Shown in pieces: positions 1 to 64,000 of a DNA stretch of 64,000 nt. Each line of letters starts with the position of its first letter. The stretch's first letter is position 1. The DNA is from Ruminococcus sp. (lineage in GTDB: Bacteria; Bacillota; Clostridia; Oscillospirales; Acutalibacteraceae). Below the pieces are notes generated by a model that did not search any database, was not told where the DNA came from, and was given only the letters and a program-made list of their open reading frames with translations. A program made the translations under genes and the position numbers. Where the stretch lies: the NCBI GenBank assembly GCA_017411385.1, contig JAFQQF010000016.1, positions 1 to 64,000 on the forward strand. Direction: 5' to 3'.

Positions 1-26
1 AATTCTACAATTTTGAACGTATCAAT

Positions 27-68
27 TTAAAAGACGGCCTTACTCCGTTTGAAATTCGGAGTAAAGCC
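27..68 (-). terminator. Probable terminator downstream of truB
   Basis: On the minus strand a 12-bp stem with one wobble pair (36-47 with 57-68) has a 9-base loop and is followed by a short T-rich stretch. It lies about 95 bases past the truB stop, so it would end the rimP-to-truB operon. The bases between it and truB hold no gene that I recognise; ribF, often found after truB, is not there. Confidence 0.6.
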
Positions 69-162
69 GCGTAATTTAATGATATTCTACGATAGGGGTC
101 TTTTTTCTTTGTCTACTTTCCTGGATACTGTCCAGTAACTCAGTCGGGGTTCTGTTTTATAT

Positions 163-1080
163 TCAGTTAAACTGGGAATAATCTGCAAATTGCTTGTAGA
201 TTTTAAGCTCTCGGGAGTCCGAGTCAAGCCTTGCAAGCCCCATAAAAACACCCTGTGGGGACTTCACCCTGCAGATTTCGCCGTCTGCAAGCTGAGGCTT
301 TTCGCGGATTCTGTCAATGCTCAGGGCACCGCCGTTTGCAAAGCGTTTTGCCTGCTCTTGTGACACTTTGACCTCTTTATATGTAACAAAAAGGCTCTCT
401 ATTGACAGGAGAGTTTTTTCTATTTCTCCTTTTTCTGCCAAGGCTCTCAGCTCGTCAAGAGTATAGGACTCCTGCAAATTAAAACCACAAGCTTCTTCCC
501 TTATAAGAGAAGTCATACATCCGCCGATGCAGAGCTTCTTTGCAATGTCGTCAATGAGTGTGCGGATATACGTACCCTTTGAGCATGCAACTCTGAGTGC
601 ACCTCTCTGAGTTTCTTCGTCAAAAGAGAGAAGCTCCAGAGAATACACGGTGATTTTACGAGCTTTTCGCTCCACCTCAATGCCCTGTCGTGCCAAATCG
701 TAGAGGCGTTTGCCGTCTATCTGCACAGCAGAGTACATGGGCGGTATCTGCTCAATCTCACCTGTAAACTCAGGAATTACAGAGAGTATATCTTCCTTTG
801 TAACCTGAGTTTTCTCCTCCGCCTGCACCGTGCCCCATATATCCAGGGTATCTGTAACCTTGCCGAGCACAAACTCTGCTTTGTAGGTTTTATCGTGGTT
901 TGGCAGTATATCCTGAGCCTTTGCCGCTCTGCCCAGAAGTACAGGAAGCACTCCTGTGGCGTTGGGGTCAAGGGTGCCGCAATGGCCGATTTTCCGCTCA
1001 TTGCATAGCTTTCTCAACACCGCTATTACATCAAAAGAGGTAAATCCCTCTGGCTTGTTTACAACTATAACTCCGTTCAT
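163..1080 (-). CDS. truB: tRNA pseudouridine(55) synthase TruB
   Basis: TruB converts uridine 55 of the T-loop of nearly all tRNAs to pseudouridine. The N-terminus reads as a TruB domain: MNGVIVVNKPEGFTSFDV, then HCGTLDPNATGVLP, where Asp38 is the expected catalytic aspartate. The motif KGTYIRTLIDDI sits in the middle and a PUA-like C-terminal region follows. At 305 residues the length is normal for the family. The ATG overlaps the nrnA stop by four bases (ATGA), so the two are translationally coupled. It is the last gene of the rimP-nusA-infB operon and a hairpin lies downstream. The family call is secure. Confidence 0.95.
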   Translation of the reverse strand: MNGVIVVNKPEGFTSFDVIAVLRKLCNERKIGHCGTLDPNATGVLPVLLGRAAKAQDILPNHDKTYKAEFVLGKVTDTLDIWGTVQAEEKTQVTKEDILSVIPEFTGEIEQIPPMYSAVQIDGKRLYDLARQGIEVERKARKITVYSLELLSFDEETQRGALRVACSKGTYIRTLIDDIAKKLCIGGCMTSLIREEACGFNLQESYTLDELRALAEKGEIEKTLLSIESLFVTYKEVKVSQEQAKRFANGGALSIDRIREKPQLADGEICRVKSPQGVFMGLARLDSDSRELKIYKQFADYSQFN

Positions 1081-2018
1081 AGCATTTCACACGCGGCATC
1101 CAGCAGGAGCTTCTTCACCGTTTCAAGGTCGCCCTCTATGGTACAGCCTGCCGCCGCTTTGTGGCCGCCGCCGCCGAAACGAGCACAGAAATCAGAAGCG
1201 CTTACGTCCTTGTTTGAACGGACAGAGATTTTGAAGGTTCCGTCTGCTTTTTCTCTCATTGTAATGCCGAGGAGCACACCCTCAATCTGGCGGGGAATGG
1301 AGGCAAGACCTTCCATCTCGTCGTCGCCAATACCTGCTTCCTCCTGCATCTTAAGTGTGGTGTAAATCAGAGCACACTTGCCCTCGCAGGAATATTCCAG
1401 AGTATCATACACCATTCTTTCAAGCTGAAGCTTTTCTTTTGTCTTAACCTCAAACATCTCGGTGTTAATCTCGTGCCAGTTAGGGGTTACCGCCATAAGC
1501 TCTGCGGCGATAAGCAGGGTGCAGGGAGTGGTGTTTGAATAGCGAAAGCAGCCTGTGTCGGTAGAGATACCTGTGTAGATACAGGATGCCATATCACGGG
1601 TAAGTCCGATGCCCATTTCCTTGCTCAGCTCGTAAATAATCTCGCCTGTAGCCGCCGCCTTAGCATCTATATAGGAGTCCTTTGCAACAATGGAGTTTGT
1701 GCCGTGGTGGTCAATGCACAGGTCAATGATATTCTCGTATTCTGCCTGATTCTCGCCAAGAAGCGAAGGTGCCGCCACGTCAACACTTACAACATAATCT
1801 CTCTGAAACTCCTGAACTTCAACCCCGTTTTTAAGGAAATCGTATTTTCTCGCAACTGCGCCGCTTGTAATAACCCTTGCCTTTTTGCCTAAGGACTGGA
1901 GCATAAGGCACAGAGCATAAGCAGAGCCTAAGGTATCGCCGTCGGGATAGTGATGTGTGAGAATTTCAATATTATCTTTTTCTTTCAGCAGTTCACCAAT
2001 GGAAAACAGATTATTCAT
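1077..2018 (-). CDS. nrnA: Bifunctional oligoribonuclease / pAp phosphatase NrnA (DHH family)
   Basis: A DHH/DHHA1 phosphoesterase of the NrnA type, which degrades short RNA oligomers and dephosphorylates 3'-phosphoadenosine 5'-phosphate in Firmicutes. Visible motifs are THHYPDGDTLGS (Asp26 and Asp28, metal ligands), DHHGTN (103-108) and the C-terminal DHHA1 glycine motif FGGGGHKAAAG. The open frame continues 66 codons upstream inside rbfA, but the family N-terminus begins at MNNLFSIGELL. That ATG has GAGGAGG upstream and overlaps the rbfA stop by eight bases, so 2018 is the start (313 residues). The position between rbfA and truB is the common Firmicutes order. Confidence 0.93.
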   Translation of the reverse strand: MNNLFSIGELLKEKDNIEILTHHYPDGDTLGSAYALCLMLQSLGKKARVITSGAVARKYDFLKNGVEVQEFQRDYVVSVDVAAPSLLGENQAEYENIIDLCIDHHGTNSIVAKDSYIDAKAAATGEIIYELSKEMGIGLTRDMASCIYTGISTDTGCFRYSNTTPCTLLIAAELMAVTPNWHEINTEMFEVKTKEKLQLERMVYDTLEYSCEGKCALIYTTLKMQEEAGIGDDEMEGLASIPRQIEGVLLGITMREKADGTFKISVRSNKDVSASDFCARFGGGGHKAAAGCTIEGDLETVKKLLLDAACEML

Positions 2019-2400
2019 CCGTTTCTGCCTCCTCATTCTCGTCAGACACAGGACGCTTTTTGTCCAAGTCGTGAAGAATTTTTGAGATGTTAGCACTGTA
2101 TTCGATAGAGTCAGTAGCCTTGAAAATAAGCGAAGGCACGTGACGGATGGAAAGTCTGCGTGCAAGCTCACTTCTGATAAAGCCTGCAGCGGACTTAAGT
2201 CCCTTAACAGCTTCATTCGCTCTCTCCATACCCTCGATTGCGCTGATGTATACAGTACAATAGCTCAGGTCGTTTGTCACCTCAACACGGATAATTGAGA
2301 TAAACGCACCCTGCACTCTGGGGTCCTTGAGCTCGCGAAAAACCGCTGTGAGCTCTCTTTTTATGTCTTCTGTTGTTCTGGAAAGTTTATGATTAGCCAA
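2011..2400 (-). CDS. rbfA: 30S ribosome-binding factor RbfA
   Basis: RbfA binds the 30S subunit and assists late 16S rRNA maturation. The 129-residue protein has the family pattern: basic N-terminus MANHKLSRTTEDIKRELT, then DPRVQGAFISIIRVEVTNDLSYCTVYIS, and the C-terminal helix segment RHVPSLIFKATDSIEYS. The start codon is TTG at 2398-2400, supported by AGGAGG eight bases upstream; a nearer ATG runs at once into a stop in another frame. An acidic tail (EENEEAETDE) follows the fold. It lies downstream of infB with a 114-base gap that holds a hairpin. Confidence 0.93.
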   Translation of the reverse strand: MANHKLSRTTEDIKRELTAVFRELKDPRVQGAFISIIRVEVTNDLSYCTVYISAIEGMERANEAVKGLKSAAGFIRSELARRLSIRHVPSLIFKATDSIEYSANISKILHDLDKKRPVSDENEEAETDE

Positions 2401-2429
2401 AATTCATTCCTCCTGCAACTGTGGCTACA

Positions 2430-2451
2430 CCCACCATCTTCTGACGGTGGG
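2430..2451 (-). other. Hairpin in the infB-rbfA gap
   Basis: A 9-bp stem with one wobble and a four-base loop (CCCACC.../...GGTGGG) lies between infB and rbfA. No T-run follows on the minus strand, so it is more likely a processing or mRNA-stability structure than a terminator. Confidence 0.4.
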
Positions 2452-2514
2452 CATAGTGTGTTGTGGATTGTTTAAATTATTATCTGTAAAAACTCTGCTC
2501 TTATGAGGCTTTTA

Positions 2515-4872
2515 TCAGTCCTCGCGGTACTCCTCGATGATGTATGCCTCGAAGATGTCGCCTTCCTTAAGGTCACTAAATCTTTCAAGACCGATACCGC
2601 ACTCATAGCCTTCTGCAACTTCCTTAACGGAGTCTTTGAATCTCTGCAACGATGCAATGTTATCATCAGCAATGATGATACCGTCACGAACTACGCGGAT
2701 AAGAGCGTTACGGGTAATCTTACCGCTCTTAACATAAGAACCTGCGATTGTGCCAACGCTCTTGATTTTGATAACGTTACGGCACTCGGCAGTACCAAGC
2801 TGAACCTCGCGCTTCTTGGGAGCAAGCATACCCTTCATAGCTGACTCGATTTCCTCAATACAGTCGTAGATGATGGTATACATTCTCATATCAACACCGT
2901 CACGCTCTGCATTTACAGCGGCAACGGAATCGGGACGAACGTTGAAGCCGACGATGATTGCGTTTGATGCGTTAGCAAGCATAACGTCAGACTCGTTAAC
3001 AGCACCAACACCGCAGTGGATAACTGCAACGCGAACTTCCTCGTTTGAAAGCTTCTCCAAGGACTGTCTTACAGCCTCAACAGAGCCCTGTACGTCAGCC
3101 TTAACAATAATCTTGAGCTCCTTGATTTCGCCCAGCTTCATCTGGTCGAAGAGGTTATCAAGGTTAACCTTTGTACGGGAATTGAAGAGCTCTTCCTTCT
3201 TCTGGGACTTTCTCTGCTCAACAAGCTCACGAGCAAGACGCTCGTCGGAAACTGCGTTGAAGGTGTCGCCGCCTGCGGGCACCTCTGCAAGACCTGTAAT
3301 CTCAACAGGAACTGAGGGACCAGCCTCGTGAACACGCTCGCCGCGGTCGTTTGTCATAGCACGGACACGACCTACTGCTGTACCTGCAACAACGATGTCA
3401 CCTGTACGAAGTGTACCGTTCTGAACAAGGATTGTAGCAATAGGACCTCTGCCCTTGTCAAGGCGAGCCTCAACAACTGTACCCTTTGCGGCACGGTCGG
3501 GATTAGCCTTGAGCTCCTTCATATCTGCAACGAGGGTTACCATTTCGAGCAGGTCGTCAATACCCATACCTGTCTTTGCAGAAATGGGAATACAGGGTGT
3601 GTCACCGCCCCACTCCTCGGGGATAATCTCATGCTCTGTAAGCTGCTGCATTACACGGTCGGGGTTTGCGGCTTCCTTATCCATCTTGTTCATAGCAACA
3701 ATTACGGAAACGCCTGCAGCCTTTGCGTGGTTAATAGCCTCAACTGTCTGGGGCATAATACCGTCGTCAGCAGCAACAACAAGGATTGCTATATCTGTAA
3801 CCTGTGCACCTCTTGCACGCATGGTTGTGAAAGCTTCGTGACCGGGAGTATCGAGGAAGGTGATGTCCCTGCCCTGCACGTCTACTCTGTAAGCACCGAT
3901 GTGCTGAGTAATACCGCCTGCCTCAGAAGCAGTAACGTTTGCGTGACGGATATAGTCAAGAAGTGAGGTCTTACCGTGGTCAACGTGGCCCATAACAACT
4001 ACAACGGGAGCACGCATCTTCAGGTTCTCGTCATCATCCTGACTATCGTCAATAATTCTCTCTTCGATTGTAACAACAATCTCCTTCTCAACTCTTGCGT
4101 GGAACTCCATTGCGATGAGAGAAGCTGTATCAAAGTCGATAGTGTCGTTGATTGTAACCATTGTACCCATAAGGAAAGCCTTTGTGATAACCTCCTTAGC
4201 GGTAGCCTTAAGTCTTAAAGCAAGCTCCTGAACAGTAATCTCATCGGGAATTTTGATTGTTAAGGGCTTTGACTTTCTCTCCTGTGCAATACGGTCGATT
4301 CTCTGCTGCTCGGTTTCACGCTTGCCTGAGCGATGCTTTCCCTTCTGCTGAGAACGCTGTCTGAGCTTCTGCTTCTGGGTGGACATATTGCTGTCGGAAC
4401 GGCCTTTATCGTATGCCATACGGTCGTATTTTTCGTTGTAACGCTCTACGTCAACAAAGCCTGCTCGGGTATCTACAACCTTACCCTCACCGCGTTTAGA
4501 CTTGATAGCACCCTCAGAAACAGGAGCCTCTGTGCTTACTGCCTTTTTGGGAGCTTCCTTCTTCTGAGAAGTCTGAGTCTTCTCTTTGGGAGCATCGGAT
4601 TTCTTATCTTCGCTCTTCTCGGCAGTTTCCAAAACTGCCTCCTCCTGCTTTGCCTCGCGCTCAGCAATTACCTTGTCACGCACTGCAAAGTATGCATTGA
4701 AGTTCTCCACAGCATTTTCCTGTGTAAAATAATCAAATACTACGTTAAGCTCTTCTTCTTCAAGTGAAGTCATAGACTTTCTGACGGTATTGCAGTATTT
4801 CTCTACAACCTCAGACACAGCCTTGCTTGAAACGCCCAGCTCTTTAGCCAGCTCATGTACCTTATATTTCAT
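2515..4872 (-). CDS. infB: Translation initiation factor IF-2
   Basis: IF-2 is the GTPase that positions initiator fMet-tRNA on the 30S subunit and promotes subunit joining. The protein has an N-terminal IF2_N helix bundle ([19 protein letters not shown]), a charged low-complexity linker rich in Lys/Glu, a second IF2_N segment, then the GTPase with G1 GHVDHGKT near residues 295-302, G3 DTPGHEAF and G4 NKMD, followed by the C-terminal domains ending in [11 protein letters not shown]. At 785 residues the length fits Clostridia. The ATG at 4870-4872 follows AAAGGAGG. It is the fifth gene of the rimP operon. Confidence 0.97.
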
Positions 4873-4889
4873 ATAGTAGTTTCCTCCTT

Positions 4890-5201
4890 TTATTGCTCTG
4901 CCTCAACAAGCTCCAAAAGCTTTTTGGCAAAGCCCTCATCAATGATTGCAAGCACCGCACAGGTCTTGCCAAGACTGAAACTTATTTCATCCTTTGTTCT
5001 TTTGATAATGCGGTATTCTGCATTACCCTTTGCTTCAACCGTTGCTCTGATTTTCTTTTCTGTGTTCTGAGAAATATCAGATGCACACAAAACAAGAAAT
5101 GCCTTGCCGGTATCCACAGCCTCTCTTACGGGGTCGGCGCCGATTACAAGTCTGCCTGCTCTGCGACAAATCCCCAACAGGGACAAAAGCCTGTCATTCA
5201 T
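4890..5201 (-). CDS. ylxQ: L7Ae-family K-turn RNA-binding protein YlxQ
   Basis: A small L7Ae/L30e/S12e/Gadd45-fold protein of the YlxQ type, a K-turn binder that accompanies nusA and infB in Firmicutes. The pattern [26 protein letters not shown] and a central [16 protein letters not shown] are characteristic. I place the start at the ATG of MNDRLLSL: it overlaps the ylxR stop by eight bases, while the longer frame reads ten residues of ylxR sequence. The mature length is 103 residues. Coupling to YlxR suggests co-production. The precise role is not known. Confidence 0.88.
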
Positions 5202-5496
5202 CCTCTGTAAGCTCCTTCTCCATAGAGTCATAAACCTCTGAGGGAATCATACAGCTGAAAGCTCTTTCAAGTCTGCGGGCTTTACGAGCCGCCTGCAGAC
5301 AGTCTATGCTGTGACAAATATATGCGCCTCTGCCTGACTTTTTAGAGGTAAGGTCCAGCGAAACCTCGCCTTTCTTTACAATCTCACCGTTTTCATCCAC
5401 CTCATCAGGGGCTTTCACCACACGGATAAGCTCAAACTTAGGCTTCATCTCTCCGCAGCCTGTGCATTTTCTCATAGGTGTTTTTTTCTGCTTCAT
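5194..5496 (-). CDS. ylxR: YlxR family RNA-binding protein (DUF448)
   Basis: A DUF448/YlxR protein, a small basic putative RNA-binding protein that lies between nusA and infB in most Firmicutes. It shows the CTGCGEMKPKFELIR start of the fold and the signature SGRGAYIC, followed by Cys and basic residues (SIDCLQAARKARRLERAF). It is 100 residues long. AGGGAGG stands a few bases before the ATG at 5494-5496. The acidic C-terminal end (ELTEDE) overlaps the ylxQ start. Confidence 0.9.
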   Translation of the reverse strand: MKQKKTPMRKCTGCGEMKPKFELIRVVKAPDEVDENGEIVKKGEVSLDLTSKKSGRGAYICHSIDCLQAARKARRLERAFSCMIPSEVYDSMEKELTEDE

Positions 5497-5534
5497 ATTC
5501 TCCCTCCTTCAGGTTTTATATCATAAGGGACAAA

Positions 5535-6596
5535 TCAGTCCTCGGTGTCTTCGCCAAAAAATCCGCTTTCGGGACGGATATCGATTTTCCAGCCTGTGAG
5601 CTTTGCGGCAAGGCGAGCGTTCTGACCCTTGTTGCCGATTGCAAGAGAAAGCTGACCATCGGGAACAGTTACTCTGCAGCTCTTTGAGCCGTCCTCTGCA
5701 AGCTCAACCTTAACAACTGTTGCAGGAGAAAGTGAAGCTGCAATGAACTTTTCAGGCTCCTCGTCATAAACGATAATGTCAATCTTTTCACCGCCGAGCT
5801 CCTCAACGATGGTGTTAACTCTGGCACCTCTTGTACCGATACAAGCACCTACTGCATCAATCTCAGCATCGTTTGAGATAACCGCCATCTTGGTTCTGGA
5901 GCCTGCCTCACGGGAGATAGACTTAATTTCAACGATTCCCTCGAAAATTTCGGGAACCTCTGTTTCAAACATTTTTCTTACAAAATCGGGATGTGTACGG
6001 GAAATAATAGCTCTGGGGCCTCTGTCGCCAACCTTAACGTCAACAACATAAATCTTAACTCTGTCGCCCTCTTCAAGAATTTCGTCGGGAAGCTGCTCGC
6101 TCTTGGGAAGCACAACCTCTGTTTTGCCGAACTTGAGAGTTGCGGCGCCTGACTTGGGGTCGATTCGCTCTACTGTTGCAGTAATGATTTCCTTATATTT
6201 GGACTGGAACTCCTTAAGTGCCTGACCCTTTTCGCCGTCACGGATACCGCCGTGAATAACGTTCTTGGATGCGCTTACTGCAATTCTGCCAAACTTTCTG
6301 GGGTCAAGGGAAATTCCGATTTCCTTGCCTACAGTGGCACGCTTGGAAATAAGCTTTGCATCCTCCAAAGAAATCTCTGTTGCTTCATCCTCAACCTCAG
6401 CCACAACCAGCTTAATAAGCTTTACTGTGAAGGTGTGCTTATCTCTGTCCATTACAATTTCAACATTTTCATTACCGTAGAGATTCTTGCAAGCTACTAC
6501 GATTGCCCTTTTAATCTGGTCAATCATATACTCTGCAGGGATACCCTTTTCCTTTTCAAGCAGTGCCAGAGCCTCAAATAACTCCTTGTTAACCAT
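5535..6596 (-). CDS. nusA: Transcription termination/antitermination factor NusA
   Basis: NusA binds RNA polymerase and modulates pausing, termination and antitermination. The sequence shows the N-terminal RNAP-binding domain (MVNKELFEALALLEKEKGI), an S1 domain, and two KH domains: GACIGTRGARVNTIVEELGGEKID and AIGNKGQNARLAAKLTGWKIDI. At about 353 residues it has the short Gram-positive architecture without the acidic repeats of Proteobacteria. A start four codons upstream (6608) is in frame, but its Shine-Dalgarno would abut the ATG; the family N-terminus and spacing favour 6596. Confidence 0.95.
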   Translation of the reverse strand: MVNKELFEALALLEKEKGIPAEYMIDQIKRAIVVACKNLYGNENVEIVMDRDKHTFTVKLIKLVVAEVEDEATEISLEDAKLISKRATVGKEIGISLDPRKFGRIAVSASKNVIHGGIRDGEKGQALKEFQSKYKEIITATVERIDPKSGAATLKFGKTEVVLPKSEQLPDEILEEGDRVKIYVVDVKVGDRGPRAIISRTHPDFVRKMFETEVPEIFEGIVEIKSISREAGSRTKMAVISNDAEIDAVGACIGTRGARVNTIVEELGGEKIDIIVYDEEPEKFIAASLSPATVVKVELAEDGSKSCRVTVPDGQLSLAIGNKGQNARLAAKLTGWKIDIRPESGFFGEDTED

Positions 6597-6656
6597 TTTC
6601 TTAACCATTCCTTTCTAACTGTCTGTTTGTATATTTATTAGTTATAATAACCTTTA

Positions 6657-7142
6657 TCAGTCAAAGTCATCCAGCTTAATCCAAGCCGCATCCTTTTTAT
6701 TGATGGTAACCACATTCTCGCCTGAGTGGTCGGTGATTGTTACCGTGTCTTTATCGTGGGAAGTGAGCACACCCGAGAAATCTCTGCCCAAAACCTCCAT
6801 AGGACGAATGAGTCGCACCATAACATCTGCACCGACAAAGCGGTCAAAATGCTCCGGTCTTGTGAGCTCTCGTTCAAGTCCGGGGGAGCTTACCTCAAGG
6901 ATGTAGTAGTCCTTGATGGGGTCCAGCTTATCCAAGGGCTCATCAATAGCACGGGAAACCGCCTCGCAATCGTCAACGGAAACTCCGCCTTCCTTATCAA
7001 TGAAAATCCTCAGATACCACTCGGCACCTTCCTTGACGTATCTTACGTCCCAAATCTCTACTCCGCAGCTTTCTGCCACAGGCTCGGCAATAGCTCTGAC
7101 AGAGTCACAGACATTGCTTTTTGATTTATTGTCCTTAGCCAA
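6657..7142 (-). CDS. rimP: Ribosome maturation factor RimP
   Basis: RimP helps assemble the 30S subunit. The 161-residue protein carries the family blocks: an N-terminal half with VWDVRYVKEGAEWYLRIFIDKEGGVSVDDCEAVSR read as IWDVRY...FIDKEGG...DDCE, then YILEVSSPGLERELTRPEHF and a C-terminal Sm-like half ending near AAWIKLDDFD. The start codon is TTG at 7140-7142 with GGAGGG six bases upstream. It is the first gene of the operon, 83 bases below the predicted promoter. Confidence 0.93.
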   Translation of the reverse strand: MAKDNKSKSNVCDSVRAIAEPVAESCGVEIWDVRYVKEGAEWYLRIFIDKEGGVSVDDCEAVSRAIDEPLDKLDPIKDYYILEVSSPGLERELTRPEHFDRFVGADVMVRLIRPMEVLGRDFSGVLTSHDKDTVTITDHSGENVVTINKKDAAWIKLDDFD

Positions 7143-7166
7143 CTAAATCCCTCCATAATAAGTACT

Positions 7167-7196
7167 AAGGAGCGGGTCGTCTTTGACCCACTCCTT
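7167..7196 (-). promoter_or_regulatory. 5' leader hairpin of the rimP-nusA operon
   Basis: A 12-bp stem with a single wobble (7167-7178 with 7185-7196) and a six-base loop lies between the promoter and the rimP ribosome binding site. On the minus strand only AGTACTTATTAT follows, so it is a poor intrinsic terminator. It could be a target for NusA or an attenuator in operon autoregulation; that role is inference. Confidence 0.5.
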
Positions 7197-7224
7197 ACTT
7201 TTATACATTATTCAACTGTAAAAA

Positions 7225-7253
7225 AGTATACCACGCAAACTTCAAAAAATCAA
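7225..7253 (-). promoter_or_regulatory. Promoter of the rimP-nusA-infB operon
   Basis: Read on the minus strand: -35 TTGATT (7248-7253), 17-base spacer, -10 TATACT (7225-7230). Spacing is ideal for the housekeeping sigma factor, and the position fits rimP with a leader of about 75 bases. Confidence 0.75.
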
Positions 7254-7370
7254 GTGTTTCACTGCGTTTTCGGAAACTTGCACTACTTATGAGGAAAAAT
7301 CAGCCGCTTTCATATAAGCCTTGCTGTAAAAGCTTACAAAAAAGGCGTTTTTTCAAGCTTTTTACCTATA

Positions 7371-7406
7371 ATAAAACACCGCCGCCTCTCATAGGAGAAG
7401 CGGCGG
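7371..7406 (-). terminator. Intrinsic terminator after oppA
   Basis: Minus strand: a 12-bp GC-rich stem with one wobble (7379-7390 with 7395-7406), four-base loop, then TGTTTTATTAT. It lies 43 bases past the oppA stop and separates the opp and rimP operons. Confidence 0.85.
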
Positions 7407-7448
7407 ACATCAGTCAGTTTTCTGGTTGTTTAGAATTCACAGATTATA

Positions 7449-9185
7449 TTATTCAGCAACAGTTGCATACATGAAGTACTTGTAGCCGAGGGGGCTTACG
7501 AAGGAGCCTTCAATGCTTGTGGAGCACATGAACTGATCTGTGTAGTAGTAGATGGGGCAAATTGCGCCTGTGGACATGAGGATATCCTCAGCCTGGTGCA
7601 TAAGCTCGAATCTCTCTGCGGGATCCTTGGAAGCCTTGATCTTAGCGATGATTACATCGAAAGACTCTGCCCATGTGAGGCCGTCCTTACCGTCGTAGGA
7701 GTAACCTGCGTATGTTGCATGGTCGCCCTTACCGAACTGGCAGTCATTGTTACCGGACTCTGTGAGCCACATGTCAAGGAAGGAGATAGGATCGTTGTAG
7801 TCAGCAAGCCAACCGTTACGTGCGAAGGAATAGTCGCCAGCCTTACGTGTGTCAAGGAATGTGTTCCACTCCTGAACCTCAATCTTCATTGTGATACCGT
7901 AGGTTTCGTAAACTTCCTTCATGTAAGTAGCGATCTGCTCGTGGCCTGTACCCTCGTTTGTGATGTATGTGAGAGTGGGGAAGCCTGTAACTGTGTCGCC
8001 CTCAACTGTGAACTTACCGGAAGACTTAGCAACGTCTGCGAGAAGTGCAAGAGCCTCTGTGCAGTTTGCCTGATAGTCATCAGCATTTACGCTGAAGTAG
8101 CCTGCGCCGCCATTAGCATTTGCTCTGAACTCTGTTACGCCGTCAGCATCTGTGAGGCCCATGGGAACGAATGTGTTAGCAGCTACCTGACCTGCCTTAC
8201 CGATATCGGTGCAGATGTAGTTTCTCTCAAGAAGGAGACCAAGAGCCTTACGGATAGAAATCTTCTCTACCTCTGTGAAGTCCTTGAGTGCCTCGTCGTT
8301 TACGTTGAAGGATACATAGTATGTACCCAGCTGACCTGTTACCTTGTACTCATCAGGATACTGTGCCTGGATAGCGTCGATCTGATCGTTGGGAACAGAG
8401 TCAATGAAGAGGTAAGAACCGTTCTGGAAGTTAGCATACAGGGAGCTGTCATCCTCGTTGAAGGGGAAGATAATCTTAGCTGTCTTAACAGCGTCTGCAT
8501 TGTGATAGTACTCGTTCTTCTCCATAATCATCTGGCCCTGTGTAAACTCAGTTACCTTGTAGGGACCGTTGCCGATGTATGTTGCAGCATCGATAGCCCA
8601 GGAGTCGTTACCCTCAACTATAGACTGCTTAACAGGCATGTATGTGGGGAATGCGAGAAGCTCGTTGAAGTAAGGAACATCGTTTGAAAGAACGATTGTG
8701 AGGGACTTGCCGTCCTCAGAAGCTGTAACGTTGAGCTTGCCCTCTGCATAACCGTCGATGCAGTCGAACATGTAGCCGTAGTCAGCAGCTGTTTCGGGAG
8801 CGATAGCTCTGTTCCAAGCCCAAACGAAGTCAGCAGCTGTAAGGTCTGTACCGTCAGACCACTTAAGGCCGTCTTTGAGCTCGTATGTGTAAGAAACCTT
8901 ACCATCCTCAAGTGCTACTGCCTCAGGGAATGCCTTTGCACAGTCGGGAATGAGCTTGAGGGAACCGTCCTCAGCCTGCTCGTAGCCTACAAGACCTGCA
9001 AATGCGTGGATAACGTAGGTTGCACCGTCAACTGCAGAGTTGAGTGCAGGGTCGATTGTGTCGGGATAAGGACCAACACATACTGTCATTTCGGATGCTG
9101 TTGTGCCGCCGTTATCAGTACAAGCTGTAAGACCAAGGCAAAGTACCATAACGATTGCGAGAATTAACGCAAGTGACTTTTTCAT
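7449..9185 (-). CDS. oppA: Oligopeptide ABC transporter substrate-binding lipoprotein OppA
   Basis: A family 5 extracellular solute-binding protein that delivers peptides to the OppBCDF permease. The N-terminus MKKSLALILAIVMVLCLGLTAC is a lipoprotein signal with lipobox LTAC. The mature part carries SBP_bac_5 features such as YVIHAFAGLVGYE, KDGLKWSDGTDLTAADFVWAWNRAI and RKALGLLLERNYI. The start is the ATG at 9183-9185 with AGGAGG seven bases before it; an upstream in-frame codon adds only MTGGNS. It is the last opp gene, separated from oppF by 214 bases with a small hairpin, possibly giving oppA its own mRNA end or expression level. Peptide specificity cannot be read. Confidence 0.92.
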   Translation of the reverse strand: MKKSLALILAIVMVLCLGLTACTDNGGTTASEMTVCVGPYPDTIDPALNSAVDGATYVIHAFAGLVGYEQAEDGSLKLIPDCAKAFPEAVALEDGKVSYTYELKDGLKWSDGTDLTAADFVWAWNRAIAPETAADYGYMFDCIDGYAEGKLNVTASEDGKSLTIVLSNDVPYFNELLAFPTYMPVKQSIVEGNDSWAIDAATYIGNGPYKVTEFTQGQMIMEKNEYYHNADAVKTAKIIFPFNEDDSSLYANFQNGSYLFIDSVPNDQIDAIQAQYPDEYKVTGQLGTYYVSFNVNDEALKDFTEVEKISIRKALGLLLERNYICTDIGKAGQVAANTFVPMGLTDADGVTEFRANANGGAGYFSVNADDYQANCTEALALLADVAKSSGKFTVEGDTVTGFPTLTYITNEGTGHEQIATYMKEVYETYGITMKIEVQEWNTFLDTRKAGDYSFARNGWLADYNDPISFLDMWLTESGNNDCQFGKGDHATYAGYSYDGKDGLTWAESFDVIIAKIKASKDPAERFELMHQAEDILMSTGAICPIYYYTDQFMCSTSIEGSFVSPLGYKYFMYATVAE

Positions 9186-9275
9186 GGAATTTCCTCCTGT
9201 CAAATTTTGTGTTTTATCTGCAACCAGACAAAACCGGACTGAATATAAATCAACTTAATTGATTTTGAATTTATG

Positions 9276-9295
9276 TGGCAATTGTTAAATTGCCA
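9276..9295. other. Hairpin in the oppF-oppA gap
   Basis: A perfect 7-bp inverted repeat (TGGCAAT / ATTGCCA) with a six-base loop lies in the 214-base stretch between oppF and oppA. There is no T-run and I see no convincing promoter; it may be an mRNA processing or stabilising element. Nothing else is recognisable in this gap. Confidence 0.35.
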
Positions 9296-9399
9296 TTACA
9301 ACAATGCGTAGGGCAAGAGCTTGCACCTGCTCTGCGATACACATCGCCAACAGACGATATATCACAGTACACATACGCGTACTATGTTACGCACTCTTC

Positions 9400-10368
9400 T
9401 TACAAATTCCAGCAAGCACAAACGTGATCAGGTGCAACCTCAGCAAGAGGAGGCATTTCCTGTGCGCACTGCTCTGTTGCTCTGGGGCAACGGGTTCTGA
9501 AGGGACAGCCGGAAGGCATATTCAGAGGTGAAGGTACGTCACCCTCAAGCACGATACGCTTATGATTCTTAGCGTAGTCGGGGTCGGGAATGGGAACTGC
9601 TGAAAGCAGAGAAATTGAGTAAGGATGTGTTGGATGGTTGTAAATCTCGTTAGCGGGACCCATCTCAACGATATGACCCAAATACATAACCGCGATTCTG
9701 TCGGAGATGTGCTTAACAACCAGCAGGTCGTGAGCAATGAACAAATATGTGAGTCCCAGCTTCTCCTGAAGCTCCTCAAACATATTGATAATCTGTGCCT
9801 GAATGGAAACGTCCAATGCAGATACAGGCTCATCGCAGATGATACACTTGGGATTAACGGCAAGAGCACGGGCGATGCCGATACGCTGACGCTGACCGCC
9901 GGAGAATTCATGAGCATAACGTGTTGCGTGCTCAGAGTTCAGACCAACAATTTTAAGAAGCTCAGCAATTCTTGCGTCACGCTCTGCCTTTGTCTTGCAA
10001 AGCTTGTGAATATCCAGAGGCTCGCCGACGATATCGGCAACTGTCATTCTGGGGTCAAGAGATGAATAAGGGTCCTGAAAAACCATCTGAACCTTTTTAC
10101 GCATTTCGTTTACAGCCTTCTTGCCCTTGATGAGCTGTCCGTCATAGTAAACCTCACCTGCGGTAGGCTCGTAAAGATGCAGAATACTTCTGCCGACTGT
10201 GGTCTTACCGCAGCCGGACTCACCAACAAGACCGAGGGTTTCGCCTTCCTTGATTGCAAAGGAAACGCCGTCAACAGCCTTCAGCTTTTTGCTGCCAAAA
10301 AGACCTGTGGGAATATTAAAATGCTGTTTAAGGTCACAAACCTCCAGCAAATATTTATTTTCGCTCAT
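9400..10368 (-). CDS. oppF: Oligopeptide ABC transporter ATP-binding protein OppF
   Basis: One of two ATPases driving the peptide importer. Walker A is GESGCGKT, the signature is FSGGQRQR, Walker B ends in IICDEP, and the H-loop is IAHD. The C-terminal oligopeptide/dipeptide extension with its Cys cluster is present ([15 protein letters not shown]). It is 322 residues and starts three bases after the oppD stop region. OppF rather than OppD is chosen from [11 protein letters not shown] near the N-terminus, typical of the OppF/DppF branch. Confidence 0.92.
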
Positions 10369-10371
10369 AGG

Positions 10372-11403
10372 TTAAGCCTCCTCTTTGGTGTTGTAAAGTG
10401 CCTCAATTTCTTCCTTGGACACTCTGCCTTCATCAATCATAGACTTGACGTGATTCCAGCAACGCACCTTGTGTGTACCACCCTCGCTGATAAGAGCAGG
10501 GTTCTGTTCAAGGCAAACCTTCATAGCTGCATCGCAACGGGGTGCAAAGGGACAGCCTGCAGGAAGATTCAGAAGGTCAACTGCAGAACCGCCGATGGGC
10601 TGAAGCTTTGTATGCTCATCGCTTACGGTAGGAATGGAACGCATAAGGCCGAGAGTATACTCATGCTTGGGATTGTAGAAAATCTCCTCAGCTGTGCCCT
10701 GCTCGCAAACCTGACCAGCGTACATAACGATAACCTCGTCACACATCTCGGCAACAACGCCAAGGTCGTGGGTAATGAGGATAATTGCCATACCCAGCTT
10801 CTTCTGAAGGTCCTTCATCAAATCCAGAATCTGTGCCTGAATTGTAACGTCCAGAGCTGTGGTAGGCTCGTCAGCAATAAGAATATCGGGCTCACAGGCA
10901 AGTGCCATAGCAATCATAACTCTCTGACGCATACCGCCTGAGAACTGGTGGGGATACTGCTTGATACGTCTTTCGGGCTCGTTAACACCTACCAGACTGA
11001 GCATCTCGATAGCACGCTCTTTTGCCTCTTTCTTATTACGGTTTGTATGAAGCATAATGGCTTCCATAAGCTGGTCGCCAATGGTGAATACAGGGTTAAG
11101 GCTTGTCATAGGGTCCTGGAAAATGATAGAAATCTTATTTCCGCGGATTTTAGCCATATTCTTTTCTTTGATTCCGACAAGCTCCTGATCCTCAAGGAGA
11201 ATGTTGCCGTCAACAATCTTACCTGTACCGGCAAGAATCTGAAGCACGGAGTAAGCGGAAACGGATTTGCCCGAGCCGGACTCACCAACAATACCGAGAA
11301 CCTTTCCTTTCTCAACATTGTAGGAAACACCGTTAACTGCCTTGACCTCACCTGCAGGTGTAAAGAAAGAGGTCTTAAGGTTTTTTACTGATAATAAGCT
11401 CAT
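10372..11403 (-). CDS. oppD: Oligopeptide ABC transporter ATP-binding protein OppD
   Basis: The second ATPase of the peptide importer. It shows [23 protein letters not shown] at the N-terminus, Walker A GESGSGKS, signature FSGGMRQR, Walker B ILIADEP and H-loop ITHD. The C-terminal oligo_HPY extension has a Cys-containing [15 protein letters not shown] motif. It is 343 residues long. The gene sits directly between oppC and oppF with very short gaps, so all are on one transcript. Confidence 0.92.
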
Positions 11404-11415
11404 TTCTTTACCTCC

Positions 11416-12495
11416 TTACTTTTTCTGTTTGGGGTCAAAGGCGTCGCGCAGACCGTCGCCAAAGAGGTTCAAGCTCAGAACAATTACGCAGATTGTAAGA
11501 GCGGGAACCAGAAGTCTGTAAACATCGGAATAAATGTATGAAAGATTCTCAGATGCAAGAGAGCCCAGAGAAGGCATGGGGATAGAAACGCCCAGACCCA
11601 AGAAGCTTAAGAAGCTCTCTGTAAAGATAGCATTGGGAATCTGAAGTGCTGTGGAAATAACCATAACACTGATACAGTTGGGAAGCAGATGCTTTCTGAT
11701 GATTCTTGCAGGCTTTGCACCCAGAGCCTTAGCTGTAAGGATGAACTCCTGCTGCTTGATAGAAAGAATCTGACCACGGATAAGACGAGCCATAGATACC
11801 CAGTAAAGCAGAGCAAATACCAAGAAGATACTTATCATACCTGTACCGAGCTTTTCAAAGAATGTGCCTTCAATGAGAGGTGCCAGTGTCTGCTGGAAAA
11901 CAACAGAGAACAGGATAACCATAAGCATATCCGGCAGAGAGTAAATGATATCTACAATTCTCATCATAATAAGGTCAATCTTACCGCCGAAGTAGCCGGA
12001 GATTGAACCGTAGAGTGTACCGATAATAAGAACGATGATAGAAGCAAAGAGGCCAACAGAAAGAGAGATACGTGTACCGTATACAACACGGATAAAGTAA
12101 TCTCTTCCCAAATCGTCTGTTCCCAGAAGATGAGGGAATATCTTTTCGCCTGCGGCAATTCTTGCCTGCTCTGTAGCACCATACTCCATAGGCTTTAAGC
12201 CGTTGTAGCTTGAGTCAGGAACCTGACCCTTCTGAGCAACACCGAGCTGCTGGCTGTAGGTGTAGGGATAAACCATAGGAATAACAATAACGGCAACAAT
12301 GATAAAGATAAGCAGGAATGCACAGGTAATAGCTACCTTGTTCTTCCAAAGTCTTCTCATACCGTCTTTAAAGAAGGTAACGCTTTCACGTTCTACAATC
12401 TGCTGTTCTTTTTCTGCAGCAGAAGCCTTTTCCCACTTGGATAAATCCAACTGAAAGCTCAGAGGATTTTTCTTGGGCATTGAATTATTACTCAT
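11416..12495 (-). CDS. oppC: Oligopeptide ABC transporter permease OppC
   Basis: An inner-membrane permease of the OppC/DppC branch. It has a cytoplasmic N-terminal extension, a first membrane span (VAITCAFLLIFIIVAVIVIP), the periplasmic-type stretch with PHLLGTDDLGRDYFIRVVYG, and four more spans; the EAA loop is represented by TAKALGAKPARIIRKHLLPN. The ATG at 12493-12495 lies eight bases from AAGGAGG; a GTG codon one residue earlier is in frame but less well placed. Length is 359 residues. Confidence 0.91.
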   Translation of the reverse strand: MSNNSMPKKNPLSFQLDLSKWEKASAAEKEQQIVERESVTFFKDGMRRLWKNKVAITCAFLLIFIIVAVIVIPMVYPYTYSQQLGVAQKGQVPDSSYNGLKPMEYGATEQARIAAGEKIFPHLLGTDDLGRDYFIRVVYGTRISLSVGLFASIIVLIIGTLYGSISGYFGGKIDLIMMRIVDIIYSLPDMLMVILFSVVFQQTLAPLIEGTFFEKLGTGMISIFLVFALLYWVSMARLIRGQILSIKQQEFILTAKALGAKPARIIRKHLLPNCISVMVISTALQIPNAIFTESFLSFLGLGVSIPMPSLGSLASENLSYIYSDVYRLLVPALTICVIVLSLNLFGDGLRDAFDPKQKK

Positions 12496-12508
12496 CACAA
12501 AATCCTCC

Positions 12509-13435
12509 TTAAGACAAGTCTACTCTCGGGTCGAACAGCTTATAAAGGATGTCCGACAGGAGCATCATAACAACGACTATAATAGCAAGGAAGATGGTTG
12601 TGCCCATAATCATTGTATAGTCACGGTTGATAATACTTGATACGAAATATTTGCCAAGTCCGGGAACAGCAAAAATCTTCTCAACAACAAGAGAACCTGT
12701 AAGAATGAATGCAATCATAGGACCTGCGTATGTGATAACGGGAGTAACTGCGTTCTTGAGAGCGTGCTTGAAGAGCACCTTGGAGGGTGCAACACCCTTT
12801 GCTCTTGCTGTACGGATATAGTCCTGACCCAGAACGTCCAGCATACTGGAGCGTGTAAGACGGATTGTATATGCCATGGGATACAGCATCAGAGATACAA
12901 TGGGAAGCACCAGACCGCCTGCGGATTGTCCGTTAGCGGGGAATATCTTGGTTTCAACGCAGAGAAGCCACAAAAGGAGCGTTGCCACAATAAAGGATGG
13001 CATAGCAACAAAAGCAGTAGACATAACCATAATAATACGGTCAATAAGCTTGTTGTGATAAACCGCGGCAAGTGAGCCAAAGATAAGGCCCAGAGTCAAA
13101 GCGCCTGCAGCGGCAATAAGACCCATCTTGGCACTTGTTGCAAAGCCTTCCATAATAACATCTGTTACCATTCTGCCGTCCATCTTCATAGAAGGACCAA
13201 AGTCAAGCTTTACAGCACCCTTGAGATAGTTAAAGTACTGCTCGTGCAAGGGCTTGTCCAGACCAAACTTAGCATTCAGCGCAGCCAGAGTTTCGGGTTT
13301 TACCGATTTTTCACTCATAAAGGGGCCGCCGGGGATGAAGTTCATTATGAAGAAAGTGATAGTGATAACCAGAAAAATAGTAATCACAGCAAGTACGGCT
13401 CTCTTCAATATGTAATAGAGAAATTTCTTGTCCAT
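12509..13435 (-). CDS. oppB: Oligopeptide ABC transporter permease OppB
   Basis: The partner permease, OppB/DppB branch. N-terminal span LYYILKRAVLAVITIFLVIT, then FIMNFIPGGPF as expected for the family, six spans in all, and an EAA-type loop in YIRTARAKGVAPSKVLFKHALKN. It is 308 residues, the normal size, and first in the opp operon. The C-terminus keeps the family ending DILYKLFDPRV. Confidence 0.92.
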   Translation of the reverse strand: MDKKFLYYILKRAVLAVITIFLVITITFFIMNFIPGGPFMSEKSVKPETLAALNAKFGLDKPLHEQYFNYLKGAVKLDFGPSMKMDGRMVTDVIMEGFATSAKMGLIAAAGALTLGLIFGSLAAVYHNKLIDRIIMVMSTAFVAMPSFIVATLLLWLLCVETKIFPANGQSAGGLVLPIVSLMLYPMAYTIRLTRSSMLDVLGQDYIRTARAKGVAPSKVLFKHALKNAVTPVITYAGPMIAFILTGSLVVEKIFAVPGLGKYFVSSIINRDYTMIMGTTIFLAIIVVVMMLLSDILYKLFDPRVDLS

Positions 13436-13497
13436 TTTGTTCCCGTTCCTTGTAATAGATTTCTTAAAATACGCACCTGTCGCATTTTTATTTACTC

Positions 13498-13526
13498 ATT
13501 ATACAAAATTACAGGGGATAATGCTG
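13498..13526 (-). promoter_or_regulatory. Weak candidate promoter for the opp operon
   Basis: A perfect -10 TATAAT (minus strand, 13498-13503) stands 63 bases above the oppB ATG, but the -35 at 17 bases is poor (CAGCAT), so an activator may be needed. The rest of the 338-base gap between oppB and pnp is AT-rich with only the pnp terminator recognisable. Confidence 0.3.
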
Positions 13527-13715
13527 ATATTAACGAGATAATCGTTTTGGAAACTACATTTTTACAAGTAATAATAAACAAAATACTAAAGCTTTATATA
13601 ATAACTTGATACTATTTTGACATAAAATTCACCAAATAATACGATATTTGGTAATCAGCAAGCCCCTGCACCACAACTTGTGGCAAAATATGAAAAATTA
13701 ACAAGGCAACACAAA

Positions 13716-13741
13716 CCCCCGACTCCAAAAAGAGTCGGGGG
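13716..13741 (-). terminator. Intrinsic terminator of pnp
   Basis: Perfect 10-bp stem CCCCCGACTC / GAGTCGGGGG with a six-base loop, followed on the minus strand by TTTGTGTT. It lies 33 bases beyond the pnp stop. Confidence 0.85.
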
Positions 13742-13773
13742 TACATTATATATGGTATATAAACCTATTATAA

Positions 13774-15987
13774 TCAGTTGCGTCTGGGACGGCGGTTATC
13801 TCTGCCACCGCGGTTTCCATCTCTGCGGGGTCTGTCAGCGTTTACATCGTTTTCGGGTGTAAGGCCGTCAACCTCGATGAGAACATCACGTCTGGAAAGG
13901 TTAAGTCTGCCCTTGTCGTCAATCTCCATTACCTTAACGCGGATAACGTCGCCAACGTTTACAACGTCTGTTACCTTGTCGGTACGCTTAACGTCAAGCT
14001 GAGAAATATGAACAAGACCCTCCTTGCCGGGAGCAATCTCAACAAATGCACCAAAGTCCATAATGCGTGTTACCTTACCAAGGTACATTGCACCGGGCTC
14101 GGGATCAATAGCGATAGTTTCAACAATTGCAAGAGCTCTGCGGCACTGCTCAATGTCGATACCTGATACGAATACCTGACCGTTGTCACCGTCTTCTTCA
14201 ATATCAATCTTAACCTGACACTGAGCCTGAATCTCCTTGATAACCTTGCCACCCTTACCGATAACCTCAGAAATCTTGTCTGCAGGAATGGTAGTTGTGA
14301 GCATCTTGGGAGCATACTTGGAAAGCTCAGCTCTGGGAGCCTCGATAGCCTTAAGCATAACCTCGTCAAGGATGTAGTTACGAGCTACGTGAGTCTTCTC
14401 GAGAGCTTCCTTTACCATCTCGGGTGTAAGACCGGAGATCTTAAGGTCCATCTGGATAGCTGTGATACCGTCGTGTGTACCTGCTACCTTGAAGTCCATA
14501 TCGCCGAAGAAGTCCTCAACGCCCTGAATGTCAACCATTGTCATCCAGCGGTCGCCCTCTGTGATAAGACCGCAGGAGATACCTGCAACAGGAGCCTTGA
14601 TGGGAACACCTGCGTCCATAAGAGCAAGTGTAGAACCGCAAACGGAGCCCTGTGAAGTAGAGCCGTTAGAAGAAAGAACCTCAGAAACAAGTCTGATGGA
14701 ATAAGGGAACTCCTCAACGGAGGGAATTACGGGAACGAGAGCTCTCTCAGCAAGAGCACCGTGACCGATTTCACGTCTGCCGGGACCGCGGCTGGGTCTT
14801 GTTTCACCAACTGAGTAGCTGGGGAAGTTGTAGTGATGCATATATCTCTTGGTTTCTTCCTCGTCGATGCCGTCAAGGAGCTGTCCCTCAGCAACAGTAC
14901 CGAGAGTTGCGATTGTGAGAACCTGAGTCTGACCACGTGTGAAAAGACCTGAACCGTGAACTCTGGGAAGAAGTGCAACCTCAGAAGCAAGAGGTCTGAT
15001 GTCGTTCATGCCTCTGCCGTCAACACGCTTCTGCTCATCGAGGAGCCAACGGCGAACGATGTACTTCTGAACCTTGTAAAGGCACTCGTCAATCTTTGCT
15101 TCACTGTCGGGATAAATCTCGTCAAACTTTGCGTGAACAGCCTCGTAGATGGGCTGGAGTCTTGCATCGCGTACAATCTTGTCGTCTGTGTCCATAGCAA
15201 CCTTGATATCCTCCTCAGAGAATGCCTTGATTGCCTCGAACATCTCCTCATCAGGCTCGTTGGAGGGATAAGAGAATTTCTCCTTACCAATCTCAGCCTG
15301 TATGCCCTTGATGAACTCGATAATCTGCTGGTTAGCCTCGTGGCCAGCCATGATAGCGTTATACATAACCTCGTCGCTTACACAGTTAGCACCTGCCTCA
15401 ATCATAGCAATTCTGCTGTCTGTGGAAGCAACTGTTGTTGCCATTTCGGAAACCTCACGCTGTGCAGCTGTGGGGTTGATTACAAACTCGCCGTCAACAT
15501 AACCTACGGAAACACCACTGATAGGACCGTTCCAAGGAATATCGGAAATTGAGATTGCAATGGAAGTACCTACCATTGCAACGATTTCGGGCTGACAGTC
15601 AGGGTCAACAGACATAACTGTGCAAACAACGGAAACGTCGTTTCTCATATCCTTGGGGAAGAGAGGACGGATAGGTCTGTCGATAACACGGCTTGTAAGG
15701 ATTGCCTTCTCGGAAGGTCTGCCCTCACGCTTCAAGAAGCTGCCGGGGATTTTGCCTACAGAGTAGAGCTTCTCCTCAAAATCTACTGAAAGAGGGAAGA
15801 AATCAATACCCTCTCTGGGCTTTGCTGCACCTGTAACAGCAACGTGAACTACGGTTTCACCGTAGCGAACAAGGCAAGCACCGTTTGCCAGCTGAGTGGT
15901 TTTACCTGTTTCAACAACAAGGGGTCTGCCTGCAAATTCGGTTTCGAAAGTTCTGAACTTATCGAATGTCATAGCTTTGTTTGCCAT
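13774..15987 (-). CDS. pnp: Polyribonucleotide nucleotidyltransferase (PNPase)
   Basis: PNPase degrades RNA 3'-to-5' phosphorolytically. The 737-residue protein has two RNase PH-like domains (GKTTQLANGACLVRYGET near the start; RVDGRGMNDIRPL and VHGSGLFTRGQTQ in the second half), then a KH domain (ADKISEVIGKGGKVIKEI) and an S1 domain (YLGKVTRIMDFGAFVEIAPGKEGLVHISQL). It ends in a basic Arg/Gly tail after the S1 domain. AGGAGG lies seven bases before the ATG. It follows rpsO, the common bacterial pairing, but a 255-base gap with an inverted-repeat element intervenes. Confidence 0.96.
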   Translation of the reverse strand: MANKAMTFDKFRTFETEFAGRPLVVETGKTTQLANGACLVRYGETVVHVAVTGAAKPREGIDFFPLSVDFEEKLYSVGKIPGSFLKREGRPSEKAILTSRVIDRPIRPLFPKDMRNDVSVVCTVMSVDPDCQPEIVAMVGTSIAISISDIPWNGPISGVSVGYVDGEFVINPTAAQREVSEMATTVASTDSRIAMIEAGANCVSDEVMYNAIMAGHEANQQIIEFIKGIQAEIGKEKFSYPSNEPDEEMFEAIKAFSEEDIKVAMDTDDKIVRDARLQPIYEAVHAKFDEIYPDSEAKIDECLYKVQKYIVRRWLLDEQKRVDGRGMNDIRPLASEVALLPRVHGSGLFTRGQTQVLTIATLGTVAEGQLLDGIDEEETKRYMHHYNFPSYSVGETRPSRGPGRREIGHGALAERALVPVIPSVEEFPYSIRLVSEVLSSNGSTSQGSVCGSTLALMDAGVPIKAPVAGISCGLITEGDRWMTMVDIQGVEDFFGDMDFKVAGTHDGITAIQMDLKISGLTPEMVKEALEKTHVARNYILDEVMLKAIEAPRAELSKYAPKMLTTTIPADKISEVIGKGGKVIKEIQAQCQVKIDIEEDGDNGQVFVSGIDIEQCRRALAIVETIAIDPEPGAMYLGKVTRIMDFGAFVEIAPGKEGLVHISQLDVKRTDKVTDVVNVGDVIRVKVMEIDDKGRLNLSRRDVLIEVDGLTPENDVNADRPRRDGNRGGRDNRRPRRN

Positions 15988-16022
15988 AAAAAATCCTCCT
16001 GTAAAATTTAAAATTTATTTTC

Positions 16023-16186
16023 ACAGGGATTTCCGCTGATTTAGCAATAAAACCAAGGGTCCAACCAAGGGGAACGGCTCAGCTCTTTTTTAGCCTCCCC
16101 TTAGGCAAGGAGGGCTCTGGAGCAAATCCCAAAAGTTCCGTTGAACCTTTCGTTTTACCGCTAAACTTAAGCAATAAAATCCCTGT
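16023..16186. repeat. MITE-like imperfect inverted-repeat element between rpsO and pnp
   Basis: The segment is bounded by perfect 10-base inverted ends (ACAGGGATTT at 16023-16032, AAATCCCTGT at 16177-16186). Inside, TTTAGC pairs with GCTAAA, and the stretch AAAACCAAGGGTCCAAC pairs with GTTGAACCTTTCGTTTT at 13 of 17 positions, so nearly the whole 164 bases can fold into one long hairpin. The centre contains a CCTCC...GGAGG palindrome. It encodes nothing. I infer a non-autonomous mobile element or a large processing hairpin. Confidence 0.6.
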
Positions 16187-16201
16187 TATAAACGGAATAC
16201 A

Positions 16202-16229
16202 GGGCAAACGGCGAAAATGCCGTCTGCCC
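16202..16229 (-). terminator. Hairpin/attenuator after rpsO
   Basis: An 11-bp stem with one wobble (16202-16212 with 16219-16229) begins 14 bases past the rpsO stop. The run after it on the minus strand is weak (TGTATT), so read-through into pnp is likely. Confidence 0.5.
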
Positions 16230-16242
16230 CTTTTGCTTGTGA

Positions 16243-16506
16243 TTATTTACGGATGCCGAGTCTTGCGATGATAGAACGGTATCTCTCAATGTCAACCTTT
16301 GTCAGGTATGCGAGAAGAGCTCTTCTCTGACCAACCATCTTAAGCAGACCTCTGCGGCTGTGATGGTCCTTCTTGTGCTCCTTGAGGTGCTCGGTAAGGT
16401 CGTTGATTCTCTTTGTAAGCAGAGCAATCTGAACCTCGGGAGAACCTGTGTCACCCTCATGGAGAGCATACTCGTTGATAATAGCAATCTTTTCTTCTTT
16501 AAGCAT
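16243..16506 (-). CDS. rpsO: Small ribosomal subunit protein uS15
   Basis: S15 is a primary 16S rRNA-binding protein of the 30S platform. The 87-residue sequence carries the hallmark [27 protein letters not shown], then the [19 protein letters not shown] rRNA-binding core and ends ARLGIRK. The open frame extends 34 codons upstream through the leader, but the family start is MLKEEKIAI with AAGGTGG eight bases before it. A strong promoter and a structured leader precede it. Confidence 0.96.
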
Positions 16507-16515
16507 TGTGTAAAC

Positions 16516-16606
16516 CACCTTTTTTAAAATATTACCCTCAAACACAGGTACGGGACGGTGAATCCGCATTGCGGCATACTCCCGAATCCGTGAAAGGGGC
16601 GAAAAC
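16516..16606 (-). promoter_or_regulatory. Structured 5' leader of rpsO, candidate S15 autoregulatory RNA
   Basis: About 100 bases separate the rpsO promoter from the ATG. The leader can form CGGGA/TCCCG and CCGC/GCGG stems around the segment GTATGCCGCAATGCGGAT, plus a CACGG/CCGT pairing. S15 represses its own mRNA through leader structures in several bacterial groups. I cannot match this leader to a named class; the assignment rests on position and foldability. Confidence 0.35.
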
Positions 16607-16612
16607 ATCAGT

Positions 16613-16641
16613 ATTATATCACAGATGTTTTAAATTGTAAA
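16613..16641 (-). promoter_or_regulatory. rpsO: Promoter of rpsO
   Basis: Minus strand: -35 TTTACA (16636-16641), 17-base spacer, perfect -10 TATAAT (16613-16618) preceded by TGTGA, which adds an extended -10 element. Confidence 0.8.
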
Positions 16642-16691
16642 GTCTTTTTTGCTATACAGAAATATCAATAATTCAGACTTTTATAAGCTTA

Positions 16692-17102
16692 TTATTCATC
16701 AAGATTCTCAAAAAATTCTTTAAGACTCTTTTTCTGCTCCTTGGTCAGCACCCTATAGTAAGAAAGAAAAGTCTTTTCTTCCTTGGAAAGAGTGTAGATT
16801 TTGTCGTCCCTTGTATCAAGAAGCTCATCTCCACTTTTCTGAAGTTTCTTCTCTCCCTCAACCTCGGTAACATCGCTGACACGCACCGCAATTTTTCCAT
16901 CCTCGTCAGGCAAAAGAAGTGTGGCGTCTACGTTAAAAACAGACGCAAGCTTCTTCAATGCCTTCAAATCGGGCTCGGTTGTGCCACGCTCATAATAAGC
17001 ATAGGTTGAACGGTCAATGTGCAAAACATCCGCCACCTGCTGCTGTGTAAGAGTGCAGTTGTTTCTCAACGTTTTGAAAACAGCACCCAATTCCTTTGAC
17101 AT
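16692..17102 (-). CDS. XRE-family helix-turn-helix transcriptional regulator
   Basis: A 136-residue cytoplasmic DNA-binding protein. Residues 1-60 form a Cro/CI-type HTH: LGAVFKTLRNNCTLTQQQVADVLHIDRSTYAYYERG, followed by PDLKALKKLASVFNV. The C-terminal half is charged with no domain I recognise (KEEKTFLSYYRVLTKEQKKSLKEFFENL). The ATG at 17100-17102 is preceded by GGGGTGG; an in-frame GTG three codons up is less well placed. A 6-5-6 inverted repeat just upstream is a likely autoregulatory operator. No target is evident. Confidence 0.8.
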   Translation of the reverse strand: MSKELGAVFKTLRNNCTLTQQQVADVLHIDRSTYAYYERGTTEPDLKALKKLASVFNVDATLLLPDEDGKIAVRVSDVTEVEGEKKLQKSGDELLDTRDDKIYTLSKEEKTFLSYYRVLTKEQKKSLKEFFENLDE

Positions 17103-17120
17103 ATTTACCACCCCATAATC

Positions 17121-17137
17121 CGTACCATACGGGTACG
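17121..17137. promoter_or_regulatory. Inverted repeat upstream of the minus-strand XRE gene (putative operator)
   Basis: Perfect CGTACC / GGTACG inverted repeat with a five-base spacer, 18 bases above the start codon of the regulator at 16692-17102. Its place suggests autorepression. Confidence 0.45.
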
Positions 17138-17233
17138 TTTATACTTCTATTATGCACGTGAATTCTCGTCACGCACGATTTTGTGAAATCTTCCCACCGA
17201 TTTTTAAAATTTTGCTTTACTTCGAAGTATTTA

Positions 17234-17262
17234 TTGAATTTAGGTAAAATATGCTGTATAAT
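17234..17262 (+). promoter_or_regulatory. Promoter of tRNA-Thr
   Basis: -35 TTGAAT (17234-17239), 17-base spacer, perfect -10 TATAAT (17257-17262), 20 bases before the tRNA. Confidence 0.75.
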
Positions 17263-17282
17263 AATGTAATATAAATATCATT

Positions 17283-17358
17283 GCTGGTATAGCTCAGTCG
17301 GTAGAGCATCTCACTCGTAATGAGAAGGTCACGTGTTCGAATCACGCTACCAGCTCCA
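17283..17358 (+). tRNA. tRNA-Thr (anticodon CGT)
   Basis: A full cloverleaf reads from the sequence: acceptor GCTGGTA / TACCAGC, D-arm GCTC..GAGC, anticodon stem TCTCA / TGAGA with loop CTCGTAA (anticodon CGT, reading ACG), T-loop TTCGAAT, and CCA encoded at 17356-17358. The outermost T-stem pair appears to be an A-C mismatch. It has its own promoter and terminator. Confidence 0.95.
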
Positions 17359-17362
17359 AAAC

Positions 17363-17402
17363 AAGAACTCACATTTGTCCAAGCCAAGTGTGGGTTCTTT
17401 TC
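17363..17402 (+). terminator. Terminator after tRNA-Thr
   Basis: An 11-bp stem (AAGAACTCACA / TGTGGGTTCTT, one wobble) with a 15-base loop, followed by TTCT, begins five bases after the tRNA. Confidence 0.7.
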
Positions 17403-17428
17403 TATATACACAAAGCACGTTCTTTCTC

Positions 17429-17496
17429 TAACAATAATTGTTAACACGTGTCCTATTCGGATATTTAGATTATTCTACCATATCCTATTAGGATAT
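17429..17496. promoter_or_regulatory. Operator cluster upstream of the plus-strand XRE gene
   Basis: Three dyads lie in 68 bases: TAACAATAATTGTTA (17429-17443, perfect), TCCTATTCGGATA (17451-17463, imperfect), and ATATCCTATTAGGATAT (17480-17496, a perfect 8-1-8 palindrome). The last two share the core TCCTATT-GGATA and are about 30 bases apart. They probably bind the XRE protein encoded at 17531. Confidence 0.55.
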
Positions 17497-17530
17497 ACAA
17501 TAACATTGTTAAAGAAAGGGTGAGAAATCA

Positions 17531-17863
17531 ATGCTCGACTACATTGCAATAGGAGAAAGAATTAAAGCGCTGAGAAAACAGAAAGGCTGGACACAAGCTC
17601 AGCTTGCGGAAAAATCAGGAGTAGAACCCTCACACATTTCTCACATCGAGCGCGGAGCAACCAAACTCAGCCTACCCACGCTGATAAATCTTGCTAATAC
17701 TTTGAACGCCACTCTTGACGAGTTGGTATACGGAAGTCTTGTAAAGAGTTCTCATATATCAAACCGTATAATAGATGAGCTTCTTAGTGATTGCACAAGC
17801 GAAGAACTGAAAGCTTTATCAGAGGTCATCAAAACCACAAAAGGCATTTTACGCAACAAATAA
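17531..17863 (+). CDS. XRE-family helix-turn-helix transcriptional regulator
   Basis: A 110-residue regulator with a textbook HTH_3 domain at residues 5-65: IGERIKALRKQKGWTQAQLAEKSG, then VEPSHISHIERGATKLSLPTLINLANTLN. The remainder (about residues 70-110) is helical with no recognised ligand domain. AAAGAAAGGGTGAG precedes the ATG. The tandem palindromes just upstream imply cooperative autoregulation. It is a single-gene unit; a weak hairpin with AAATAAC/GTTATTT arms follows. Confidence 0.82.
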   Translation: MLDYIAIGERIKALRKQKGWTQAQLAEKSGVEPSHISHIERGATKLSLPTLINLANTLNATLDELVYGSLVKSSHISNRIIDELLSDCTSEELKALSEVIKTTKGILRNK

Positions 17864-17922
17864 ACCGCAAATAACTACTGTTGTTATTTCAGTAATTAAT
17901 TTATTAACGGGAGGGCTTTGCC

Positions 17923-18123
17923 ATTATTATTTATGACAGATTGTGGGTTACTATGGAGAAAAAAGGTGTTACCACCTACAAACTCCGCGAAAAATGCGGT
18001 ATCGACAGCAAAACCATCCGTCGGCTCAAAGCCAACGAAAATATTGAAACAAAGACCCTCTCAAAGCTCTGTGCAGTACTTGACTGTAAGCTTGAAGACA
18101 TTGCAGAATACATTGAAGACTGA
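17923..18123 (+). CDS. Small Cro/CI-type HTH protein, probable ATT start
   Basis: A 66-residue HTH_26-like protein. The readable core is EKKGVTTYKLREKCG, then IDSKTIRRLKANENIETKTLSKLCAVLDCKLEDIAEYIED, a complete Cro-type domain. Relatives usually begin M-I-I-Y-D-R-L-W; here the matching codons are ATT ATT ATT TAT GAC AGA TTG TGG, with GGGAGGG seven bases upstream of the first ATT and an in-frame TAA at 17905-17907. Later TTG (17941) or ATG (17953) starts have no ribosome binding site and would cut into the domain. I therefore infer an ATT initiation codon at 17923. A terminator follows directly. Confidence 0.65.
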   Translation: MIIYDRLWVTMEKKGVTTYKLREKCGIDSKTIRRLKANENIETKTLSKLCAVLDCKLEDIAEYIED

Positions 18124-18124
18124 T

Positions 18125-18160
18125 AATCCTCTCCAACATTTTGTCGGAGAGGATTTTTTT
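18125..18160 (+). terminator. Intrinsic terminator after the small HTH gene
   Basis: Perfect 10-bp stem AATCCTCTCC / GGAGAGGATT with an 11-base loop, running into seven T. It starts one base after the stop codon. Confidence 0.88.
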
Positions 18161-18171
18161 GCAAACACCCC

Positions 18172-18199
18172 TTGACATTTGTATACCGTTCGGTATAAT
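18172..18199 (+). promoter_or_regulatory. tetR promoter overlapping a TetR-type operator
   Basis: -35 TTGACA (18172-18177), 16-base spacer, -10 TATAAT (18194-18199). The perfect inverted repeat TATACCG-TT-CGGTATA (18182-18197) fills the spacer and part of the -10, an ideal layout for repression by the TetR protein encoded just below. Confidence 0.85.
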
Positions 18200-18220
18200 A
18201 TGCATATAGGAGGTGACAAT

Positions 18221-18805
18221 ATGACAGACAGCAGGGACAACAAACAAGCTATAATCAGCGGCGCTCTGGAGCTTTTTTCAAAAAAAGGCTTTGACGGCAC
18301 CTCTACCGCCGAAATCTGTGAGCGTGCCGGCGTTACCAAGCCTACAATGTATCACTACTTCGGCTCAAAGGAAGGCCTGCTTGACGACATCCTCCTTATT
18401 CATTACAAGAGTTTTCTTGATAACCTGTCAATGGCCGCAACTCTGCCCGAGGATATTCCCCTTACCTTCTTCCGCCTTGCAAAGGTTTACTTTGACAATG
18501 CTCTTCGCGATGAGCCCTTCTTCCGATTCCGTGCAGGACTAACACTTCGCAACGGTGAGGACACAGCCTACATCAGCTCAAAAAAATATATTGAACAGGA
18601 AGGTAAGATTATCACCGACTTTTTTTACACAGCGTCACAGCACATAGGCAATATAAGAGGAAAGGAAACCCTGTGCACCATAAGCTTCATTGGCACCATC
18701 AATGCCACCATCAGCGCCTATTTGCAAACAGGCGACGAAGCACTGGTTTCTGACGATACAATTTACCGTCTTCGCCAACAGTTCTTGTACGGTATCTATT
18801 CCTGA
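18221..18805 (+). CDS. TetR/AcrR family transcriptional regulator
   Basis: A 194-residue dimeric repressor with an N-terminal TetR HTH: KQAIISGALELFSKKGFDGT, then STAEICERAGVTKPTMYHYFGSKEGLL. The C-terminal ligand domain is not recognisable in detail. The open frame begins earlier inside the promoter, but the ATG at 18221 has AGGAGG at the right distance. A perfect operator lies in its promoter and a second, 13-of-16 matching copy lies 13 bases before the downstream amylase gene, so it probably controls itself and the amylase. The inducer is unknown. Confidence 0.88.
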   Translation: MTDSRDNKQAIISGALELFSKKGFDGTSTAEICERAGVTKPTMYHYFGSKEGLLDDILLIHYKSFLDNLSMAATLPEDIPLTFFRLAKVYFDNALRDEPFFRFRAGLTLRNGEDTAYISSKKYIEQEGKIITDFFYTASQHIGNIRGKETLCTISFIGTINATISAYLQTGDEALVSDDTIYRLRQQFLYGIYS

Positions 18806-18827
18806 TGCCGTTTTATTATACGCACAC

Positions 18828-18843
18828 TATACCAATCAGTATA
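18828..18843 (+). promoter_or_regulatory. Second TetR-type operator before the amylase gene
   Basis: TATACCAATCAGTATA has the same 16-base frame as the perfect operator in the tetR promoter and matches it at 13 positions; the outer TATAC/GTATA arms are intact. It lies between the tetR stop and the amylase ribosome binding site. Confidence 0.55.
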
Positions 18844-18856
18844 TAAAGGAGAACCT

Positions 18857-20149
18857 ATGAAAACTTTTGAACCCAAGGAATGTATTTTCTATCAGATTTA
18901 TCCGCTGGGCTTCTGCGGTGCCCCCTACCGCAACACAAACGAACCTGTTACAAATCGCATAGATGCAATCAGAAAATGGATTCCCCACATGAAGTCCATC
19001 GGCATCAACGCCTTGTACCTTGGACCGATTTTTGAATCGGGAAGCCACGGCTACGATACTCACGATTTCAAAAAAATCGACACCCGACTGGGAACCAACG
19101 AAGACTTCAAAGCAGTTTGCAAAGCCCTGAAAGAAGCAGGCATACACCTTGTCCTTGACGGTGTTTTCAACCATGTGGGCAGAGGCTTTTTTGCCGTGGA
19201 GGATGTGCTCAGAAACCGCGAACGCTCTCCCTATTGCAGTTGGATTTCGGGGCTGAGATTTGACCAGAACAACAGCTACAACGACAATTTTCGTTACGAC
19301 AACTGGGCAGGACACGACCTGCTTGTAAAGCTCAACCTGAGAAATCCCCAGGTGAGTGAGCATCTTCTCTCTGCTGTGGAAATGTGGATTGACGAGTTTG
19401 GCATTGAGGGACTCAGACTTGATGCGGCAGACTGCATCGACCACGATTTCTTCAGAGAGCTCCGACGCCGTACCAAAGCAAAAAATCCCGACTTCTGGCT
19501 TATGGGCGAGATTACAAACTCCAGCGACTACCGCGTATGGGCAAACGGCGAGATGCTTGATTCTGTTACAAACTACGAGTGCTACAAGGGACTTTACTCC
19601 TCTGTAAATTCAAAGAATATGTTTGAGATTGCCCACGGCATTGCAAGGCAGTTTGGACCATGGGGACTTTACAAGGACATCACCCTTTACAACTTCCTTG
19701 ATAACCACGATGTAAACCGCATTGTGAATATGATAAGCAACAGAAATCATCTGAAAAACCTATACACCCTTATGTATTCAATGCCGGGCACACCAAGTAT
19801 CTACTACGGAAGCGAATGGGCAATTGAAGGCAAAAAGACTCCCCGTGATGACCGACCTCTCCGCCCTGCTATTAATGTAGAGAATCCCGAAATAACCGAC
19901 AGAGAGCTTCTTGAACATCTCAAAAAGCTGGCAGAAACCCGCCAAAGCTCCCACGCTCTTAAATTCGGCGCCTATGAAGAAGTTCAGATTCAGAGTGAGC
20001 AGTATGCCTTTGCACGCACAAGCGACAGAGAAACAGCCGTGGTTTTCATAAACAACGCACCCGAAAGCAAAATGATGTATGCAGACTTCAAAGGCAGACA
20101 CTTTGAGGTAAACGTTCCTGCTTACTCCTCAGAAATCTTCAAGTATTAA
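18857..20149 (+). CDS. GH13 alpha-amylase family glycosidase
   Basis: A cytoplasmic (no signal peptide) 430-residue GH13 enzyme. The four conserved regions are visible: DGVFNH (101-106), GLRLDAAD with nucleophile Asp189, GEI with acid/base Glu218, and FLDNHD with Asp285. The short N-terminus begins directly with the barrel (IFYQIYPLGFCGAP), and YGSEWAIEGKK resembles the maltodextrin-cleaving cyclomaltodextrinase/neopullulanase-like group; the exact subfamily is uncertain. No N-terminal CBM34-like domain is present. GGAGAAC precedes the ATG. It follows a TetR regulator and a matching operator, so it is probably inducible, and likely processes imported maltooligosaccharides. Confidence 0.88.
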   Translation: MKTFEPKECIFYQIYPLGFCGAPYRNTNEPVTNRIDAIRKWIPHMKSIGINALYLGPIFESGSHGYDTHDFKKIDTRLGTNEDFKAVCKALKEAGIHLVLDGVFNHVGRGFFAVEDVLRNRERSPYCSWISGLRFDQNNSYNDNFRYDNWAGHDLLVKLNLRNPQVSEHLLSAVEMWIDEFGIEGLRLDAADCIDHDFFRELRRRTKAKNPDFWLMGEITNSSDYRVWANGEMLDSVTNYECYKGLYSSVNSKNMFEIAHGIARQFGPWGLYKDITLYNFLDNHDVNRIVNMISNRNHLKNLYTLMYSMPGTPSIYYGSEWAIEGKKTPRDDRPLRPAINVENPEITDRELLEHLKKLAETRQSSHALKFGAYEEVQIQSEQYAFARTSDRETAVVFINNAPESKMMYADFKGRHFEVNVPAYSSEIFKY

Positions 20150-20156
20150 AACAAAG

Positions 20157-20193
20157 CACCTGACAAGCTAAAAATGCCTGTCAGGTGTTTTTA
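20157..20193. terminator. Bidirectional terminator between amylase and ABC fusion genes
   Basis: Stem CACCTGACA / TGTCAGGTG extended by GC pairs across one mismatch, followed by TTTTTAT on the plus strand and by GCTTTGTTTT on the minus strand. It serves the two convergent genes. Confidence 0.75.
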
Positions 20194-20195
20194 TA

Positions 20196-21611
20196 TCAGT
20201 TTATAAAAATTTCTCTTTGAGCAAAACGCTTGGCTTCAGTGCTGTCGTGAGTTACAAGCACAACTGCCTTTTGAGAAAGCCTCTCAAAAACTCTGGTTGA
20301 TACCTGCACACGCAAATCCTCGTCAAGCCCCGTAAAGGGTTCGTCAAGAAGTACTGTGGCGGCTTCACCCGCAAGAATCCTTGCAATGGCAAGTCGGCGT
20401 TTCATTCCGCCCGAAAGCTCCTCGGGATACATATCCTCTGTATCCTGCAAACTCACAAGCTCCAAGAGAGCTTTTACATCTGCACCTCGGTTTGCAAAAA
20501 GAATATTTTCTTTTACGGTAAGCCAAGGAAGCAACCTATCCTCCTGAAACAGGAAGTTAACCCCACCCTTTGCTTTTATCTTTCCTTTATCGGGCTTCAA
20601 AAGTCCCGACAAAATCATAAGCAAGGTGGTTTTGCCTGCACCCGACACACCCCTTAAGGCTACAACCTCGCCTGATTTAACCTCAATGCTCATATTATCA
20701 AGCACAGTCAAATCATCGTAGGTCTTGGTGATGCCTTCTGCCTGCAACAAGCCGTCGGTGTGCTTTGTGTTTTTTGATTTTTCTTTGGCTTTCACTCGAA
20801 ATCTCAGCGATGTGTGAGAAAGAAGCTTTACAAAAGCTTTTTCAAATATTATGCTCAGCACAATGACAACCACAGTCCACGCAAACTTGCCCTCGGAATC
20901 CAAGGTAACCTTCGCGGTGTTGAGCTGTTGCCCCACCGAGCCTTGGGTTGAGCCCAAAATCTCTGCGGCAACGCCTGACTTCCACGCAAGACCTAAAGCG
21001 GTGGAGGCACCTGCGATAAAGTAAGGGTACACCGAAGGCACATAGATATACAGAAGCTTTGAAAAAAAGCCTGCGGAAAAGCTGTCTGCCATCTGCAAAA
21101 GCTTTTTGTCTGTGTTTTTTATGCCCTCGTAGGTATTTGCCCAGATTATGGGGAACACCATAAGCCCTACAATAAACAGAGGAACCGCCTTGTTTGTAAC
21201 CCAGACTATAATAATAACAGTCATTGATGCCACGGGAGTTGCACGGGCAATGCTTATTACAGGCTTTAAGAGGTCATACATAAAGGTAGAGGCGTATGTA
21301 ACCCCTGCAAGAATCAGTCCCAGAACAATACCGCACAAGTATCCAAGCAGTATCCTGCCAACAGAGGATGCGGTGATTAACCAGAATTCCCCTGTCAGCA
21401 CAAGCTCGAAAATCCTCTTTGCAACACCCAAAGGGGATGGAATAATAACATCCATCCCCACGGTCATATAGATTATCTGCCACACTAAAACCCAGAAGGC
21501 AAAAACTCCTGTGGTTATGACTATTCTTTTTACAATCTCACGGGGAGATTTTTTCTTTTTTTCAAATCTTTTATCAGTCGAGGTCGCTGTAGATGTAGTA
21601 GAAGTCCTCAT
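20196..21611 (-). CDS. ABC transporter permease-ATPase fusion (SsuC-SsuB / TauC-TauB type)
   Basis: One 471-residue frame joins both halves of a NitT/TauT-type importer. Residues 25-270 are a BPD_transp_1 permease with about six spans and IPSPLGVAKRIFELV near the start. After a charged linker (KAKEKSKNTKHTDG) follows a small ATPase: Walker A GVSGAGKT, Q-loop LFQEDRLLPWLTV, signature LSGGMKRR, Walker B VLLDEP and H-loop THD. In most relatives these are separate proteins. The ATG lies inside the 3' end of the lipoprotein gene (38-base overlap), with GTAGGAGG about ten bases upstream. The substrate (sulfonate, nitrate, thiamin precursor or other) cannot be told. Confidence 0.85.
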   Translation of the reverse strand: MRTSTTSTATSTDKRFEKKKKSPREIVKRIVITTGVFAFWVLVWQIIYMTVGMDVIIPSPLGVAKRIFELVLTGEFWLITASSVGRILLGYLCGIVLGLILAGVTYASTFMYDLLKPVISIARATPVASMTVIIIVWVTNKAVPLFIVGLMVFPIIWANTYEGIKNTDKKLLQMADSFSAGFFSKLLYIYVPSVYPYFIAGASTALGLAWKSGVAAEILGSTQGSVGQQLNTAKVTLDSEGKFAWTVVVIVLSIIFEKAFVKLLSHTSLRFRVKAKEKSKNTKHTDGLLQAEGITKTYDDLTVLDNMSIEVKSGEVVALRGVSGAGKTTLLMILSGLLKPDKGKIKAKGGVNFLFQEDRLLPWLTVKENILFANRGADVKALLELVSLQDTEDMYPEELSGGMKRRLAIARILAGEAATVLLDEPFTGLDEDLRVQVSTRVFERLSQKAVVLVTHDSTEAKRFAQREIFIN

Positions 21612-22611
21612 TGGGAAGTGTTCCTCCTACGGAAGCAGGCTTTGCATCAAAGAGCACCTGCAGATTTTCCTTTGTAAGTTTCACCATTTCATCGCCTGTA
21701 ATGAATGTGATATAGCTGTTGGGAATAGCCTTCTTAGCAAGGGGTGCCTTAGGGATAATACCTGCGTCAACAATCATCTGTGCAGCTTCATCAGTTGCGG
21801 TATTGATAAAATCAACAGACTCCTTGTAATCCTCAAGGAACTCGTCAATCTCGCCCTCGTAAGCATTAATAAAGTCGGTACGGCCAATCACACAGCCCTG
21901 AACAAGCTTTGTGCCGTACTTAGTTTCCCACTCCTTGGTAAGGTCAAGAGCTATCTTAACATTTTCGCTCTGAACAGTTGCAGATGTCACCTGAGGCTCG
22001 GGAAGCAGTGCAATCTGTGCCTCGCCTGCAACCAGCAGAGAAGCAACGTCGCTGTGCTCGGACTTAAACTCAATGTTTACATCTTCGCCTACTTTAAGAC
22101 CGCTGTCTGTAAGAAGCTTTGTGATAATATACTCGGGGGTAGCACCCTGACCTGCAGAAACAATAGTTTTGCCTCTCAGGTCTTCAATGGAGTTAATCTC
22201 AACACCGTTTGTGAGAATATAGGTAACACCCAGAGTGTTAAGAGCAAGAATCTGCACTCTGCCGCCTGTTTTGTTGTAAAGTGTAGATGCAAGGTTTACA
22301 GGGCAAGCGGCTACGTCAGCATCGCCGTTGATGATAGCTGCAGCAATCTCCTCGGGAGCAGCAACAACCGTAAAGTTGCGGTCCTTGTCGGTTTCGTCTT
22401 TTTCGTCAGCCATCATCTCTGCCATACCCATACCTGTGGGGCCCTTGAGAGTGTAAACGTTCATAGCCTGTCCCTCGGGGAGAGTTGCTTTCACGGGGGC
22501 AGGGTCTGTTACATCGGGAGTTGTGTTCTCGGTACCGCCTGTGCAGGCTGCCATGGTAACTGTCAGCACAAGTGCCATAATAATTGATAGAATTGAAATT
22601 GTTCTTTTCAT
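21574..22611 (-). CDS. ABC transporter substrate-binding lipoprotein (NMT1/SsuA-like)
   Basis: A 345-residue lipoprotein with signal MKRTISILSIIMALVLTVTMAAC (lipobox MAAC). The mature part has the type-II periplasmic binding fold of the NitT/TauT/NMT1 group: IEDLRGKTIVSAGQGATPEYI, EFKSEHSDVASLLVAGEAQIALLPEP. It is the first gene of a two-gene unit with the permease-ATPase fusion. Upstream, a -10 TATAAT and a Crp/Fnr-type palindrome centred at about -41.5 suggest direct activation by the divergent Crp/Fnr protein. Ligand unknown. Confidence 0.87.
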   Translation of the reverse strand: MKRTISILSIIMALVLTVTMAACTGGTENTTPDVTDPAPVKATLPEGQAMNVYTLKGPTGMGMAEMMADEKDETDKDRNFTVVAAPEEIAAAIINGDADVAACPVNLASTLYNKTGGRVQILALNTLGVTYILTNGVEINSIEDLRGKTIVSAGQGATPEYIITKLLTDSGLKVGEDVNIEFKSEHSDVASLLVAGEAQIALLPEPQVTSATVQSENVKIALDLTKEWETKYGTKLVQGCVIGRTDFINAYEGEIDEFLEDYKESVDFINTATDEAAQMIVDAGIIPKAPLAKKAIPNSYITFITGDEMVKLTKENLQVLFDAKPASVGGTLPNEDFYYIYSDLD

Positions 22612-22643
22612 TTTTCAAAACCTCCTATTGATTTTTCATATAT

Positions 22644-22649
22644 ATTATA
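22644..22649 (-). promoter_or_regulatory. -10 element of the lipoprotein/ABC fusion operon
   Basis: Minus-strand TATAAT with no good -35 hexamer at 16-18 bases. The expected start point near 22637 puts the adjacent palindrome at -41.5, as in class II activated promoters. Confidence 0.55.
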
Positions 22650-22671
22650 TTACAATATTCCAAGAAACTAT

Positions 22672-22685
22672 GTTGCTATAGCAAC
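22672..22685. promoter_or_regulatory. Crp/Fnr-type palindrome in the divergent promoter region
   Basis: A perfect 14-base palindrome GTTGCTATAGCAAC, matching TGTTG-N6-CAAC(A/G) with the preceding T. It lies between the lipoprotein operon and the crp/fnr-like gene and shares its consensus with the site at 52618-52633. Confidence 0.7.
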
Positions 22686-22710
22686 GTAAATTCAAAGTAA
22701 GGAATATAAT

Positions 22711-23391
22711 ATGGACAAATACTACGAGGTATTATTAAAAAGCCAACCATTTCTGGGATTTTCCTTAGAAGAGCTGAGGTCTGTGCTTGAGTATCTTAAC
22801 GCAAATCCCGTCAGCTACCCCAAGGGAAGCACCGTTTTTAATCAAGGAGAAAAAATAACCCATTCGGGAATTCTTCTGGAGGGAAGCGTTATTGCCGAAA
22901 GCGTATCCTATTCGGGAGAACGACGTATTATTCAAACCTTACACGCAGGTGATTTGTTCGGAGATGTGCTTATGTACTCCGAGCACGACCCCACCCCTGT
23001 GAGCACCATTGTCAGAGAGGACTCCAAGGTACTGCTTCTTGATGTAAACGAGCTTATGGAAAAGGCATGCAACCCCTTGTGCAGGAAAGCTCTTGTAAAC
23101 ATCCTGCACGGCTTAGCTGACAAATTCTGGACTCTTAACAGAAAAATTGCGTATCTCTCCTGCAATCAAATGCGTTCAAAAATCGCAATGTTCCTTCTTG
23201 ATATGCAAAAGCGACACAACTCACAAACCTTCATTGCAGAGTATTCAAGAGAGGAGCTTGCCTCTCTCTTAGGAGTCAATCGCTCAGCGCTAAGTCGAGA
23301 GCTGAGCCGTATGCAGAAGGATGGACTTATCAGCTTCTACAAAAGCTCCTTCAAAATTGAAAACCTGCAGAAATTAAGGAATTGCCTGTAA
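22711..23391 (+). CDS. Crp/Fnr family transcriptional regulator (first copy)
   Basis: A 226-residue regulator with an N-terminal cyclic-nucleotide-binding-like beta barrel (FNQGEKITHSGILLEGSV; GERRIIQTLHAGDLFGDVLMYSE) and a C-terminal winged HTH with recognition helix VNRSALSRELSRM. No N-terminal Cys cluster typical of Fnr is present, so it is not an FeS-type Fnr; the effector is unknown. It is divergent from the ABC lipoprotein operon, with a palindrome in the shared region. AAGGA stands before the ATG. It probably shares a transcript with the metallophosphoesterase gene 18 bases downstream. Confidence 0.88.
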   Translation: MDKYYEVLLKSQPFLGFSLEELRSVLEYLNANPVSYPKGSTVFNQGEKITHSGILLEGSVIAESVSYSGERRIIQTLHAGDLFGDVLMYSEHDPTPVSTIVREDSKVLLLDVNELMEKACNPLCRKALVNILHGLADKFWTLNRKIAYLSCNQMRSKIAMFLLDMQKRHNSQTFIAEYSREELASLLGVNRSALSRELSRMQKDGLISFYKSSFKIENLQKLRNCL

Positions 23392-23409
23392 AAGAGAGGA
23401 AGACAACCT

Positions 23410-24282
23410 ATGAAAAGGAAAAAGCTAATGAAAACTTTTGTGATTATACTTTGTGTATTCTTTGGTCTTTGTGCTGCTACACTTATAAGCGGTTTTATCT
23501 GCAACAAAAATCTGAAGCTTCACGAAATAAAGGTTACAAGTACCGACCTGCCCCAAAGCTTTGAGGGCTTTCGGGTAGCCCACATCTCGGATTTGCACAA
23601 TGCGGAGTTTGGCAAAGACAATAAACGACTTCTAAAAATGCTGGAGGAAGCCGAGCCTGACATTATTGCCATAACAGGTGACATTGTGGATTGCCACAGA
23701 ACCGACACAGAAATCGCCATAAGCTTTGTAAAGAAAGCCTCTGAGATTGCACCCTGCTACTACGTTGCAGGCAATCACGAAGCACGAGTGCCCGAAGCTT
23801 TCGAAACACTCCTTGCAGGTTTTGAAAAAGCAGGGGTAACAGTTCTCAGAAACGAAACCGCCACAATCGCAAAAGGCGAGGACAGCATAACTCTCATAGG
23901 AATTGATGACCCCGATTTTACGGTAATGAGCTATTCTTACGACCAAAGCGGAATTGTTGACAACGCCCTTAAAAGCATCACCCCTGAAAACGAAAAGGTC
24001 TTCACCCTTTTGCTGTCCCACCGACCCGAGCTTTTTGAAGTCTACAAGGCAAACAACATAGACCTTACCCTCTCAGGTCATGCCCACGGAGGTCAATTCC
24101 GCTTGCCGTTTGTGGGAGGCTTGTATGCTCCGCATCAATGGCTGTTCCCCGAATATGACAGCGGACTTTATACGGAAGAAGGCAAAAATCTTATAGTCAG
24201 CCGCGGAATTGGCAACTCCCTGTTCCCTTTCAGGCTTTTTAATCCCCCTGAGGTTATAGTAGCTGAGCTTTCATCACAATAA
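23410..24282 (+). CDS. Membrane-anchored metallophosphoesterase (YkuE-like)
   Basis: A 290-residue calcineurin-like phosphoesterase. One N-terminal span (TFVIILCVFFGLCAATLISGFI) anchors it, with the catalytic domain outside. Metal motifs are complete: ISDLHN (Asp61, His63), GDIVD (Asp91), GNHE (122-124) and SGHAHGGQ near the end. YkuE-type enzymes act at the cell surface; the physiological substrate is unsettled. AGAGAGGAAG lies before the ATG. A strong terminator follows. Confidence 0.85.
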   Translation: MKRKKLMKTFVIILCVFFGLCAATLISGFICNKNLKLHEIKVTSTDLPQSFEGFRVAHISDLHNAEFGKDNKRLLKMLEEAEPDIIAITGDIVDCHRTDTEIAISFVKKASEIAPCYYVAGNHEARVPEAFETLLAGFEKAGVTVLRNETATIAKGEDSITLIGIDDPDFTVMSYSYDQSGIVDNALKSITPENEKVFTLLLSHRPELFEVYKANNIDLTLSGHAHGGQFRLPFVGGLYAPHQWLFPEYDSGLYTEEGKNLIVSRGIGNSLFPFRLFNPPEVIVAELSSQ

Positions 24283-24293
24283 CAAACACACAA

Positions 24294-24329
24294 AAATCCC
24301 CGACAACAACCGTTGTCGGGGATTTCTTT
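24294..24329. terminator. Bidirectional terminator between phosphoesterase and giant GH20 gene
   Basis: A perfect 14-bp stem (24294-24307 with 24112-type partner at 24312-24325), four-base loop AACC, followed by TTTC TTTA on the plus strand and A-rich sequence on the other side, so it can work both ways for these convergent genes. Confidence 0.85.
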
Positions 24330-24366
24330 ATGCCTGATTTTTCAGACTTTTGCTTTTATAAAGCTA

Positions 24367-27300
24367 TTATTTTGTAGCTTCAATAAGGTCAGAGTATACA
24401 ACACGGATAACGCCCTGTGCATCTCTGTACTGTACAAAGCTCTTAGCTACCCATGTGTCACCCTCTGAAACGCTTGGAATAGTAACAGAGTAGCTGCCTG
24501 TCTTTGAATTACTATGGTTCATTGCAGGAACAAACTGATATACGTTAGGATCAATTGTACCTACTCCGAAGGTAGTTTCAAAGTAGTGCTGCTTCTCAAC
24601 AAGGAGAACACCTGTATTAACAATCTCATAGCCTACAGATGAAGTATCCCATGAGAAGAATGCTGTGTTAGCATCACCAAGAGTTGTTGTATCAATGTCA
24701 ACAGTAGAAATAACACTTCCGTTTACTGCTTCATTTGTGCCAACAAATACAGCTGTGAGCTCTGTGTTCTTGTGGGGATAGAACTTGTATGCTTCGCTGT
24801 AACTTACAATTCTGCCCTTCTCGTCCTGCCAGTAAGCAAACTTCTTGCCGGAGGGAGCCTTGTCTGCGGTTACTGTTGTAGCCTTATATGCTCTATACAT
24901 ATCATCAACGCCGCCGCTTACAAAGTTTGTAACACTACCGCCGTTAACTGTAACCTTGAAGTATACAGTCTTAGCTGCCCACTTGGTGGTTATTGTGATA
25001 TTCTCACCCTTCTGGAGTGCCTCCAGAATCTGAGCATCTGTACGGTCCCAACCAACGTGCTCGTAGCCGGGATAATCCACAACTGCAGGGAATACCAACT
25101 CGCCAAGATTATCCATATTGTAGTACTGCATATCAATAATCTGGTTTGTCTTGTCGTTTCTGAAGGTTACAAGGCTCTTGCCCTCGTTATGGTCTGCAGC
25201 ATACATTGCAACCAATACATCGTTACCTGATGTATAGAAGCTGTAGGTGGGATTTATGCTGACAATTTCACCGGTCTTTGCATTTACCCAACCGATAAAC
25301 TCATAATCGTTATTGGTAACAGCCTTAACAGTAACGAACTTACCGAAGTCCATGGAAGAGTTAACATAGTACAAGCCTACAGGCTTAGATGTACCGTTAT
25401 CAACGCTCATCTGAATGTTACTACCACCGGCGGACTTAAGCTCAAGATAGCCAATCTGACCGGCAATAGTTGCAGATTTCTCGTACTGAGCAATAACTGT
25501 CATATTGCCTGTGATGTTCTCAAGCTCCTTATCCCAGCCGTTGAAGGTGTAGGTGTACCATACATCAACAGGCTTTTCGGGAGTTGCACCTGTGTAGGTA
25601 GCGGAGTTGCCTTCCTTAACAGATACAGTCTGAAGAACTGTGCCGTCGTAGTTTACGAATTTCACATCGTAGTAGGTTCTGTACTGACCTTCAACCTCCT
25701 GCTTCTCGGGCAGGTTCATTCCGTTTGCATAAGCCTGTGTGCTGGGAGTTGCAACGTAACCGGGGAAGAAGCCCATCTCATCACGAAGAGGTTCGAAGTT
25801 TGCAAATGTCAGAGTGCTGTTGATGTCAGCGTTCCACTGCTTGATACCGCTGGACCACATACGCTCAATCATGCTGTAATAATAGCCGTATCCGCTGTAA
25901 GAGCTTTCACTGCTATTTGTCTTACCATATTCATCGTAACAACCGTTCCATACCTCTACCTCAGTATTCAAGCCCGCAAAGTCGTTCCAAATCATGAAGT
26001 ATGCACCTGCGAGCTTGTCGCCTGAGTAGTTGTTTGCAGCGCCCAAGTTGGTGTCAGTATAAGCACCGAACTGGGAAGCGTTCCACTCGTTGTAGATATG
26101 GTCTTCCTGATTTCTGTAGAACTCCCACTGTCTGTTACTGGGGTCACGGGCATCCAGATGAGTACCGGTGTTGGTAGAGTTATAAGGTGCAATACGGAGA
26201 ACGTAGTATGTCCAGAAGTTTACACCGCTGTATACCTGTCTGCCCTGATTTGCATAGAAGCTTGCTGTTCTCAGATAGTTTCTGGAACTTGTTGTTGGCA
26301 ACCAGTAAACAACACCGATATCGTTGGAGATACCTGTTGTGATAGATGAGTAGTTAGTGTTGTACAAGAAGTCGTTATACATTCTTGTCTTGTAACCATA
26401 AGACTTCAATACGTTGTTAACATCGTTAACATAGTTTACAAAGTGTGTGTTATAGTTCCATCTGTCTGTAGATTTAAGACCGACTTCATCAGCACCGATG
26501 TTAAAGTCATCAGAGCCGGAATAGTACTTGAAGAATGCTGCGATATCATTATACATCGCATAAGCAAAGTTCTTAACTGCTGTGTTGCTCAGGTCAAGTA
26601 CGGAGAAGTCGTATCTTGTATCAGTTGAACCGGTATATTCTCTGTAGTTAATCTGAGTAGGCAGTGTGTAGTTTGTGCCCTTGTATGTGAAGTTTCTGAT
26701 GGGTGAGTTGGAGTTTGCCTTTACTGTGTTGTAGTAAAGCTCTGTCATGTAGCCAACATGAGCAGGTGTATCGAAGGAAGGAATAATCTCGATGTTATAT
26801 TCCTTAGCGGTTTCGCATATTTCGATAACTTCCTCTGTTGTCAGGTACTTGCCCTTGTCGTTAACCTTTCCGTTGCTGTCTTGGAACTTAGTAAATACCC
26901 AAGGAGCAGGATTACTGCCGCAAACCCAAGAGAAGTCATTGCCTGTCATACCGGGAACCTCAGCGAGAGCCTTATCGCCCCAGAAGTCCATACGGAAGCC
27001 GCCGTCTTCTGCCATGTGAAGCTCAATTGCGTTGTATCCCATCCAAGAAATCTCTGCAATGTAGTTCTTGATAGCCTCAACAGTCAGATACTTTCTTGCT
27101 ACATCAAGGTGGAGAGTACGCTCGATTGTATCAGGCTCATCCTTCAAGGTAAAGCCCTTGATTGCATTCTTGTTTGCTGCACGGAAGTGCTTCTGGAGAG
27201 TATTCAGACCATAGAGCAGACCTCTTTCGTCAACACACTCAATCTTAGCTCTGTCGGTAACTGTGAGAGTATAGCCCTCGTCACCGTTACTGCTGTATGC

Positions 27301-30300
27301 AGAGCCTGTGTAAACGATAATGTCGCCCTTTGTTGCGTACTTTTCAATACCCCATACAACCTGCATATCATAACCGTCTGCTGCAAACTGCTGCTGAACA
27401 AGCTGTGCTGTATCGATAATATCCTGCTCAGGAGCAGTATCCTCGGATGCAGTAACAATGAATATCTTGCTGTCGTCTGTGATAGCGAAGTCGGATGTGT
27501 TAGCTGTGAAGCTGTCATAGAGCACGCCCATAGAGCTTGTGCTGTTACCTGTGATTGCAGGAGTTGTAGTATCGTCTGCAGCACCCTGTGCAGGCTCTGT
27601 AGCACCTGTCATCTGGTCAACAAGCTCGATAAAGCTTACGAAATCGGAGGAAGACAGGGTATTGCCGTTGCTGTCAAGAAGTGTATTGCCCAAATCCTCG
27701 CCATAGGATACATCGGGTACTTCAGACTCGTTAAGAGTGAGAAGCTCAAGTCCGTTGTACTTGAGTGAGGTGAAGGAAGCCATACCTGTGGGATCTGTAT
27801 CTGCCACTCTGAGAACCACCTGATATCTGTCAAGAGCTTCATCGTAGGGACACTCTGTATAAGGAATTGTGTAGTACTGCTCAGCAGAAGAAACAGAAGC
27901 TGCAAGAGTTCTCCATACAAGCTCTCCGCCTTCGCCAACTGCACCGTACTGAATCTCAGCATTGATCTTACCTGTGTTGGAGGAACCAATGAAGCTGCCG
28001 TAGTCAACAGCTCTGAATGCAATCTGCATAGTTGTGTTTTCTGCGCCTGTTTCCTTTACATAGAAAGCAACAGCAGATTTCTCTACATCGGTGGACTCAA
28101 TCATGTAAACCTCGTTGTTGGGACCTGCAATCAGGTAATCTGCAACGCTGGCTACAGTATTGTTAGTCCACTTTGTATTGTGGTCGTTGGGAAGAACATT
28201 GTTACGGTTTTCAATCCAGGTGTTTGTACCGCCTGATACTGAAAGTCCGTTTTTATCGTCATACTTGATAGCGAATGCCTTTCTGTTTTCGATAAGATCT
28301 CTTACTTCTGTATATGTTGCTCCGTTTTCGTTGTCGATGTATGCATCATGCACGCCGGAACCCTTGATAGACTTTTCGCCGTAAATTTCTACTTCGTTTA
28401 ACATTACCCAGTAAATTCCGGTGTTAAAGCCGAAGCACATACGAACATATCTGCCCTCAACTGCCTCGTTAAGCTTAAGGGTTGCCCAATAAGCACTTGT
28501 GGCATCGGGGTTAAGGTCGGAAGGACTGCCAACATAGTTGCTCCAGTTTGTTCCGTCTGAAGAAACATATACATCAACAAATGCAGCAGTACCAAAGTCT
28601 TTGCTACCAAGGTGTACCTTAAATTCGTCAAGGCTGTAAACATCTCCGAGGTCAATAGTAAGCTGACCGTAAGGTACATTGTCGGCTGTGTTTTCAACAT
28701 TAAGAGTTCTGTGATAACCAAACCAGCCTTCTCTGCCTGTTGCCCATGTAGGTGCATCAATAAAGTCAGCAGCTATGCCATCGGTGAGTTTTGCATCGTA
28801 ATAATAGTTATTAAGGGAGCCTGCAAGAGCAACTTCTGCGCCCGTATAAGTCTTATTAAGCGCAATGTTATGTCTTTCTACAACCTGAGCAGAATCGCTG
28901 ATGGGCTGATAGATACGAACACCATCAATACACAGGAAAGACTCTGCAACAGGAGGAGCCTGATTGAAGTCAGTCCAATTATCAAAGTCAAATACGGGAA
29001 CACCCTTGAGTACTACCTTGTAGGTGCCGTATTCAAGTCCGCTCATACGGACAATAGGAACAGAAACAATAGACTCTGAGCCGCCATCGCCGCCGTTATC
29101 AAACTCTGTGATAACAGGAAGCTTCTTGATGAAGTTGTTGTTTTCATCGTACAGCTCAACCATAAGTGTACCGCTGCCTGTAGCATGGGTATGACCGATA
29201 ATTTCAAAGCCAGTACCTGTAAAGCTGAAGGAAGCAAACTCGTTGTTGTCGTTTATATATACCTCTGTGAAGGAGCCGCCGGTGAGCTCATCGTTCTCAG
29301 AACCCTGATATGTCTTGTCGTTTCCATACTGCTGATTCTGGTCGATGCTCTGAGTAAGGCTTCCTGTGCCTGAGGTATAGTGGTTAATAATGTTAGAGGT
29401 GCTGTTTTTGTCAGCATAATTGATGCCTTCAAAAATATCCTCGTAGTAAACCACGGAAGCAGGAAGAACAGTAACCTTCTTCATCATCTGAACTTCCTTA
29501 CCGATGTCGATTGCTTTGCCTAATACTGTGGGGTCAATGTCCTTTTCGTGAACAGTAAGAGCCATCCAGAGGTTGTACTCTGTATCCATGAAATCCACAG
29601 GAGTAAAGCTGAAGCCTTCGTTCTCAGCGTCAATACCATAGGTAACAGTTGCCTTTGTAGTTGTAGCAGGAGGTGTTACCTTGCTGTTACCGGAAGCATG
29701 AACCACTGTTTCTACACTTTCGTTATAGTTGTCATTAATATTAATCTTTGTAATGTATGACTGAGCAAGTGTAATGTTATTTGTCTGCTGTCTGTCTTCT
29801 GACTCGGGATTATGACGGCCATTGATAATAACATGAGTTGTACCCTCGGGAGGCAGGAATGAAACTGTTCTGTCATCTGCAACAGTTACAGGCACGCCGG
29901 GCCACTGAGTAGACTCGCTTGTGTTCTCATTCCAGTAGTGAACACAAACATCAAACCACCAATCAGGAACATGTGCAAGAACTACTGTTTCGCCACCGCC
30001 CTCAATAATGAAGTTGTTGGTCCACTCTGCGCTCAGTGCAAGGTCCTTGGTCTTCTGATTCAGGTATGCCTCATCGCCAACCTTACCGTTATTGATAACA
30101 ACGTGAGTTGCATAAGGAGGAACTGCTGTGCTGTAAATACCTGTTCCCTCGTAATCTCTACCCTTTCTGCCGGGCCACTCCTGATCAATAGTGCCATCGT
30201 AGCCTTCCTTGAAGAAGTAGAAGTAAACATTATCCCAATCATCGGGCTTAGCTGCCTGAGCAGTTGCTGTGGATGAAAGCACCTCAACATTAATCCATGT

Positions 30301-33300
30301 TTCGAGACCTGCAGTAACTGAGAGGTTTTCTGTCTGTCTGAAAGTACCGTCACTGATGATTACGTTTTCAACATCAGCAGGAACCTCCAAGGAGTAAACT
30401 CCTGTCGTTTCATCCTTTGTCATCTGAATACCGGGCCAAACAACGCCTGTGTAGCTGCCGTTACTGTTCCAGTAATAGAGCCATGCCTCGTTCCAAAGCT
30501 CGGGCACGGTAGCGTGCATTGTAACCTTTTCCAAGGACTGAGTTGCAACCGCTGTATATCTCTCAGGGTCAGCAGTATCCTCAATAGGAGTATCATTTAC
30601 TAAAATCCAAGTTTCCTCACCTGCGGTAACAGTCAAGTCTTCTGTCTGCTTGCGGTATTCTGTTACTCCTTCTTTACCGTTGTTAACAATAACGTTAGTA
30701 ATATCGCCGGGGATTGTTAAGGTATAGTAGCCATCCTCATCCACAGCTTCAATCTTTGTACCGGGCCATTCCTCAACAGCATGTGAGAACATATCCCAGC
30801 AATAGATGTAAACATCGCCCCAGTCATCGGGAACGTCTGCGTGAATGATACCGTCCCTTGACTTGTATTCAATGGAAGGCAGCAGCTTGTCGCCGGACAT
30901 CTCAGAGCCGTCGCCGAAGTCAATCCAAACCTCTTCGCCGGGGTTAATTGTCAGGTCAACAGACTGTGCTTCGCCGTTGCTGATGATGATGTGGGGAACA
31001 TTTCCGGGGATAGAAAGGTTAAAGTTACCGTGAGAGGTCTTGTTCATCGGCTCGCCCGGCCAAGTGTTATTAGAGCCATCGTCATACCAGTAGTAAAGGT
31101 AGAGCTGCTCCCAAGTATAGGGAACCTGTGCATGAACAAGGGTTGTTCCCGAGTCGGTCAATGAATACATTCCCGAGAACTCATTGTAGGTGATCTCCTT
31201 ACCCTTCTCATCAATCTTCATATTAAATGTATAGAAGCCGTCTGCTTTGCCGTCCTTGCCGTTTACATAAATATTATTATGGTCGTCAAGCTCCATTGCG
31301 TCAAAGTCAATGCGGTTGTAATCGTTTGTACCGTCAGATACCTTCAGATACTCGCCGCCTGTTGAGCTGATACCCATAAGCTTTGCATCGGTACCGCTCA
31401 GCTTACCCAGAAGGTCGTCGTTTTTGAACAATTCGCCGTTAACATCAAGATTTTCTGTCTTAAGGCCGTAGTCAAGAACATAGGTTGCATCTTCAGTATC
31501 AGCTACTATGATAAGAACACGAACGATAGCGTACTGGCCCTCTTCCATAGTATCAACAACACCTGTTACAGTTTCGTTGAACACCTCGCTGTCCTTATAC
31601 ATCAGCACATAGAACTCATGAATACCCGTTGTATCGTAATTTGCTATAAAGCCATAATTACCTGCTGCATCATGACTGTCCTTTACAAAATCATACTTAG
31701 TGCCCTTAACGCCGTTCTTATCACAGAATGCCGTACGTATACACTCTGTAACAGGCTCACCCAGTTCCTCTGCCTTTTTGTTTACTGCTGTGAAGAAGTC
31801 GATATATTCATTGAGCAAGCTGTTTTCGTTACCTGCTTCCTTAGTAGCATCTGCAAAGATTGTCTTCTCAGGAACAAACAGCTCGTTGTCCTCCCACTGG
31901 TAGTAAGCAGGGATAGCTGTGATGTATACGCGGTGGCTGTCGTCGCTTCGCTTGGTTTCACAGCCGGGAGCATTGCGGTCTGCCTTGTTGGTTGCAGTAA
32001 CATAAACTGTGTTATTGAAGGAGCCAGACTCTACCTGATCGTGTGTCATTGTGTAGTAGATACCGCTGATTTCAAGGGTTGCATCTACCCAAAGACCGGA
32101 GCCTCTTCTTGTCTGCTCATCATCAACAGTTGTGTTGTCTGTTGCGTCTGACTCAAGAGTTTTGAGGAAGGCTTTAAGAGCTTCATTGTCAGCAAAGGTT
32201 ATATCATCAGTCACAACGTACTCGTACTTACCTGTGCCTGCTTCAACCTTGTTGTATGAATCGGTGGCAAAGTCGTAATCGTAGTTACCGCCTGTGCCTA
32301 CATCCTTGTAGCCCTTAACCACAGCTATAAGGTCCTGTGCCTCCAGCTTGCCAAGTCGGGCGTCTGTAACAATGTAGCCGTTAATATCATTATTATCGTC
32401 GCCGTCATTGTCTTTTGCTACATAAAGACCGTTTTCGGGAGAAAGTGAAACGCCGATATCAGCATCGTCAAAGGTAAAGTTATAAAGCTTTGTGTTACCG
32501 CCGTTGGTGGTTGTAAACTTATAAGCGATAGGAGTTGCACCGTCTACGATTCCGCCGTAGTCGATTTCCTTGCCGCCCTGATATGCCTGCTTCTGAACAC
32601 GCAGAGCAGGGTCGGTGATATGCATATTTGTGAGAATACGCATGTTTGCACCGTAGCCGTGACGCTCCATGTAGTAGAAGTCAAAGCTTGCAATCTCGCC
32701 GTCTTCAAGGTTCAGAGCGTTTGCACGTGCTACCTGAGTAGCTGAGTAGTTTGTGGGGTTATTAAGAACAGTTTTTGCCCACTCAACATAATCGTTAACG
32801 TTAAATCTACAGCTTGAAACAGAGTGGCCGCCGCCAAGGTCAAGAACAAGCTGACCGTTAATAAACAGGTAAACGTCGTCGTCACCTTCGAATTCGAAGT
32901 AGAGGTTTTCGTTTTCCTGATATACGAACTCACCGTTTGATACCAAGGTGTAGCCGTAGTTTCTGCCGTAGTATGTATCATTGTCAAGGGTAAAGCTACG
33001 CTTACCGTCTTCTGCAAAGTAGTAAGAGTCAGTCTGACCGGCATATACACCCTCCGCCTCAACTACAGGGAGGAAGGGAAATTTGGTTGTGACTGAAGCC
33101 TCATTTGCCGCATAATAGAAGTAGTCCTTCTCGTTAACAGTACCCAGAGAAATTGTACCTGTGCCGTTTGGCTGGTTGTAACCGCTGTACTCAACAGCAG
33201 ACTGAGTCCTGTCTTTGTACTGAGCCTGAGTGATTTTACCGCTGATAACATCTTCAATCTCTGCACCCTGAGAGAAGCCGCCGTCAAATACGTAAGCCTG

Positions 33301-35085
33301 CTCTCCGTTGTCAAGCTTAGCGCTGGAGAGTGTAAGGTAGGTAAAGTCGTCCTGAAGCTGGTTGTAGGAATCAGCTACAAATGTATTGTGAAGCAGATAG
33401 TAAGCCGCATCCATACATGTTTTGATGTTGTCGCTACAGCTAAGGAATGCACCCTTTAGCTTATCTGCCTTTGCAAGTGTATCTGCATAGGTACCCATTG
33501 TGGGGGTATTGCCCTTCCACTGACCTTTTGTAAAAGAGATGCCAAGGCAGTTTCTCAGACCCTGTGCAAGGTCATTGTCAACCTGAGTGCCATTTACCTC
33601 AGTATAACCGAACTGTGCTCTGTTCTTTACACCTGCAACATAGTTGTAGTTTGCATATCCTGAGGATGGGTCTGCTTTAGCATACTGAGGAATTACCAAA
33701 GTTTTGCTCAGCATATCGGCAATGTACTCTACGGTTTCCTGCTTATACTGGGGAGTACCGTCCTTACCAAGAGTGTTCTGCAGAAGACCTGCAGTCCACA
33801 CACCCTTTATACCCTCTGTAAGCAGATTGTATCCGCCAAAGTTTAGCTTTGACATGTCATATGTTTCGGTACCTGCATCCGAAGCGTAGCCTGTTGCATT
33901 AATGTAATAAATACCGTTTTCGCCCTGAACACTGCCTGAACCATTGAATCTGCCGTCTGAGTCCTTACCAGTTTTACGGTTATTATTACTTGCCGTTGCA
34001 TTAGTGGAGGTAGAAATCCAATAACCGATTCTGTGGGTGTAGTAGCCTGTAGACTCAAAGCCCTTACCGGTTGCAGTAGAGGGGCTACCGCCTGCGGTAG
34101 TATTGGTCCACTGAGCACCGTTAGAGGGATGCAGCATACCAAAGCCGGTGTTATTTGCACCGTTCCATCTTGTTCCCTGTATATATTCACCGGGCTCGTT
34201 GTTAAAGGTAAGACACTGCTGTGCATAGGTTTCAGCTGCAGTTTGTGAGCTGAAATAACCGACCTGAGAAATATCAAGGCGCCAACTGGTGTTATTTACG
34301 TTAACGGTAACATAAACTTCACCTATTTTTGTTGAATCACCTATACTAGAGTTTACTGTTTTAAGGTCAATAATCTTATATGTCCATTCTGATGAGTTTG
34401 GCAAAGAATAACTCTCTCTCCAGTAAGAGCTGTTATACAGCTGTGTACCAATCTGAAAAGCATCTGTACCTGAAATACCGCTGGAACGATAAACGATAAC
34501 CATATACCTTACAGTTGAACATGCAAGACCACCTGATACATCTTCCTCGTCGAAATGAGAAATCGGATAGTTACGACCAGAAGTACCAGAGTAAGTCTTA
34601 GTTAAGTAAAGACGGAGAAAACGGGGACACTGGTAGTTCACTGCTGCTACCGGAGTTCTTGAATATCTTGTTCCTATTCCATCTGCACCATATTGTGTAG
34701 TGTAAGAATAATCATTATATGCCTGGTCCGTAGTATAGTCTGTGCCATACGGTGCGTAAGGCATAGGCTGACCCAAAACATACTGACCGCCGTAAGTATC
34801 ATTAGATACAGAACCTTCAGATGATGTATAAAGGGTAGAACTCTGATTCTGAGCAAACTCAAAGAGCATGCCGTCTGCCAGATGGTCGTACACCTTGATA
34901 GGCCAGTTGATTGCATCGTCCTTGTTAAGGGTATCGTTGTCAATACCCGTGCCTACGTACTTATCCTCTGTAACGATGTCAAACTGATTTACCGCCGCCA
35001 GAGCACTCAGCGGAAACAGTGACGCAATCATTACAAATGCAAGTACAAAAGCCAGAACTCTGCTTGAAAATTTGAACTTTTTCAT
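24367..35085 (-). CDS. Giant secreted multidomain protein with GH20 hexosaminidase domain
   Basis: About 3572 residues. A signal peptide (FSSRVLAFVLAFVMIASLFPL...ALA) is followed by a large unassigned N-terminal region; a fibro-slime/PA14-like domain near 655-815 (GDDDVYLFINGQLVLDLGGGHS); five tandem CBM26-like starch-binding-type modules, roughly 1313-1390, 1412-1495, 1515-1598, 1607-1695 and 1699-1781, each with a WPG motif; a discoidin (F5/8C, CBM32) domain near 2075-2230; a GH20b domain near 2535-2645; a GH20 barrel from about 2650 with catalytic pair Asp2866-Glu2867 in GADEVG; and C-terminal InlB/Flg_new-type repeats from about 3135. GH20 enzymes release terminal GlcNAc/GalNAc or lacto-N-biose, so host or microbial glycans are likely substrates. 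No LPXTG motif, dockerin or C-terminal span is seen. The ATG of MKKFKFSS is preferred to an in-frame start ten codons upstream. Confidence 0.82.
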   Translation of the reverse strand: MKKFKFSSRVLAFVLAFVMIASLFPLSALAAVNQFDIVTEDKYVGTGIDNDTLNKDDAINWPIKVYDHLADGMLFEFAQNQSSTLYTSSEGSVSNDTYGGQYVLGQPMPYAPYGTDYTTDQAYNDYSYTTQYGADGIGTRYSRTPVAAVNYQCPRFLRLYLTKTYSGTSGRNYPISHFDEEDVSGGLACSTVRYMVIVYRSSGISGTDAFQIGTQLYNSSYWRESYSLPNSSEWTYKIIDLKTVNSSIGDSTKIGEVYVTVNVNNTSWRLDISQVGYFSSQTAAETYAQQCLTFNNEPGEYIQGTRWNGANNTGFGMLHPSNGAQWTNTTAGGSPSTATGKGFESTGYYTHRIGYWISTSTNATASNNNRKTGKDSDGRFNGSGSVQGENGIYYINATGYASDAGTETYDMSKLNFGGYNLLTEGIKGVWTAGLLQNTLGKDGTPQYKQETVEYIADMLSKTLVIPQYAKADPSSGYANYNYVAGVKNRAQFGYTEVNGTQVDNDLAQGLRNCLGISFTKGQWKGNTPTMGTYADTLAKADKLKGAFLSCSDNIKTCMDAAYYLLHNTFVADSYNQLQDDFTYLTLSSAKLDNGEQAYVFDGGFSQGAEIEDVISGKITQAQYKDRTQSAVEYSGYNQPNGTGTISLGTVNEKDYFYYAANEASVTTKFPFLPVVEAEGVYAGQTDSYYFAEDGKRSFTLDNDTYYGRNYGYTLVSNGEFVYQENENLYFEFEGDDDVYLFINGQLVLDLGGGHSVSSCRFNVNDYVEWAKTVLNNPTNYSATQVARANALNLEDGEIASFDFYYMERHGYGANMRILTNMHITDPALRVQKQAYQGGKEIDYGGIVDGATPIAYKFTTTNGGNTKLYNFTFDDADIGVSLSPENGLYVAKDNDGDDNNDINGYIVTDARLGKLEAQDLIAVVKGYKDVGTGGNYDYDFATDSYNKVEAGTGKYEYVVTDDITFADNEALKAFLKTLESDATDNTTVDDEQTRRGSGLWVDATLEISGIYYTMTHDQVESGSFNNTVYVTATNKADRNAPGCETKRSDDSHRVYITAIPAYYQWEDNELFVPEKTIFADATKEAGNENSLLNEYIDFFTAVNKKAEELGEPVTECIRTAFCDKNGVKGTKYDFVKDSHDAAGNYGFIANYDTTGIHEFYVLMYKDSEVFNETVTGVVDTMEEGQYAIVRVLIIVADTEDATYVLDYGLKTENLDVNGELFKNDDLLGKLSGTDAKLMGISSTGGEYLKVSDGTNDYNRIDFDAMELDDHNNIYVNGKDGKADGFYTFNMKIDEKGKEITYNEFSGMYSLTDSGTTLVHAQVPYTWEQLYLYYWYDDGSNNTWPGEPMNKTSHGNFNLSIPGNVPHIIISNGEAQSVDLTINPGEEVWIDFGDGSEMSGDKLLPSIEYKSRDGIIHADVPDDWGDVYIYCWDMFSHAVEEWPGTKIEAVDEDGYYTLTIPGDITNVIVNNGKEGVTEYRKQTEDLTVTAGEETWILVNDTPIEDTADPERYTAVATQSLEKVTMHATVPELWNEAWLYYWNSNGSYTGVVWPGIQMTKDETTGVYSLEVPADVENVIISDGTFRQTENLSVTAGLETWINVEVLSSTATAQAAKPDDWDNVYFYFFKEGYDGTIDQEWPGRKGRDYEGTGIYSTAVPPYATHVVINNGKVGDEAYLNQKTKDLALSAEWTNNFIIEGGGETVVLAHVPDWWFDVCVHYWNENTSESTQWPGVPVTVADDRTVSFLPPEGTTHVIINGRHNPESEDRQQTNNITLAQSYITKININDNYNESVETVVHASGNSKVTPPATTTKATVTYGIDAENEGFSFTPVDFMDTEYNLWMALTVHEKDIDPTVLGKAIDIGKEVQMMKKVTVLPASVVYYEDIFEGINYADKNSTSNIINHYTSGTGSLTQSIDQNQQYGNDKTYQGSENDELTGGSFTEVYINDNNEFASFSFTGTGFEIIGHTHATGSGTLMVELYDENNNFIKKLPVITEFDNGGDGGSESIVSVPIVRMSGLEYGTYKVVLKGVPVFDFDNWTDFNQAPPVAESFLCIDGVRIYQPISDSAQVVERHNIALNKTYTGAEVALAGSLNNYYYDAKLTDGIAADFIDAPTWATGREGWFGYHRTLNVENTADNVPYGQLTIDLGDVYSLDEFKVHLGSKDFGTAAFVDVYVSSDGTNWSNYVGSPSDLNPDATSAYWATLKLNEAVEGRYVRMCFGFNTGIYWVMLNEVEIYGEKSIKGSGVHDAYIDNENGATYTEVRDLIENRKAFAIKYDDKNGLSVSGGTNTWIENRNNVLPNDHNTKWTNNTVASVADYLIAGPNNEVYMIESTDVEKSAVAFYVKETGAENTTMQIAFRAVDYGSFIGSSNTGKINAEIQYGAVGEGGELVWRTLAASVSSAEQYYTIPYTECPYDEALDRYQVVLRVADTDPTGMASFTSLKYNGLELLTLNESEVPDVSYGEDLGNTLLDSNGNTLSSSDFVSFIELVDQMTGATEPAQGAADDTTTPAITGNSTSSMGVLYDSFTANTSDFAITDDSKIFIVTASEDTAPEQDIIDTAQLVQQQFAADGYDMQVVWGIEKYATKGDIIVYTGSAYSSNGDEGYTLTVTDRAKIECVDERGLLYGLNTLQKHFRAANKNAIKGFTLKDEPDTIERTLHLDVARKYLTVEAIKNYIAEISWMGYNAIELHMAEDGGFRMDFWGDKALAEVPGMTGNDFSWVCGSNPAPWVFTKFQDSNGKVNDKGKYLTTEEVIEICETAKEYNIEIIPSFDTPAHVGYMTELYYNTVKANSNSPIRNFTYKGTNYTLPTQINYREYTGSTDTRYDFSVLDLSNTAVKNFAYAMYNDIAAFFKYYSGSDDFNIGADEVGLKSTDRWNYNTHFVNYVNDVNNVLKSYGYKTRMYNDFLYNTNYSSITTGISNDIGVVYWLPTTSSRNYLRTASFYANQGRQVYSGVNFWTYYVLRIAPYNSTNTGTHLDARDPSNRQWEFYRNQEDHIYNEWNASQFGAYTDTNLGAANNYSGDKLAGAYFMIWNDFAGLNTEVEVWNGCYDEYGKTNSSESSYSGYGYYYSMIERMWSSGIKQWNADINSTLTFANFEPLRDEMGFFPGYVATPSTQAYANGMNLPEKQEVEGQYRTYYDVKFVNYDGTVLQTVSVKEGNSATYTGATPEKPVDVWYTYTFNGWDKELENITGNMTVIAQYEKSATIAGQIGYLELKSAGGSNIQMSVDNGTSKPVGLYYVNSSMDFGKFVTVKAVTNNDYEFIGWVNAKTGEIVSINPTYSFYTSGNDVLVAMYAADHNEGKSLVTFRNDKTNQIIDMQYYNMDNLGELVFPAVVDYPGYEHVGWDRTDAQILEALQKGENITITTKWAAKTVYFKVTVNGGSVTNFVSGGVDDMYRAYKATTVTADKAPSGKKFAYWQDEKGRIVSYSEAYKFYPHKNTELTAVFVGTNEAVNGSVISTVDIDTTTLGDANTAFFSWDTSSVGYEIVNTGVLLVEKQHYFETTFGVGTIDPNVYQFVPAMNHSNSKTGSYSVTIPSVSEGDTWVAKSFVQYRDAQGVIRVVYSDLIEATK

Positions 35086-35191
35086 AATGGATATTACTCC
35101 TTTCTTGCTTGGCAACTCATTGCCGTGTGAAAATCTATGTAAATATTATATATAATAACGTATATATAATAAATTATCTTTGAGCACTCTT

Positions 35192-35265
35192 TGGCTCCCT
35201 CCCCGAGGGAGCTGTCAGCCGTAAGGATGACTGAGGGAGCACCTTAGCCTCTCTAAGGGAGCTGT
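35192..35265. repeat. REP-like palindromic repeat upstream of the giant gene
   Basis: A dense set of short palindromes: GGCTCCCTC/GAGGGAGC, TCAGCC...GACTGA, and CTTAGCC/CTAAGG. The arrangement resembles the CTCCCTC-GAGGGAG-TGTCAG palindromic repeats I associate with Oscillospiraceae genomes, and it shares the TTAGCCTC core with the element at 16023-16186. The remaining bases between this repeat and the giant gene are AT-rich, with no promoter I trust. Confidence 0.55.
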
Positions 35266-35979
35266 TTACTCTTCCTGAAAACTAAATCGGACAATCTGTG
35301 AATTCTCGCCAAAATGAGCCGACTCTTTCTGTACCGTCTGCCCGGGACTGAGTGTGCCGAAGTTAAGCATATATGTTATGCCGCCCAGATAGTTTCCGTC
35401 TGAATTTACATTCTTATAGTATATACAAACGTTTTTGAGGGTGTTTCCCGTTTTACTCTTTACAGTAACGGTGTTGCCCTCTGTTTCTACGGCTATGTCT
35501 GTTGTAGAGGTTACTGCATCCTTTTTGAAAACGCTCTCACAATCAAGGAATTCAAAGGAATGAGTTCCGTCAAGCTGAAGCTTGTCTTTTTCAAGCACCC
35601 ATGCCTTTTTTCCCACCGGCAAACCTGTAACATTGAAGGTTGCAATCTTGCCGCCTACATAGTAGGTAATGGTTGCATAGTCCAAAAACTGCTGCGATCG
35701 GTTTTCCACCAATATGGCGGCAACGTTTTCTACGTCTTCGCTTTTGCCGTCCTCTACAAAGGGACCTGTGTAGGTGGTAATCTCCAAGCAGTAAAGTTCT
35801 GCCGAAGTGGGTTTGTACTCTGTAACAGGTTCTCCGAAATAGCCCTGTGTGCTTTCAGTACCACCGCCGTCACAGCCAACAAGCATAAAGCAAAGAGTAA
35901 GCACAACAAGCAGCAGGCTCAGTAACCTTTTACCCTTAAGCAGTCTGTTTAGAAATATTATTCTGTTTTGGGTTTGCAT
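35266..35979 (-). CDS. Lipoprotein of unknown function
   Basis: A 237-residue protein with a basic N-terminus, hydrophobic core (LLSLLLVVLTLCFMLVGC) and lipobox LVGC, so it is predicted to be anchored to the outer face of the membrane. The mature part looks like two beta-sandwich-type segments (ENVAAILVENRSQQFLDYAT; VKSKTGNTLKNVCIYYKNV), reminiscent of FxLYD-like folds, but I do not recognise a family. Start: ATG at 35977-35979 behind GGAGGTGAC; the frame upstream adds only nine residues. It lies upstream of the giant GH20 gene with a repeat between, so it may be independent. Confidence 0.65.
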   Translation of the reverse strand: MQTQNRIIFLNRLLKGKRLLSLLLVVLTLCFMLVGCDGGGTESTQGYFGEPVTEYKPTSAELYCLEITTYTGPFVEDGKSEDVENVAAILVENRSQQFLDYATITYYVGGKIATFNVTGLPVGKKAWVLEKDKLQLDGTHSFEFLDCESVFKKDAVTSTTDIAVETEGNTVTVKSKTGNTLKNVCIYYKNVNSDGNYLGGITYMLNFGTLSPGQTVQKESAHFGENSQIVRFSFQEE

Positions 35980-36102
35980 ACTGTCACCTCCGACAGATAT
36001 AGGCACCTATCCTATTATAATACATAATAAATTATAACACCCACCCCTAACATAGTCAATAATTTTTAGTCAAAATTTTCTTATTTTTTATGCAAAAAAG
36101 GC

Positions 36103-36131
36103 TTGCAATTTACAATATCAGTCGCTATAAT
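36103..36131 (+). promoter_or_regulatory. Promoter of the RiPP-like cassette
   Basis: -35 TTGCAA (36103-36108), 17-base spacer, perfect -10 TATAAT (36126-36131). It leaves a leader of about 57 bases before the PqqD-like gene. Confidence 0.75.
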
Positions 36132-36194
36132 AAATGTGAGTATATGTCGTGGTATGGGTAAAGTGCCCCCATTTGACATTTTAGGAGGCAAAAA

Positions 36195-36461
36195 ATGCAC
36201 ATACCCTCTGGCTTTATCATCCGTCAGGTTGCAAATGAAACCGTTGCCATTCCTACAGGGGAAGCCGCAAAAGGGCTTTCTGGTCTGGTAGCTTTAGGCG
36301 GCAGCGGCGAATTCCTCTTTGAGCTTCTCAAAGAAGAACAAACCGTTGAAAGCCTTGTGCACGCACTTTTGCAAAACTACAACGTTTCTCCTGCTACTGC
36401 AGAGGCAGACGTAAAAGAGTTTCTTCAGATTCTCCGTGAAAACGGAATTCTTATAGAATAA
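36195..36461 (+). CDS. PqqD-like peptide-recognition protein (RRE)
   Basis: An 88-residue stand-alone PqqD-family protein. The order HIPSGFIIRQVANETVAIPTG, LNETG-like GEFLFELLKEEQTVESLVHALLQNY and VKEFLQILRENGILIE matches the winged-helix RRE fold that binds leader peptides and presents them to radical SAM enzymes. The ATG follows TTAGGAGG. It opens the cassette and is 57 bases from the candidate precursor gene. Family assignment is good; the partner peptide is inferred from position. Confidence 0.82.
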   Translation: MHIPSGFIIRQVANETVAIPTGEAAKGLSGLVALGGSGEFLFELLKEEQTVESLVHALLQNYNVSPATAEADVKEFLQILRENGILIE

Positions 36462-36518
36462 ATGAGTGGATTTTTTAACGGGGATGTTTTGTGTCCTCGA
36501 AAGGTAGGTTGATATAAT

Positions 36519-36779
36519 ATGAAAATGGAATATCAGAAGCCTATGGTTGCAGTTGAGCACTACAAGCTCAGTCAATCTATTGCCGCTTGTGCAATTCAGA
36601 TCAACTCCCTGAGCAACGCCTGCGTTGTAAAGGATAGTGACTCTCCCCCTGAAATGCGAAGCGTTGCATACCTCTACCCTGAGTATTTCAGCACAGATTG
36701 CACAACAAACACAGCTTTTATTCAGGGCAATGACTCCATCTGCTTCCACACACAGGTCAGTGCTTGCTTTACCTCCTGA
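36519..36779 (+). CDS. Candidate RiPP precursor peptide, five cysteines
   Basis: An 86-residue protein without a signal peptide or recognised domain. The first 20 residues (EYQKPMVAVEHYKLSQSIAA) look like an amphipathic leader ending in Ala-Ala; after it come cysteines at 24, 35, 61, 75 and 83, many Ser/Thr/Asn, and a C-terminal Ser (ACFTS). CVVKD fits the Cys-x3-Asp spacing used in some ranthipeptides. It lies between a PqqD-like protein and a kinase/radical SAM pair, which is the basis for calling it a substrate. The stop is one base before the next ATG, so the two are translationally coupled. Function is inference. Confidence 0.6.
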   Translation: MKMEYQKPMVAVEHYKLSQSIAACAIQINSLSNACVVKDSDSPPEMRSVAYLYPEYFSTDCTTNTAFIQGNDSICFHTQVSACFTS

Positions 36780-36780
36780 T

Positions 36781-37656
36781 ATGTCACAGGAATACTCTTT
36801 TTGTATCCGTTTTTCAGGGATAACCATAAGGTTTATTGCACCCACTGCTCTTAATCTGCCCGAGTGTATCACCGAGCTTTTATGCTGTAACTGTGAAGTT
36901 GCAGACGCAGAGTACAGGATAACTCTGCTCGAAAGCCCCTTATCTTTCGAAAACGCTCCTGTATACACCGACGGCAACTCACATATATACGAAACTAATC
37001 AAGGCCGTCTGCGTGTCTATTTTCCTCTTACCGAGGAGGATGGATGTCAGGTGGCCTGTCTTTTTACTCCCGAGCGAAAAAACACCCTCTATTACCCTGC
37101 AAAAAGATGGAACCACTACCGCAAATACTGGCATTGTGCCCATCTGCTCTGGGGCGAAATGCTTCTGATGCATCTTGATGCTTTCCTTTTGCACTCTTCC
37201 GTAGTGCTTAAAGACAACAAAGCCGTGCTTTTCTGTGGCGAGTCAGGTGCAGGCAAATCCACTCAGGCTGATTTGTGGAAAACCTTTGCAAACGCCGAAA
37301 TAATCAACGGCGACCGCTGTGTAATCAGAAATCAAAACGGCGTATTCTTCGGCGGCGGCTCTTTGTGGAGCGGTACATCGGGCATTTACTCCCCCCTGTC
37401 TGCCCCCATTGCAGGAATTATTACTCTGAAAAAAGGCGAGAATAACTCAATCAGAAAGCTTGAAGCAGAGGCATTTCCTGCACTTTTCAGCCAGATTACC
37501 CTCAACCTTTGGGATGAGGAGTTTATGCACAACGTCACAGGCAATCTGCTTTTGATGCTCCAAAGTGTCCCTGTGTGGGAGCTTACCTGTGACAAAAGCC
37601 GCGAGGCTGTAAGCCTTGCCTACAAAACAATCTTTTCAAAGGAGCTTCCTTTATGA
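36781..37656 (+). CDS. HPr kinase/phosphorylase-like protein of the RiPP-like cassette
   Basis: A 291-residue cytoplasmic protein with an N-terminal family-specific region and a C-terminal HprK-like P-loop domain: FLLHSSVVLKDNKAVLFCGESGAGKST (Walker A GESGAGKST), then INGDRCVIR and SGTSGIYSPLSAP. Similar kinases occur beside PqqD proteins in lasso-peptide and radical-SAM clusters; one group phosphorylates the C-terminal Ser of the precursor. The frame reaches back into the precursor gene, but the ATG at 36781, one base after its stop, is the sensible start. No strong Shine-Dalgarno is present, consistent with coupling. It overlaps the radical SAM gene by four bases. Confidence 0.8.
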   Translation: MSQEYSFCIRFSGITIRFIAPTALNLPECITELLCCNCEVADAEYRITLLESPLSFENAPVYTDGNSHIYETNQGRLRVYFPLTEEDGCQVACLFTPERKNTLYYPAKRWNHYRKYWHCAHLLWGEMLLMHLDAFLLHSSVVLKDNKAVLFCGESGAGKSTQADLWKTFANAEIINGDRCVIRNQNGVFFGGGSLWSGTSGIYSPLSAPIAGIITLKKGENNSIRKLEAEAFPALFSQITLNLWDEEFMHNVTGNLLLMLQSVPVWELTCDKSREAVSLAYKTIFSKELPL

Positions 37657-38771
37657 CACCCCTTAAATCCGCAGATATAAAAAGCGTTCTCACCCGCAAC
37701 TGTGCTCTGAAGGGTATCCCTGCAAGCGGCATCTTTGAGCTTACCCCCAGATGTAACCTCAGGTGCAAAATGTGCTATGTCAGGCTTACACCCGAGCAGA
37801 TGGCACCCATCGGCAGAGAGCTCACAGCTCAGGAGTGGATAAAAATAGGCAAGGAATGCGTTGATGCCGGTCTTGTATTTTTACTTCTCACAGGAGGCGA
37901 GCCTACTCTGAGAAAGGACTTCTGCGAAATTTACGAAGCACTTACCTTGATGGGACTTTCCATCAGTATAAATACAAACGGAACTATGCTCACAGACGAA
38001 ATCAAAGAGCTGTGGCAGAAGCTACCGCCTGCACAGGTAAACATCACCCTCTACGGTGTATGCCGTGAGGATTACGAATCCCTCTGCGGTGACGGCTCTG
38101 CCTTTGACAGAGTCTGCGAAAGCATCGACTGGCTCACACAGGCAGGAATTCTGGTACATCTGAACACCACCGTAACTCCTGTTAACCTCCACAAGTGGAC
38201 TCAACTTGAGGACTTTGCAAAAAGCCGCAATGCTGAGCTTCGTATGACCTGCTACTGCTTCAAGCCCACAAGACGATACGAGTGTGACTCCTGCACCGAT
38301 TTTGACAGACTTACCGCTGAGCAGGCAGGCGAGCTTACTGCCCTTGATATTTTCTACCGCGAGGGCATTGATGCAATCAGAAAACGTGCAAAGCATATTG
38401 ACACACCTGTTCAGCGCGGATGTGAGCTGGATGTAGGCGACCCCATGCAATGCCTTGCAGGCCGCTCTCAGTTCTGGCTTGACTGGAACGGCAAGCTCAC
38501 CCCATGCGGAATGATTACAACTCCCTGTGTAGACCTGCTTTGCGAAGAAGGCTTTCTCTCCGCTTGGGAGAAGCTGAAGGCAATGTGTGCCCAAATTCGC
38601 CTGTGCAAGGACTGTACCAACTGTCCCGAGAAGGGCTCTTGTATGAACTGTGCCGCCGTAACCTTCACGGAAACAGGCGCCTTTGACGGCAAGCCCGAGT
38701 ATATGTGCAGACTTAACCGAGCTTTCAGAGATACCGTTAAAAAAATAGCAGAGGAAAACCCCGACGAATAA
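37653..38771 (+). CDS. Radical SAM/SPASM-type peptide maturase
   Basis: A 372-residue radical SAM enzyme. The [4Fe-4S]-SAM motif Cys34-x3-Cys38-x2-Cys41 is in TPRCNLRCKMCY; LLTGGEPTLR follows. The C-terminal third is Cys-rich (CELDVGDPMQC; TPCGMITTPC; CKDCTNCPEKGSCMNC), which fits a SPASM/twitch region with auxiliary clusters, as in sactipeptide and ranthipeptide maturases. It overlaps the kinase gene by ATGA. With a PqqD-like RRE and a Cys-bearing small protein in the same operon, thioether formation on that peptide is the leading hypothesis; other radical chemistry is possible. Confidence 0.85.
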   Translation: MTPLKSADIKSVLTRNCALKGIPASGIFELTPRCNLRCKMCYVRLTPEQMAPIGRELTAQEWIKIGKECVDAGLVFLLLTGGEPTLRKDFCEIYEALTLMGLSISINTNGTMLTDEIKELWQKLPPAQVNITLYGVCREDYESLCGDGSAFDRVCESIDWLTQAGILVHLNTTVTPVNLHKWTQLEDFAKSRNAELRMTCYCFKPTRRYECDSCTDFDRLTAEQAGELTALDIFYREGIDAIRKRAKHIDTPVQRGCELDVGDPMQCLAGRSQFWLDWNGKLTPCGMITTPCVDLLCEEGFLSAWEKLKAMCAQIRLCKDCTNCPEKGSCMNCAAVTFTETGAFDGKPEYMCRLNRAFRDTVKKIAEENPDE

Positions 38772-38787
38772 TTGATGAGGTGGATAT

Positions 38788-39276
38788 ATGAAGCAGATTT
38801 ACAGTAGGACCGTTGTACCTGAAGTACCCGATAACGTACCAAAAAGAATCTTTGCATCTGCAATCATCGCTTTGCCTGCAACAGGACTTTTTATTGGTGC
38901 TGTGTGCTTCCTGGCACAGGGGCAGGCTCAAGACTTTCTGCCGATGATGCTAATCTCTTCCATTCTTGCAGGCATTGCTTTTTTGCTCACGTTCTTTGCT
39001 ATACGCACAAAGATTTCTCACGAAAGCATCACAACAAGACCTGAAAACACGGTAATCCCCCAAAACCCCGAAAACCCGTTTTACTCCGTGCAATGCAAAT
39101 GCTGTGATGCTATGTTTGACTATCAGCGCTCAGACCTTGCTTTTCGCCCATGGTTTATAAAGGGTTACGTGGAGTGTCCCTGCTGTCACAAGCCCATAGC
39201 CCACAACAAGGAGCTGAACACCTACATTCCCTTCAGAGCTGTTACCTCTGAAACTGACAAAACCATAGCAGATTGA
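38788..39276 (+). CDS. Membrane protein with C-terminal zinc-ribbon-like motif
   Basis: A 162-residue protein not assigned to a family. Two spans (IFASAIIALPATGLFIGAVCFL and LPMMLISSILAGIAFLLTFF) are followed by a hydrophilic region with two CxxC knuckles, QCKCCDAMF and VECPCCHKPI, which form a likely zinc ribbon on the cytoplasmic side. It follows the radical SAM gene by 16 bases and precedes the cassette terminator, so it belongs to the same operon. It could be a membrane partner or an immunity or export helper; that is speculation. Confidence 0.6.
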   Translation: MKQIYSRTVVPEVPDNVPKRIFASAIIALPATGLFIGAVCFLAQGQAQDFLPMMLISSILAGIAFLLTFFAIRTKISHESITTRPENTVIPQNPENPFYSVQCKCCDAMFDYQRSDLAFRPWFIKGYVECPCCHKPIAHNKELNTYIPFRAVTSETDKTIAD

Positions 39277-39280
39277 ATCC

Positions 39281-39313
39281 AGCGGATGCCGAGAAAGCAT
39301 CCGCTTTTTATTT
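39281..39313 (+). terminator. Terminator of the RiPP-like cassette
   Basis: A perfect 9-bp stem AGCGGATGC / GCATCCGCT with a seven-base loop, followed by TTTTTATTTG. Confidence 0.85.
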
Positions 39314-39391
39314 GTTGCGAAAGTGCGGTTTTTGCCTCCTTTATGTGCAATTGCCACAATTAGATTGAACTCAATTTGTATCCTTTGTGCA

Positions 39392-39420
39392 TTGTAAAAG
39401 AACACAGCAAATGTTAAGAT
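39392..39420 (+). promoter_or_regulatory. Candidate promoter of the CotH-dockerin gene
   Basis: -35 TTGTAA (39392-39397), 17-base spacer, -10 TAAGAT (39415-39420), 50 bases before the start codon. Both hexamers are imperfect. Confidence 0.4.
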
Positions 39421-39470
39421 TAAAGTGTATGGATATCGGCATTTTATGCAATCTTTAAGGAGATGATTTG

Positions 39471-42400
39471 ATGAAAAAACTTATAAGCTTAATTATGGTT
39501 CTTTGTCTGCTTCTGAGTGCCTTTCCCTTTGCAGTTGCAGCAAACACCACCGAAGTGCTTACTCCCAGTACCGAGGCTTACCCCAACTTTGCTCTGGATA
39601 ATTGGGAAGCACTTTATGCTCATGCCATCCCCGGCGACGACAGCACCGACGCGTGGCAAAAATGGATGAGAGATTACGGCGGTTTCAATGCCGAGGAGGG
39701 CATGCGCTACTTCTTCCTTCCTGCAGCATCAAATGACAGCTGTATTGAGATTTACAACGGCTACAACGAAGAGGCAGTTGTCGGCGGCGTAACAATCCCC
39801 ACTCACACCTCGGCTTTGGTTGAGTATACAGAAAACGAAGCTATCTCTGTTTCCGTTGGCGAATCCAGAAGCTACACCTTCAAGGTTTTAAAGAGTGATG
39901 CTGAGGCATCCTTGTACATCAACGATGTTACCAACTCCTATGAGGACTACGAGGGTAACATTCAAGAAACCGACCTTTGGTCCTTCCTTATTCAGAACAA
40001 AGAAAATTCCGTTTCCACCGCTACCTACTCCATCGTAAGCAAAGACGGTGTGCAGGACGGAGAGCTGAAAAAAATTAAGGGCAGAGGCAATACCAACTGG
40101 AAAGATTACGACAAAAAGCCCTTTAACATCAACTTTAATTCAATGACCACCATTGGCTCAACAACCAGCAAAAAATTCTCTCTGGTATCTAACACAAAGG
40201 ACACCACCCTGCTGAGAAACTCAATTATGTATGACCTTTCCAAGGATGTAGGCAGTCCTTATTACTCTGACCAGAGCTTCATCGACTTCTATGTAAACGG
40301 TGTTTACCGCGGTGCATACATCGCATGCCAGAAGGTTGACTTGGGCAAAAACACAATGATTAACCTGAAGGATGAGTCTGAAGATATAGAAACCAACTTT
40401 AACTTCCTTGTTGAGGTTGATGTGTGGAACTACAAGAATGACACCTACTTTGTATCCGATAAAGGCTATCACGTTGTTCTGAAAACTCCCGATTTGGAGG
40501 ATTTTGAAACAAACAGCCCCGAATGGCAGGTAAGATACGATTACATCAAAGACAAGTATCAGGAGCTTGAAGATGCACTCTACAAGGGAACCCTTGCAGA
40601 CATTGAAGCAATATGTGATATAGAAAGCCTTGCTCAGCAGTACCTGCTTCAGGATTTAGGCAAAAACTGTGACGGTGGCTACACCTCCACCTTCTTCACT
40701 TACAATGCAGGAGAAGGCAAATTCTATGCTACTCCCATCTGGGACTGCGACTCAGACCTTGGTGCTGTTGACGTATGGCGTGAAAACTGCAAAACCTCTA
40801 CAAGCGACCACAAGGGCTGGACAACCCGTACTGCAAAATATGAAAATACAATCAACCCCTACGGTCAGGCATTCTATGTAAAGGGCACAACCTCAAAGGG
40901 TGAAACTTTTGAAGAGCTTTGTGCGAGAATATGGAAAACAAACTTTATCCCTAAGATTGATATACTCTTAGGTAAGGCAGAGAGAGGCGAAGGCGACCTT
41001 GTAAAGAGCATTGACGAATACGCTGCCTCCATTGAAAAATCCACCTACATCAACTACATTATGTGGGATTTTGCTTGGCTGTGTCAGAGCAAGAACAAGA
41101 GCCTTCCCGACAATTACACCGAAGATGTTGCAGGTGAGCTTGCATATCTTAAGGATTGGGTTAAAGCCAGAAGCGAGTGGATGACCTCCTACTTCAACGG
41201 CGAACAGGAGCCCGAGCCCACAGACCCGCCCGTAACCGGTGAAACAAGAACAGTTTACTTCACCACAGACCTTGGTTGGGATGATGTTCATTATTACATC
41301 TGGGGCACAAGCCAGATTCCTATGCGTTGGCCCGGCGAGAAAGCCGAGCTTGTAGGCACCACAGAATACGGTGCAGAAATTTACAAAGCAGTAGTTGACA
41401 ACACCAAGGTTAACAAGATTATCTTCAACAACGGTGCTTTGGGTGCTCAGACTGTATCCCTTGACCTCATAGACAGCATTCTTTACACCACCACAGAGCC
41501 CTCCGGCAGAATTAATGAGGCAGGAGAGCCCTACTATAATGCAAGCTCTATGCCCTACACCGAGCCGGAAGCTCCCACAGAGGCTCCTACCGCTACCCCC
41601 ACAGAAGCTCCCACTGTTGCACCTACAGAAGTTCCCACAGAGGCTCCTACCGATGCTCCCGTTAAACCTTCTCTTCCCACCAACACAATCACCGCCTTCT
41701 GCTTCGACCCCACAGGCAAAACTGCAGGCGACAAGCTTGAGGAATACGGCACCAAGGAAGGCTACAGCGCAACCTTCGGCGAGGGCACACTTGTAGCTTC
41801 CGTTAACGACACAGGCTATCGCGCACTTGAATGGTCCGATGCAGAATACGGCGAAGATGAGGGTATTGTTCCCATTATGCCTGCAGGCAGTAAGAATCCT
41901 TGGGGCGAAAATCCCTATGTGCAGATTACTCTCAGCACAAAGGGCTTCAAGGACTTAGCAATCTCACTTGAGAGTGCAGGCTCAAAGAAATGTCCTGCCT
42001 CATGGCAGCTTGCATACAGCCTTGACGGCGAAAACTTCACAGACATCGAGGGTGCTTCCTACACAATCGCTCTGGAAGACAGAAAGACACCCATAGCATA
42101 TTTTGACAACCTCGCATTACCCGAGGAGCTTGCCGACAAAGAGTCTGTTATCCTCAGACTTTATGCAACCTCTACCGCAACAGTAAACGGCGGTGTTACT
42201 TCCGATGACCCCACAGGCGGCGAGCTTGTAATCAACAACATAATCATCACAGGAAGCAAACTTGAAGAAAACTTAGGTATCCTCGGCGACACAGACGAGG
42301 ACACCAAGGTAACAATCAAGGATGCAACCTTAATCCAGAAGCATCTGGCTTCCCTTGCAAGCATCAGCGAAAAAGCTCTGCCCTTTGCAGATGCTAACAG

Positions 42401-42473
42401 AGATAACCGACTCTCCGTAAGCGATGCTACACAGATTCAGAAATTCATAGCAGGACTTCTACAAGCTCTCTGA
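39471..42473 (+). CDS. Secreted CotH-kinase protein with CBM26-like module and dockerin
   Basis: A 1000-residue secreted protein. After a signal peptide (LISLIMVLCLLLSAFPFAVAA), a CotH-type atypical kinase domain spans about 200-580: KGRGNTNW (203-210), LLRNSIMYDL, and WDCDSDLG with Asp425, 427 and 429. Next come a CBM26-like module (about 590-680, with RWPGEK), a PTEAPT linker (about 697-735), a beta-rich module with a beta-sandwich look (about 737-930), and a type I dockerin from about 940 with two calcium-loop helices (DTDEDTKVTIKDATLIQKH and DANRDNRLSVSDATQIQKF). CotH kinases phosphorylate proteins outside the cytoplasm; a dockerin implies attachment to a cohesin scaffold. Start: ATG at 39471 behind AAGGAG. 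Confidence 0.88.
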   Translation: MKKLISLIMVLCLLLSAFPFAVAANTTEVLTPSTEAYPNFALDNWEALYAHAIPGDDSTDAWQKWMRDYGGFNAEEGMRYFFLPAASNDSCIEIYNGYNEEAVVGGVTIPTHTSALVEYTENEAISVSVGESRSYTFKVLKSDAEASLYINDVTNSYEDYEGNIQETDLWSFLIQNKENSVSTATYSIVSKDGVQDGELKKIKGRGNTNWKDYDKKPFNINFNSMTTIGSTTSKKFSLVSNTKDTTLLRNSIMYDLSKDVGSPYYSDQSFIDFYVNGVYRGAYIACQKVDLGKNTMINLKDESEDIETNFNFLVEVDVWNYKNDTYFVSDKGYHVVLKTPDLEDFETNSPEWQVRYDYIKDKYQELEDALYKGTLADIEAICDIESLAQQYLLQDLGKNCDGGYTSTFFTYNAGEGKFYATPIWDCDSDLGAVDVWRENCKTSTSDHKGWTTRTAKYENTINPYGQAFYVKGTTSKGETFEELCARIWKTNFIPKIDILLGKAERGEGDLVKSIDEYAASIEKSTYINYIMWDFAWLCQSKNKSLPDNYTEDVAGELAYLKDWVKARSEWMTSYFNGEQEPEPTDPPVTGETRTVYFTTDLGWDDVHYYIWGTSQIPMRWPGEKAELVGTTEYGAEIYKAVVDNTKVNKIIFNNGALGAQTVSLDLIDSILYTTTEPSGRINEAGEPYYNASSMPYTEPEAPTEAPTATPTEAPTVAPTEVPTEAPTDAPVKPSLPTNTITAFCFDPTGKTAGDKLEEYGTKEGYSATFGEGTLVASVNDTGYRALEWSDAEYGEDEGIVPIMPAGSKNPWGENPYVQITLSTKGFKDLAISLESAGSKKCPASWQLAYSLDGENFTDIEGASYTIALEDRKTPIAYFDNLALPEELADKESVILRLYATSTATVNGGVTSDDPTGGELVINNIIITGSKLEENLGILGDTDEDTKVTIKDATLIQKHLASLASISEKALPFADANRDNRLSVSDATQIQKFIAGLLQAL

Positions 42474-42495
42474 TAAAATTAAAACACAGCAAAAA

Positions 42496-42525
42496 AGCGG
42501 CATACACAAAGGCGTGTATGCCGCT
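42496..42525. terminator. Bidirectional terminator between CotH gene and EPS operon
   Basis: A perfect 12-bp stem AGCGGCATACAC / GTGTATGCCGCT. On the minus strand it runs into TTTTTT, ending the operon from 48.7 kb; on the plus strand ATAATTTTAT follows. Confidence 0.85.
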
Positions 42526-42537
42526 ATAATTTTATAT

Positions 42538-43251
42538 TCAGAGTGGTTGGTTTGTGCAAATCTTTAAGGGATTATCCTCAAACAGCTTCTTAACATCGCA
42601 GAATTCCTTTGCCGCTGCACGGGCTCGCCTCATATCAGGAGTCCTCACCTCAGCGCTGTGGGCATCGCTTGCCACAAGGCTGATAAGATTTCTTTTTAAA
42701 AGCTTGTATACGGTTTCCTCAGAGCGTCTGCCGTATCTGCCCAAAAGGCTTCCCTTGTTAGCCTGAAAAATACAGCCCTTTTCCACAAGGAGTCTTGCAA
42801 ACTCCAAGTCGTTCTTTATAAACTCGTACCTCTCGGGATGAGCAATAACGGGCTTTATGCTAATTTCCTTTACCCTGTCCACCATAATTTCCACAAACTC
42901 AGGGTCCTCGTCAAAGGCAAACTCCATAAGCAGGTAGTTGCTCTGGTTTATGGTGAGCACCTTATTATCCTTTATGAGCTCCGGCAAATCATAGGTAGCA
43001 AAAACCTCCATACCGGGCAGGAGTTTTATGGGAATACGCTCCTCCTCCAGCGCTTTACATGCACTGTAAAAAGCATCTCTGTAACGGGAGCTGTAATAAT
43101 TATCAGGCTCAGAGGGCACATTGCAATGAGGAGTCGCAACTATAACCTTGGTTCCGCTTGCCTGTGCAAGGGATGCCATCTCCAAGGTATCCTGAATATC
43201 TCCGGCACCGTCATCAAAGCCCGGCAGAATATGACAATGAATATCAACCAT
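42538..43251 (-). CDS. CpsB/CapC-type protein-tyrosine phosphatase (PHP family)
   Basis: A 237-residue manganese-dependent phosphatase of the CpsB/YwqE class, the counterpart of BY-kinases in Gram-positive capsule systems. PHP motifs are MVDIHCHILPGFDDG at the N-terminus, VIVATPHCN, PVIAHPERY and SLVASDAHS. It is the last gene of the operon with the tyrosine kinase pair, whose phosphate it most probably removes. The ATG starts 18 bases after the peptidase gene stop. Confidence 0.9.
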   Translation of the reverse strand: MVDIHCHILPGFDDGAGDIQDTLEMASLAQASGTKVIVATPHCNVPSEPDNYYSSRYRDAFYSACKALEEERIPIKLLPGMEVFATYDLPELIKDNKVLTINQSNYLLMEFAFDEDPEFVEIMVDRVKEISIKPVIAHPERYEFIKNDLEFARLLVEKGCIFQANKGSLLGRYGRRSEETVYKLLKRNLISLVASDAHSAEVRTPDMRRARAAAKEFCDVKKLFEDNPLKICTNQPL

Positions 43252-43269
43252 AATAAACTCCTGAAGCTC

Positions 43270-43719
43270 TTACGATTTCTTTCTTCTTATTACTCCGAAA
43301 ACTGCAAACAAAAATGGTCGCAAAAACACCGTGTTGTTCCAGATTTTGCGAAAGAAAAACCAGAAAAAGCTCTTTTCTGATATTTCCTTTCCCTTACGTC
43401 TTATGCCTGTCAGCAAAGCACAGATCTGCTCTTTTTCCACAGGTCCCTCAACGGCGTATTGCCTGTCGCCAATCATATAATATTGGGAGTTTTTCACCTT
43501 TTTTATTCTGTGCAGAACAAAATCACCGTTTCTTCTGCGAAAAAGCACAACGTCGCCTTTTTTGGGGTCACGCTTGAGCTTTTCAAGGTATGCATAATCC
43601 CTGCCGCTTGCAAGGAAGGGAACCATACTGGAGCCTGACACCACAGTGCAAACCCGCTCTCCCTGCTCTGCAAGCTCACACAGCACAGAAAGGAAGCTCT
43701 CTGTTTCTACAATCTTCAT
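43270..43719 (-). CDS. S24/S26-family peptidase (signal-peptidase-like)
   Basis: A 149-residue S26-type protein. VVSGSSMVPFL carries the candidate Ser nucleophile, and GDVVLFRRRNGDFVLHRIKKV supplies the box in which SipW/archaeal-type enzymes use His (HRI) rather than Lys. Unlike ordinary signal peptidase I it has no N-terminal span; a short hydrophobic stretch (FFWFFFRKIW) is near the C-terminus. Such proteins occur in EPS and PqqD/radical SAM type clusters. The substrate is unknown. The ATG overlaps the last base of the kinase stop region. Confidence 0.7.
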   Translation of the reverse strand: MKIVETESFLSVLCELAEQGERVCTVVSGSSMVPFLASGRDYAYLEKLKRDPKKGDVVLFRRRNGDFVLHRIKKVKNSQYYMIGDRQYAVEGPVEKEQICALLTGIRRKGKEISEKSFFWFFFRKIWNNTVFLRPFLFAVFGVIRRKKS

Positions 43720-45086
43720 TACACATCATTAAGCACACCGCCGATAATATTAATGTCACTCTCGGACAGATGGCCCAGAGCATCCATAATAAAGTCAACT
43801 CGTGCAACTTCTTTTCTTATAACCATAATGGCACCGTCTGCATACTTTGCAAGCACCGCGGAGTCGGTAAGCAAGCCTGTGGGTGCACTGTCAAGGATAA
43901 TATAATCCGCCCTTGACTCCATACACATAATAAGCTCCTTCATCCTCGGACTTGCAAGAAGGTTTGAACCGTCAGAAACAGGGGCACCACCGGGCAAAAA
44001 GAGGAAATTGGGGAAGCCGTGATTGTTGTCTTCCTTTGCAAGTGCAAGGTAATCAAGCAGCTCGAGCTCTTCCTTCAAGTACTCACCCAAGCCTTGATTT
44101 TCCTCCATATTGAAAACAATTCGCCCTGTGGGATGACGCAGGTCACAGTCAATGAGCACAACCTTTTTATTTGAAGCTACAAGCGAAAGTGCAAGGTTTG
44201 CCGCAAAAAGGCTCTTACCCTCACCGGCTGTTGCGCTGGTAACAAGAAGAGTTTTTAAAGAAAGCTTGTTTGCCTGATACTCCACCTTGTTTTTTATCAA
44301 TCTGAAAGGCTCCTGCAAAACCTCCTTTGCTTTTGGATCTGTCAAAAGCAAATATTGGGCAGTTTCCTTTGAACGCTTTTTGTTGTTAAGCTTCGGTACC
44401 ACGCCAAGGCTGTTTATGCTGAGCTTTTTCTTAATATCCGCCTCGCACTGAACTGTTCTGTTAATCATAAATACCAACAAGGTCCACACAAGACCTATGA
44501 TAAGTCCGATGCCCGCACCGTTGAGTGCATCCTTTGTGAACACCTTCTTGTTGTCGGGGCTTCTGGGAACGCCCGATTCATCCAGAATATTCATATTAAC
44601 CTTGCCCACAACACGCTCCGACACAGAAGGATAGTTCTCGATTACGCTGTTAAGAGTATCATATGCCTTCTGAGGATTTCTGTCGGTAACCGAAAGAGTC
44701 AGCAGATTTGTGTTGGGAGTCTGAACCGCTTTGATGGAGCCTGTCACAGGCTCGCCGAGGTCTTTTTCCACCCTGCGCAGAAGCACGTCGCCTGTAAGAA
44801 TACGCGGGAATGTAAGGGCAAGCTGTGCTGTTGCTTCGTTATCGTAGTATGCATTTGAACCGTTTATGCTCTGCTCTCGTCTGATATTAATGGTGAAGGT
44901 AGCCTCTGCTGTGTAAACAGGCACGTAATTCCTATAAGCCCTGATATAGAAGAAGCCACCGAAACCAATAACAAGAATCAGAATCCAAACCCACATTCTG
45001 GGAATTACACGCAGAAAGTCACCAATGACCGCCAATTGGTCCAGCGTGTCATAGTTTTCGGCTCTGTCTTTTTCCTTAGTGCTCAT
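43719..45086 (-). CDS. Wzz-type BY-kinase, catalytically intact, no Tyr tail
   Basis: A 455-residue fusion of a chain-length-determinant (Wzz) domain with a bacterial tyrosine kinase. Two spans (MWVWILILVIGFGGFFYI; GAGIGLIIGLVWTLLVFMI) flank the outside Wzz loop. The kinase has Walker A TAGEGKS (Lys291), Walker A' VLIDCDLRHP (Asp313, Asp315) and Walker B YIILDSAP (Asp399). The protein stops right after the fold (IIGGVLNDV), without the usual C-terminal tyrosine cluster. It overlaps the upstream paralogue, which has that tail, by 11 bases. Start at MSTKEKD: an upstream frame extension lies inside the neighbour. Confidence 0.88.
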   Translation of the reverse strand: MSTKEKDRAENYDTLDQLAVIGDFLRVIPRMWVWILILVIGFGGFFYIRAYRNYVPVYTAEATFTINIRREQSINGSNAYYDNEATAQLALTFPRILTGDVLLRRVEKDLGEPVTGSIKAVQTPNTNLLTLSVTDRNPQKAYDTLNSVIENYPSVSERVVGKVNMNILDESGVPRSPDNKKVFTKDALNGAGIGLIIGLVWTLLVFMINRTVQCEADIKKKLSINSLGVVPKLNNKKRSKETAQYLLLTDPKAKEVLQEPFRLIKNKVEYQANKLSLKTLLVTSATAGEGKSLFAANLALSLVASNKKVVLIDCDLRHPTGRIVFNMEENQGLGEYLKEELELLDYLALAKEDNNHGFPNFLFLPGGAPVSDGSNLLASPRMKELIMCMESRADYIILDSAPTGLLTDSAVLAKYADGAIMVIRKEVARVDFIMDALGHLSESDINIIGGVLNDV

Positions 45087-46650
45087 TTTTATACCTCTTT
45101 GATTCGTGTTTTCTGCGACTGTTGGTTTTTTCGTCACTGCTCTTTTCTGATGAGTATGCACCGTAACCGCCATAGCCGCCGTAACCGCCGTATTTACCGT
45201 ATCTGCCGTATCTGCCGTACTTACCGTACTTGCCGTAGCCTACATACTTGCCGTAGCTTCCGTAGCTGTAACCGCCGTAGCCGTAGCCGTAGCCCACATT
45301 GATTACGGTTGCAGATGAATACACATCATTGAAAATATAGCCAGCAAGTCCCTTGTTATAGTTATTCAGCATATCAATGGTATCGTTTATATAGGGAACC
45401 TTGGTGTAGTTCTGCTTTACAACCAACACAGAAAAATCACAAAGCTGTGCAAAAATCTCTGTGGCAGCATTTCTGTTAGCACAGGGACCGTCAACGATAA
45501 TTATGTCATACTCTTCCTTTGCCTGCTGCATAAAATGTGCAAACTCAGGGGAAGCAAGAAAATCGGAATAACCGATAAAGCTTGAGTTCGTGGAGGTATC
45601 TGCAATAATGCTCAGCAAAGAGTTTTCCTTGGTAAACACCCTATCCTCAACAGACTGCTTTTCTTTTTCCAAAAACTCCGAGGGAAGCTCTATGTTAAGC
45701 AAAGCCAGCATATCGGAAATATCCTCGTTTCCCGAAACCAGCAACACTTTTTGCTTCTTCTGGGTAAAGGTGTGTGCCAAATTAACGGCAATAGTGGTTC
45801 TGCCTTCCTTTTTGTCGTAGGAGGTTACGAGAATCGCTTTGCCACCGTTTTTCTCCTGAAAATACCCTATATTGGTGCGGATTTTCTTCAAGGTTTCGCT
45901 AAACCCGAAGCTGACAGAAGCCGCACCCGAAAGCAGACGCTTCTTTTTTCTGAGAAGTCTTGCTTTAAGATTTCTGTATGCCGACTCGTGGTACACAACT
46001 CCCAACAGCTTTGCGTCCAGCTTGTCGCTTGCATCCCACTCGTTCTTTACTGTTTCAAGCAAGAAGGAGTGAACTGCGGTTATCAAGATAACCACCGCCG
46101 CGCCTACCAAAGCACTCAGAAGGGCTATCTTCTTATACTGAAAGGGATTAGAGGGGGCTGACGGTAGGTTAGGCTCCTCATAAACCTCTATAACAATATC
46201 ACCCAAAATATCCCTTGAAAACTCAGGATATATATCAATGAGAACATTGAGAACCGTAAAAGCAATCTTGGGGTTATAGGCTTTGGCTGTGACCTCAATC
46301 AGGTTTGTGCCCGTAACCACCTTGGTACGGATACCGCCCGAAAAATAAGGTAAGCCCAAACTCTCGGCAATTTTGTCCTTCAGTACTGTGCTTTCCATAA
46401 CAGCGGTAATTGTATCCGTAAGCTTTTCGGTTTCGTTTGTATCTGCATACACTCCCGTATTGTTAGCCTTTGCCGACACAACCATCGTGCATTTTGAAGC
46501 GTAATTAGGGGTATAGGTGGCCGACGCAACGATATACGAAACAAACATGGCAGACAAAGCTACACAAAGAATGGGAAACCAGTTTTTCAGTACATCCCTG
46601 AGTACAATGTATATGGTATCAAGATTTCGTGGCTTGTTAGTTGTTTCCAT
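45076..46650 (-). CDS. Degenerate Wzz-BY-kinase paralogue with Tyr/Gly-rich tail
   Basis: A 524-residue relative of the adjacent kinase. The Wzz part with two spans is intact. In the kinase part the Walker A lysine is replaced (KEGRTT, Arg284) and the Walker A' Asp pair is missing (VLLVSGNEDIS), while Walker B Asp is kept (IIIVDGP). It is probably inactive as an ATPase. The C-terminus is a run of about 48 residues with 17 tyrosines in G-K-Y, G-R-Y and G-G-Y steps (about 452-499), then a charged tail. BY-kinase tails are sites of autophosphorylation, so this protein may be the phospho-acceptor and scaffold for the intact kinase. Start ATG at 46648-46650. Confidence 0.85.
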   Translation of the reverse strand: METTNKPRNLDTIYIVLRDVLKNWFPILCVALSAMFVSYIVASATYTPNYASKCTMVVSAKANNTGVYADTNETEKLTDTITAVMESTVLKDKIAESLGLPYFSGGIRTKVVTGTNLIEVTAKAYNPKIAFTVLNVLIDIYPEFSRDILGDIVIEVYEEPNLPSAPSNPFQYKKIALLSALVGAAVVILITAVHSFLLETVKNEWDASDKLDAKLLGVVYHESAYRNLKARLLRKKKRLLSGAASVSFGFSETLKKIRTNIGYFQEKNGGKAILVTSYDKKEGRTTIAVNLAHTFTQKKQKVLLVSGNEDISDMLALLNIELPSEFLEKEKQSVEDRVFTKENSLLSIIADTSTNSSFIGYSDFLASPEFAHFMQQAKEEYDIIIVDGPCANRNAATEIFAQLCDFSVLVVKQNYTKVPYINDTIDMLNNYNKGLAGYIFNDVYSSATVINVGYGYGYGGYSYGSYGKYVGYGKYGKYGRYGRYGKYGGYGGYGGYGAYSSEKSSDEKTNSRRKHESKRYKNEH

Positions 46651-46673
46651 AAACAAACACTTCCTGCTAAAAA

Positions 46674-47471
46674 TTACTTAACTACAACAACAAGTCGGCT
46701 CTTGCCGCTTGCGTTTATTCCGTTCACATAATAATCCACATAGTAAACACCCTCTTCTTTGGTGTTTACATTGGACTCCACAGTGAGCTCGCCTTCTATG
46801 TTGGAGCTCTTGAAATATGACTCTGCGTTGAACTTTGAGCCCTTGTCCACATACACAAGGTACTGCGAAAGCTTAACGTTAATTACAGAGTACACCTTAT
46901 CATATATTTCAATTTCTGTGTTCAGATATGTGGTTTTTCCGCAGCTGTCGGTTACTCTGTATTCAACCTCATATTTTCCGGGAACAAGGTTATCAATAAC
47001 TCCATTCAGACCATATCTGATGTTGCTTGTCAAATCCCCGTCAAGGTTGCTTTGTGCTCTGATGTTGCCCAAAATATTTGCCTTAGAGCCAACAGGAAAG
47101 CTCAAGGGAGCAACAAGCGAAAACTCCGGCTCCTTGTAATCCGTATAAACAAGGGTTCTTTCAAGTCGGCTTACGTTTCTGCTTTTATCAATAGCGGCAT
47201 AGGTGACTATCCGAGTGTTATCGTCAATAAAATCAGACATATCCTCTATAAAAAGGGAGTCACTCAAATCTCCCGATACCTCGTCATAGGCGACAACTCC
47301 CTCAAGAAGCTCCTCCTCTGTAACGCTTACACTTGCTGTAATTGTTTTTTCCTCACAGGTGAGTCTTGGCGGTGTTACGTCGTCAGTTGCTTTTCGGTAC
47401 TGCTTATATCCGAGAAAGCTTAAAAAAGACAGCACAAGCAATATAAAACATAGGATGTTTCTTTTTTTCAT
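46674..47471 (-). CDS. Membrane-anchored protein with Ig-like/DUF5011-type repeats
   Basis: A 265-residue protein with one N-terminal span (ILCFILLVLSFLSFLGY) and an extracellular part of about 235 residues. It reads as tandem bacterial Ig-like or DUF5011-like segments: TPPRLTCEEKTITASV, VAYDEVSGDLSD, then NLDGDLTSNIRYG...GKYEVEYRVTDSCGKTT and GVYYVDYYVNGINASG. These folds usually serve adhesion or spacing. It stands between the nucleotidyltransferase and the kinase genes, so a role in EPS export or surface attachment is plausible but unproven. Start ATG at 47469-47471. Confidence 0.65.
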   Translation of the reverse strand: MKKRNILCFILLVLSFLSFLGYKQYRKATDDVTPPRLTCEEKTITASVSVTEEELLEGVVAYDEVSGDLSDSLFIEDMSDFIDDNTRIVTYAAIDKSRNVSRLERTLVYTDYKEPEFSLVAPLSFPVGSKANILGNIRAQSNLDGDLTSNIRYGLNGVIDNLVPGKYEVEYRVTDSCGKTTYLNTEIEIYDKVYSVINVKLSQYLVYVDKGSKFNAESYFKSSNIEGELTVESNVNTKEEGVYYVDYYVNGINASGKSRLVVVVK

Positions 47472-47507
47472 CAATTTACCTTCTTTCACATTTGTGTGAA
47501 TAAATAA

Positions 47508-48716
47508 TCAGTCTTCCAAAAGGTCAAAGCTTTTGAGAAGCTGTGTCCTCTCATTGGCAATGAGCAAGGTCTGCACCGGGGTGTTTGAGTCCTTCTTGCT
47601 GATTTGCGTTACATAAACAAAAATTCTGTGTATCCATGCCACAGGCAAAAGCAAGGGCATCCTACAGGCATAGCTAAACCTGCCGTCGAGCTCTCTCAAA
47701 GGCGGAAACAGCCTGTGCAAAAGTCTTTTCTTTTTTCCCTGCACAGCATCCCAAGTTATTTGTGCACTGTGTCTGCGCGACATAGTAGCACCTCCGTAAA
47801 CTCCTGCACAAAGAATATCCTTAAGCAGGGCTTCTTCATTTATACGGAGCTTACCTGCAACAGAGTTATATATGTCGGCTTCTTTTTCAAAGCCCAGATG
47901 CTTTCCGCCTATTGCGAATATTCCTGCAGTAAACTTATCTGCCTTTGTATATCTAAGCTTTTCAAGCACAGAATTCCATTCTATATCGTCTGAGTACTGT
48001 CGGGCAAAAAGCATTATGTCGCAAATCTGACGAATTCCCACACCGCCGTTAATAAAATGCTTCAGCGTATGAAGAATCAGAAAAACCAGATGGTCAGTAG
48101 GACAAAGGGTGTAAAGCTCCCTATTCCCTGCCTGTATAAAAACCGCTCTGGAGGACACCTCTTTCAGCACCTCGTTATACCTGTTAAAGTACTCTGTCTG
48201 TGTAGAAAACAAAGAGGTGTGCAACTCAATATGCAAGCCCTCATCTGTAAAGTAAGAGGTTTCGTAAGAATTCTCCTTGTGGGCTTCCTGTTTTCTCAGC
48301 CCAAGCTCTGTAAGAGCTTTGTCATAGGCCTCTGCTTCCTTTGAGGAAATCAGCAAATCCTCATCGCCGGAAAACCTAAACTCGGGCTTTGGATAAAGCT
48401 GTCTGCAAACGATGCCCTTTACCACCAAAGGCGTCAAGCCCTTTTTCTGAAGCTCACCATATAGTCTGAGAAAGCTTTCTTCTCTTAAGCTCTGTTGCAA
48501 AACCAAAAGCTTTGTTCGTTTTAAGAGAATTTCCTTTTCGCTGTCATCATACGGGCAGACCGCATACACCTTGTCATAAATTATAGGCAGTACCCTGTGA
48601 AGCTCAGCCTTTCTGAGTATTTCATCTGTTTCTTCACGGCTTAAGCTCACTTCGCAAGGCAGGTCTTCTCCGTTTATTGCAGTTTTCAGAATTTCAAGAA
48701 ACAGGCGGTTTGTCAT
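47508..48716 (-). CDS. Nucleotidyltransferase-fold protein (NTP_transf_5 family)
   Basis: A 402-residue cytoplasmic protein of the PF14907-type. The diagnostic segment is LVVKGIVCRQLYPKPEFRFSGDEDLLI, where FSGDEDLLI holds the metal-binding acidic pair, later HIELHTSLF. The rest is helical. Such proteins appear in capsule clusters and next to PqqD or lasso-type modification genes; the acceptor is unknown. AAGGAAGAG lies before the ATG at 48714-48716, and the predicted start point of transcription is below the longer in-frame start, which supports this choice. It is the first gene of the operon. Confidence 0.75.
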   Translation of the reverse strand: MTNRLFLEILKTAINGEDLPCEVSLSREETDEILRKAELHRVLPIIYDKVYAVCPYDDSEKEILLKRTKLLVLQQSLREESFLRLYGELQKKGLTPLVVKGIVCRQLYPKPEFRFSGDEDLLISSKEAEAYDKALTELGLRKQEAHKENSYETSYFTDEGLHIELHTSLFSTQTEYFNRYNEVLKEVSSRAVFIQAGNRELYTLCPTDHLVFLILHTLKHFINGGVGIRQICDIMLFARQYSDDIEWNSVLEKLRYTKADKFTAGIFAIGGKHLGFEKEADIYNSVAGKLRINEEALLKDILCAGVYGGATMSRRHSAQITWDAVQGKKKRLLHRLFPPLRELDGRFSYACRMPLLLPVAWIHRIFVYVTQISKKDSNTPVQTLLIANERTQLLKSFDLLED

Positions 48717-48759
48717 TGGAACTCTTCCTTTTGAAAATCTCAGGTTACTATACGGAATC

Positions 48760-48788
48760 ATTATATCACAAAGACGCTCTATATTAAA
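48760..48788 (-). promoter_or_regulatory. Promoter of the EPS/tyrosine-kinase operon
   Basis: Minus strand: perfect -10 TATAAT (48760-48765) with TGTGA before it (extended -10) and a weak -35 TTTAAT at 17 bases. Confidence 0.6.
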
Positions 48789-48832
48789 GTATAATTTTCA
48801 AAAAATATGAATTAATTTCGCAAAATTTATCT

Positions 48833-48865
48833 AAAAAAAGATGCCTTCCTATACGGAAAGCATCT
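48833..48865 (-). terminator. Terminator of the MATE gene
   Basis: An 11-bp stem with one wobble (48839-48849 with 48855-48865), five-base loop, followed on the minus strand by seven T. Confidence 0.85.
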
Positions 48866-48879
48866 GTATTCGTAAAATC

Positions 48880-50205
48880 TTACGCAATTCGTTTTGTACG
48901 CCATTTTCCGCTTTTCCAGCGAATAAGCATAAGCACGCCTCTAACACACTCATCCGAAGCGTTTGCAATCCACAAACCATAAATGCCCATATCCAGCACA
49001 ACTGCAAGAATATAAGCCCCCAAGGTGCTTATGAGAAGCATAGAGAAAATTGCACAGGCGGTGGGATAAACCACGTCACCCGCTCCTCGCAGACAAGCAA
49101 TAACAACCAGATTTGTAGCACGTCCGAATTCAAGGAAAATATTAATAAGAATAATGTTTGCACCCAAGGCTATAACCTGAGCATCATCGGTGAAGATATC
49201 TAATATATCTGTTCTCAGAAAAGCACCAATAAGGCACACACAAGCCGTAACCGCCATTGCCGCGCCATAGGATTTGTAAGTCTGCTTGTTTGCCTTGTCA
49301 AATTCGTTTGCTCCGATTAAGTGTCCTGTGAGAATCTGGGATGCCTGTCCGATTGCCACCGCAACCACATAGAAAAGCGAGCTTACATTCTGCACATAGG
49401 TCTTGGTAATCAATTCTGTTTCTGTGAGGCAGTTAAGCACTATGGAGGTGATAACCAACTGAGAAATATGATAAAGGAAAACTTCCATAGCCGCAGGCAC
49501 GCCGATTTTTAAAACATTCCTAACATCCTCTTTTGGAAAAGGCTTCAGAAGTATGAACACCGAGGGCTTTTCGATTTTTGTAAAAAGCACCACAGCCAAA
49601 ACAATAACGCCCACAAAACGGCTTAAGGTGGTTGCTATGGCTACACCCTTGACGCCAAGACGGGGAAACGAGAAAAGTCCAAGCACCAGCACTACATCCA
49701 GCACCGTATTCATCACATTCATTCCAAAGGTAACAAACATTGGAACCTTTGTCATTCCGTGATTTCTGATAATAACAGACATTGAACTGAGCAACGCCTG
49801 CAAAAAAATAAAACCGCCGACTATAGTGAGGTACTCACTCGAAAATTCAAGCAAATCACCCGTAGCACCTATAAAAGAAAGTATCTGTCTGCTGAAAAGA
49901 AGAAAAACCGCACTTATTATAACTCCGAAAATCAGGTGAAAGGTAATTGAGAGTGCCGCTATGCGAGAGGCAGACTCTCTCTTCTTTGCACCCAGATACT
50001 GAGAAATCAGTACCGCACTTGCAGTAGATATAACAGTAAAAACTATGGTTGTAATGGAAACTGCCTGATTAGCCGTGTTTACAGCGGATGCCGCCAAATC
50101 GTCGTATTGGCTGAGCACAAACACATCCACAAACCCCAGAAACATAAAAAGCAGGGTTTCTATAAATATAGGCCAGGCAAGGTTAAAAAGCTTCATTTTT
50201 TTCAT
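48880..50205 (-). CDS. MATE family efflux transporter
   Basis: A cation-coupled multidrug/toxin exporter of about 441 residues with twelve predicted spans in two six-helix halves. The family's N-terminal pattern LFNLAWPIFIETLLFMFLGFVDVFVLSQY is clear, and LISQYLGAKKRESASR and LTGHLIGANEFDKANKQ mark the internal duplication. GAGG lies eight bases before the ATG at 50203-50205; an in-frame ATG two codons earlier is too close to it. Substrate unknown. It is a single-gene unit with its own promoter and terminator. Confidence 0.88.
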   Translation of the reverse strand: MKKMKLFNLAWPIFIETLLFMFLGFVDVFVLSQYDDLAASAVNTANQAVSITTIVFTVISTASAVLISQYLGAKKRESASRIAALSITFHLIFGVIISAVFLLFSRQILSFIGATGDLLEFSSEYLTIVGGFIFLQALLSSMSVIIRNHGMTKVPMFVTFGMNVMNTVLDVVLVLGLFSFPRLGVKGVAIATTLSRFVGVIVLAVVLFTKIEKPSVFILLKPFPKEDVRNVLKIGVPAAMEVFLYHISQLVITSIVLNCLTETELITKTYVQNVSSLFYVVAVAIGQASQILTGHLIGANEFDKANKQTYKSYGAAMAVTACVCLIGAFLRTDILDIFTDDAQVIALGANIILINIFLEFGRATNLVVIACLRGAGDVVYPTACAIFSMLLISTLGAYILAVVLDMGIYGLWIANASDECVRGVLMLIRWKSGKWRTKRIA

Positions 50206-50235
50206 AGACATAACCTCATAAACTTATCTTTCTAC

Positions 50236-50263
50236 ATTATACATCAAAATTACTGTTTGACAA
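50236..50263 (-). promoter_or_regulatory. Promoter of the MATE gene
   Basis: Minus strand: -35 TTGTCA (50258-50263), 16-base spacer, perfect -10 TATAAT (50236-50241). Confidence 0.7.
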
Positions 50264-50324
50264 TAAAAACAATCTGGAAAGTCTTTTATGAGATATATCT
50301 TTTTTGTTTCCTGTTTTTTATCTG

Positions 50325-51299
50325 TCAGTTTTGAAAATTTATACTTTCGGTTTTCTGCAAAGGGTATCTGACAAGCCTCTCAGACTCTAAGTTTTCTTTA
50401 TTCATACTGACAGCAGAAATTCTTCTGTTTTCGTAGGTTGTATAGTAGTACACCCCTCTTTGCACATCACAGCAACAAGTGTAAAGTGTTTTTTCATACA
50501 CACCCTTTTCAAGCTCGCAGCACCCTGCAGGCTGAGAAACCGTGTCCATAATATGAAAAAACTGACTCACAGCTTCTCGCTCGTCTTTAGGCAAGGCAGA
50601 GTTAAGCTTTGCAAAGGAAGCACGGACAAAGCGTGACTGAGATGAAAAATCCCCCGGCAAACCCAAAGCACCCATTCCTCGGCTGTACTCCTGCAATTCT
50701 ATTTTGTCGGAAAATCTGTTTTGAGCAGGCTTTGGGGATAAATTCATATAATTGCAAAGGTTCATCAGATGAAAATCAAAGGCAGGATTATTTGTAAGCA
50801 CTCCCACAGGATTTGAGTAAACCTCAAGTCCCCTTTTTGTTGCCTCTACGGTAACACTCCCAAGCTTATCCGCAATTATCCAATGAAGCTGTGACGGGGA
50901 CAAAGCTTCACTGAAAGCCGTGTCGGTGATGTTAATGTTTTGAAGCAGTCTTTTAGCTTCTTTCACAGACACACACCGAGAAAGCACATAAGGAATAAGC
51001 TCAAAGGAAGCCACGTTTACAGCATCTTCTTTGGGTTTACCATACACCGCATTCCCCACAAAGTTAAGCCCTGCCATACAAAGTCCTTGCTCATTCATTC
51101 CGTCATAATACAAAGGATAACCCCTATTCACATATGCCATTCCCACCATAGCATAGTGACTCTCAACTTTATCTGAAAACCTGAACTCAAACGGGAAGTT
51201 TCTCGGTGTTACTACCACGTGTGACAGATAAAGGATCTCGTAATCCAGAGTCCTGCCAAAATAAAGTCCATCTGTATATAAAGCTACCGCTGTGCACAT
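50325..51299 (-). CDS. Choloylglycine hydrolase family protein, probable bile salt hydrolase
   Basis: An Ntn-hydrolase of 324 residues. Cys2 follows the initiator Met directly, as needed for the catalytic nucleophile. Other expected active-site residues are in place: Arg16 and Asp19 in GRTLDYE, Asn79 in AGLNF, Asn170 in LTNNPAFDFH, and Arg223 in GLPGDFSSQSRFVRA. These motifs fit bile salt hydrolases better than penicillin V acylases, although the two cannot be split with certainty by eye. No signal peptide, so it acts in the cytoplasm on imported conjugated bile acids. It supports a gut habitat. Confidence 0.85.
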   Translation of the reverse strand: MCTAVALYTDGLYFGRTLDYEILYLSHVVVTPRNFPFEFRFSDKVESHYAMVGMAYVNRGYPLYYDGMNEQGLCMAGLNFVGNAVYGKPKEDAVNVASFELIPYVLSRCVSVKEAKRLLQNINITDTAFSEALSPSQLHWIIADKLGSVTVEATKRGLEVYSNPVGVLTNNPAFDFHLMNLCNYMNLSPKPAQNRFSDKIELQEYSRGMGALGLPGDFSSQSRFVRASFAKLNSALPKDEREAVSQFFHIMDTVSQPAGCCELEKGVYEKTLYTCCCDVQRGVYYYTTYENRRISAVSMNKENLESERLVRYPLQKTESINFQN

Positions 51300-51352
51300 A
51301 CAACCACACCTTTCGTATTAGTATGTTGTGCGTCTGACTCAGATTTATCCCG

Positions 51353-51381
51353 TTGATTTTTACTGTTTCTGAGGATATAAT
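51353..51381 (+). promoter_or_regulatory. Promoter of the YbaK-like gene
   Basis: -35 TTGATT (51353-51358), 17-base spacer, perfect -10 TATAAT (51376-51381), 27 bases before the start codon. Confidence 0.75.
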
Positions 51382-51408
51382 AATCAGTAGCAAAACGAAG
51401 GTGAGAAT

Positions 51409-51888
51409 ATGGCAAAAAACAACGACAAAACAAATGTTATGAGAATTCTTGAACAGAAAGGCGCTGTCTATACAAGCCACTGCTACAAGGATACAGACGC
51501 CGTAAGCGGTATTGAGGTAGCCGAAGTCTTAAACGAAGACCCCAATCAGGTATTCAAAACGCTGGTGACACAGGGTGCCTCCAAAAATTATTTTGTTTTT
51601 CTGGTACCTGTACACAGAGAGCTTGACCTGAAAAAGGGTGCAAAGGCAGTAGGCGAAAAAAGCATCGCTATGATTAAAGCCAAGGAGCTTTTGCCTCTGA
51701 CCGGCTATATTCACGGCGGATGCTCTCCCGTTGGAATGAAAAAACAATTCAGAACTACCATTGATATTTCAGCTGAAAACTTTGAAACTATCCTGTTCAG
51801 TGCAGGCAAAATCGGTTATCAGACAGAAATGTCACTGAGCGAACTCAGAAAGGTAGTATCCTTTGACCTTGCAGACATAGTCTGCTGA
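51409..51888 (+). CDS. ybaK: Cys-tRNA(Pro) deacylase YbaK/EbsC
   Basis: A 159-residue editing protein that hydrolyses mischarged Cys-tRNA(Pro). The family pattern is complete: VMRILEQKGAVYTSHCY, EDPNQVFKTLVTQG, FVFLVPVHRELDLKKGAKAVGEKSIAMI, LLPLTGYIHGGCSPVGMKK and the C-terminal FSAGKIGYQ. GAAGGTGAG precedes the ATG. It has its own promoter and a terminator shared with the convergent Crp/Fnr gene. Confidence 0.93.
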   Translation: MAKNNDKTNVMRILEQKGAVYTSHCYKDTDAVSGIEVAEVLNEDPNQVFKTLVTQGASKNYFVFLVPVHRELDLKKGAKAVGEKSIAMIKAKELLPLTGYIHGGCSPVGMKKQFRTTIDISAENFETILFSAGKIGYQTEMSLSELRKVVSFDLADIVC

Positions 51889-51910
51889 AAACTACCATTC
51901 AAAAAACACG

Positions 51911-51943
51911 AAAGCACCGTTCATTTAAAACGGTGCTTTTTCT
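51911..51943. terminator. Bidirectional terminator between ybaK and crp/fnr-like gene
   Basis: An 11-bp stem (AAAGCACCGTT / AACGGTGCTTT) with a seven-base loop, followed by TTTTC TTTTT on the plus strand; the minus side is also T-rich. Confidence 0.85.
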
Positions 51944-51945
51944 TT

Positions 51946-52605
51946 TTACAGAAGTTCAAAGTGATTCTTCGTACTCTGCAGAATTCCCTCTTTTCTCAAT
52001 TTGCTTATCTCAGCAGACAAACCGCTTCTGTCAACCTCCAGAAAATCTGCCAGCTCCTGTCTGTCGTAAGGGATTTCAAAGCTGTTGCTTGCCGCTTCCT
52101 TTGCACAGAACATAAGGTAAGCCAAAAGCTTTTCTCTTGTGGTACGCTTTGAGGTTATCTCCATCTTCTGATGATAAACTATGTTCTTTGTTGCCATATT
52201 TTTCATCAGATTGAAAATCATTTGCTGATGAAAGGAGCAGTTGTTATGACAGGTGTGAAGTATATGGTTGCAGTCCACAAGCAAAACCTCGCAAGGCTCG
52301 TTGGCAATTACCGATACAGGCACCGACTCACGCTCTGCACAAGCAAACTCCTCAGAAAAAAGCTGAGAAGGCTCCACCCTGCCCATGATTGTTCTGTTGC
52401 CGTAGTAATCAACCTGCTCTATCTGTGCAGACCCCGACAGCAGAATTCCGATGAACTTTGCAGGGTTACCCTCTGCAATGATGGTGTACTTTTTATCAAA
52501 GGTTTCCAAAACAGCTCCGAGACAATTAATCATCTTAAAGATATGCTCATCTGCAATCCCCACAAAGAGAGGGCATTTTCTCAGAACTTCAAAATATTTT
52601 TCCAT
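51946..52605 (-). CDS. Crp/Fnr family transcriptional regulator (second copy)
   Basis: A 219-residue Crp/Fnr protein with an N-terminal effector barrel (EGNPAKFIGILLSGSAQIEQ; FSEEFACAERE) and a C-terminal HTH with recognition helix VDRSGLSAEISKL, close to that of the first copy. Several cysteines are present (11, 28, 89, 105, 112, 119, 123), some clustered at HILHTCHNNC, so a redox, heme or nitrosative signal is possible. It is divergent from the ferredoxin-flavodiiron genes, and a perfect palindrome abuts its own ribosome binding site, which suggests autorepression together with activation of the neighbour. The sensed signal is unproven. Confidence 0.87.
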   Translation of the reverse strand: MEKYFEVLRKCPLFVGIADEHIFKMINCLGAVLETFDKKYTIIAEGNPAKFIGILLSGSAQIEQVDYYGNRTIMGRVEPSQLFSEEFACAERESVPVSVIANEPCEVLLVDCNHILHTCHNNCSFHQQMIFNLMKNMATKNIVYHQKMEITSKRTTREKLLAYLMFCAKEAASNSFEIPYDRQELADFLEVDRSGLSAEISKLRKEGILQSTKNHFELL

Positions 52606-52617
52606 AAAATCACCTTT

Positions 52618-52633
52618 TGTTGAAATTTCAACA
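52618..52633. promoter_or_regulatory. Crp/Fnr-type palindrome controlling the detoxification genes
   Basis: A perfect 16-base palindrome TGTTGAAATTTCAACA. Its centre is about 41.5 bases above the start point predicted from TATAAT at 52655-52660, and its left edge touches the ribosome binding site of the divergent crp/fnr gene. Confidence 0.75.
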
Positions 52634-52654
52634 TATTTGCTAACCTCATTATAT

Positions 52655-52660
52655 TATAAT
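52655..52660 (+). promoter_or_regulatory. -10 element of the ferredoxin-flavodiiron promoter
   Basis: TATAAT with the palindrome in place of a -35 hexamer, as expected of an activator-dependent promoter. Confidence 0.55.
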
Positions 52661-52689
52661 AAATCCATAAAATCAAGGAGGTCAGAGCT

Positions 52690-53385
52690 ATGCTTAGAAA
52701 AATCATCAAAATAGATGAAGAAAAATGTAACGGTTGCTCAGCTTGTGCACAGGCTTGTCACGAAGGTGCAATCGAAATGATAAACGGCAAAGCAGTCCTC
52801 ACACGTGAGGATTACTGCGACGGCTTGGGAGATTGCCTTCCTGCCTGTCCCATGGATGCAATATCCTTCGAAGTTCGAGAAGCCCCTGCCTACAACGAAA
52901 AGGCAGTCCTAAACGCAAAAAAGCAAAGAACAGCACCTACTCTCCCCTGCGGATGCCCCGGCACAAACAGTAAAGTTATCAAACGTGACTCAACCGCTCC
53001 TGCAAGAAGCACAGAGGTACAGAGCCAACTTGCTCAGTGGCCTTGCCAGATAAAGCTTGTGCCCATAAACGCTCCCTACTTTGAAAACGCAAACCTGCTC
53101 ATTGCCGCAGACTGCACAGCTTTTGCCTACGGAAACTTCCACAACGACTTTATCCGCAACCACATTACCCTCATCGGCTGTCCCAAGCTTGACGAAGGGG
53201 ACTATGCAGAAAAGCTCACACAGATTATAACAAACAACAACATAAAAAGTGTTAAGATTGTCAGAATGGAGGTTCCCTGTTGCGGTGGGTTGGAAAACTC
53301 TGTAAAACGCGCTCTGCAAGCAAGCGGAAAATTCATCCCCTGGCAGGTAGTCACCATAACCACAAACGGAAAAATTTTAGAATAA
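52690..53385 (+). CDS. Double [4Fe-4S] ferredoxin-like protein with Cys-rich extension
   Basis: A 231-residue cytoplasmic iron-sulfur protein. The first 65 residues hold two cluster motifs: CNGCSACAQACHEGAI and CDGLGDCLPACPMDAI. The C-terminal 150 residues form a separate domain with further cysteines (PCGCPG, AADC, GCPKLD, VPCCGG) that may bind another cluster. The role is probably electron delivery or sensing; it stands just before the flavodiiron gene and under the same palindrome, so it may feed electrons to it. AAGGAGG precedes the ATG. Confidence 0.8.
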   Translation: MLRKIIKIDEEKCNGCSACAQACHEGAIEMINGKAVLTREDYCDGLGDCLPACPMDAISFEVREAPAYNEKAVLNAKKQRTAPTLPCGCPGTNSKVIKRDSTAPARSTEVQSQLAQWPCQIKLVPINAPYFENANLLIAADCTAFAYGNFHNDFIRNHITLIGCPKLDEGDYAEKLTQIITNNNIKSVKIVRMEVPCCGGLENSVKRALQASGKFIPWQVVTITTNGKILE

Positions 53386-53446
53386 CAACTATGAAAATAA
53401 ATTATTTGTGATATAATAAAAGAAAAACATACAAGAGGTGTCAGCT

Positions 53447-55240
53447 ATGAATATAACAAAGGATATCAAATACATCGGTGTTAACGACCATAAGGTTGAT
53501 TTGTTTGAAGGTCAGTACATTGTTCCAAACGGAATGGCATACAACTCCTATGCAATCATTGATGAGAAAATTGCAATTATGGACACCGTTGATGCAGGCT
53601 TTACTCACGAGTGGCTTGATAACATACAAGGCGTTCTCGAAGGCAGAAAGCCCGACTACCTTATTGTTCAGCATATGGAGCCCGACCACTCCGCAAACAT
53701 CGTAAACTTCCTCAAGGCATACCCCGATGCAACTGTTGTTTCCTCACAAAAGGCTTTTCAGATGATGAAAAACTTCTTCGGCAAAGAGTTTGAGGACAAC
53801 CGTATTATCGTTGGCGAAGGTGACACTCTGAGCCTTGGCAAGCACACACTCACCTTTGTTACTGCTCCCATGGTGCACTGGCCCGAGGTAATCGTTACCT
53901 ACGACAGCTACGACAAGGTGCTCTTCTCTGCTGACGGTTTCGGTAAGTTCGGCGCTCTTGACGTGGAAGAAGACTGGGCTTGCGAGGCAAGACGTTACTA
54001 CATCGGCATCGTTGGCAAATACGGCGTTCAGGTGCAGAATCTGCTGAAAAAAGCCGCAGGTCTTGATATTGAAATCATTGCACCTCTCCACGGCCCCGTG
54101 CTTACAGAAAATTTAGGCTATTACCTTAACCTCTACAACCTCTGGTCAAGCTACACCCCCGAAGAAGAGGGCATTATGATTGCCTACACCTCTGTTTACG
54201 GCAACACAAAGAAGGCAGTAAATCAGCTCGCCGAAAAACTCCGTGCCAAGGGCTGTCCCAAGGTTGTAGTAAACGACCTTGCACGCTGTGATATGGCAGA
54301 GGCGGTGGAGGATGCCTTCCGCTACTCAAAGCTTGTGCTTGCCACCACCACCTACAACTCAGAAATTTTCCCCTTTATGCGTGAGTTCATAAGCCACCTG
54401 ACAGAGCGTAATTATCAGAACAGAACCGTTGCTCTCATAGAAAACGGAAGCTGGGCACCTATGGCGGCAAAGGTTATGAGAAAAATGCTTGAAGGCAGCA
54501 AGAACCTCAGCTTCACCGACACAACGGTAACCATTCGCTCCGCTTTAAACGAAGAAAGCACAAATCAGCTTGAAACTCTGTCAGACGAGCTGTGCAGGGA
54601 CTACCTTGCCCAGAACTCAGACACCGCCAACAAAAACGATTTGACAGCACTCTTCAACATCGGATACGGACTGTATGTTGTCACCACAAATGACGGCAAA
54701 AAGGACAACGGACTCATTGTAAACACAGTAACTCAGGTAACCAACACTCCCAACAAGGTAGCTGTTACCATTAACAAGGAGAACTACTCTCACCACATCA
54801 TCAAGCAGACCGGCAAAATGAACGTGAACTGTCTGTCCACAGATGCTCCCTTCTCTGTGTTTGAAGCCTTCGGCTTTGCAAGCGGCAGAAACAAAGACAA
54901 GTTTGCAAATTGCGAACCCCTGCGCTCCGACAACGGTCTTATCTTCCTGCCCAGATACATCAACTCCTTTATGTCCTTAAAGGTTGAGCAGTACGTTGAC
55001 CTTGACACTCACGGAATGTTTATCTGCGAGGTAACCGAGGCAAGAGTACTCACAGACAAAGAAACAATGACCTACACCTACTATCTGAACAACGTAAAGC
55101 CCAAGCCCCAGACCGAAGGCAAGAAGGGCTATGTGTGCAAAATCTGCGGATACATCTACGAGGGAGAAGAGCTTCCCGAGGACTTCATCTGTCCTTTGTG
55201 CAAACACGGTGCTTCAGATTTTGAAGAAATCACAGAATAA
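53447..55240 (+). CDS. Flavodiiron protein fused to flavin reductase and rubredoxin domains
   Basis: A 597-residue single-chain oxygen/nitric oxide reductase. The order is a beta-lactamase-like diiron domain (about 1-250; QHMEPDHSANI supplies iron ligands), a flavodoxin domain (from MIAYTSVYGNTKKAVNQLAEKL, about 245-395), a flavin reductase-like domain (about 400-545) and a C-terminal rubredoxin (about 548-597; CKICGYIYEGEELPEDFICPLC). Having all three electron carriers in one chain resembles class C/F flavodiiron proteins. The ATG at 53447 has AGAGGTG before it; an in-frame GTG at 53438 is nearer the Shine-Dalgarno. It works with the superoxide reductase downstream in keeping an anaerobe free of O2, NO and superoxide. 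Confidence 0.9.
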   Translation: MNITKDIKYIGVNDHKVDLFEGQYIVPNGMAYNSYAIIDEKIAIMDTVDAGFTHEWLDNIQGVLEGRKPDYLIVQHMEPDHSANIVNFLKAYPDATVVSSQKAFQMMKNFFGKEFEDNRIIVGEGDTLSLGKHTLTFVTAPMVHWPEVIVTYDSYDKVLFSADGFGKFGALDVEEDWACEARRYYIGIVGKYGVQVQNLLKKAAGLDIEIIAPLHGPVLTENLGYYLNLYNLWSSYTPEEEGIMIAYTSVYGNTKKAVNQLAEKLRAKGCPKVVVNDLARCDMAEAVEDAFRYSKLVLATTTYNSEIFPFMREFISHLTERNYQNRTVALIENGSWAPMAAKVMRKMLEGSKNLSFTDTTVTIRSALNEESTNQLETLSDELCRDYLAQNSDTANKNDLTALFNIGYGLYVVTTNDGKKDNGLIVNTVTQVTNTPNKVAVTINKENYSHHIIKQTGKMNVNCLSTDAPFSVFEAFGFASGRNKDKFANCEPLRSDNGLIFLPRYINSFMSLKVEQYVDLDTHGMFICEVTEARVLTDKETMTYTYYLNNVKPKPQTEGKKGYVCKICGYIYEGEELPEDFICPLCKHGASDFEEITE

Positions 55241-55280
55241 ACAATCAAACTTTTAATAAAATATATACGGAGGTTTTATT

Positions 55281-55652
55281 ATGAAATTTTACATTTGCGA
55301 GCATTGCGGCAACATCATTACAAAAATCCACGACAAAAAGGTTCCTGTTATGTGTTGCGGACAGAAGATGACCGAGCTTGTCCCCGGTACTGTTGATGCA
55401 AGCCTTGAAAAGCACGTTCCCGTTGTTGAAATTGACGGCAACACAGTTAACGTAAAGGTAGGCTCTGTGACTCATCCTATGATAGAGGAGCACTACATTC
55501 AGTGGATTTGCCTTGAAACAGACAAGGGCTTTCAGATTAAGTACCTGAGTGCAGGTGAAGCTCCCGAGGCTTCCTTTGTACTTGCTGACGAAAAGCCTGT
55601 GGCAGTATACGAATACTGCAATCTCCACTCACTTTGGAAAGCAGAAATCTGA
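55281..55652 (+). CDS. Desulfoferrodoxin / superoxide reductase (2Fe type)
   Basis: A 123-residue superoxide reductase, which reduces superoxide to peroxide without making oxygen. The N-terminal desulforedoxin-like domain has CEHCG and MCCG, and the catalytic domain has the ligands in KHVPV, SVTHPMIEEHYIQWICL and CNLHSLW. The usual glutamate of the EKHVPV motif is kept as LEKHVPV. GGAGG lies before the ATG. It completes a detoxification set with the flavodiiron protein. Confidence 0.93.
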   Translation: MKFYICEHCGNIITKIHDKKVPVMCCGQKMTELVPGTVDASLEKHVPVVEIDGNTVNVKVGSVTHPMIEEHYIQWICLETDKGFQIKYLSAGEAPEASFVLADEKPVAVYEYCNLHSLWKAEI

Positions 55653-55678
55653 TAAAACAAGCTTATCACAAAAGGACA

Positions 55679-55711
55679 AGGGCGTATGCATTTTTGCATA
55701 CGCCCTTTTTG
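55679..55711 (+). terminator. Terminator after the superoxide reductase gene
   Basis: A perfect 12-bp stem AGGGCGTATGCA / TGCATACGCCCT with loop TTTT, then TTTT. Confidence 0.88.
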
Positions 55712-55776
55712 TGGGGAAATTTTGAGGAGTCAATCACTCATCTATACTCAACTTGCGGTATAGGCTAAAAAACTGC

Positions 55777-57459
55777 TTATTCCTTTTTTGAAGTTACGTA
55801 CTCGTAAATAGCTATCCCCTCAAAGCACGCCTGTTCTCCGTTGGTAAAATAAGGCTCACTATTATACAAAGAACGTTTCCACATCTCTTTAACCTGCAGG
55901 TTCAGGTCGGTTTCACCTTCTGCTATAATCTCAAACTCAAGCTGAACAAGAACCTTTCTGGTCTTGAAGTTATAGCCGAAAACATTACTTGCCGACATTA
56001 TTACTGCAGGATTAATCACTTCTCCTTTATTATGGTCCATATAACCCTTGAAGTTAGGTACCAGTCCGTTCAAATTCGGAAAAGCAAGTTCGTCTTCTTC
56101 GGGAAGCTTCAGTCTGAGATACTGCTCCTGATAATCCAACGCTATATGTATATTTTCAAAAAGCTCTTCTGCTTTCAACTCCACTATATAAGTTACAGTA
56201 TCTCCAACATTTGCGCTATAGGTTCTTCCTGCACAGTTGATATGCAAATCTCCGTCTGTGCTTTCCTCGGGATAAATAAAATCATCCTCGTTCTCGTTTT
56301 CCTTCGGCGGCACAGGCATCACAACATCCTGTGCCTTGGTAATTGTCAGATATGCCTCAAGCTGTGCACCCGAATCAACCGCAATGCCGTTGCTGTAGTA
56401 CGCCTTGTTTGCCGAGCTGAGCCTAAAAGGCTCAATCTCAATTTTTGTATTGCCGGGCTTTGTAACTATAAAGGAGAAGGTATACAGCACTTTTTTATCT
56501 GTGAAATCAAATCCCTCATCTTCAACAGCCGAGAAACTAACCCATACTGCTTTGTATCTTGCAAAATGATCCTTGGTGTAGCTTATGTTAGCGGGTGCCT
56601 TTCCGATATTCGGTAAATGAGCCTGTTGAATTTGCTGTCCGCCAAAACCTAAGTCGTAAAGATTAACAGGCTCAAGGCCGATATAGTAATTGCCATACTT
56701 TGTTAAAACATCTGCTTCTTTAATTCTTTCATCCGCCTCAAGCTCAACGGTAAGTGTTACCATATCGCCTGTTTGTGCTTCGTAGGTTTTACCGCCGCAC
56801 TCAATATAAAGGGGACCTGTTTCAGGCTCGATGGGTTCCTCTGTAGGGCACTGTGTGGGAGGCTCCCAAGGTGCCTGCGTAGGTGCCGCTGTGGGCGGTT
56901 CCCAAGGCTCTGCTGTGGGCGCCTCTGTAGGCTCTTCAACCCAAGGAGGCTCGGTGGGATAATCAGACGGCGCCTCCACGGGTGCATCCGTAGGCACAGG
57001 GTGCGAATTATTACCGCTTGAGGGGTCGGTTGCCGCTGAGGGCTGCTGAGGTTTTTCCGTAGGGTCTGTAGCCGAGGTGGGATTTGTGGAAGGAGTTTCG
57101 CTCGGCTTGGTATTATCAGCAGAACTTGATGCCGAAGGCTCCGTGGGGTCAAAAGGTAACACGGGCACCTTTGTTGTGTCGGGGTTAGCAGTAGTTTCCT
57201 GTAAACCCGTCTTTGTATCTGTTATATTTTCTGTTTGCTGTGTGTCGTTTGTAACGCTTGACGCTGTGGGGTCAGTAGGCTTAACGTAAGGAATACGGGG
57301 CAGGTTCTTCCAAAGGCTTATACCTACCACTGCCACCAGAAGCACCGCACAGGCAGAGCCTGCCACCTTGAGAAGGAGTGCGTTGCGCTTCTTTCGTGCT
57401 GCTACAAATTCATCTCTTCGCTGAAAAACAGAAGCTGCCATTTCATTATAATCCTTCAT
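55777..57459 (-). CDS. Membrane protein with two cohesin-like modules, putative anti-sigma partner
   Basis: A 560-residue single-pass protein. A short cytoplasmic N-terminus (MKDYNEMAASVFQRRDEFVAARKKRN) and one span (ALLLKVAGSACAVLLVAVVGISLW) are followed by a Pro/Thr/Ser-rich linker of about 150 residues with PTEPP and PTEAPT units, then two related beta modules. Each starts with a short strand and a GDxVT motif (CGGKTYEAQTGDMVTLTVELE; CAGRTYSANVGDTVTYIVELK) and continues in a way that resembles cohesins (IHIALDYQEQYLRLKLP; VLVQLEFEI). The gene overlaps the sigma factor gene by 14 bases, the typical place for an anti-sigma factor, although no ZAS or RsgI domain is recognised. Cohesin identity is a judgement by eye. 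Confidence 0.6.
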   Translation of the reverse strand: MKDYNEMAASVFQRRDEFVAARKKRNALLLKVAGSACAVLLVAVVGISLWKNLPRIPYVKPTDPTASSVTNDTQQTENITDTKTGLQETTANPDTTKVPVLPFDPTEPSASSSADNTKPSETPSTNPTSATDPTEKPQQPSAATDPSSGNNSHPVPTDAPVEAPSDYPTEPPWVEEPTEAPTAEPWEPPTAAPTQAPWEPPTQCPTEEPIEPETGPLYIECGGKTYEAQTGDMVTLTVELEADERIKEADVLTKYGNYYIGLEPVNLYDLGFGGQQIQQAHLPNIGKAPANISYTKDHFARYKAVWVSFSAVEDEGFDFTDKKVLYTFSFIVTKPGNTKIEIEPFRLSSANKAYYSNGIAVDSGAQLEAYLTITKAQDVVMPVPPKENENEDDFIYPEESTDGDLHINCAGRTYSANVGDTVTYIVELKAEELFENIHIALDYQEQYLRLKLPEEDELAFPNLNGLVPNFKGYMDHNKGEVINPAVIMSASNVFGYNFKTRKVLVQLEFEIIAEGETDLNLQVKEMWKRSLYNSEPYFTNGEQACFEGIAIYEYVTSKKE

Positions 57460-58003
57460 AGACGAACCCCTCCTTTTCAAGCTGTAATTTCAGCGCACGT
57501 CTTGCTCTGTATAACAGAGTTTCAACGCTGTGAACTGATTTTTTCATAATCTGCGCTACTTCCTTCGCAGAAAAATCCTCAAAGTATGTAAGCCACAAAA
57601 CCTGACGGTAATCGGGGTTAAGAGAACCCATAGCCCTGTGAAGCTCAATCCTCTCTTCTTCCTTGATAACCGCTGTTTCCAGAGCCTCTTCGTCACTTTG
57701 CAGCGAGTAAAGCTCCTCTGCAGACACCACCACTACCGCCTTGTTTTTGCGTAGGTAATCAATGGCTATATTTCTGCCGATTGCATATAGCCATGTTTTG
57801 AAAGCAGATTTTTCTGCAAATCTTGGTTTTTTGGTAACAAGCCTGACAAAGGTATCCTCCGTCAAATCCTCTGCCAGATGCACATTACCCGTAATACCGC
57901 ACAGATAGAGTATAAGTCCGTCTTTGTAGCATTTGATAATCTCTACAAAGCCACTGTCATCCCCATCAAGGAAACGGCGGTACCATAATGCACCGTTATC
58001 CAT
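57446..58003 (-). CDS. RNA polymerase sigma factor, ECF type
   Basis: A 185-residue two-domain sigma-70 factor. Region 2 is LYLCGITGNVHLAEDLTEDTFVRLV with AFKTWLYAIGRNIAIDYLR, and region 4 is MGSLNPDYRQVLWLTYFEDFSAKEVAQIM with KKSVHSVETLLYRARRALK. Regions 1 and 3 are absent, which marks an ECF factor. AGGAGC precedes the ATG. It is transcribed first and overlaps the membrane protein with cohesin-like modules, implying signal input from outside the cell. Its own promoter has ordinary sigma-A hexamers. Confidence 0.9.
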   Translation of the reverse strand: MDNGALWYRRFLDGDDSGFVEIIKCYKDGLILYLCGITGNVHLAEDLTEDTFVRLVTKKPRFAEKSAFKTWLYAIGRNIAIDYLRKNKAVVVVSAEELYSLQSDEEALETAVIKEEERIELHRAMGSLNPDYRQVLWLTYFEDFSAKEVAQIMKKSVHSVETLLYRARRALKLQLEKEGFVYEGL

Positions 58004-58044
58004 TGATTATTGCTCCTTTCAAAAGCGAGTCAAACAAATTCAAA

Positions 58045-58074
58045 GTTATATGAATTTTTGCCTCACTCTGTCAA
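58045..58074 (-). promoter_or_regulatory. Promoter of the sigma factor operon
   Basis: Minus strand: perfect -35 TTGACA (58069-58074), 18-base spacer, -10 TATAAC (58045-58050), 42 bases before the start codon. Confidence 0.75.
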
Positions 58075-58163
58075 TTTCCCCTTTTTACATTTCTTAGACG
58101 AAGCTTTTTACAAAACCTCACACCTGTTTTGTAAATTCTTTCAAATTCTTTCTAAATAAATGC

Positions 58164-58196
58164 AAAAAAACTCCCTCTGCAAAGCACAAAGGGAGT
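58164..58196 (-). terminator. Terminator of trpS
   Basis: Stem ACTCCCT / AGGGAGT with a partly pairing loop, followed on the minus strand by seven T. Confidence 0.82.
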
Positions 58197-58201
58197 ATCT
58201 C

Positions 58202-59221
58202 TTATCTGTGGATAAAGCCAATCTTTTTCATTGCCTTGTCAAGGGTGCGCTGAGCAAGTCTGTCGGCAACCTCAGCGGCGGCACGGTAGCTACTCTCAAG
58301 ATATGCCTTGTCAGCAATGAGCTGTTCGTATTTTTCTCTGATAGGTCTGAGCTCTTCTACTACTGCTTCGCCTACTGCTGCCTTAAAGTCGCCGTAGCCT
58401 CTGCCCTCAAACTCAGATGTAATCTGCTCGGCACTTCTGCCTGTGATTGCAGAGTAAATACCGATGAGGTTATTAACGCCGTCCTTACCCTCGCCGATGC
58501 AAACCCTTGCCTCGGAGTCGGTAACCGCACGCTTGAACTTGCGCATAATGTTGTCGGGAGTATCCAAAAGAGAAACGCAGGCATTTACGTTTTCGTCGGA
58601 TTTGCTCATCTTTCTTGTGGGGTCCTGCAAGCTCATAACTCTTGCACCGTTTGTGGGGATAAAGCCCTCAGGCACGGTGAAAACGTTTGAATATCTGCCG
58701 TTGAAACGCTCTGCAATGTCGCGTGCAAGCTCCAAATGCTGCTTCTGGTCAGCACCAACAGGCACTAAATCTGCCTGATAAAGCAGAATGTCAGCTGCCA
58801 TAAGTGCAGGGTATGTAAAAAGTCCTGCATTGATGTTGTCGGCGTGCTTTGCAGATTTATCCTTAAACTGTGTCATACGGGAAAGCTCGCCGAACTGTGT
58901 GTAGCAGTTGAGAATCCAAGCCATCTGTGCGTGAGCAGGAACGTGGCTCTGAATGAAGAAAATGCTCTTTTCGGCATCAATGCCGCAAGCAAGGATAGAA
59001 GCATAAGCATCCAGCACATTCTTTCTCATTGCCGCAGGCTCCTGACGCACGGTGATTGTGTGCAGGTCTGCCAGAGTGTAGATGCAGTTTTTGTCCTCTT
59101 CGTTCTGCATAATTACCCAGTTTCTCAGAGCACCAAGGTAATTGCCCAGAGTGATTGTACCCGAAGGCTGAATGGCGCTGTATACTATTTTCTTTTTCTC
59201 CTGATTTACTGTCTGTTCCAT
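58202..59221 (-). CDS. trpS: Tryptophan-tRNA ligase
   Basis: TrpRS charges tRNA-Trp. The class I features are visible: YSAIQPSGTITLGNYLGALRNW (HIGH-equivalent T-L-G-N), then GADQKQHLELARDIAERFN, and RKMSKSDENVNACVSLLD with the KMSKS loop. At 339 residues the length is normal. The ATG at 59219-59221 is preceded by AAAGGAGCG. It lies 30 bases after an aminotransferase gene and shares its promoter. No T-box is visible upstream; the leader is too short for one. Confidence 0.95.
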   Translation of the reverse strand: MEQTVNQEKKKIVYSAIQPSGTITLGNYLGALRNWVIMQNEEDKNCIYTLADLHTITVRQEPAAMRKNVLDAYASILACGIDAEKSIFFIQSHVPAHAQMAWILNCYTQFGELSRMTQFKDKSAKHADNINAGLFTYPALMAADILLYQADLVPVGADQKQHLELARDIAERFNGRYSNVFTVPEGFIPTNGARVMSLQDPTRKMSKSDENVNACVSLLDTPDNIMRKFKRAVTDSEARVCIGEGKDGVNNLIGIYSAITGRSAEQITSEFEGRGYGDFKAAVGEAVVEELRPIREKYEQLIADKAYLESSYRAAAEVADRLAQRTLDKAMKKIGFIHR

Positions 59222-59251
59222 AATATATCGCTCCTTTGAGGATGTTAATAA

Positions 59252-60436
59252 TCAAAGCTTTTCTGCAAGTGTTCCCAGAATTTCGATGCCCTTTTTGAGC
59301 TGTTCGTCTGTGGGAGTTGAGAAGTTGATTCTGAAGTTGTGAGAGGTTTCACTCTCGTCTGTAAGGAAGGCAGTACCGGGTACTACGCAAACCTTTGATT
59401 TTACGGCATCAAGGCAGAACGCAGGCATATCCACATTTTCGGGAAGAGTACACCAGATAAAGAGTCCGCCGTCAATCTCGCCGAATTTAATCTTGCCCTT
59501 GAGGTTTTCTCTGAGAAGCTCCATTGTGTACTCAGCCTTTTTGGAGTAAAGCTCGCGAAGATACTCAAGATGTCCCTTGAAATCGTACTTTGTCATAAAT
59601 TCGTGGCAGAGCACCTGTGACCACATATTGGTGTGAACGTCGCTTCCCTGCTTGCACACAATGAGCTTCTGTGCAATCTCACGGGGAGCTACAAACCAGC
59701 CCACACGCATACCCGGAGAGATAACCTTGGAGAAGGAACCTGCATAAACCACAATTCCCTTGTCGTCCATAGACTTGATTGTGGGCAGGGTTTCACCGCG
59801 GTAGCGAAGCTCACCGTAGGGGTTATCCTCTAAAATCAGTACGTTGTATTTAAGAGCAAGCTCATAAAGACGCTTTCTTTTTTCAACGCTCATTGTAATA
59901 CCCGAAGGGTTCTGGAATGTGGGGATAGTGTAGATAAAACGGATTTTGTCGTGAGTTCTGAGAGTTTCCTCCAGAGCCTCCATATTCATTCCGTCATCAT
60001 CCATAGGCACACCCAGAAGCTTTGCACCGTAACTGCGGAAGGTGTTAAGCGAACCGATAAAGGAGGGAGCTTCGCACACAACCTCGTCACCCTCGTTGAC
60101 AAGTGCTTTGGTCATCAAATCCATAACCTGCTGTGCACCCGAGGTAATAATCAAATCGTCAAAATCCCTGCCGATACCGTAATCGTTCTTCATATACTCT
60201 TTGAGGGATTCACGAAGAGGTGCATAACCCTCAGTAACTCCGTACTGGAGTGCAAGCACAGGGTTTTCCTTCATAAGTCTTTCGGAAATTTCAGAGAGTG
60301 CTTCTGCAGGGAATGCATCGGGAGCAGGGTTACCTGCTGAAAGAGATACCACCGTAGGGTCTGCCGCATACTTGAAAATCTCTCTGATTGCAGAGGGCTT
60401 AAGTCCGCAAATTCGGTTTGCAAATGTATATTCCAT
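59252..60436 (-). CDS. PLP-dependent aminotransferase, class I/II (2-aminoadipate/aromatic type)
   Basis: A 394-residue fold-type I aminotransferase. The N-terminus FANRICGLKPSAIREIFKYAADPTVVSLSAGNPAPDAFP and LALQYGVTEGYAPLRESL mark the MocR/LysN-AraT branch. IYTIPTFQNPSGITMS holds the cofactor pocket, ILEDNPYGELRYRG has the Asp for PLP, and YAGSFSKVISPGMRVGW has the catalytic lysine. The C-terminus shows FRINFSTPTDEQLKKGI. Substrate range in this branch is broad. Co-transcription with trpS may hint at aromatic amino acids, but that is inference. Confidence 0.88.
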   Translation of the reverse strand: MEYTFANRICGLKPSAIREIFKYAADPTVVSLSAGNPAPDAFPAEALSEISERLMKENPVLALQYGVTEGYAPLRESLKEYMKNDYGIGRDFDDLIITSGAQQVMDLMTKALVNEGDEVVCEAPSFIGSLNTFRSYGAKLLGVPMDDDGMNMEALEETLRTHDKIRFIYTIPTFQNPSGITMSVEKRKRLYELALKYNVLILEDNPYGELRYRGETLPTIKSMDDKGIVVYAGSFSKVISPGMRVGWFVAPREIAQKLIVCKQGSDVHTNMWSQVLCHEFMTKYDFKGHLEYLRELYSKKAEYTMELLRENLKGKIKFGEIDGGLFIWCTLPENVDMPAFCLDAVKSKVCVVPGTAFLTDESETSHNFRINFSTPTDEQLKKGIEILGTLAEKL

Positions 60437-60475
60437 TTATATCACGCTTTCTCAAAATTTTATGTATATAAAGTT

Positions 60476-60504
60476 ATTTTATCACAACTGAAGGCTCAGT
60501 GCAA
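60476..60504 (-). promoter_or_regulatory. Promoter of the aminotransferase-trpS operon
   Basis: Minus strand: -35 TTGCAC (60499-60504), 17-base spacer, -10 TAAAAT (60476-60481) with an upstream TGTGA extended element. Confidence 0.65.
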
Positions 60505-60606
60505 TAAATTTAAGCTTATTTCTGCCATTATGTAACAGTACTTAAACATTTTTCACCCTAAATATTACAATTTTCCTTAAGATTAATCACAATTTCTTTA
60601 TTTTTG

Positions 60607-60635
60607 TTGCGTTTGATTTATATGTATATTATACT
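60607..60635 (+). promoter_or_regulatory. Promoter of the DHHW-Nudix operon
   Basis: -35 TTGCGT (60607-60612), 17-base spacer, -10 TATACT (60630-60635). A small hairpin (TCCTGAG / CTCAGGA) lies in the leader before GGAGGCGATAAA and the ATG. Confidence 0.6.
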
Positions 60636-60698
60636 TTACTATGTAATAATATCTGTCCTGAGCTAAAGCACTCAGGATGCCAATTCGGAGGCGATAAA

Positions 60699-61988
60699 AT
60701 GAAAAGAAAGAAGGACGAGTATTTTATCGGTATGGTTGATAACTTCGCCGCCAGCCAGAGATACTCAAAAAGCAGAAAAAGAAGAAAAGCCAAGCTCTAC
60801 CTCAAAAGAGGTTTGCTGATTGCCCTGTGCGTTCTGATTATTGCTGGCATAGGTGCAGGCACATACTTCTTCTTAATCCCTGCTGTGAAAAACTGGACTG
60901 CCTCTTGGGGTGCCACAAAAGACGAGGTAACTCCCGACGAAGCAACAAAAGACGAGGCTCCTACCACAGCTCCCACCAAGGCTCCCACCGAACCGCCTAC
61001 AGAAGCTCCAACCACCGAGCCTGCTACCGAATCCCCCACGGCAAACGTTTCAAATCTTGACTTCGTAACACCCCAAATCCCCGACGACGGCAAGGACGGC
61101 TCCCTTTACTCAAGCACCCTCTATCTTTACAACAACGCAGGCTACAACCTGTTCTTCAGTAATGACAAGGTGGCAAAGCACTACGCATCTGCCATCAACT
61201 CAATAGCAAAAGGTATTGACAAGAAAATCACCGTTTACAATATGGTGATTCCCAATCACACCGAGTTCGGTCTGCCCACACGTATCAGCAAGGAGGTTGA
61301 AACCGTTTCTCAGGCTGACAACATCAACACCATCTACAAGGCTCTTGATAAGCGCGTAACTCCTATCAACTGCTACAACGCACTTGCAAACCACAACTCA
61401 GAGTACATCTACTACAACACAGACCACCATTGGACAAGCCTCGGTGCTTACTACGGCTACACAGCCTTCTGTGAGCAAACAGGCAAAACACCTGTGGATA
61501 TCAATAGTCTGAAGAAAAACTCCATCTCAGGATTTACAGGCTCCTTCTACACCCTAACGGGCAACAGCGGACTTTACTCAAACGCTGACACAGTAGATTA
61601 CTACGACCTGCCTGTGGAAACCTCAGCTAAAATGAAAGAGCGCATGGGTTCTGACACTATTTACTGCGATGTTTACTATCCTGCATCTACCTCAGGCACC
61701 CTTACCTACGGTGTGTTCTGCTGGGGCGACACAGCACAGTTCGTAATTTCTTCTTCTGCAAATACAGGCAAAAAAATTGCCGTAGTAAAGGACTCCTACG
61801 GAAACGCCTTTGCACCCTACCTTGCCGCTCACTATGACGAGGTTCACCTTTTAGACTTCAGATACTGGGGCGGTAACTTAAACGATTATCTCAAACAAAA
61901 CGGCATTGACGAAGTGCTTATAATGAATAACACTATGTCTGCGAACAGCACCTCGCAGGTCAACTCAATGAGCGGCGCTCTGAGCTGA
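60699..61988 (+). CDS. DHHW family (AlgX/AlgJ-like) membrane-anchored protein
   Basis: A 429-residue type II membrane protein. A basic N-terminus and one span (GLLIALCVLIIAGIGAGTYFFLI) lead into an acidic TKDE-rich and PTEAPT-rich linker (about 70-115). The extracellular SGNH-like domain shows YYNTDHHWTSLGAYYGY (the DHHW motif with catalytic-type Asp-His), and the nucleophile block IAVVKDSYGNAFAPYL near the end. Such proteins partner MBOAT acyltransferases in O-acetylation of surface polysaccharides. A second DHHW protein and an MBOAT end lie nearby. It heads a two-gene unit with a Nudix hydrolase 36 bases downstream. Confidence 0.82.
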   Translation: MKRKKDEYFIGMVDNFAASQRYSKSRKRRKAKLYLKRGLLIALCVLIIAGIGAGTYFFLIPAVKNWTASWGATKDEVTPDEATKDEAPTTAPTKAPTEPPTEAPTTEPATESPTANVSNLDFVTPQIPDDGKDGSLYSSTLYLYNNAGYNLFFSNDKVAKHYASAINSIAKGIDKKITVYNMVIPNHTEFGLPTRISKEVETVSQADNINTIYKALDKRVTPINCYNALANHNSEYIYYNTDHHWTSLGAYYGYTAFCEQTGKTPVDINSLKKNSISGFTGSFYTLTGNSGLYSNADTVDYYDLPVETSAKMKERMGSDTIYCDVYYPASTSGTLTYGVFCWGDTAQFVISSSANTGKKIAVVKDSYGNAFAPYLAAHYDEVHLLDFRYWGGNLNDYLKQNGIDEVLIMNNTMSANSTSQVNSMSGALS

Positions 61989-62024
61989 CGCACACGTAAA
62001 TACATTGCGAGGAGGTTTTAAGAA

Positions 62025-62723
62025 ATGCTGGCATCAGATATAAACGCAACAATCTACGGCAACCTGTCAGACTCACTCTATTCCGGCTATGCAAGCGGTA
62101 AAGGAATAAAAAGCACAAGCGCCTACATCATCTCAAAAAAGCCTGTGGGCGACACACTCTCAGGCATTGTCACCGCTGTGCTCACCCTTTCTGACGGAAC
62201 AGAACGCCCTGTTGTTGCACCAAAAAACGAAATAATGTATGAGCCTGAAATTATGGAAAGGCTCAGTGCTTTAAGACAGGTAAAGGTTGAAAAAATCAGC
62301 TGTCTTTATGAAAAATCCTGCGGAGCGGTAATTCTCTATGAAGACAAAGCCGAAAACGACATAAAAATCCTGTTGGTCAAAAACCACAACGGACGCTTTT
62401 ACAGCTTCCCTAAGGGTCACGTAGAGCTTCACGAAAGCGAAAAGCAGACCGCAATAAGAGAAGTCAAAGAGGAAACCAACCTTGACGTGGAAATCCTCGA
62501 CGGCTTCAGAGAAATCAGCGATTACTGTCCTTTTGGTAAAATCCGCAAGAGAGTTGTTTTCTTCTTGGCAAAAGCCAAAAGCAACAACATTAAAATCCAA
62601 GAAAGCGAAATCGACTCCTTCGTGTGGGTTTCACTTTCAAAGGCAGAAGACACCTGCTCCTACGACAACGACAAGCGTGTTATTGAAAAGGTACGCAGAT
62701 ATCTCAGAGAGCACAAAATTTAA
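62025..62723 (+). CDS. Nudix hydrolase with N-terminal extension
   Basis: A 232-residue protein. The C-terminal 140 residues are a Nudix domain: SCGAVILYEDKAENDIKILLVKNHNG, PKGHVELHESEKQTAIREVKEETNLDV, which follows the G-x5-E-x7-REUxEE consensus except that Asn replaces the last Gly. The FPKGHVE context is typical of dinucleotide polyphosphate hydrolases. The first 90 residues (ATIYGNLSDSLYSGYASGKGIKSTSAYIISKK) are not a domain I know. GAGGAGG precedes the ATG. Its link to the DHHW gene is positional only. Confidence 0.78.
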   Translation: MLASDINATIYGNLSDSLYSGYASGKGIKSTSAYIISKKPVGDTLSGIVTAVLTLSDGTERPVVAPKNEIMYEPEIMERLSALRQVKVEKISCLYEKSCGAVILYEDKAENDIKILLVKNHNGRFYSFPKGHVELHESEKQTAIREVKEETNLDVEILDGFREISDYCPFGKIRKRVVFFLAKAKSNNIKIQESEIDSFVWVSLSKAEDTCSYDNDKRVIEKVRRYLREHKI

Positions 62724-62739
62724 GTACACACAAACAAAA

Positions 62740-62771
62740 AACACTTCCAAGTTCAAAAGCTTGGAAGTGTT
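62740..62771. terminator. Bidirectional terminator between Nudix and second DHHW gene
   Basis: A perfect 12-bp stem AACACTTCCAAG / CTTGGAAGTGTT with an eight-base loop, TTTC on the plus side and a run of T on the minus side. Confidence 0.85.
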
Positions 62772-62787
62772 TTCTTTAATATTGTAT

Positions 62788-63936
62788 TTAGCCTAAATAT
62801 GCAAGGTTTGTATCTGTGCAGAAATTGTTCATACCATAGAGGAAGAGGATTTCGTCTACACCCTCACTATGCACAAGCTCTGTCACAGGAAGCTTGTAAT
62901 ATCTCAAATCCACCATTACAACCTTTGCGTAGTTTTCTGCAAAGAAGGGTGCCGCACAATGTGCGAAGCTGTCCTTTATAAGCAGTAGTGTTTCATCACT
63001 CTTCGCCTTTGAGTTCTCAATAGTAACCAAGGCGTGGTTGCCGTCAAGGAAAACAGGGTACATATCATCCTCTGTCAGGTGCTCTTCAAAGTACATACTG
63101 TCAAAGGTCTTTGTCTGTGCACCTTCGGTAATAGTAACAGTTATGCTGTCAGAAATCTCCTTATTCTCCCATATCTCCAAGATATCAGGCTCTCTGAGAA
63201 AATATCCGCTGGAGGAATAGGTAGTGCCGTAGAAGTCCTCATGGGTGCTCACCGTGAACTTCTCCTTAGGGGTATATTCAAGCCCCTTATCCTCGCAAAA
63301 TCTTCCGTAGGCGGTGTATGCCCCCAGACTGGTCCAATGGTGGTCGGTTTTGTAGTATACCTGTTCGTCACTCACCATATGGTCGCCAAAATCCTCACAA
63401 AGGTTATAAAATCTGATATTCTCCGCCTTGTCCTTGCTTATATGCTCATAAACCTGCTCGTCGGGATAATCTGCGTGCACCTTAGGAAGCTTGGAGTACA
63501 GCATATATCCTGCCGAGGGCACAACCATAAGTCCTACCTCGTCAAAGGATGCAGAGAATCTGTTGATAAGCTCAAGGTTTTTATCCGCTCTGTTTGCATC
63601 TGCAGGCATTGTTATAATATAGCCGTCATCACCGTAGTAGTAGCCGTTTGAAGCAGTCGAGCCTGTGAGCAAATTCCAGTAAGCGTTAACCCCTACAAAG
63701 AAGGTGCGGAAAGGAAAATGGTCAGGTATATATCCGCCCGATTCTCCGCCTTCCAGAGAGGCTGTCAGCTTGCCTTCAAAGAAGCTTTCAAAGGAAAGCT
63801 CAGGTGCCTTTGCAAGGTATCTCTTCTCGGATGAGCTGTAATCAGCCTTGGGAATAGCAATAAAAAGTGCAAGAAAAGCTACCGTGAAGGCAAGGAAAAT
63901 GGAAATAATCGCAATCTGTGATTTTTTACTCTTCAT
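62788..63936 (-). CDS. DHHW family (AlgX/AlgJ-like) acetylation protein
   Basis: A 382-residue protein with an N-terminal span (IAIISIFLAFTVAFLALFIAIP) and an extracellular SGNH-like domain. The motif YYKTDHHWTSLGAYTAYGRFCE is near-identical in layout to the first DHHW protein, and LLLIKDSFAHCAAPFFAE is the nucleophile block. The early segment RYLAKAPELSFESFFEGKLTASLE...DHFPFR is typical of DHHW/AlgJ partners of MBOAT enzymes. The gene starts 12 bases after the MBOAT stop, so the two are one operon. It likely transfers acetyl groups onto a surface polysaccharide or peptidoglycan; the polymer is unknown. Confidence 0.85.
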   Translation of the reverse strand: MKSKKSQIAIISIFLAFTVAFLALFIAIPKADYSSSEKRYLAKAPELSFESFFEGKLTASLEGGESGGYIPDHFPFRTFFVGVNAYWNLLTGSTASNGYYYGDDGYIITMPADANRADKNLELINRFSASFDEVGLMVVPSAGYMLYSKLPKVHADYPDEQVYEHISKDKAENIRFYNLCEDFGDHMVSDEQVYYKTDHHWTSLGAYTAYGRFCEDKGLEYTPKEKFTVSTHEDFYGTTYSSSGYFLREPDILEIWENKEISDSITVTITEGAQTKTFDSMYFEEHLTEDDMYPVFLDGNHALVTIENSKAKSDETLLLIKDSFAHCAAPFFAENYAKVVMVDLRYYKLPVTELVHSEGVDEILFLYGMNNFCTDTNLAYLG

Positions 63937-63948
63937 ATTCCCGCCTCC

Positions 63949-64000
63949 TTAAAATCTGAAATATATAAAGGGGTTGTAGCTGTCGCTTACAAGGGAAGCA
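63949..64000 (-). CDS. 3' end of an MBOAT O-acyltransferase (partial at window edge)
   Basis: The last 17 codons read ASLVSDSYNPFIYFRF and a TAA at 63949-63951. The ending Y-N-P-F-I-Y-F-R-F is the characteristic C-terminus of AlgI/DltB-like membrane-bound O-acyltransferases in Firmicutes. The gene continues beyond the window. Its placement directly before a DHHW gene matches the usual MBOAT-DHHW acetylation pair, which supports the call despite the short length. Confidence 0.7.
   Translation of the reverse strand, partial: ASLVSDSYNPFIYFRF

Follow-up and report, generated by a model that had tools for sequence, protein, structure and literature searches.

A four-gene cassette in a gut Ruminococcus points to a probable radical SAM RiPP pathway that includes a tailoring kinase of the lasso type

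The window, a 64,000-nucleotide stretch of Ruminococcus sp. DNA (contig JAFQQF010000016.1, positions 1 to 64,000), contains a compact gene cluster on its forward strand. A check of the open reading frames confirmed five genes, which encode a PqqD-type RiPP recognition protein of 88 residues (36195..36461; PF05402, E = 9.9e-16), a putative precursor peptide of 86 residues with five cysteines and the C-terminus CFTS (36519..36779; assigned by its conserved sequence and place), an HPr-kinase-like protein of 291 residues (36781..37656; profile match to HPr kinase chains), a radical SAM enzyme of 372 residues with SPASM-type cysteines (37653..38771; PF04055, E = 6.2e-25) and a membrane zinc-ribbon protein (gene 5; 38788..39276). 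The genes are tightly packed with stop-start couplings, as the initial annotation had described: the kinase gene starts 1 nt past the precursor stop, the radical SAM gene overlaps the kinase stop and gene 5 starts 16 nt past the radical SAM stop. That annotation had also listed a promoter and a terminator. A terminator-like hairpin followed by a T run is present (39281..39305, forward strand); the promoter-like site (TTGCAA-17-TATAAT, 36103..36131, forward strand) is weak, matching the consensus at 10 of 12 positions, and as the consensus scan found 7 such matches in the region against 4.6 expected, a promoter here is at most plausible.

Related loci numbered 80 among the matches listed, of which 38 (L024-L061) were tallied. 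These comprise 18 close loci (L024-L040 and L056) from 15 genomes, chosen by a radical SAM identity of at least 48% to the window's enzyme, and 20 wider cassettes. In the close loci among the matches listed, a precursor lies beside the radical SAM gene in 18/18, a kinase match is found in 17/18 (that of L028 is a remnant) and a PqqD protein in 15/18 (not found in L028, L039 and L056). The radical SAM enzyme and the kinase are fused in one relative (L052), and 9 of the 15 pieces of a distant set (L112-L126) contain a kinase match. Gene 5 is co-directional with the other four; it is absent from all 38 tallied loci among the matches listed, has no match in the seven other cassette-bearing genomes of the genus and was rejected as a cassette member. 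The cassette is real, and on this comparison its conserved unit is four genes, those for the PqqD protein, the precursor, the HPr-kinase-like protein and the radical SAM enzyme, which very probably make a chemically modified peptide in this gut bacterium.

Judged by its relatives, the small ORF is a true gene and not a chance reading frame, because it is conserved in sequence and place and is under purifying selection (dN/dS 0.065 against L024 with dS 1.3, and 0.124 against L030 with dS 1.8, dS being near saturation; dS against L026 was not computable). Cys24, Cys35, Cys61 and Cys75 are invariant in a first alignment of 23 precursors, which omits L004, L005, L008, L009 and L010 (the window itself or duplicates) and L132 and L133 (repeats of L030 and L039). 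In a second alignment Cys61 is just nearly invariant, as L041 aligns differently. The fifth cysteine is present in 3/23 precursors and is not a family feature. The small protein and its cysteines are thus conserved beside the cassette in relatives, the point on which the initial annotation had staked its reading, with four conserved cysteines in place of the five it had counted. Cysteine spacing differs between relatives, and a CYHT motif is mostly conserved. All 23 leaders contain the motifs Y..P and [IVL][AS]..C, present in the window as YxxP and IAxC; in lasso precursors, where B1 proteins read the leader, YxxPxL is described as a conserved leader motif (excerpts of PMC9266682 and PMC10368454). 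A YxxP search for precursors in the wider cassettes listed 34 ORFs, and 13 of them were dropped because a longer gene or ORF enclosed each one; the L051 precursor, which has no YxxP, was picked by eye, and no precursor was found in L044, L052 and L059. The wider-cassette precursors keep YxxP and the terminal serine, and those of L053, L054, L055, L057, L058, L060 and L061 have two cysteines alone. Of ten precursors tested, none reached a cut-off in NCBIfam, and Pfam gave no match to those compared with it. An RNA structure conserved ahead of the precursor gene was considered and rejected, the 18 upstream stretches sharing, by eye, a purine-rich, ribosome-binding-site-like motif alone.

The NCBIfam model nearest to the window PqqD protein is that of the lasso-peptide PqqD (34.2 bits against a cut-off of 80), and the nearest solved chain is TbiB1, a weak match (E = 0.0032). 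The radical SAM enzyme has the CxxxCxxC motif and auxiliary-cluster (SPASM-type) cysteines, and its best solved match is SkfB. Across 34 chosen sequences (alignment A3, which omits L049, L052, L056 and L059) Cys34, Cys38, Cys41, Cys267 and Cys285 are invariant and Cys321, Cys324, Cys330, Cys333 and Cys352 nearly so; the Pfam SPASM model is reached by 4/34 members at E 0.01.

The Pfam matches of the window kinase alone are to the P-loop only. A profile of 34 chosen relatives (A2, built without the L028 remnant, the L052 fusion, the short ORF of L057 and the second kinases of L047 and L050) matches the HPr kinase chains 2qmh/1jb1 with E = 6.5e-6. The window protein carries His138, GxSGxGKST and Asp178, with Gly177 at the position that the first Asp of a pair occupies in HPr kinases; His138, Lys159 and Asp178 are invariant in the 34 aligned kinases. 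Three residues of the His-Lys-Asp-Asp motif of lasso kinases are therefore present, the first Asp being Gly177. PadeK, ThcoK, SyanK and PsmK phosphorylate the C-terminal serine of lasso peptides (excerpts of PMC9266682). For BsfK, both aspartates matter, a PqqD-type partner speeds the reaction and the residue phosphorylated is Ser3 of the core, the last residue of that precursor being Asp; within these excerpts, phosphorylation of a C-terminal serine is reported for lasso peptides only (PMC9266682, PMC10368454).

The strongest new fact on the cassette is the terminal serine of the precursor (Ser86 in the window), noted at the outset for this peptide and now found in 22 of the 23 close precursors and in 13/14 complete distant ones (the L116 precursor, which runs off its piece, was excluded). 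The serine-ended distant precursors include all six (L117, L118, L119, L121, L124 and L125) for which the profile match stopped well before the C-terminus. By comparison, 210 entries for labelled ORFs nearby, some ORFs bearing two labels, include 11 that end in serine (peptidase-like 4/15, lipoprotein 3/14, radical SAM 4/37). The serine is unlikely to be a by-product of the stop-start overlap: although all 21 serine-ended rows checked encode it by TCN, it is retained when a clear gap separates the stop from the next start or when no kinase gene comes after (L026, L040, L041, L043 and L056). As far as the alignments tell, the cysteines and the terminal serine are under constraint. The serine also follows the kinase subtype. 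Among wider cassettes with a kinase that has no Asp-Asp pair, 11/11 precursors end in serine, against one of nine at the four loci where both aspartates are kept. This fits an enzyme-substrate pair, although shared ancestry is possible.

Divergent from the cassette is a gene for an FxLYD-like lipoprotein (35266..36006, reverse strand; 19.2 bits, below the model cut-off of 23), which lies beside the cassette in 13/18 close loci among the matches listed. Next to it a giant secreted protein with five CBM26 domains and a GH20 domain is encoded (24367..35115, reverse strand; Pfam), with relatives in 14 of these 18 loci. Most of the close-clade giants compared match that of the window. A single domain shared by all neighbouring giants was rejected, as the giants of L041, L116 and L118 resemble one another but do not match that of the window. 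The remark that exporter and protease genes are lacking holds for the operon, but candidates for both are found elsewhere in the genome, and some relatives have an ABC exporter gene or one for a Ser/His peptidase-like protein close to the cassette. About 4 kb downstream, a signal-peptidase-like protein (43270..43719, reverse strand; PF00717, 24.0 bits, cut-off 23.3) is a candidate leader peptidase, its Ser31 and His70 being present in 17/17 aligned proteins. Its nearness counts for little, because the family occurs in 151/161 genomes of the genus and L174 has a close copy with neither cassette nor capsule set within the 20 kb examined. An exporter orthologue is encoded elsewhere in the window's genome. 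An NTP_transf_5 protein (47508..48761, reverse strand; PF14907, E = 3.7e-45), a candidate later tailoring enzyme, has relatives in 4/18 close and 7/20 wider loci among the matches listed. Within the sequence pieces covered, the 20 wider loci among the matches listed also include S26-like (signal-peptidase-like) proteins (13 loci), exporters (8), CpsD-like proteins (8), Wzz-like proteins (7) and CpsB (3).

Taken together, the gene content probably represents a radical SAM RiPP pathway that includes a tailoring kinase of the lasso type. The RiPP-like reading of the initial annotation is upheld in its PqqD/radical SAM/kinase cassette, conserved precursor and terminal serine, and is revised in its five cysteines, of which four are conserved, and in the membership of gene 5. 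Judging from homology and from a motif that lasso leaders also have, the PqqD protein would bind the N-terminal leader of the precursor through YxxP. The radical SAM enzyme would then act on the core; thioether formation involving the four conserved cysteines, or some of them, is the likeliest modification, though other radical chemistry is possible. Comparative evidence and the lasso precedent suggest that the HPr-kinase-like protein would phosphorylate the C-terminal serine, after which the Ser/His signal-peptidase-like protein may cut the leader and the ABC exporter ship the product, both being candidates outside the operon. The peptide would accordingly be both radical-modified and phosphorylated.

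Within a radical SAM RiPP pathway, the kinase-like protein might not act on the terminal serine; it could act elsewhere on the peptide, or be a chaperone, a regulator or a gate of the exporter that depends on nucleotide, the serine being kept so that another partner recognises it. The glycine in place of the first Asp would fit this, as would the rarity of terminal serine (1/9) alongside kinases with both aspartates and the action of BsfK on Ser3 of its core in the excerpted reports. We nevertheless regard it as unlikely, given the invariant His138, Lys159 and Asp178, the tracking of terminal serine with kinase subtype (shared ancestry possible) and the terminal-serine specificity described for PadeK, ThcoK, SyanK and PsmK in those excerpts. 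A very improbable alternative is that the product of the 86-residue ORF folds, binds metal, for example as an iron-sulphur or zinc protein, and serves the radical SAM enzyme unprocessed; four invariant cysteines, the mostly conserved CYHT and an operon of five genes with no protease are in keeping with such a role, whereas the variable cysteine spacing, the wider counterparts that keep YxxP and terminal serine, several with two cysteines alone, and the use of YxxPxL as a leader motif read by B1 proteins, as excerpted above, argue for a precursor.

It is also very improbable that the cassette is an under-annotated member of a catalogued lasso-peptide or HPr-rel-A/SynChlorMet system. The kinase, PqqD and radical SAM proteins do match the ScmC, ScmD, ScmE, HprK_rel_A and lasso PqqD models weakly, but the window proteins fall far below the curated cut-offs (for HPr-rel-A, 19.1 against 200 bits for TIGR04352 and 18.5 against 35 bits for TIGR04353, on which membership was rejected). 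There is one radical SAM gene and not two, the genome has no B2 (PF13471) match, and the precursors likewise resemble no catalogued family in the NCBIfam and Pfam searches above.

As for function, a cell-surface role over simple warfare is suggested because giant-protein and capsule-type neighbours recur. A more specific proposal, which we consider doubtful, is that the product is a surface component and not an antimicrobial: a cross-linked peptide with a C-terminal phosphoserine as a handle and a sugar added by the NTP_transf_5 protein, either attached to exopolysaccharide and the giant GH20/CBM26 proteins or displayed alongside them. If the kinase acts on the precursors described here, C-terminal serine tailoring would be a portable module common to radical SAM pathways, in Clostridia of gut and environmental origin and with two or more types of precursor that are unlike each other. 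No report of a radical SAM, PqqD and HPr-kinase-like cassette with a terminal-serine precursor was found in the portions of the open-licence literature covered, a weak negative.

With the sactipeptide maturases SkfB, AlbA and StsB, the cassette has in common a radical SAM/SPASM enzyme and a cysteine-bearing core; it differs in its extra kinase and in a precursor that has no library model, and no curated sactipeptide or ranthipeptide maturase or precursor model was matched above cut-off by the window proteins. The SynChlorMet (SCM) cassette (NCBIfam TIGR04248-TIGR04251) includes HPr-kinase-like, PqqD-like and radical SAM/SPASM parts. These parts are common to both cassettes, a likeness drawn from them and not from the precursors. 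ScmC is matched by 24/34 kinases at E 0.01 or better, the window's own not among them, and ScmE by 34/34 radical SAM proteins. The window's scores against the cut-offs are 12.5/125 bits for ScmC, 17.4/100 for ScmD, 72/400 for ScmE and 58.8/400 for ScmF, the last two both from its single radical SAM protein; at such scores SynChlorMet membership was rejected. The window's cassette has one radical SAM gene only, and no SCM precursor model was matched.

A lasso system was rejected, as the B2 transglutaminase-like leader protease (PF13471) has no match in the window's genome (93% complete); a Pfam scan of 13 window proteins found no asparagine-synthetase-like cyclase (C protein). Compared with the kinase-bearing lasso systems (paeninodin PadeK, ThcoK and SyanK, pseudomycoidin PsmK/PsmN and BsfK), a radical SAM enzyme here replaces the lasso protease and cyclase, the core bears cysteines and the first Asp of the pair is missing from the kinase. 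As those systems are described in the excerpts, the cassette has in common with them an HPr-kinase-like peptide kinase, a PqqD-type recognition protein and the YxxP leader motif, with PadeK-type precursors a C-terminal serine and, in the NTP_transf_5 protein, a counterpart to the nucleotidyltransferase-type gene of some of them (PMC9266682, PMC10368454).

The cassette lies on the forward strand, where genes for a PqqD protein (36195–36461), a small protein of 86 residues (36519–36779), an HPr-kinase-like protein (36781–37656), a radical SAM enzyme (37653–38771) and a membrane zinc-ribbon protein (38788–39276) follow one another. Pfam matched the PqqD protein and the radical SAM enzyme; for the kinase-like protein, Pfam alone gave only weak P-loop matches. 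The kinase ATG is one base past the stop of the small protein, the radical SAM gene overlaps the kinase stop and a terminator-like hairpin lies 3′ of the zinc-ribbon gene.

The small protein is the putative precursor. Alignment with 22 others (26–87% identical to it) revealed a leader form common to all 23, MKxxYxxP...L...IAxC, and four cysteines kept in 23/23; a fifth is found in three. The C-terminal residue is Ser in 22, the exception (L007) having one extra residue (...TSV). Purifying selection acts on the precursor gene (dN/dS of 0.065 against locus L024, with dS near-saturated). A terminal Ser is likewise found in 13 of the 14 distant precursors that are complete (L122 ends in ...SY), a count mildly biased by the profile, which itself includes the terminal Ser; the profile match stops well short of the C-terminus in six of the 14, all of which end in Ser. 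Among labelled neighbouring ORFs, used as a control, 11/210 entries have a terminal Ser. No precursor tested matched a Pfam or NCBIfam model at its cut-off. A second precursor type occurs in L055 (7043–7384), L057, L058 (7032–7373), L060 (7083–7406) and L061, with a similar one in L054. The approximate pattern of this second type is IA..CWA[YF]...GC...D..WS; it contains two cysteines, likewise ends in Ser and is matched by no library model.

Strong precursor matches (E < 1e-24) were obtained in 7 genomes among 198 relatives, and the precursor profile found 11 of 394 genomes of the order and 8 of 161 of the genus, the window's included each time; this last count shows that the cassette is patchy. 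With the radical SAM enzyme as query, the species-genome collection gave at least 80 loci, of which 38 (L024–L061) were tallied. Among the matches listed, all 18 close loci (radical SAM identity of at least 48%), from 15 genomes, have the precursor, 17 have a kinase match, 15 have PqqD and none has the zinc-ribbon gene; the record titles of 11 name deer, goat or cattle. The zinc-ribbon protein was matched in 15/161 genus genomes, the listed matches outside the window spanning the ribbon only (residues 99–144), with none in the 7 other cassette genomes of the genus. The 20 wider loci, from Peptococcaceae, Desulfosporosinus, Anaerocolumna, Clostridium and other Clostridia, carry, beside the radical SAM gene, a kinase (18), PqqD (16), a signal-peptidase-like gene (13) and an exporter (8), again among the matches listed. 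Nine of the 15 pieces with distant loci show a kinase; L124–L126 are weak matches without one. Precursor, kinase and radical SAM identities covary (Spearman 0.75–0.80), which species history alone could be enough to explain.

Second cassette copies are found in L028 (5461–7077), L056 (5613–6817) and L039 (1941–7086), whose genomes also hold L031, L025 and L030, respectively. In L028 the kinase is reduced to a remnant; L056 has no kinase match and its radical SAM gene is split in two pieces; in L039 a GH20 gene separates the kinase and radical SAM genes. The radical SAM gene of L030 starts in another frame.

A profile of 34 kinase relatives matched solved HPr kinase chains (E of 6.5e-6) across the His, the P-loop and a Walker-B-like Asp. 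Where HPr kinases carry an Asp pair, the window kinase has Gly177 in first position; both Asp are important in the lasso-cluster kinase BsfK (PMC10368454). The pair is present in the kinases of the wider loci L042, L045, L047 and L050. Wider-loci precursors were chosen by YxxP and position (L051 by eye), not by C-terminal residue: a terminal Ser is found in 11/11 whose kinase lacks the pair and in 1/9 from the four Asp-Asp loci (Fisher p of 7e-5 by peptide and 0.009 by locus, uncorrected for shared ancestry). In L052, the radical SAM and HPr-kinase-like proteins form a single 640-residue protein (5941–7863), with an S26-like peptidase gene directly 3′ and no precursor found nearby. On contig C14 of the window's genome (L105, 799–4802), a second gene for an HPr-kinase-like protein, which keeps both Asp of the pair, adjoins PqqD, an ABC exporter and one further gene, with no match to the window's radical SAM protein within 12 kb.

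The candidate peptidase is a signal-peptidase-like (S26-like) protein (43270–43719), whose Ser31 and His70 are kept in 17/17 aligned proteins. Such a gene is directly 3′ of the kinase or fusion in 12 of the 13 wider loci bearing it. The nearness of the window's copy is weak evidence, because the family is present in 151/161 genus genomes and no cassette lies in the 20 kb around one close copy. An exporter on another contig of the window's genome is 65% identical to the cassette-adjoining exporter of L109. On contig C33 of this genome (L131, 3–8265), the exporter orthologue adjoins another giant secreted protein with List_Bact repeats and CBM-like domains. On contig C52, also of this genome (L104, 4882–6111), a third PqqD gene precedes an S26-like peptidase gene; genes for a long secreted-type protein and a small dockerin-like one lie 5′ of it.

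The cassette is flanked on one side by a lipoprotein gene and a secreted protein of 3582 residues that combines GH20 with five copies of CBM26 (24367–35115), and on the other by a secreted CotH-kinase/CBM26/dockerin protein (39468–42473), then a capsule-type set (42538–48761: CpsB, S26-like, CpsD-like, Wzz-like, Ig-like and NTP_transf_5). CpsD-like and Wzz-like are tentative labels based on the appearance of the sequences; Pfam gives only a CbiA/AAA domain for 43719–45173. The 47508–48761 protein is presumably of the same Pfam family as PsmN of kinase-bearing lasso clusters. Among the matches listed, related giant proteins adjoin 14/18 close loci, the lipoprotein adjoins 13/18, and CotH-kinase/CBM26/dockerin relatives lie in the pieces around 3/18. 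In this setting a surface function is possible.

The best solved matches of the radical SAM enzyme are SkfB, PqqE and 5v1q. Recurrence of lasso-type parts around this enzyme suggests a pathway in which PqqD would deliver the leader, the radical SAM enzyme would modify the peptide near the four cysteines, the kinase would then phosphorylate the terminal Ser and, last, the leader would be removed and the product exported. Lasso peptides offer precedents: lasso leaders have YxxPxL and B1 proteins, which are PqqD homologues (PMC7533575), read leader residues (PMC10368454); PadeK phosphorylates a lasso precursor at its C-terminal Ser, which is highly conserved in the presence of a PadeK-type kinase gene, and PsmN, annotated as a nucleotidyltransferase, was associated with a hexose on phospho-Ser, with a host enzyme possible (PMC9266682). 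The BsfK site, unlike that of PadeK, is described as Ser3. Scores of the window proteins against system-specific models were far under cut-off. In its parts list the cassette resembles both SynChlorMet and the kinase-bearing lasso clusters.
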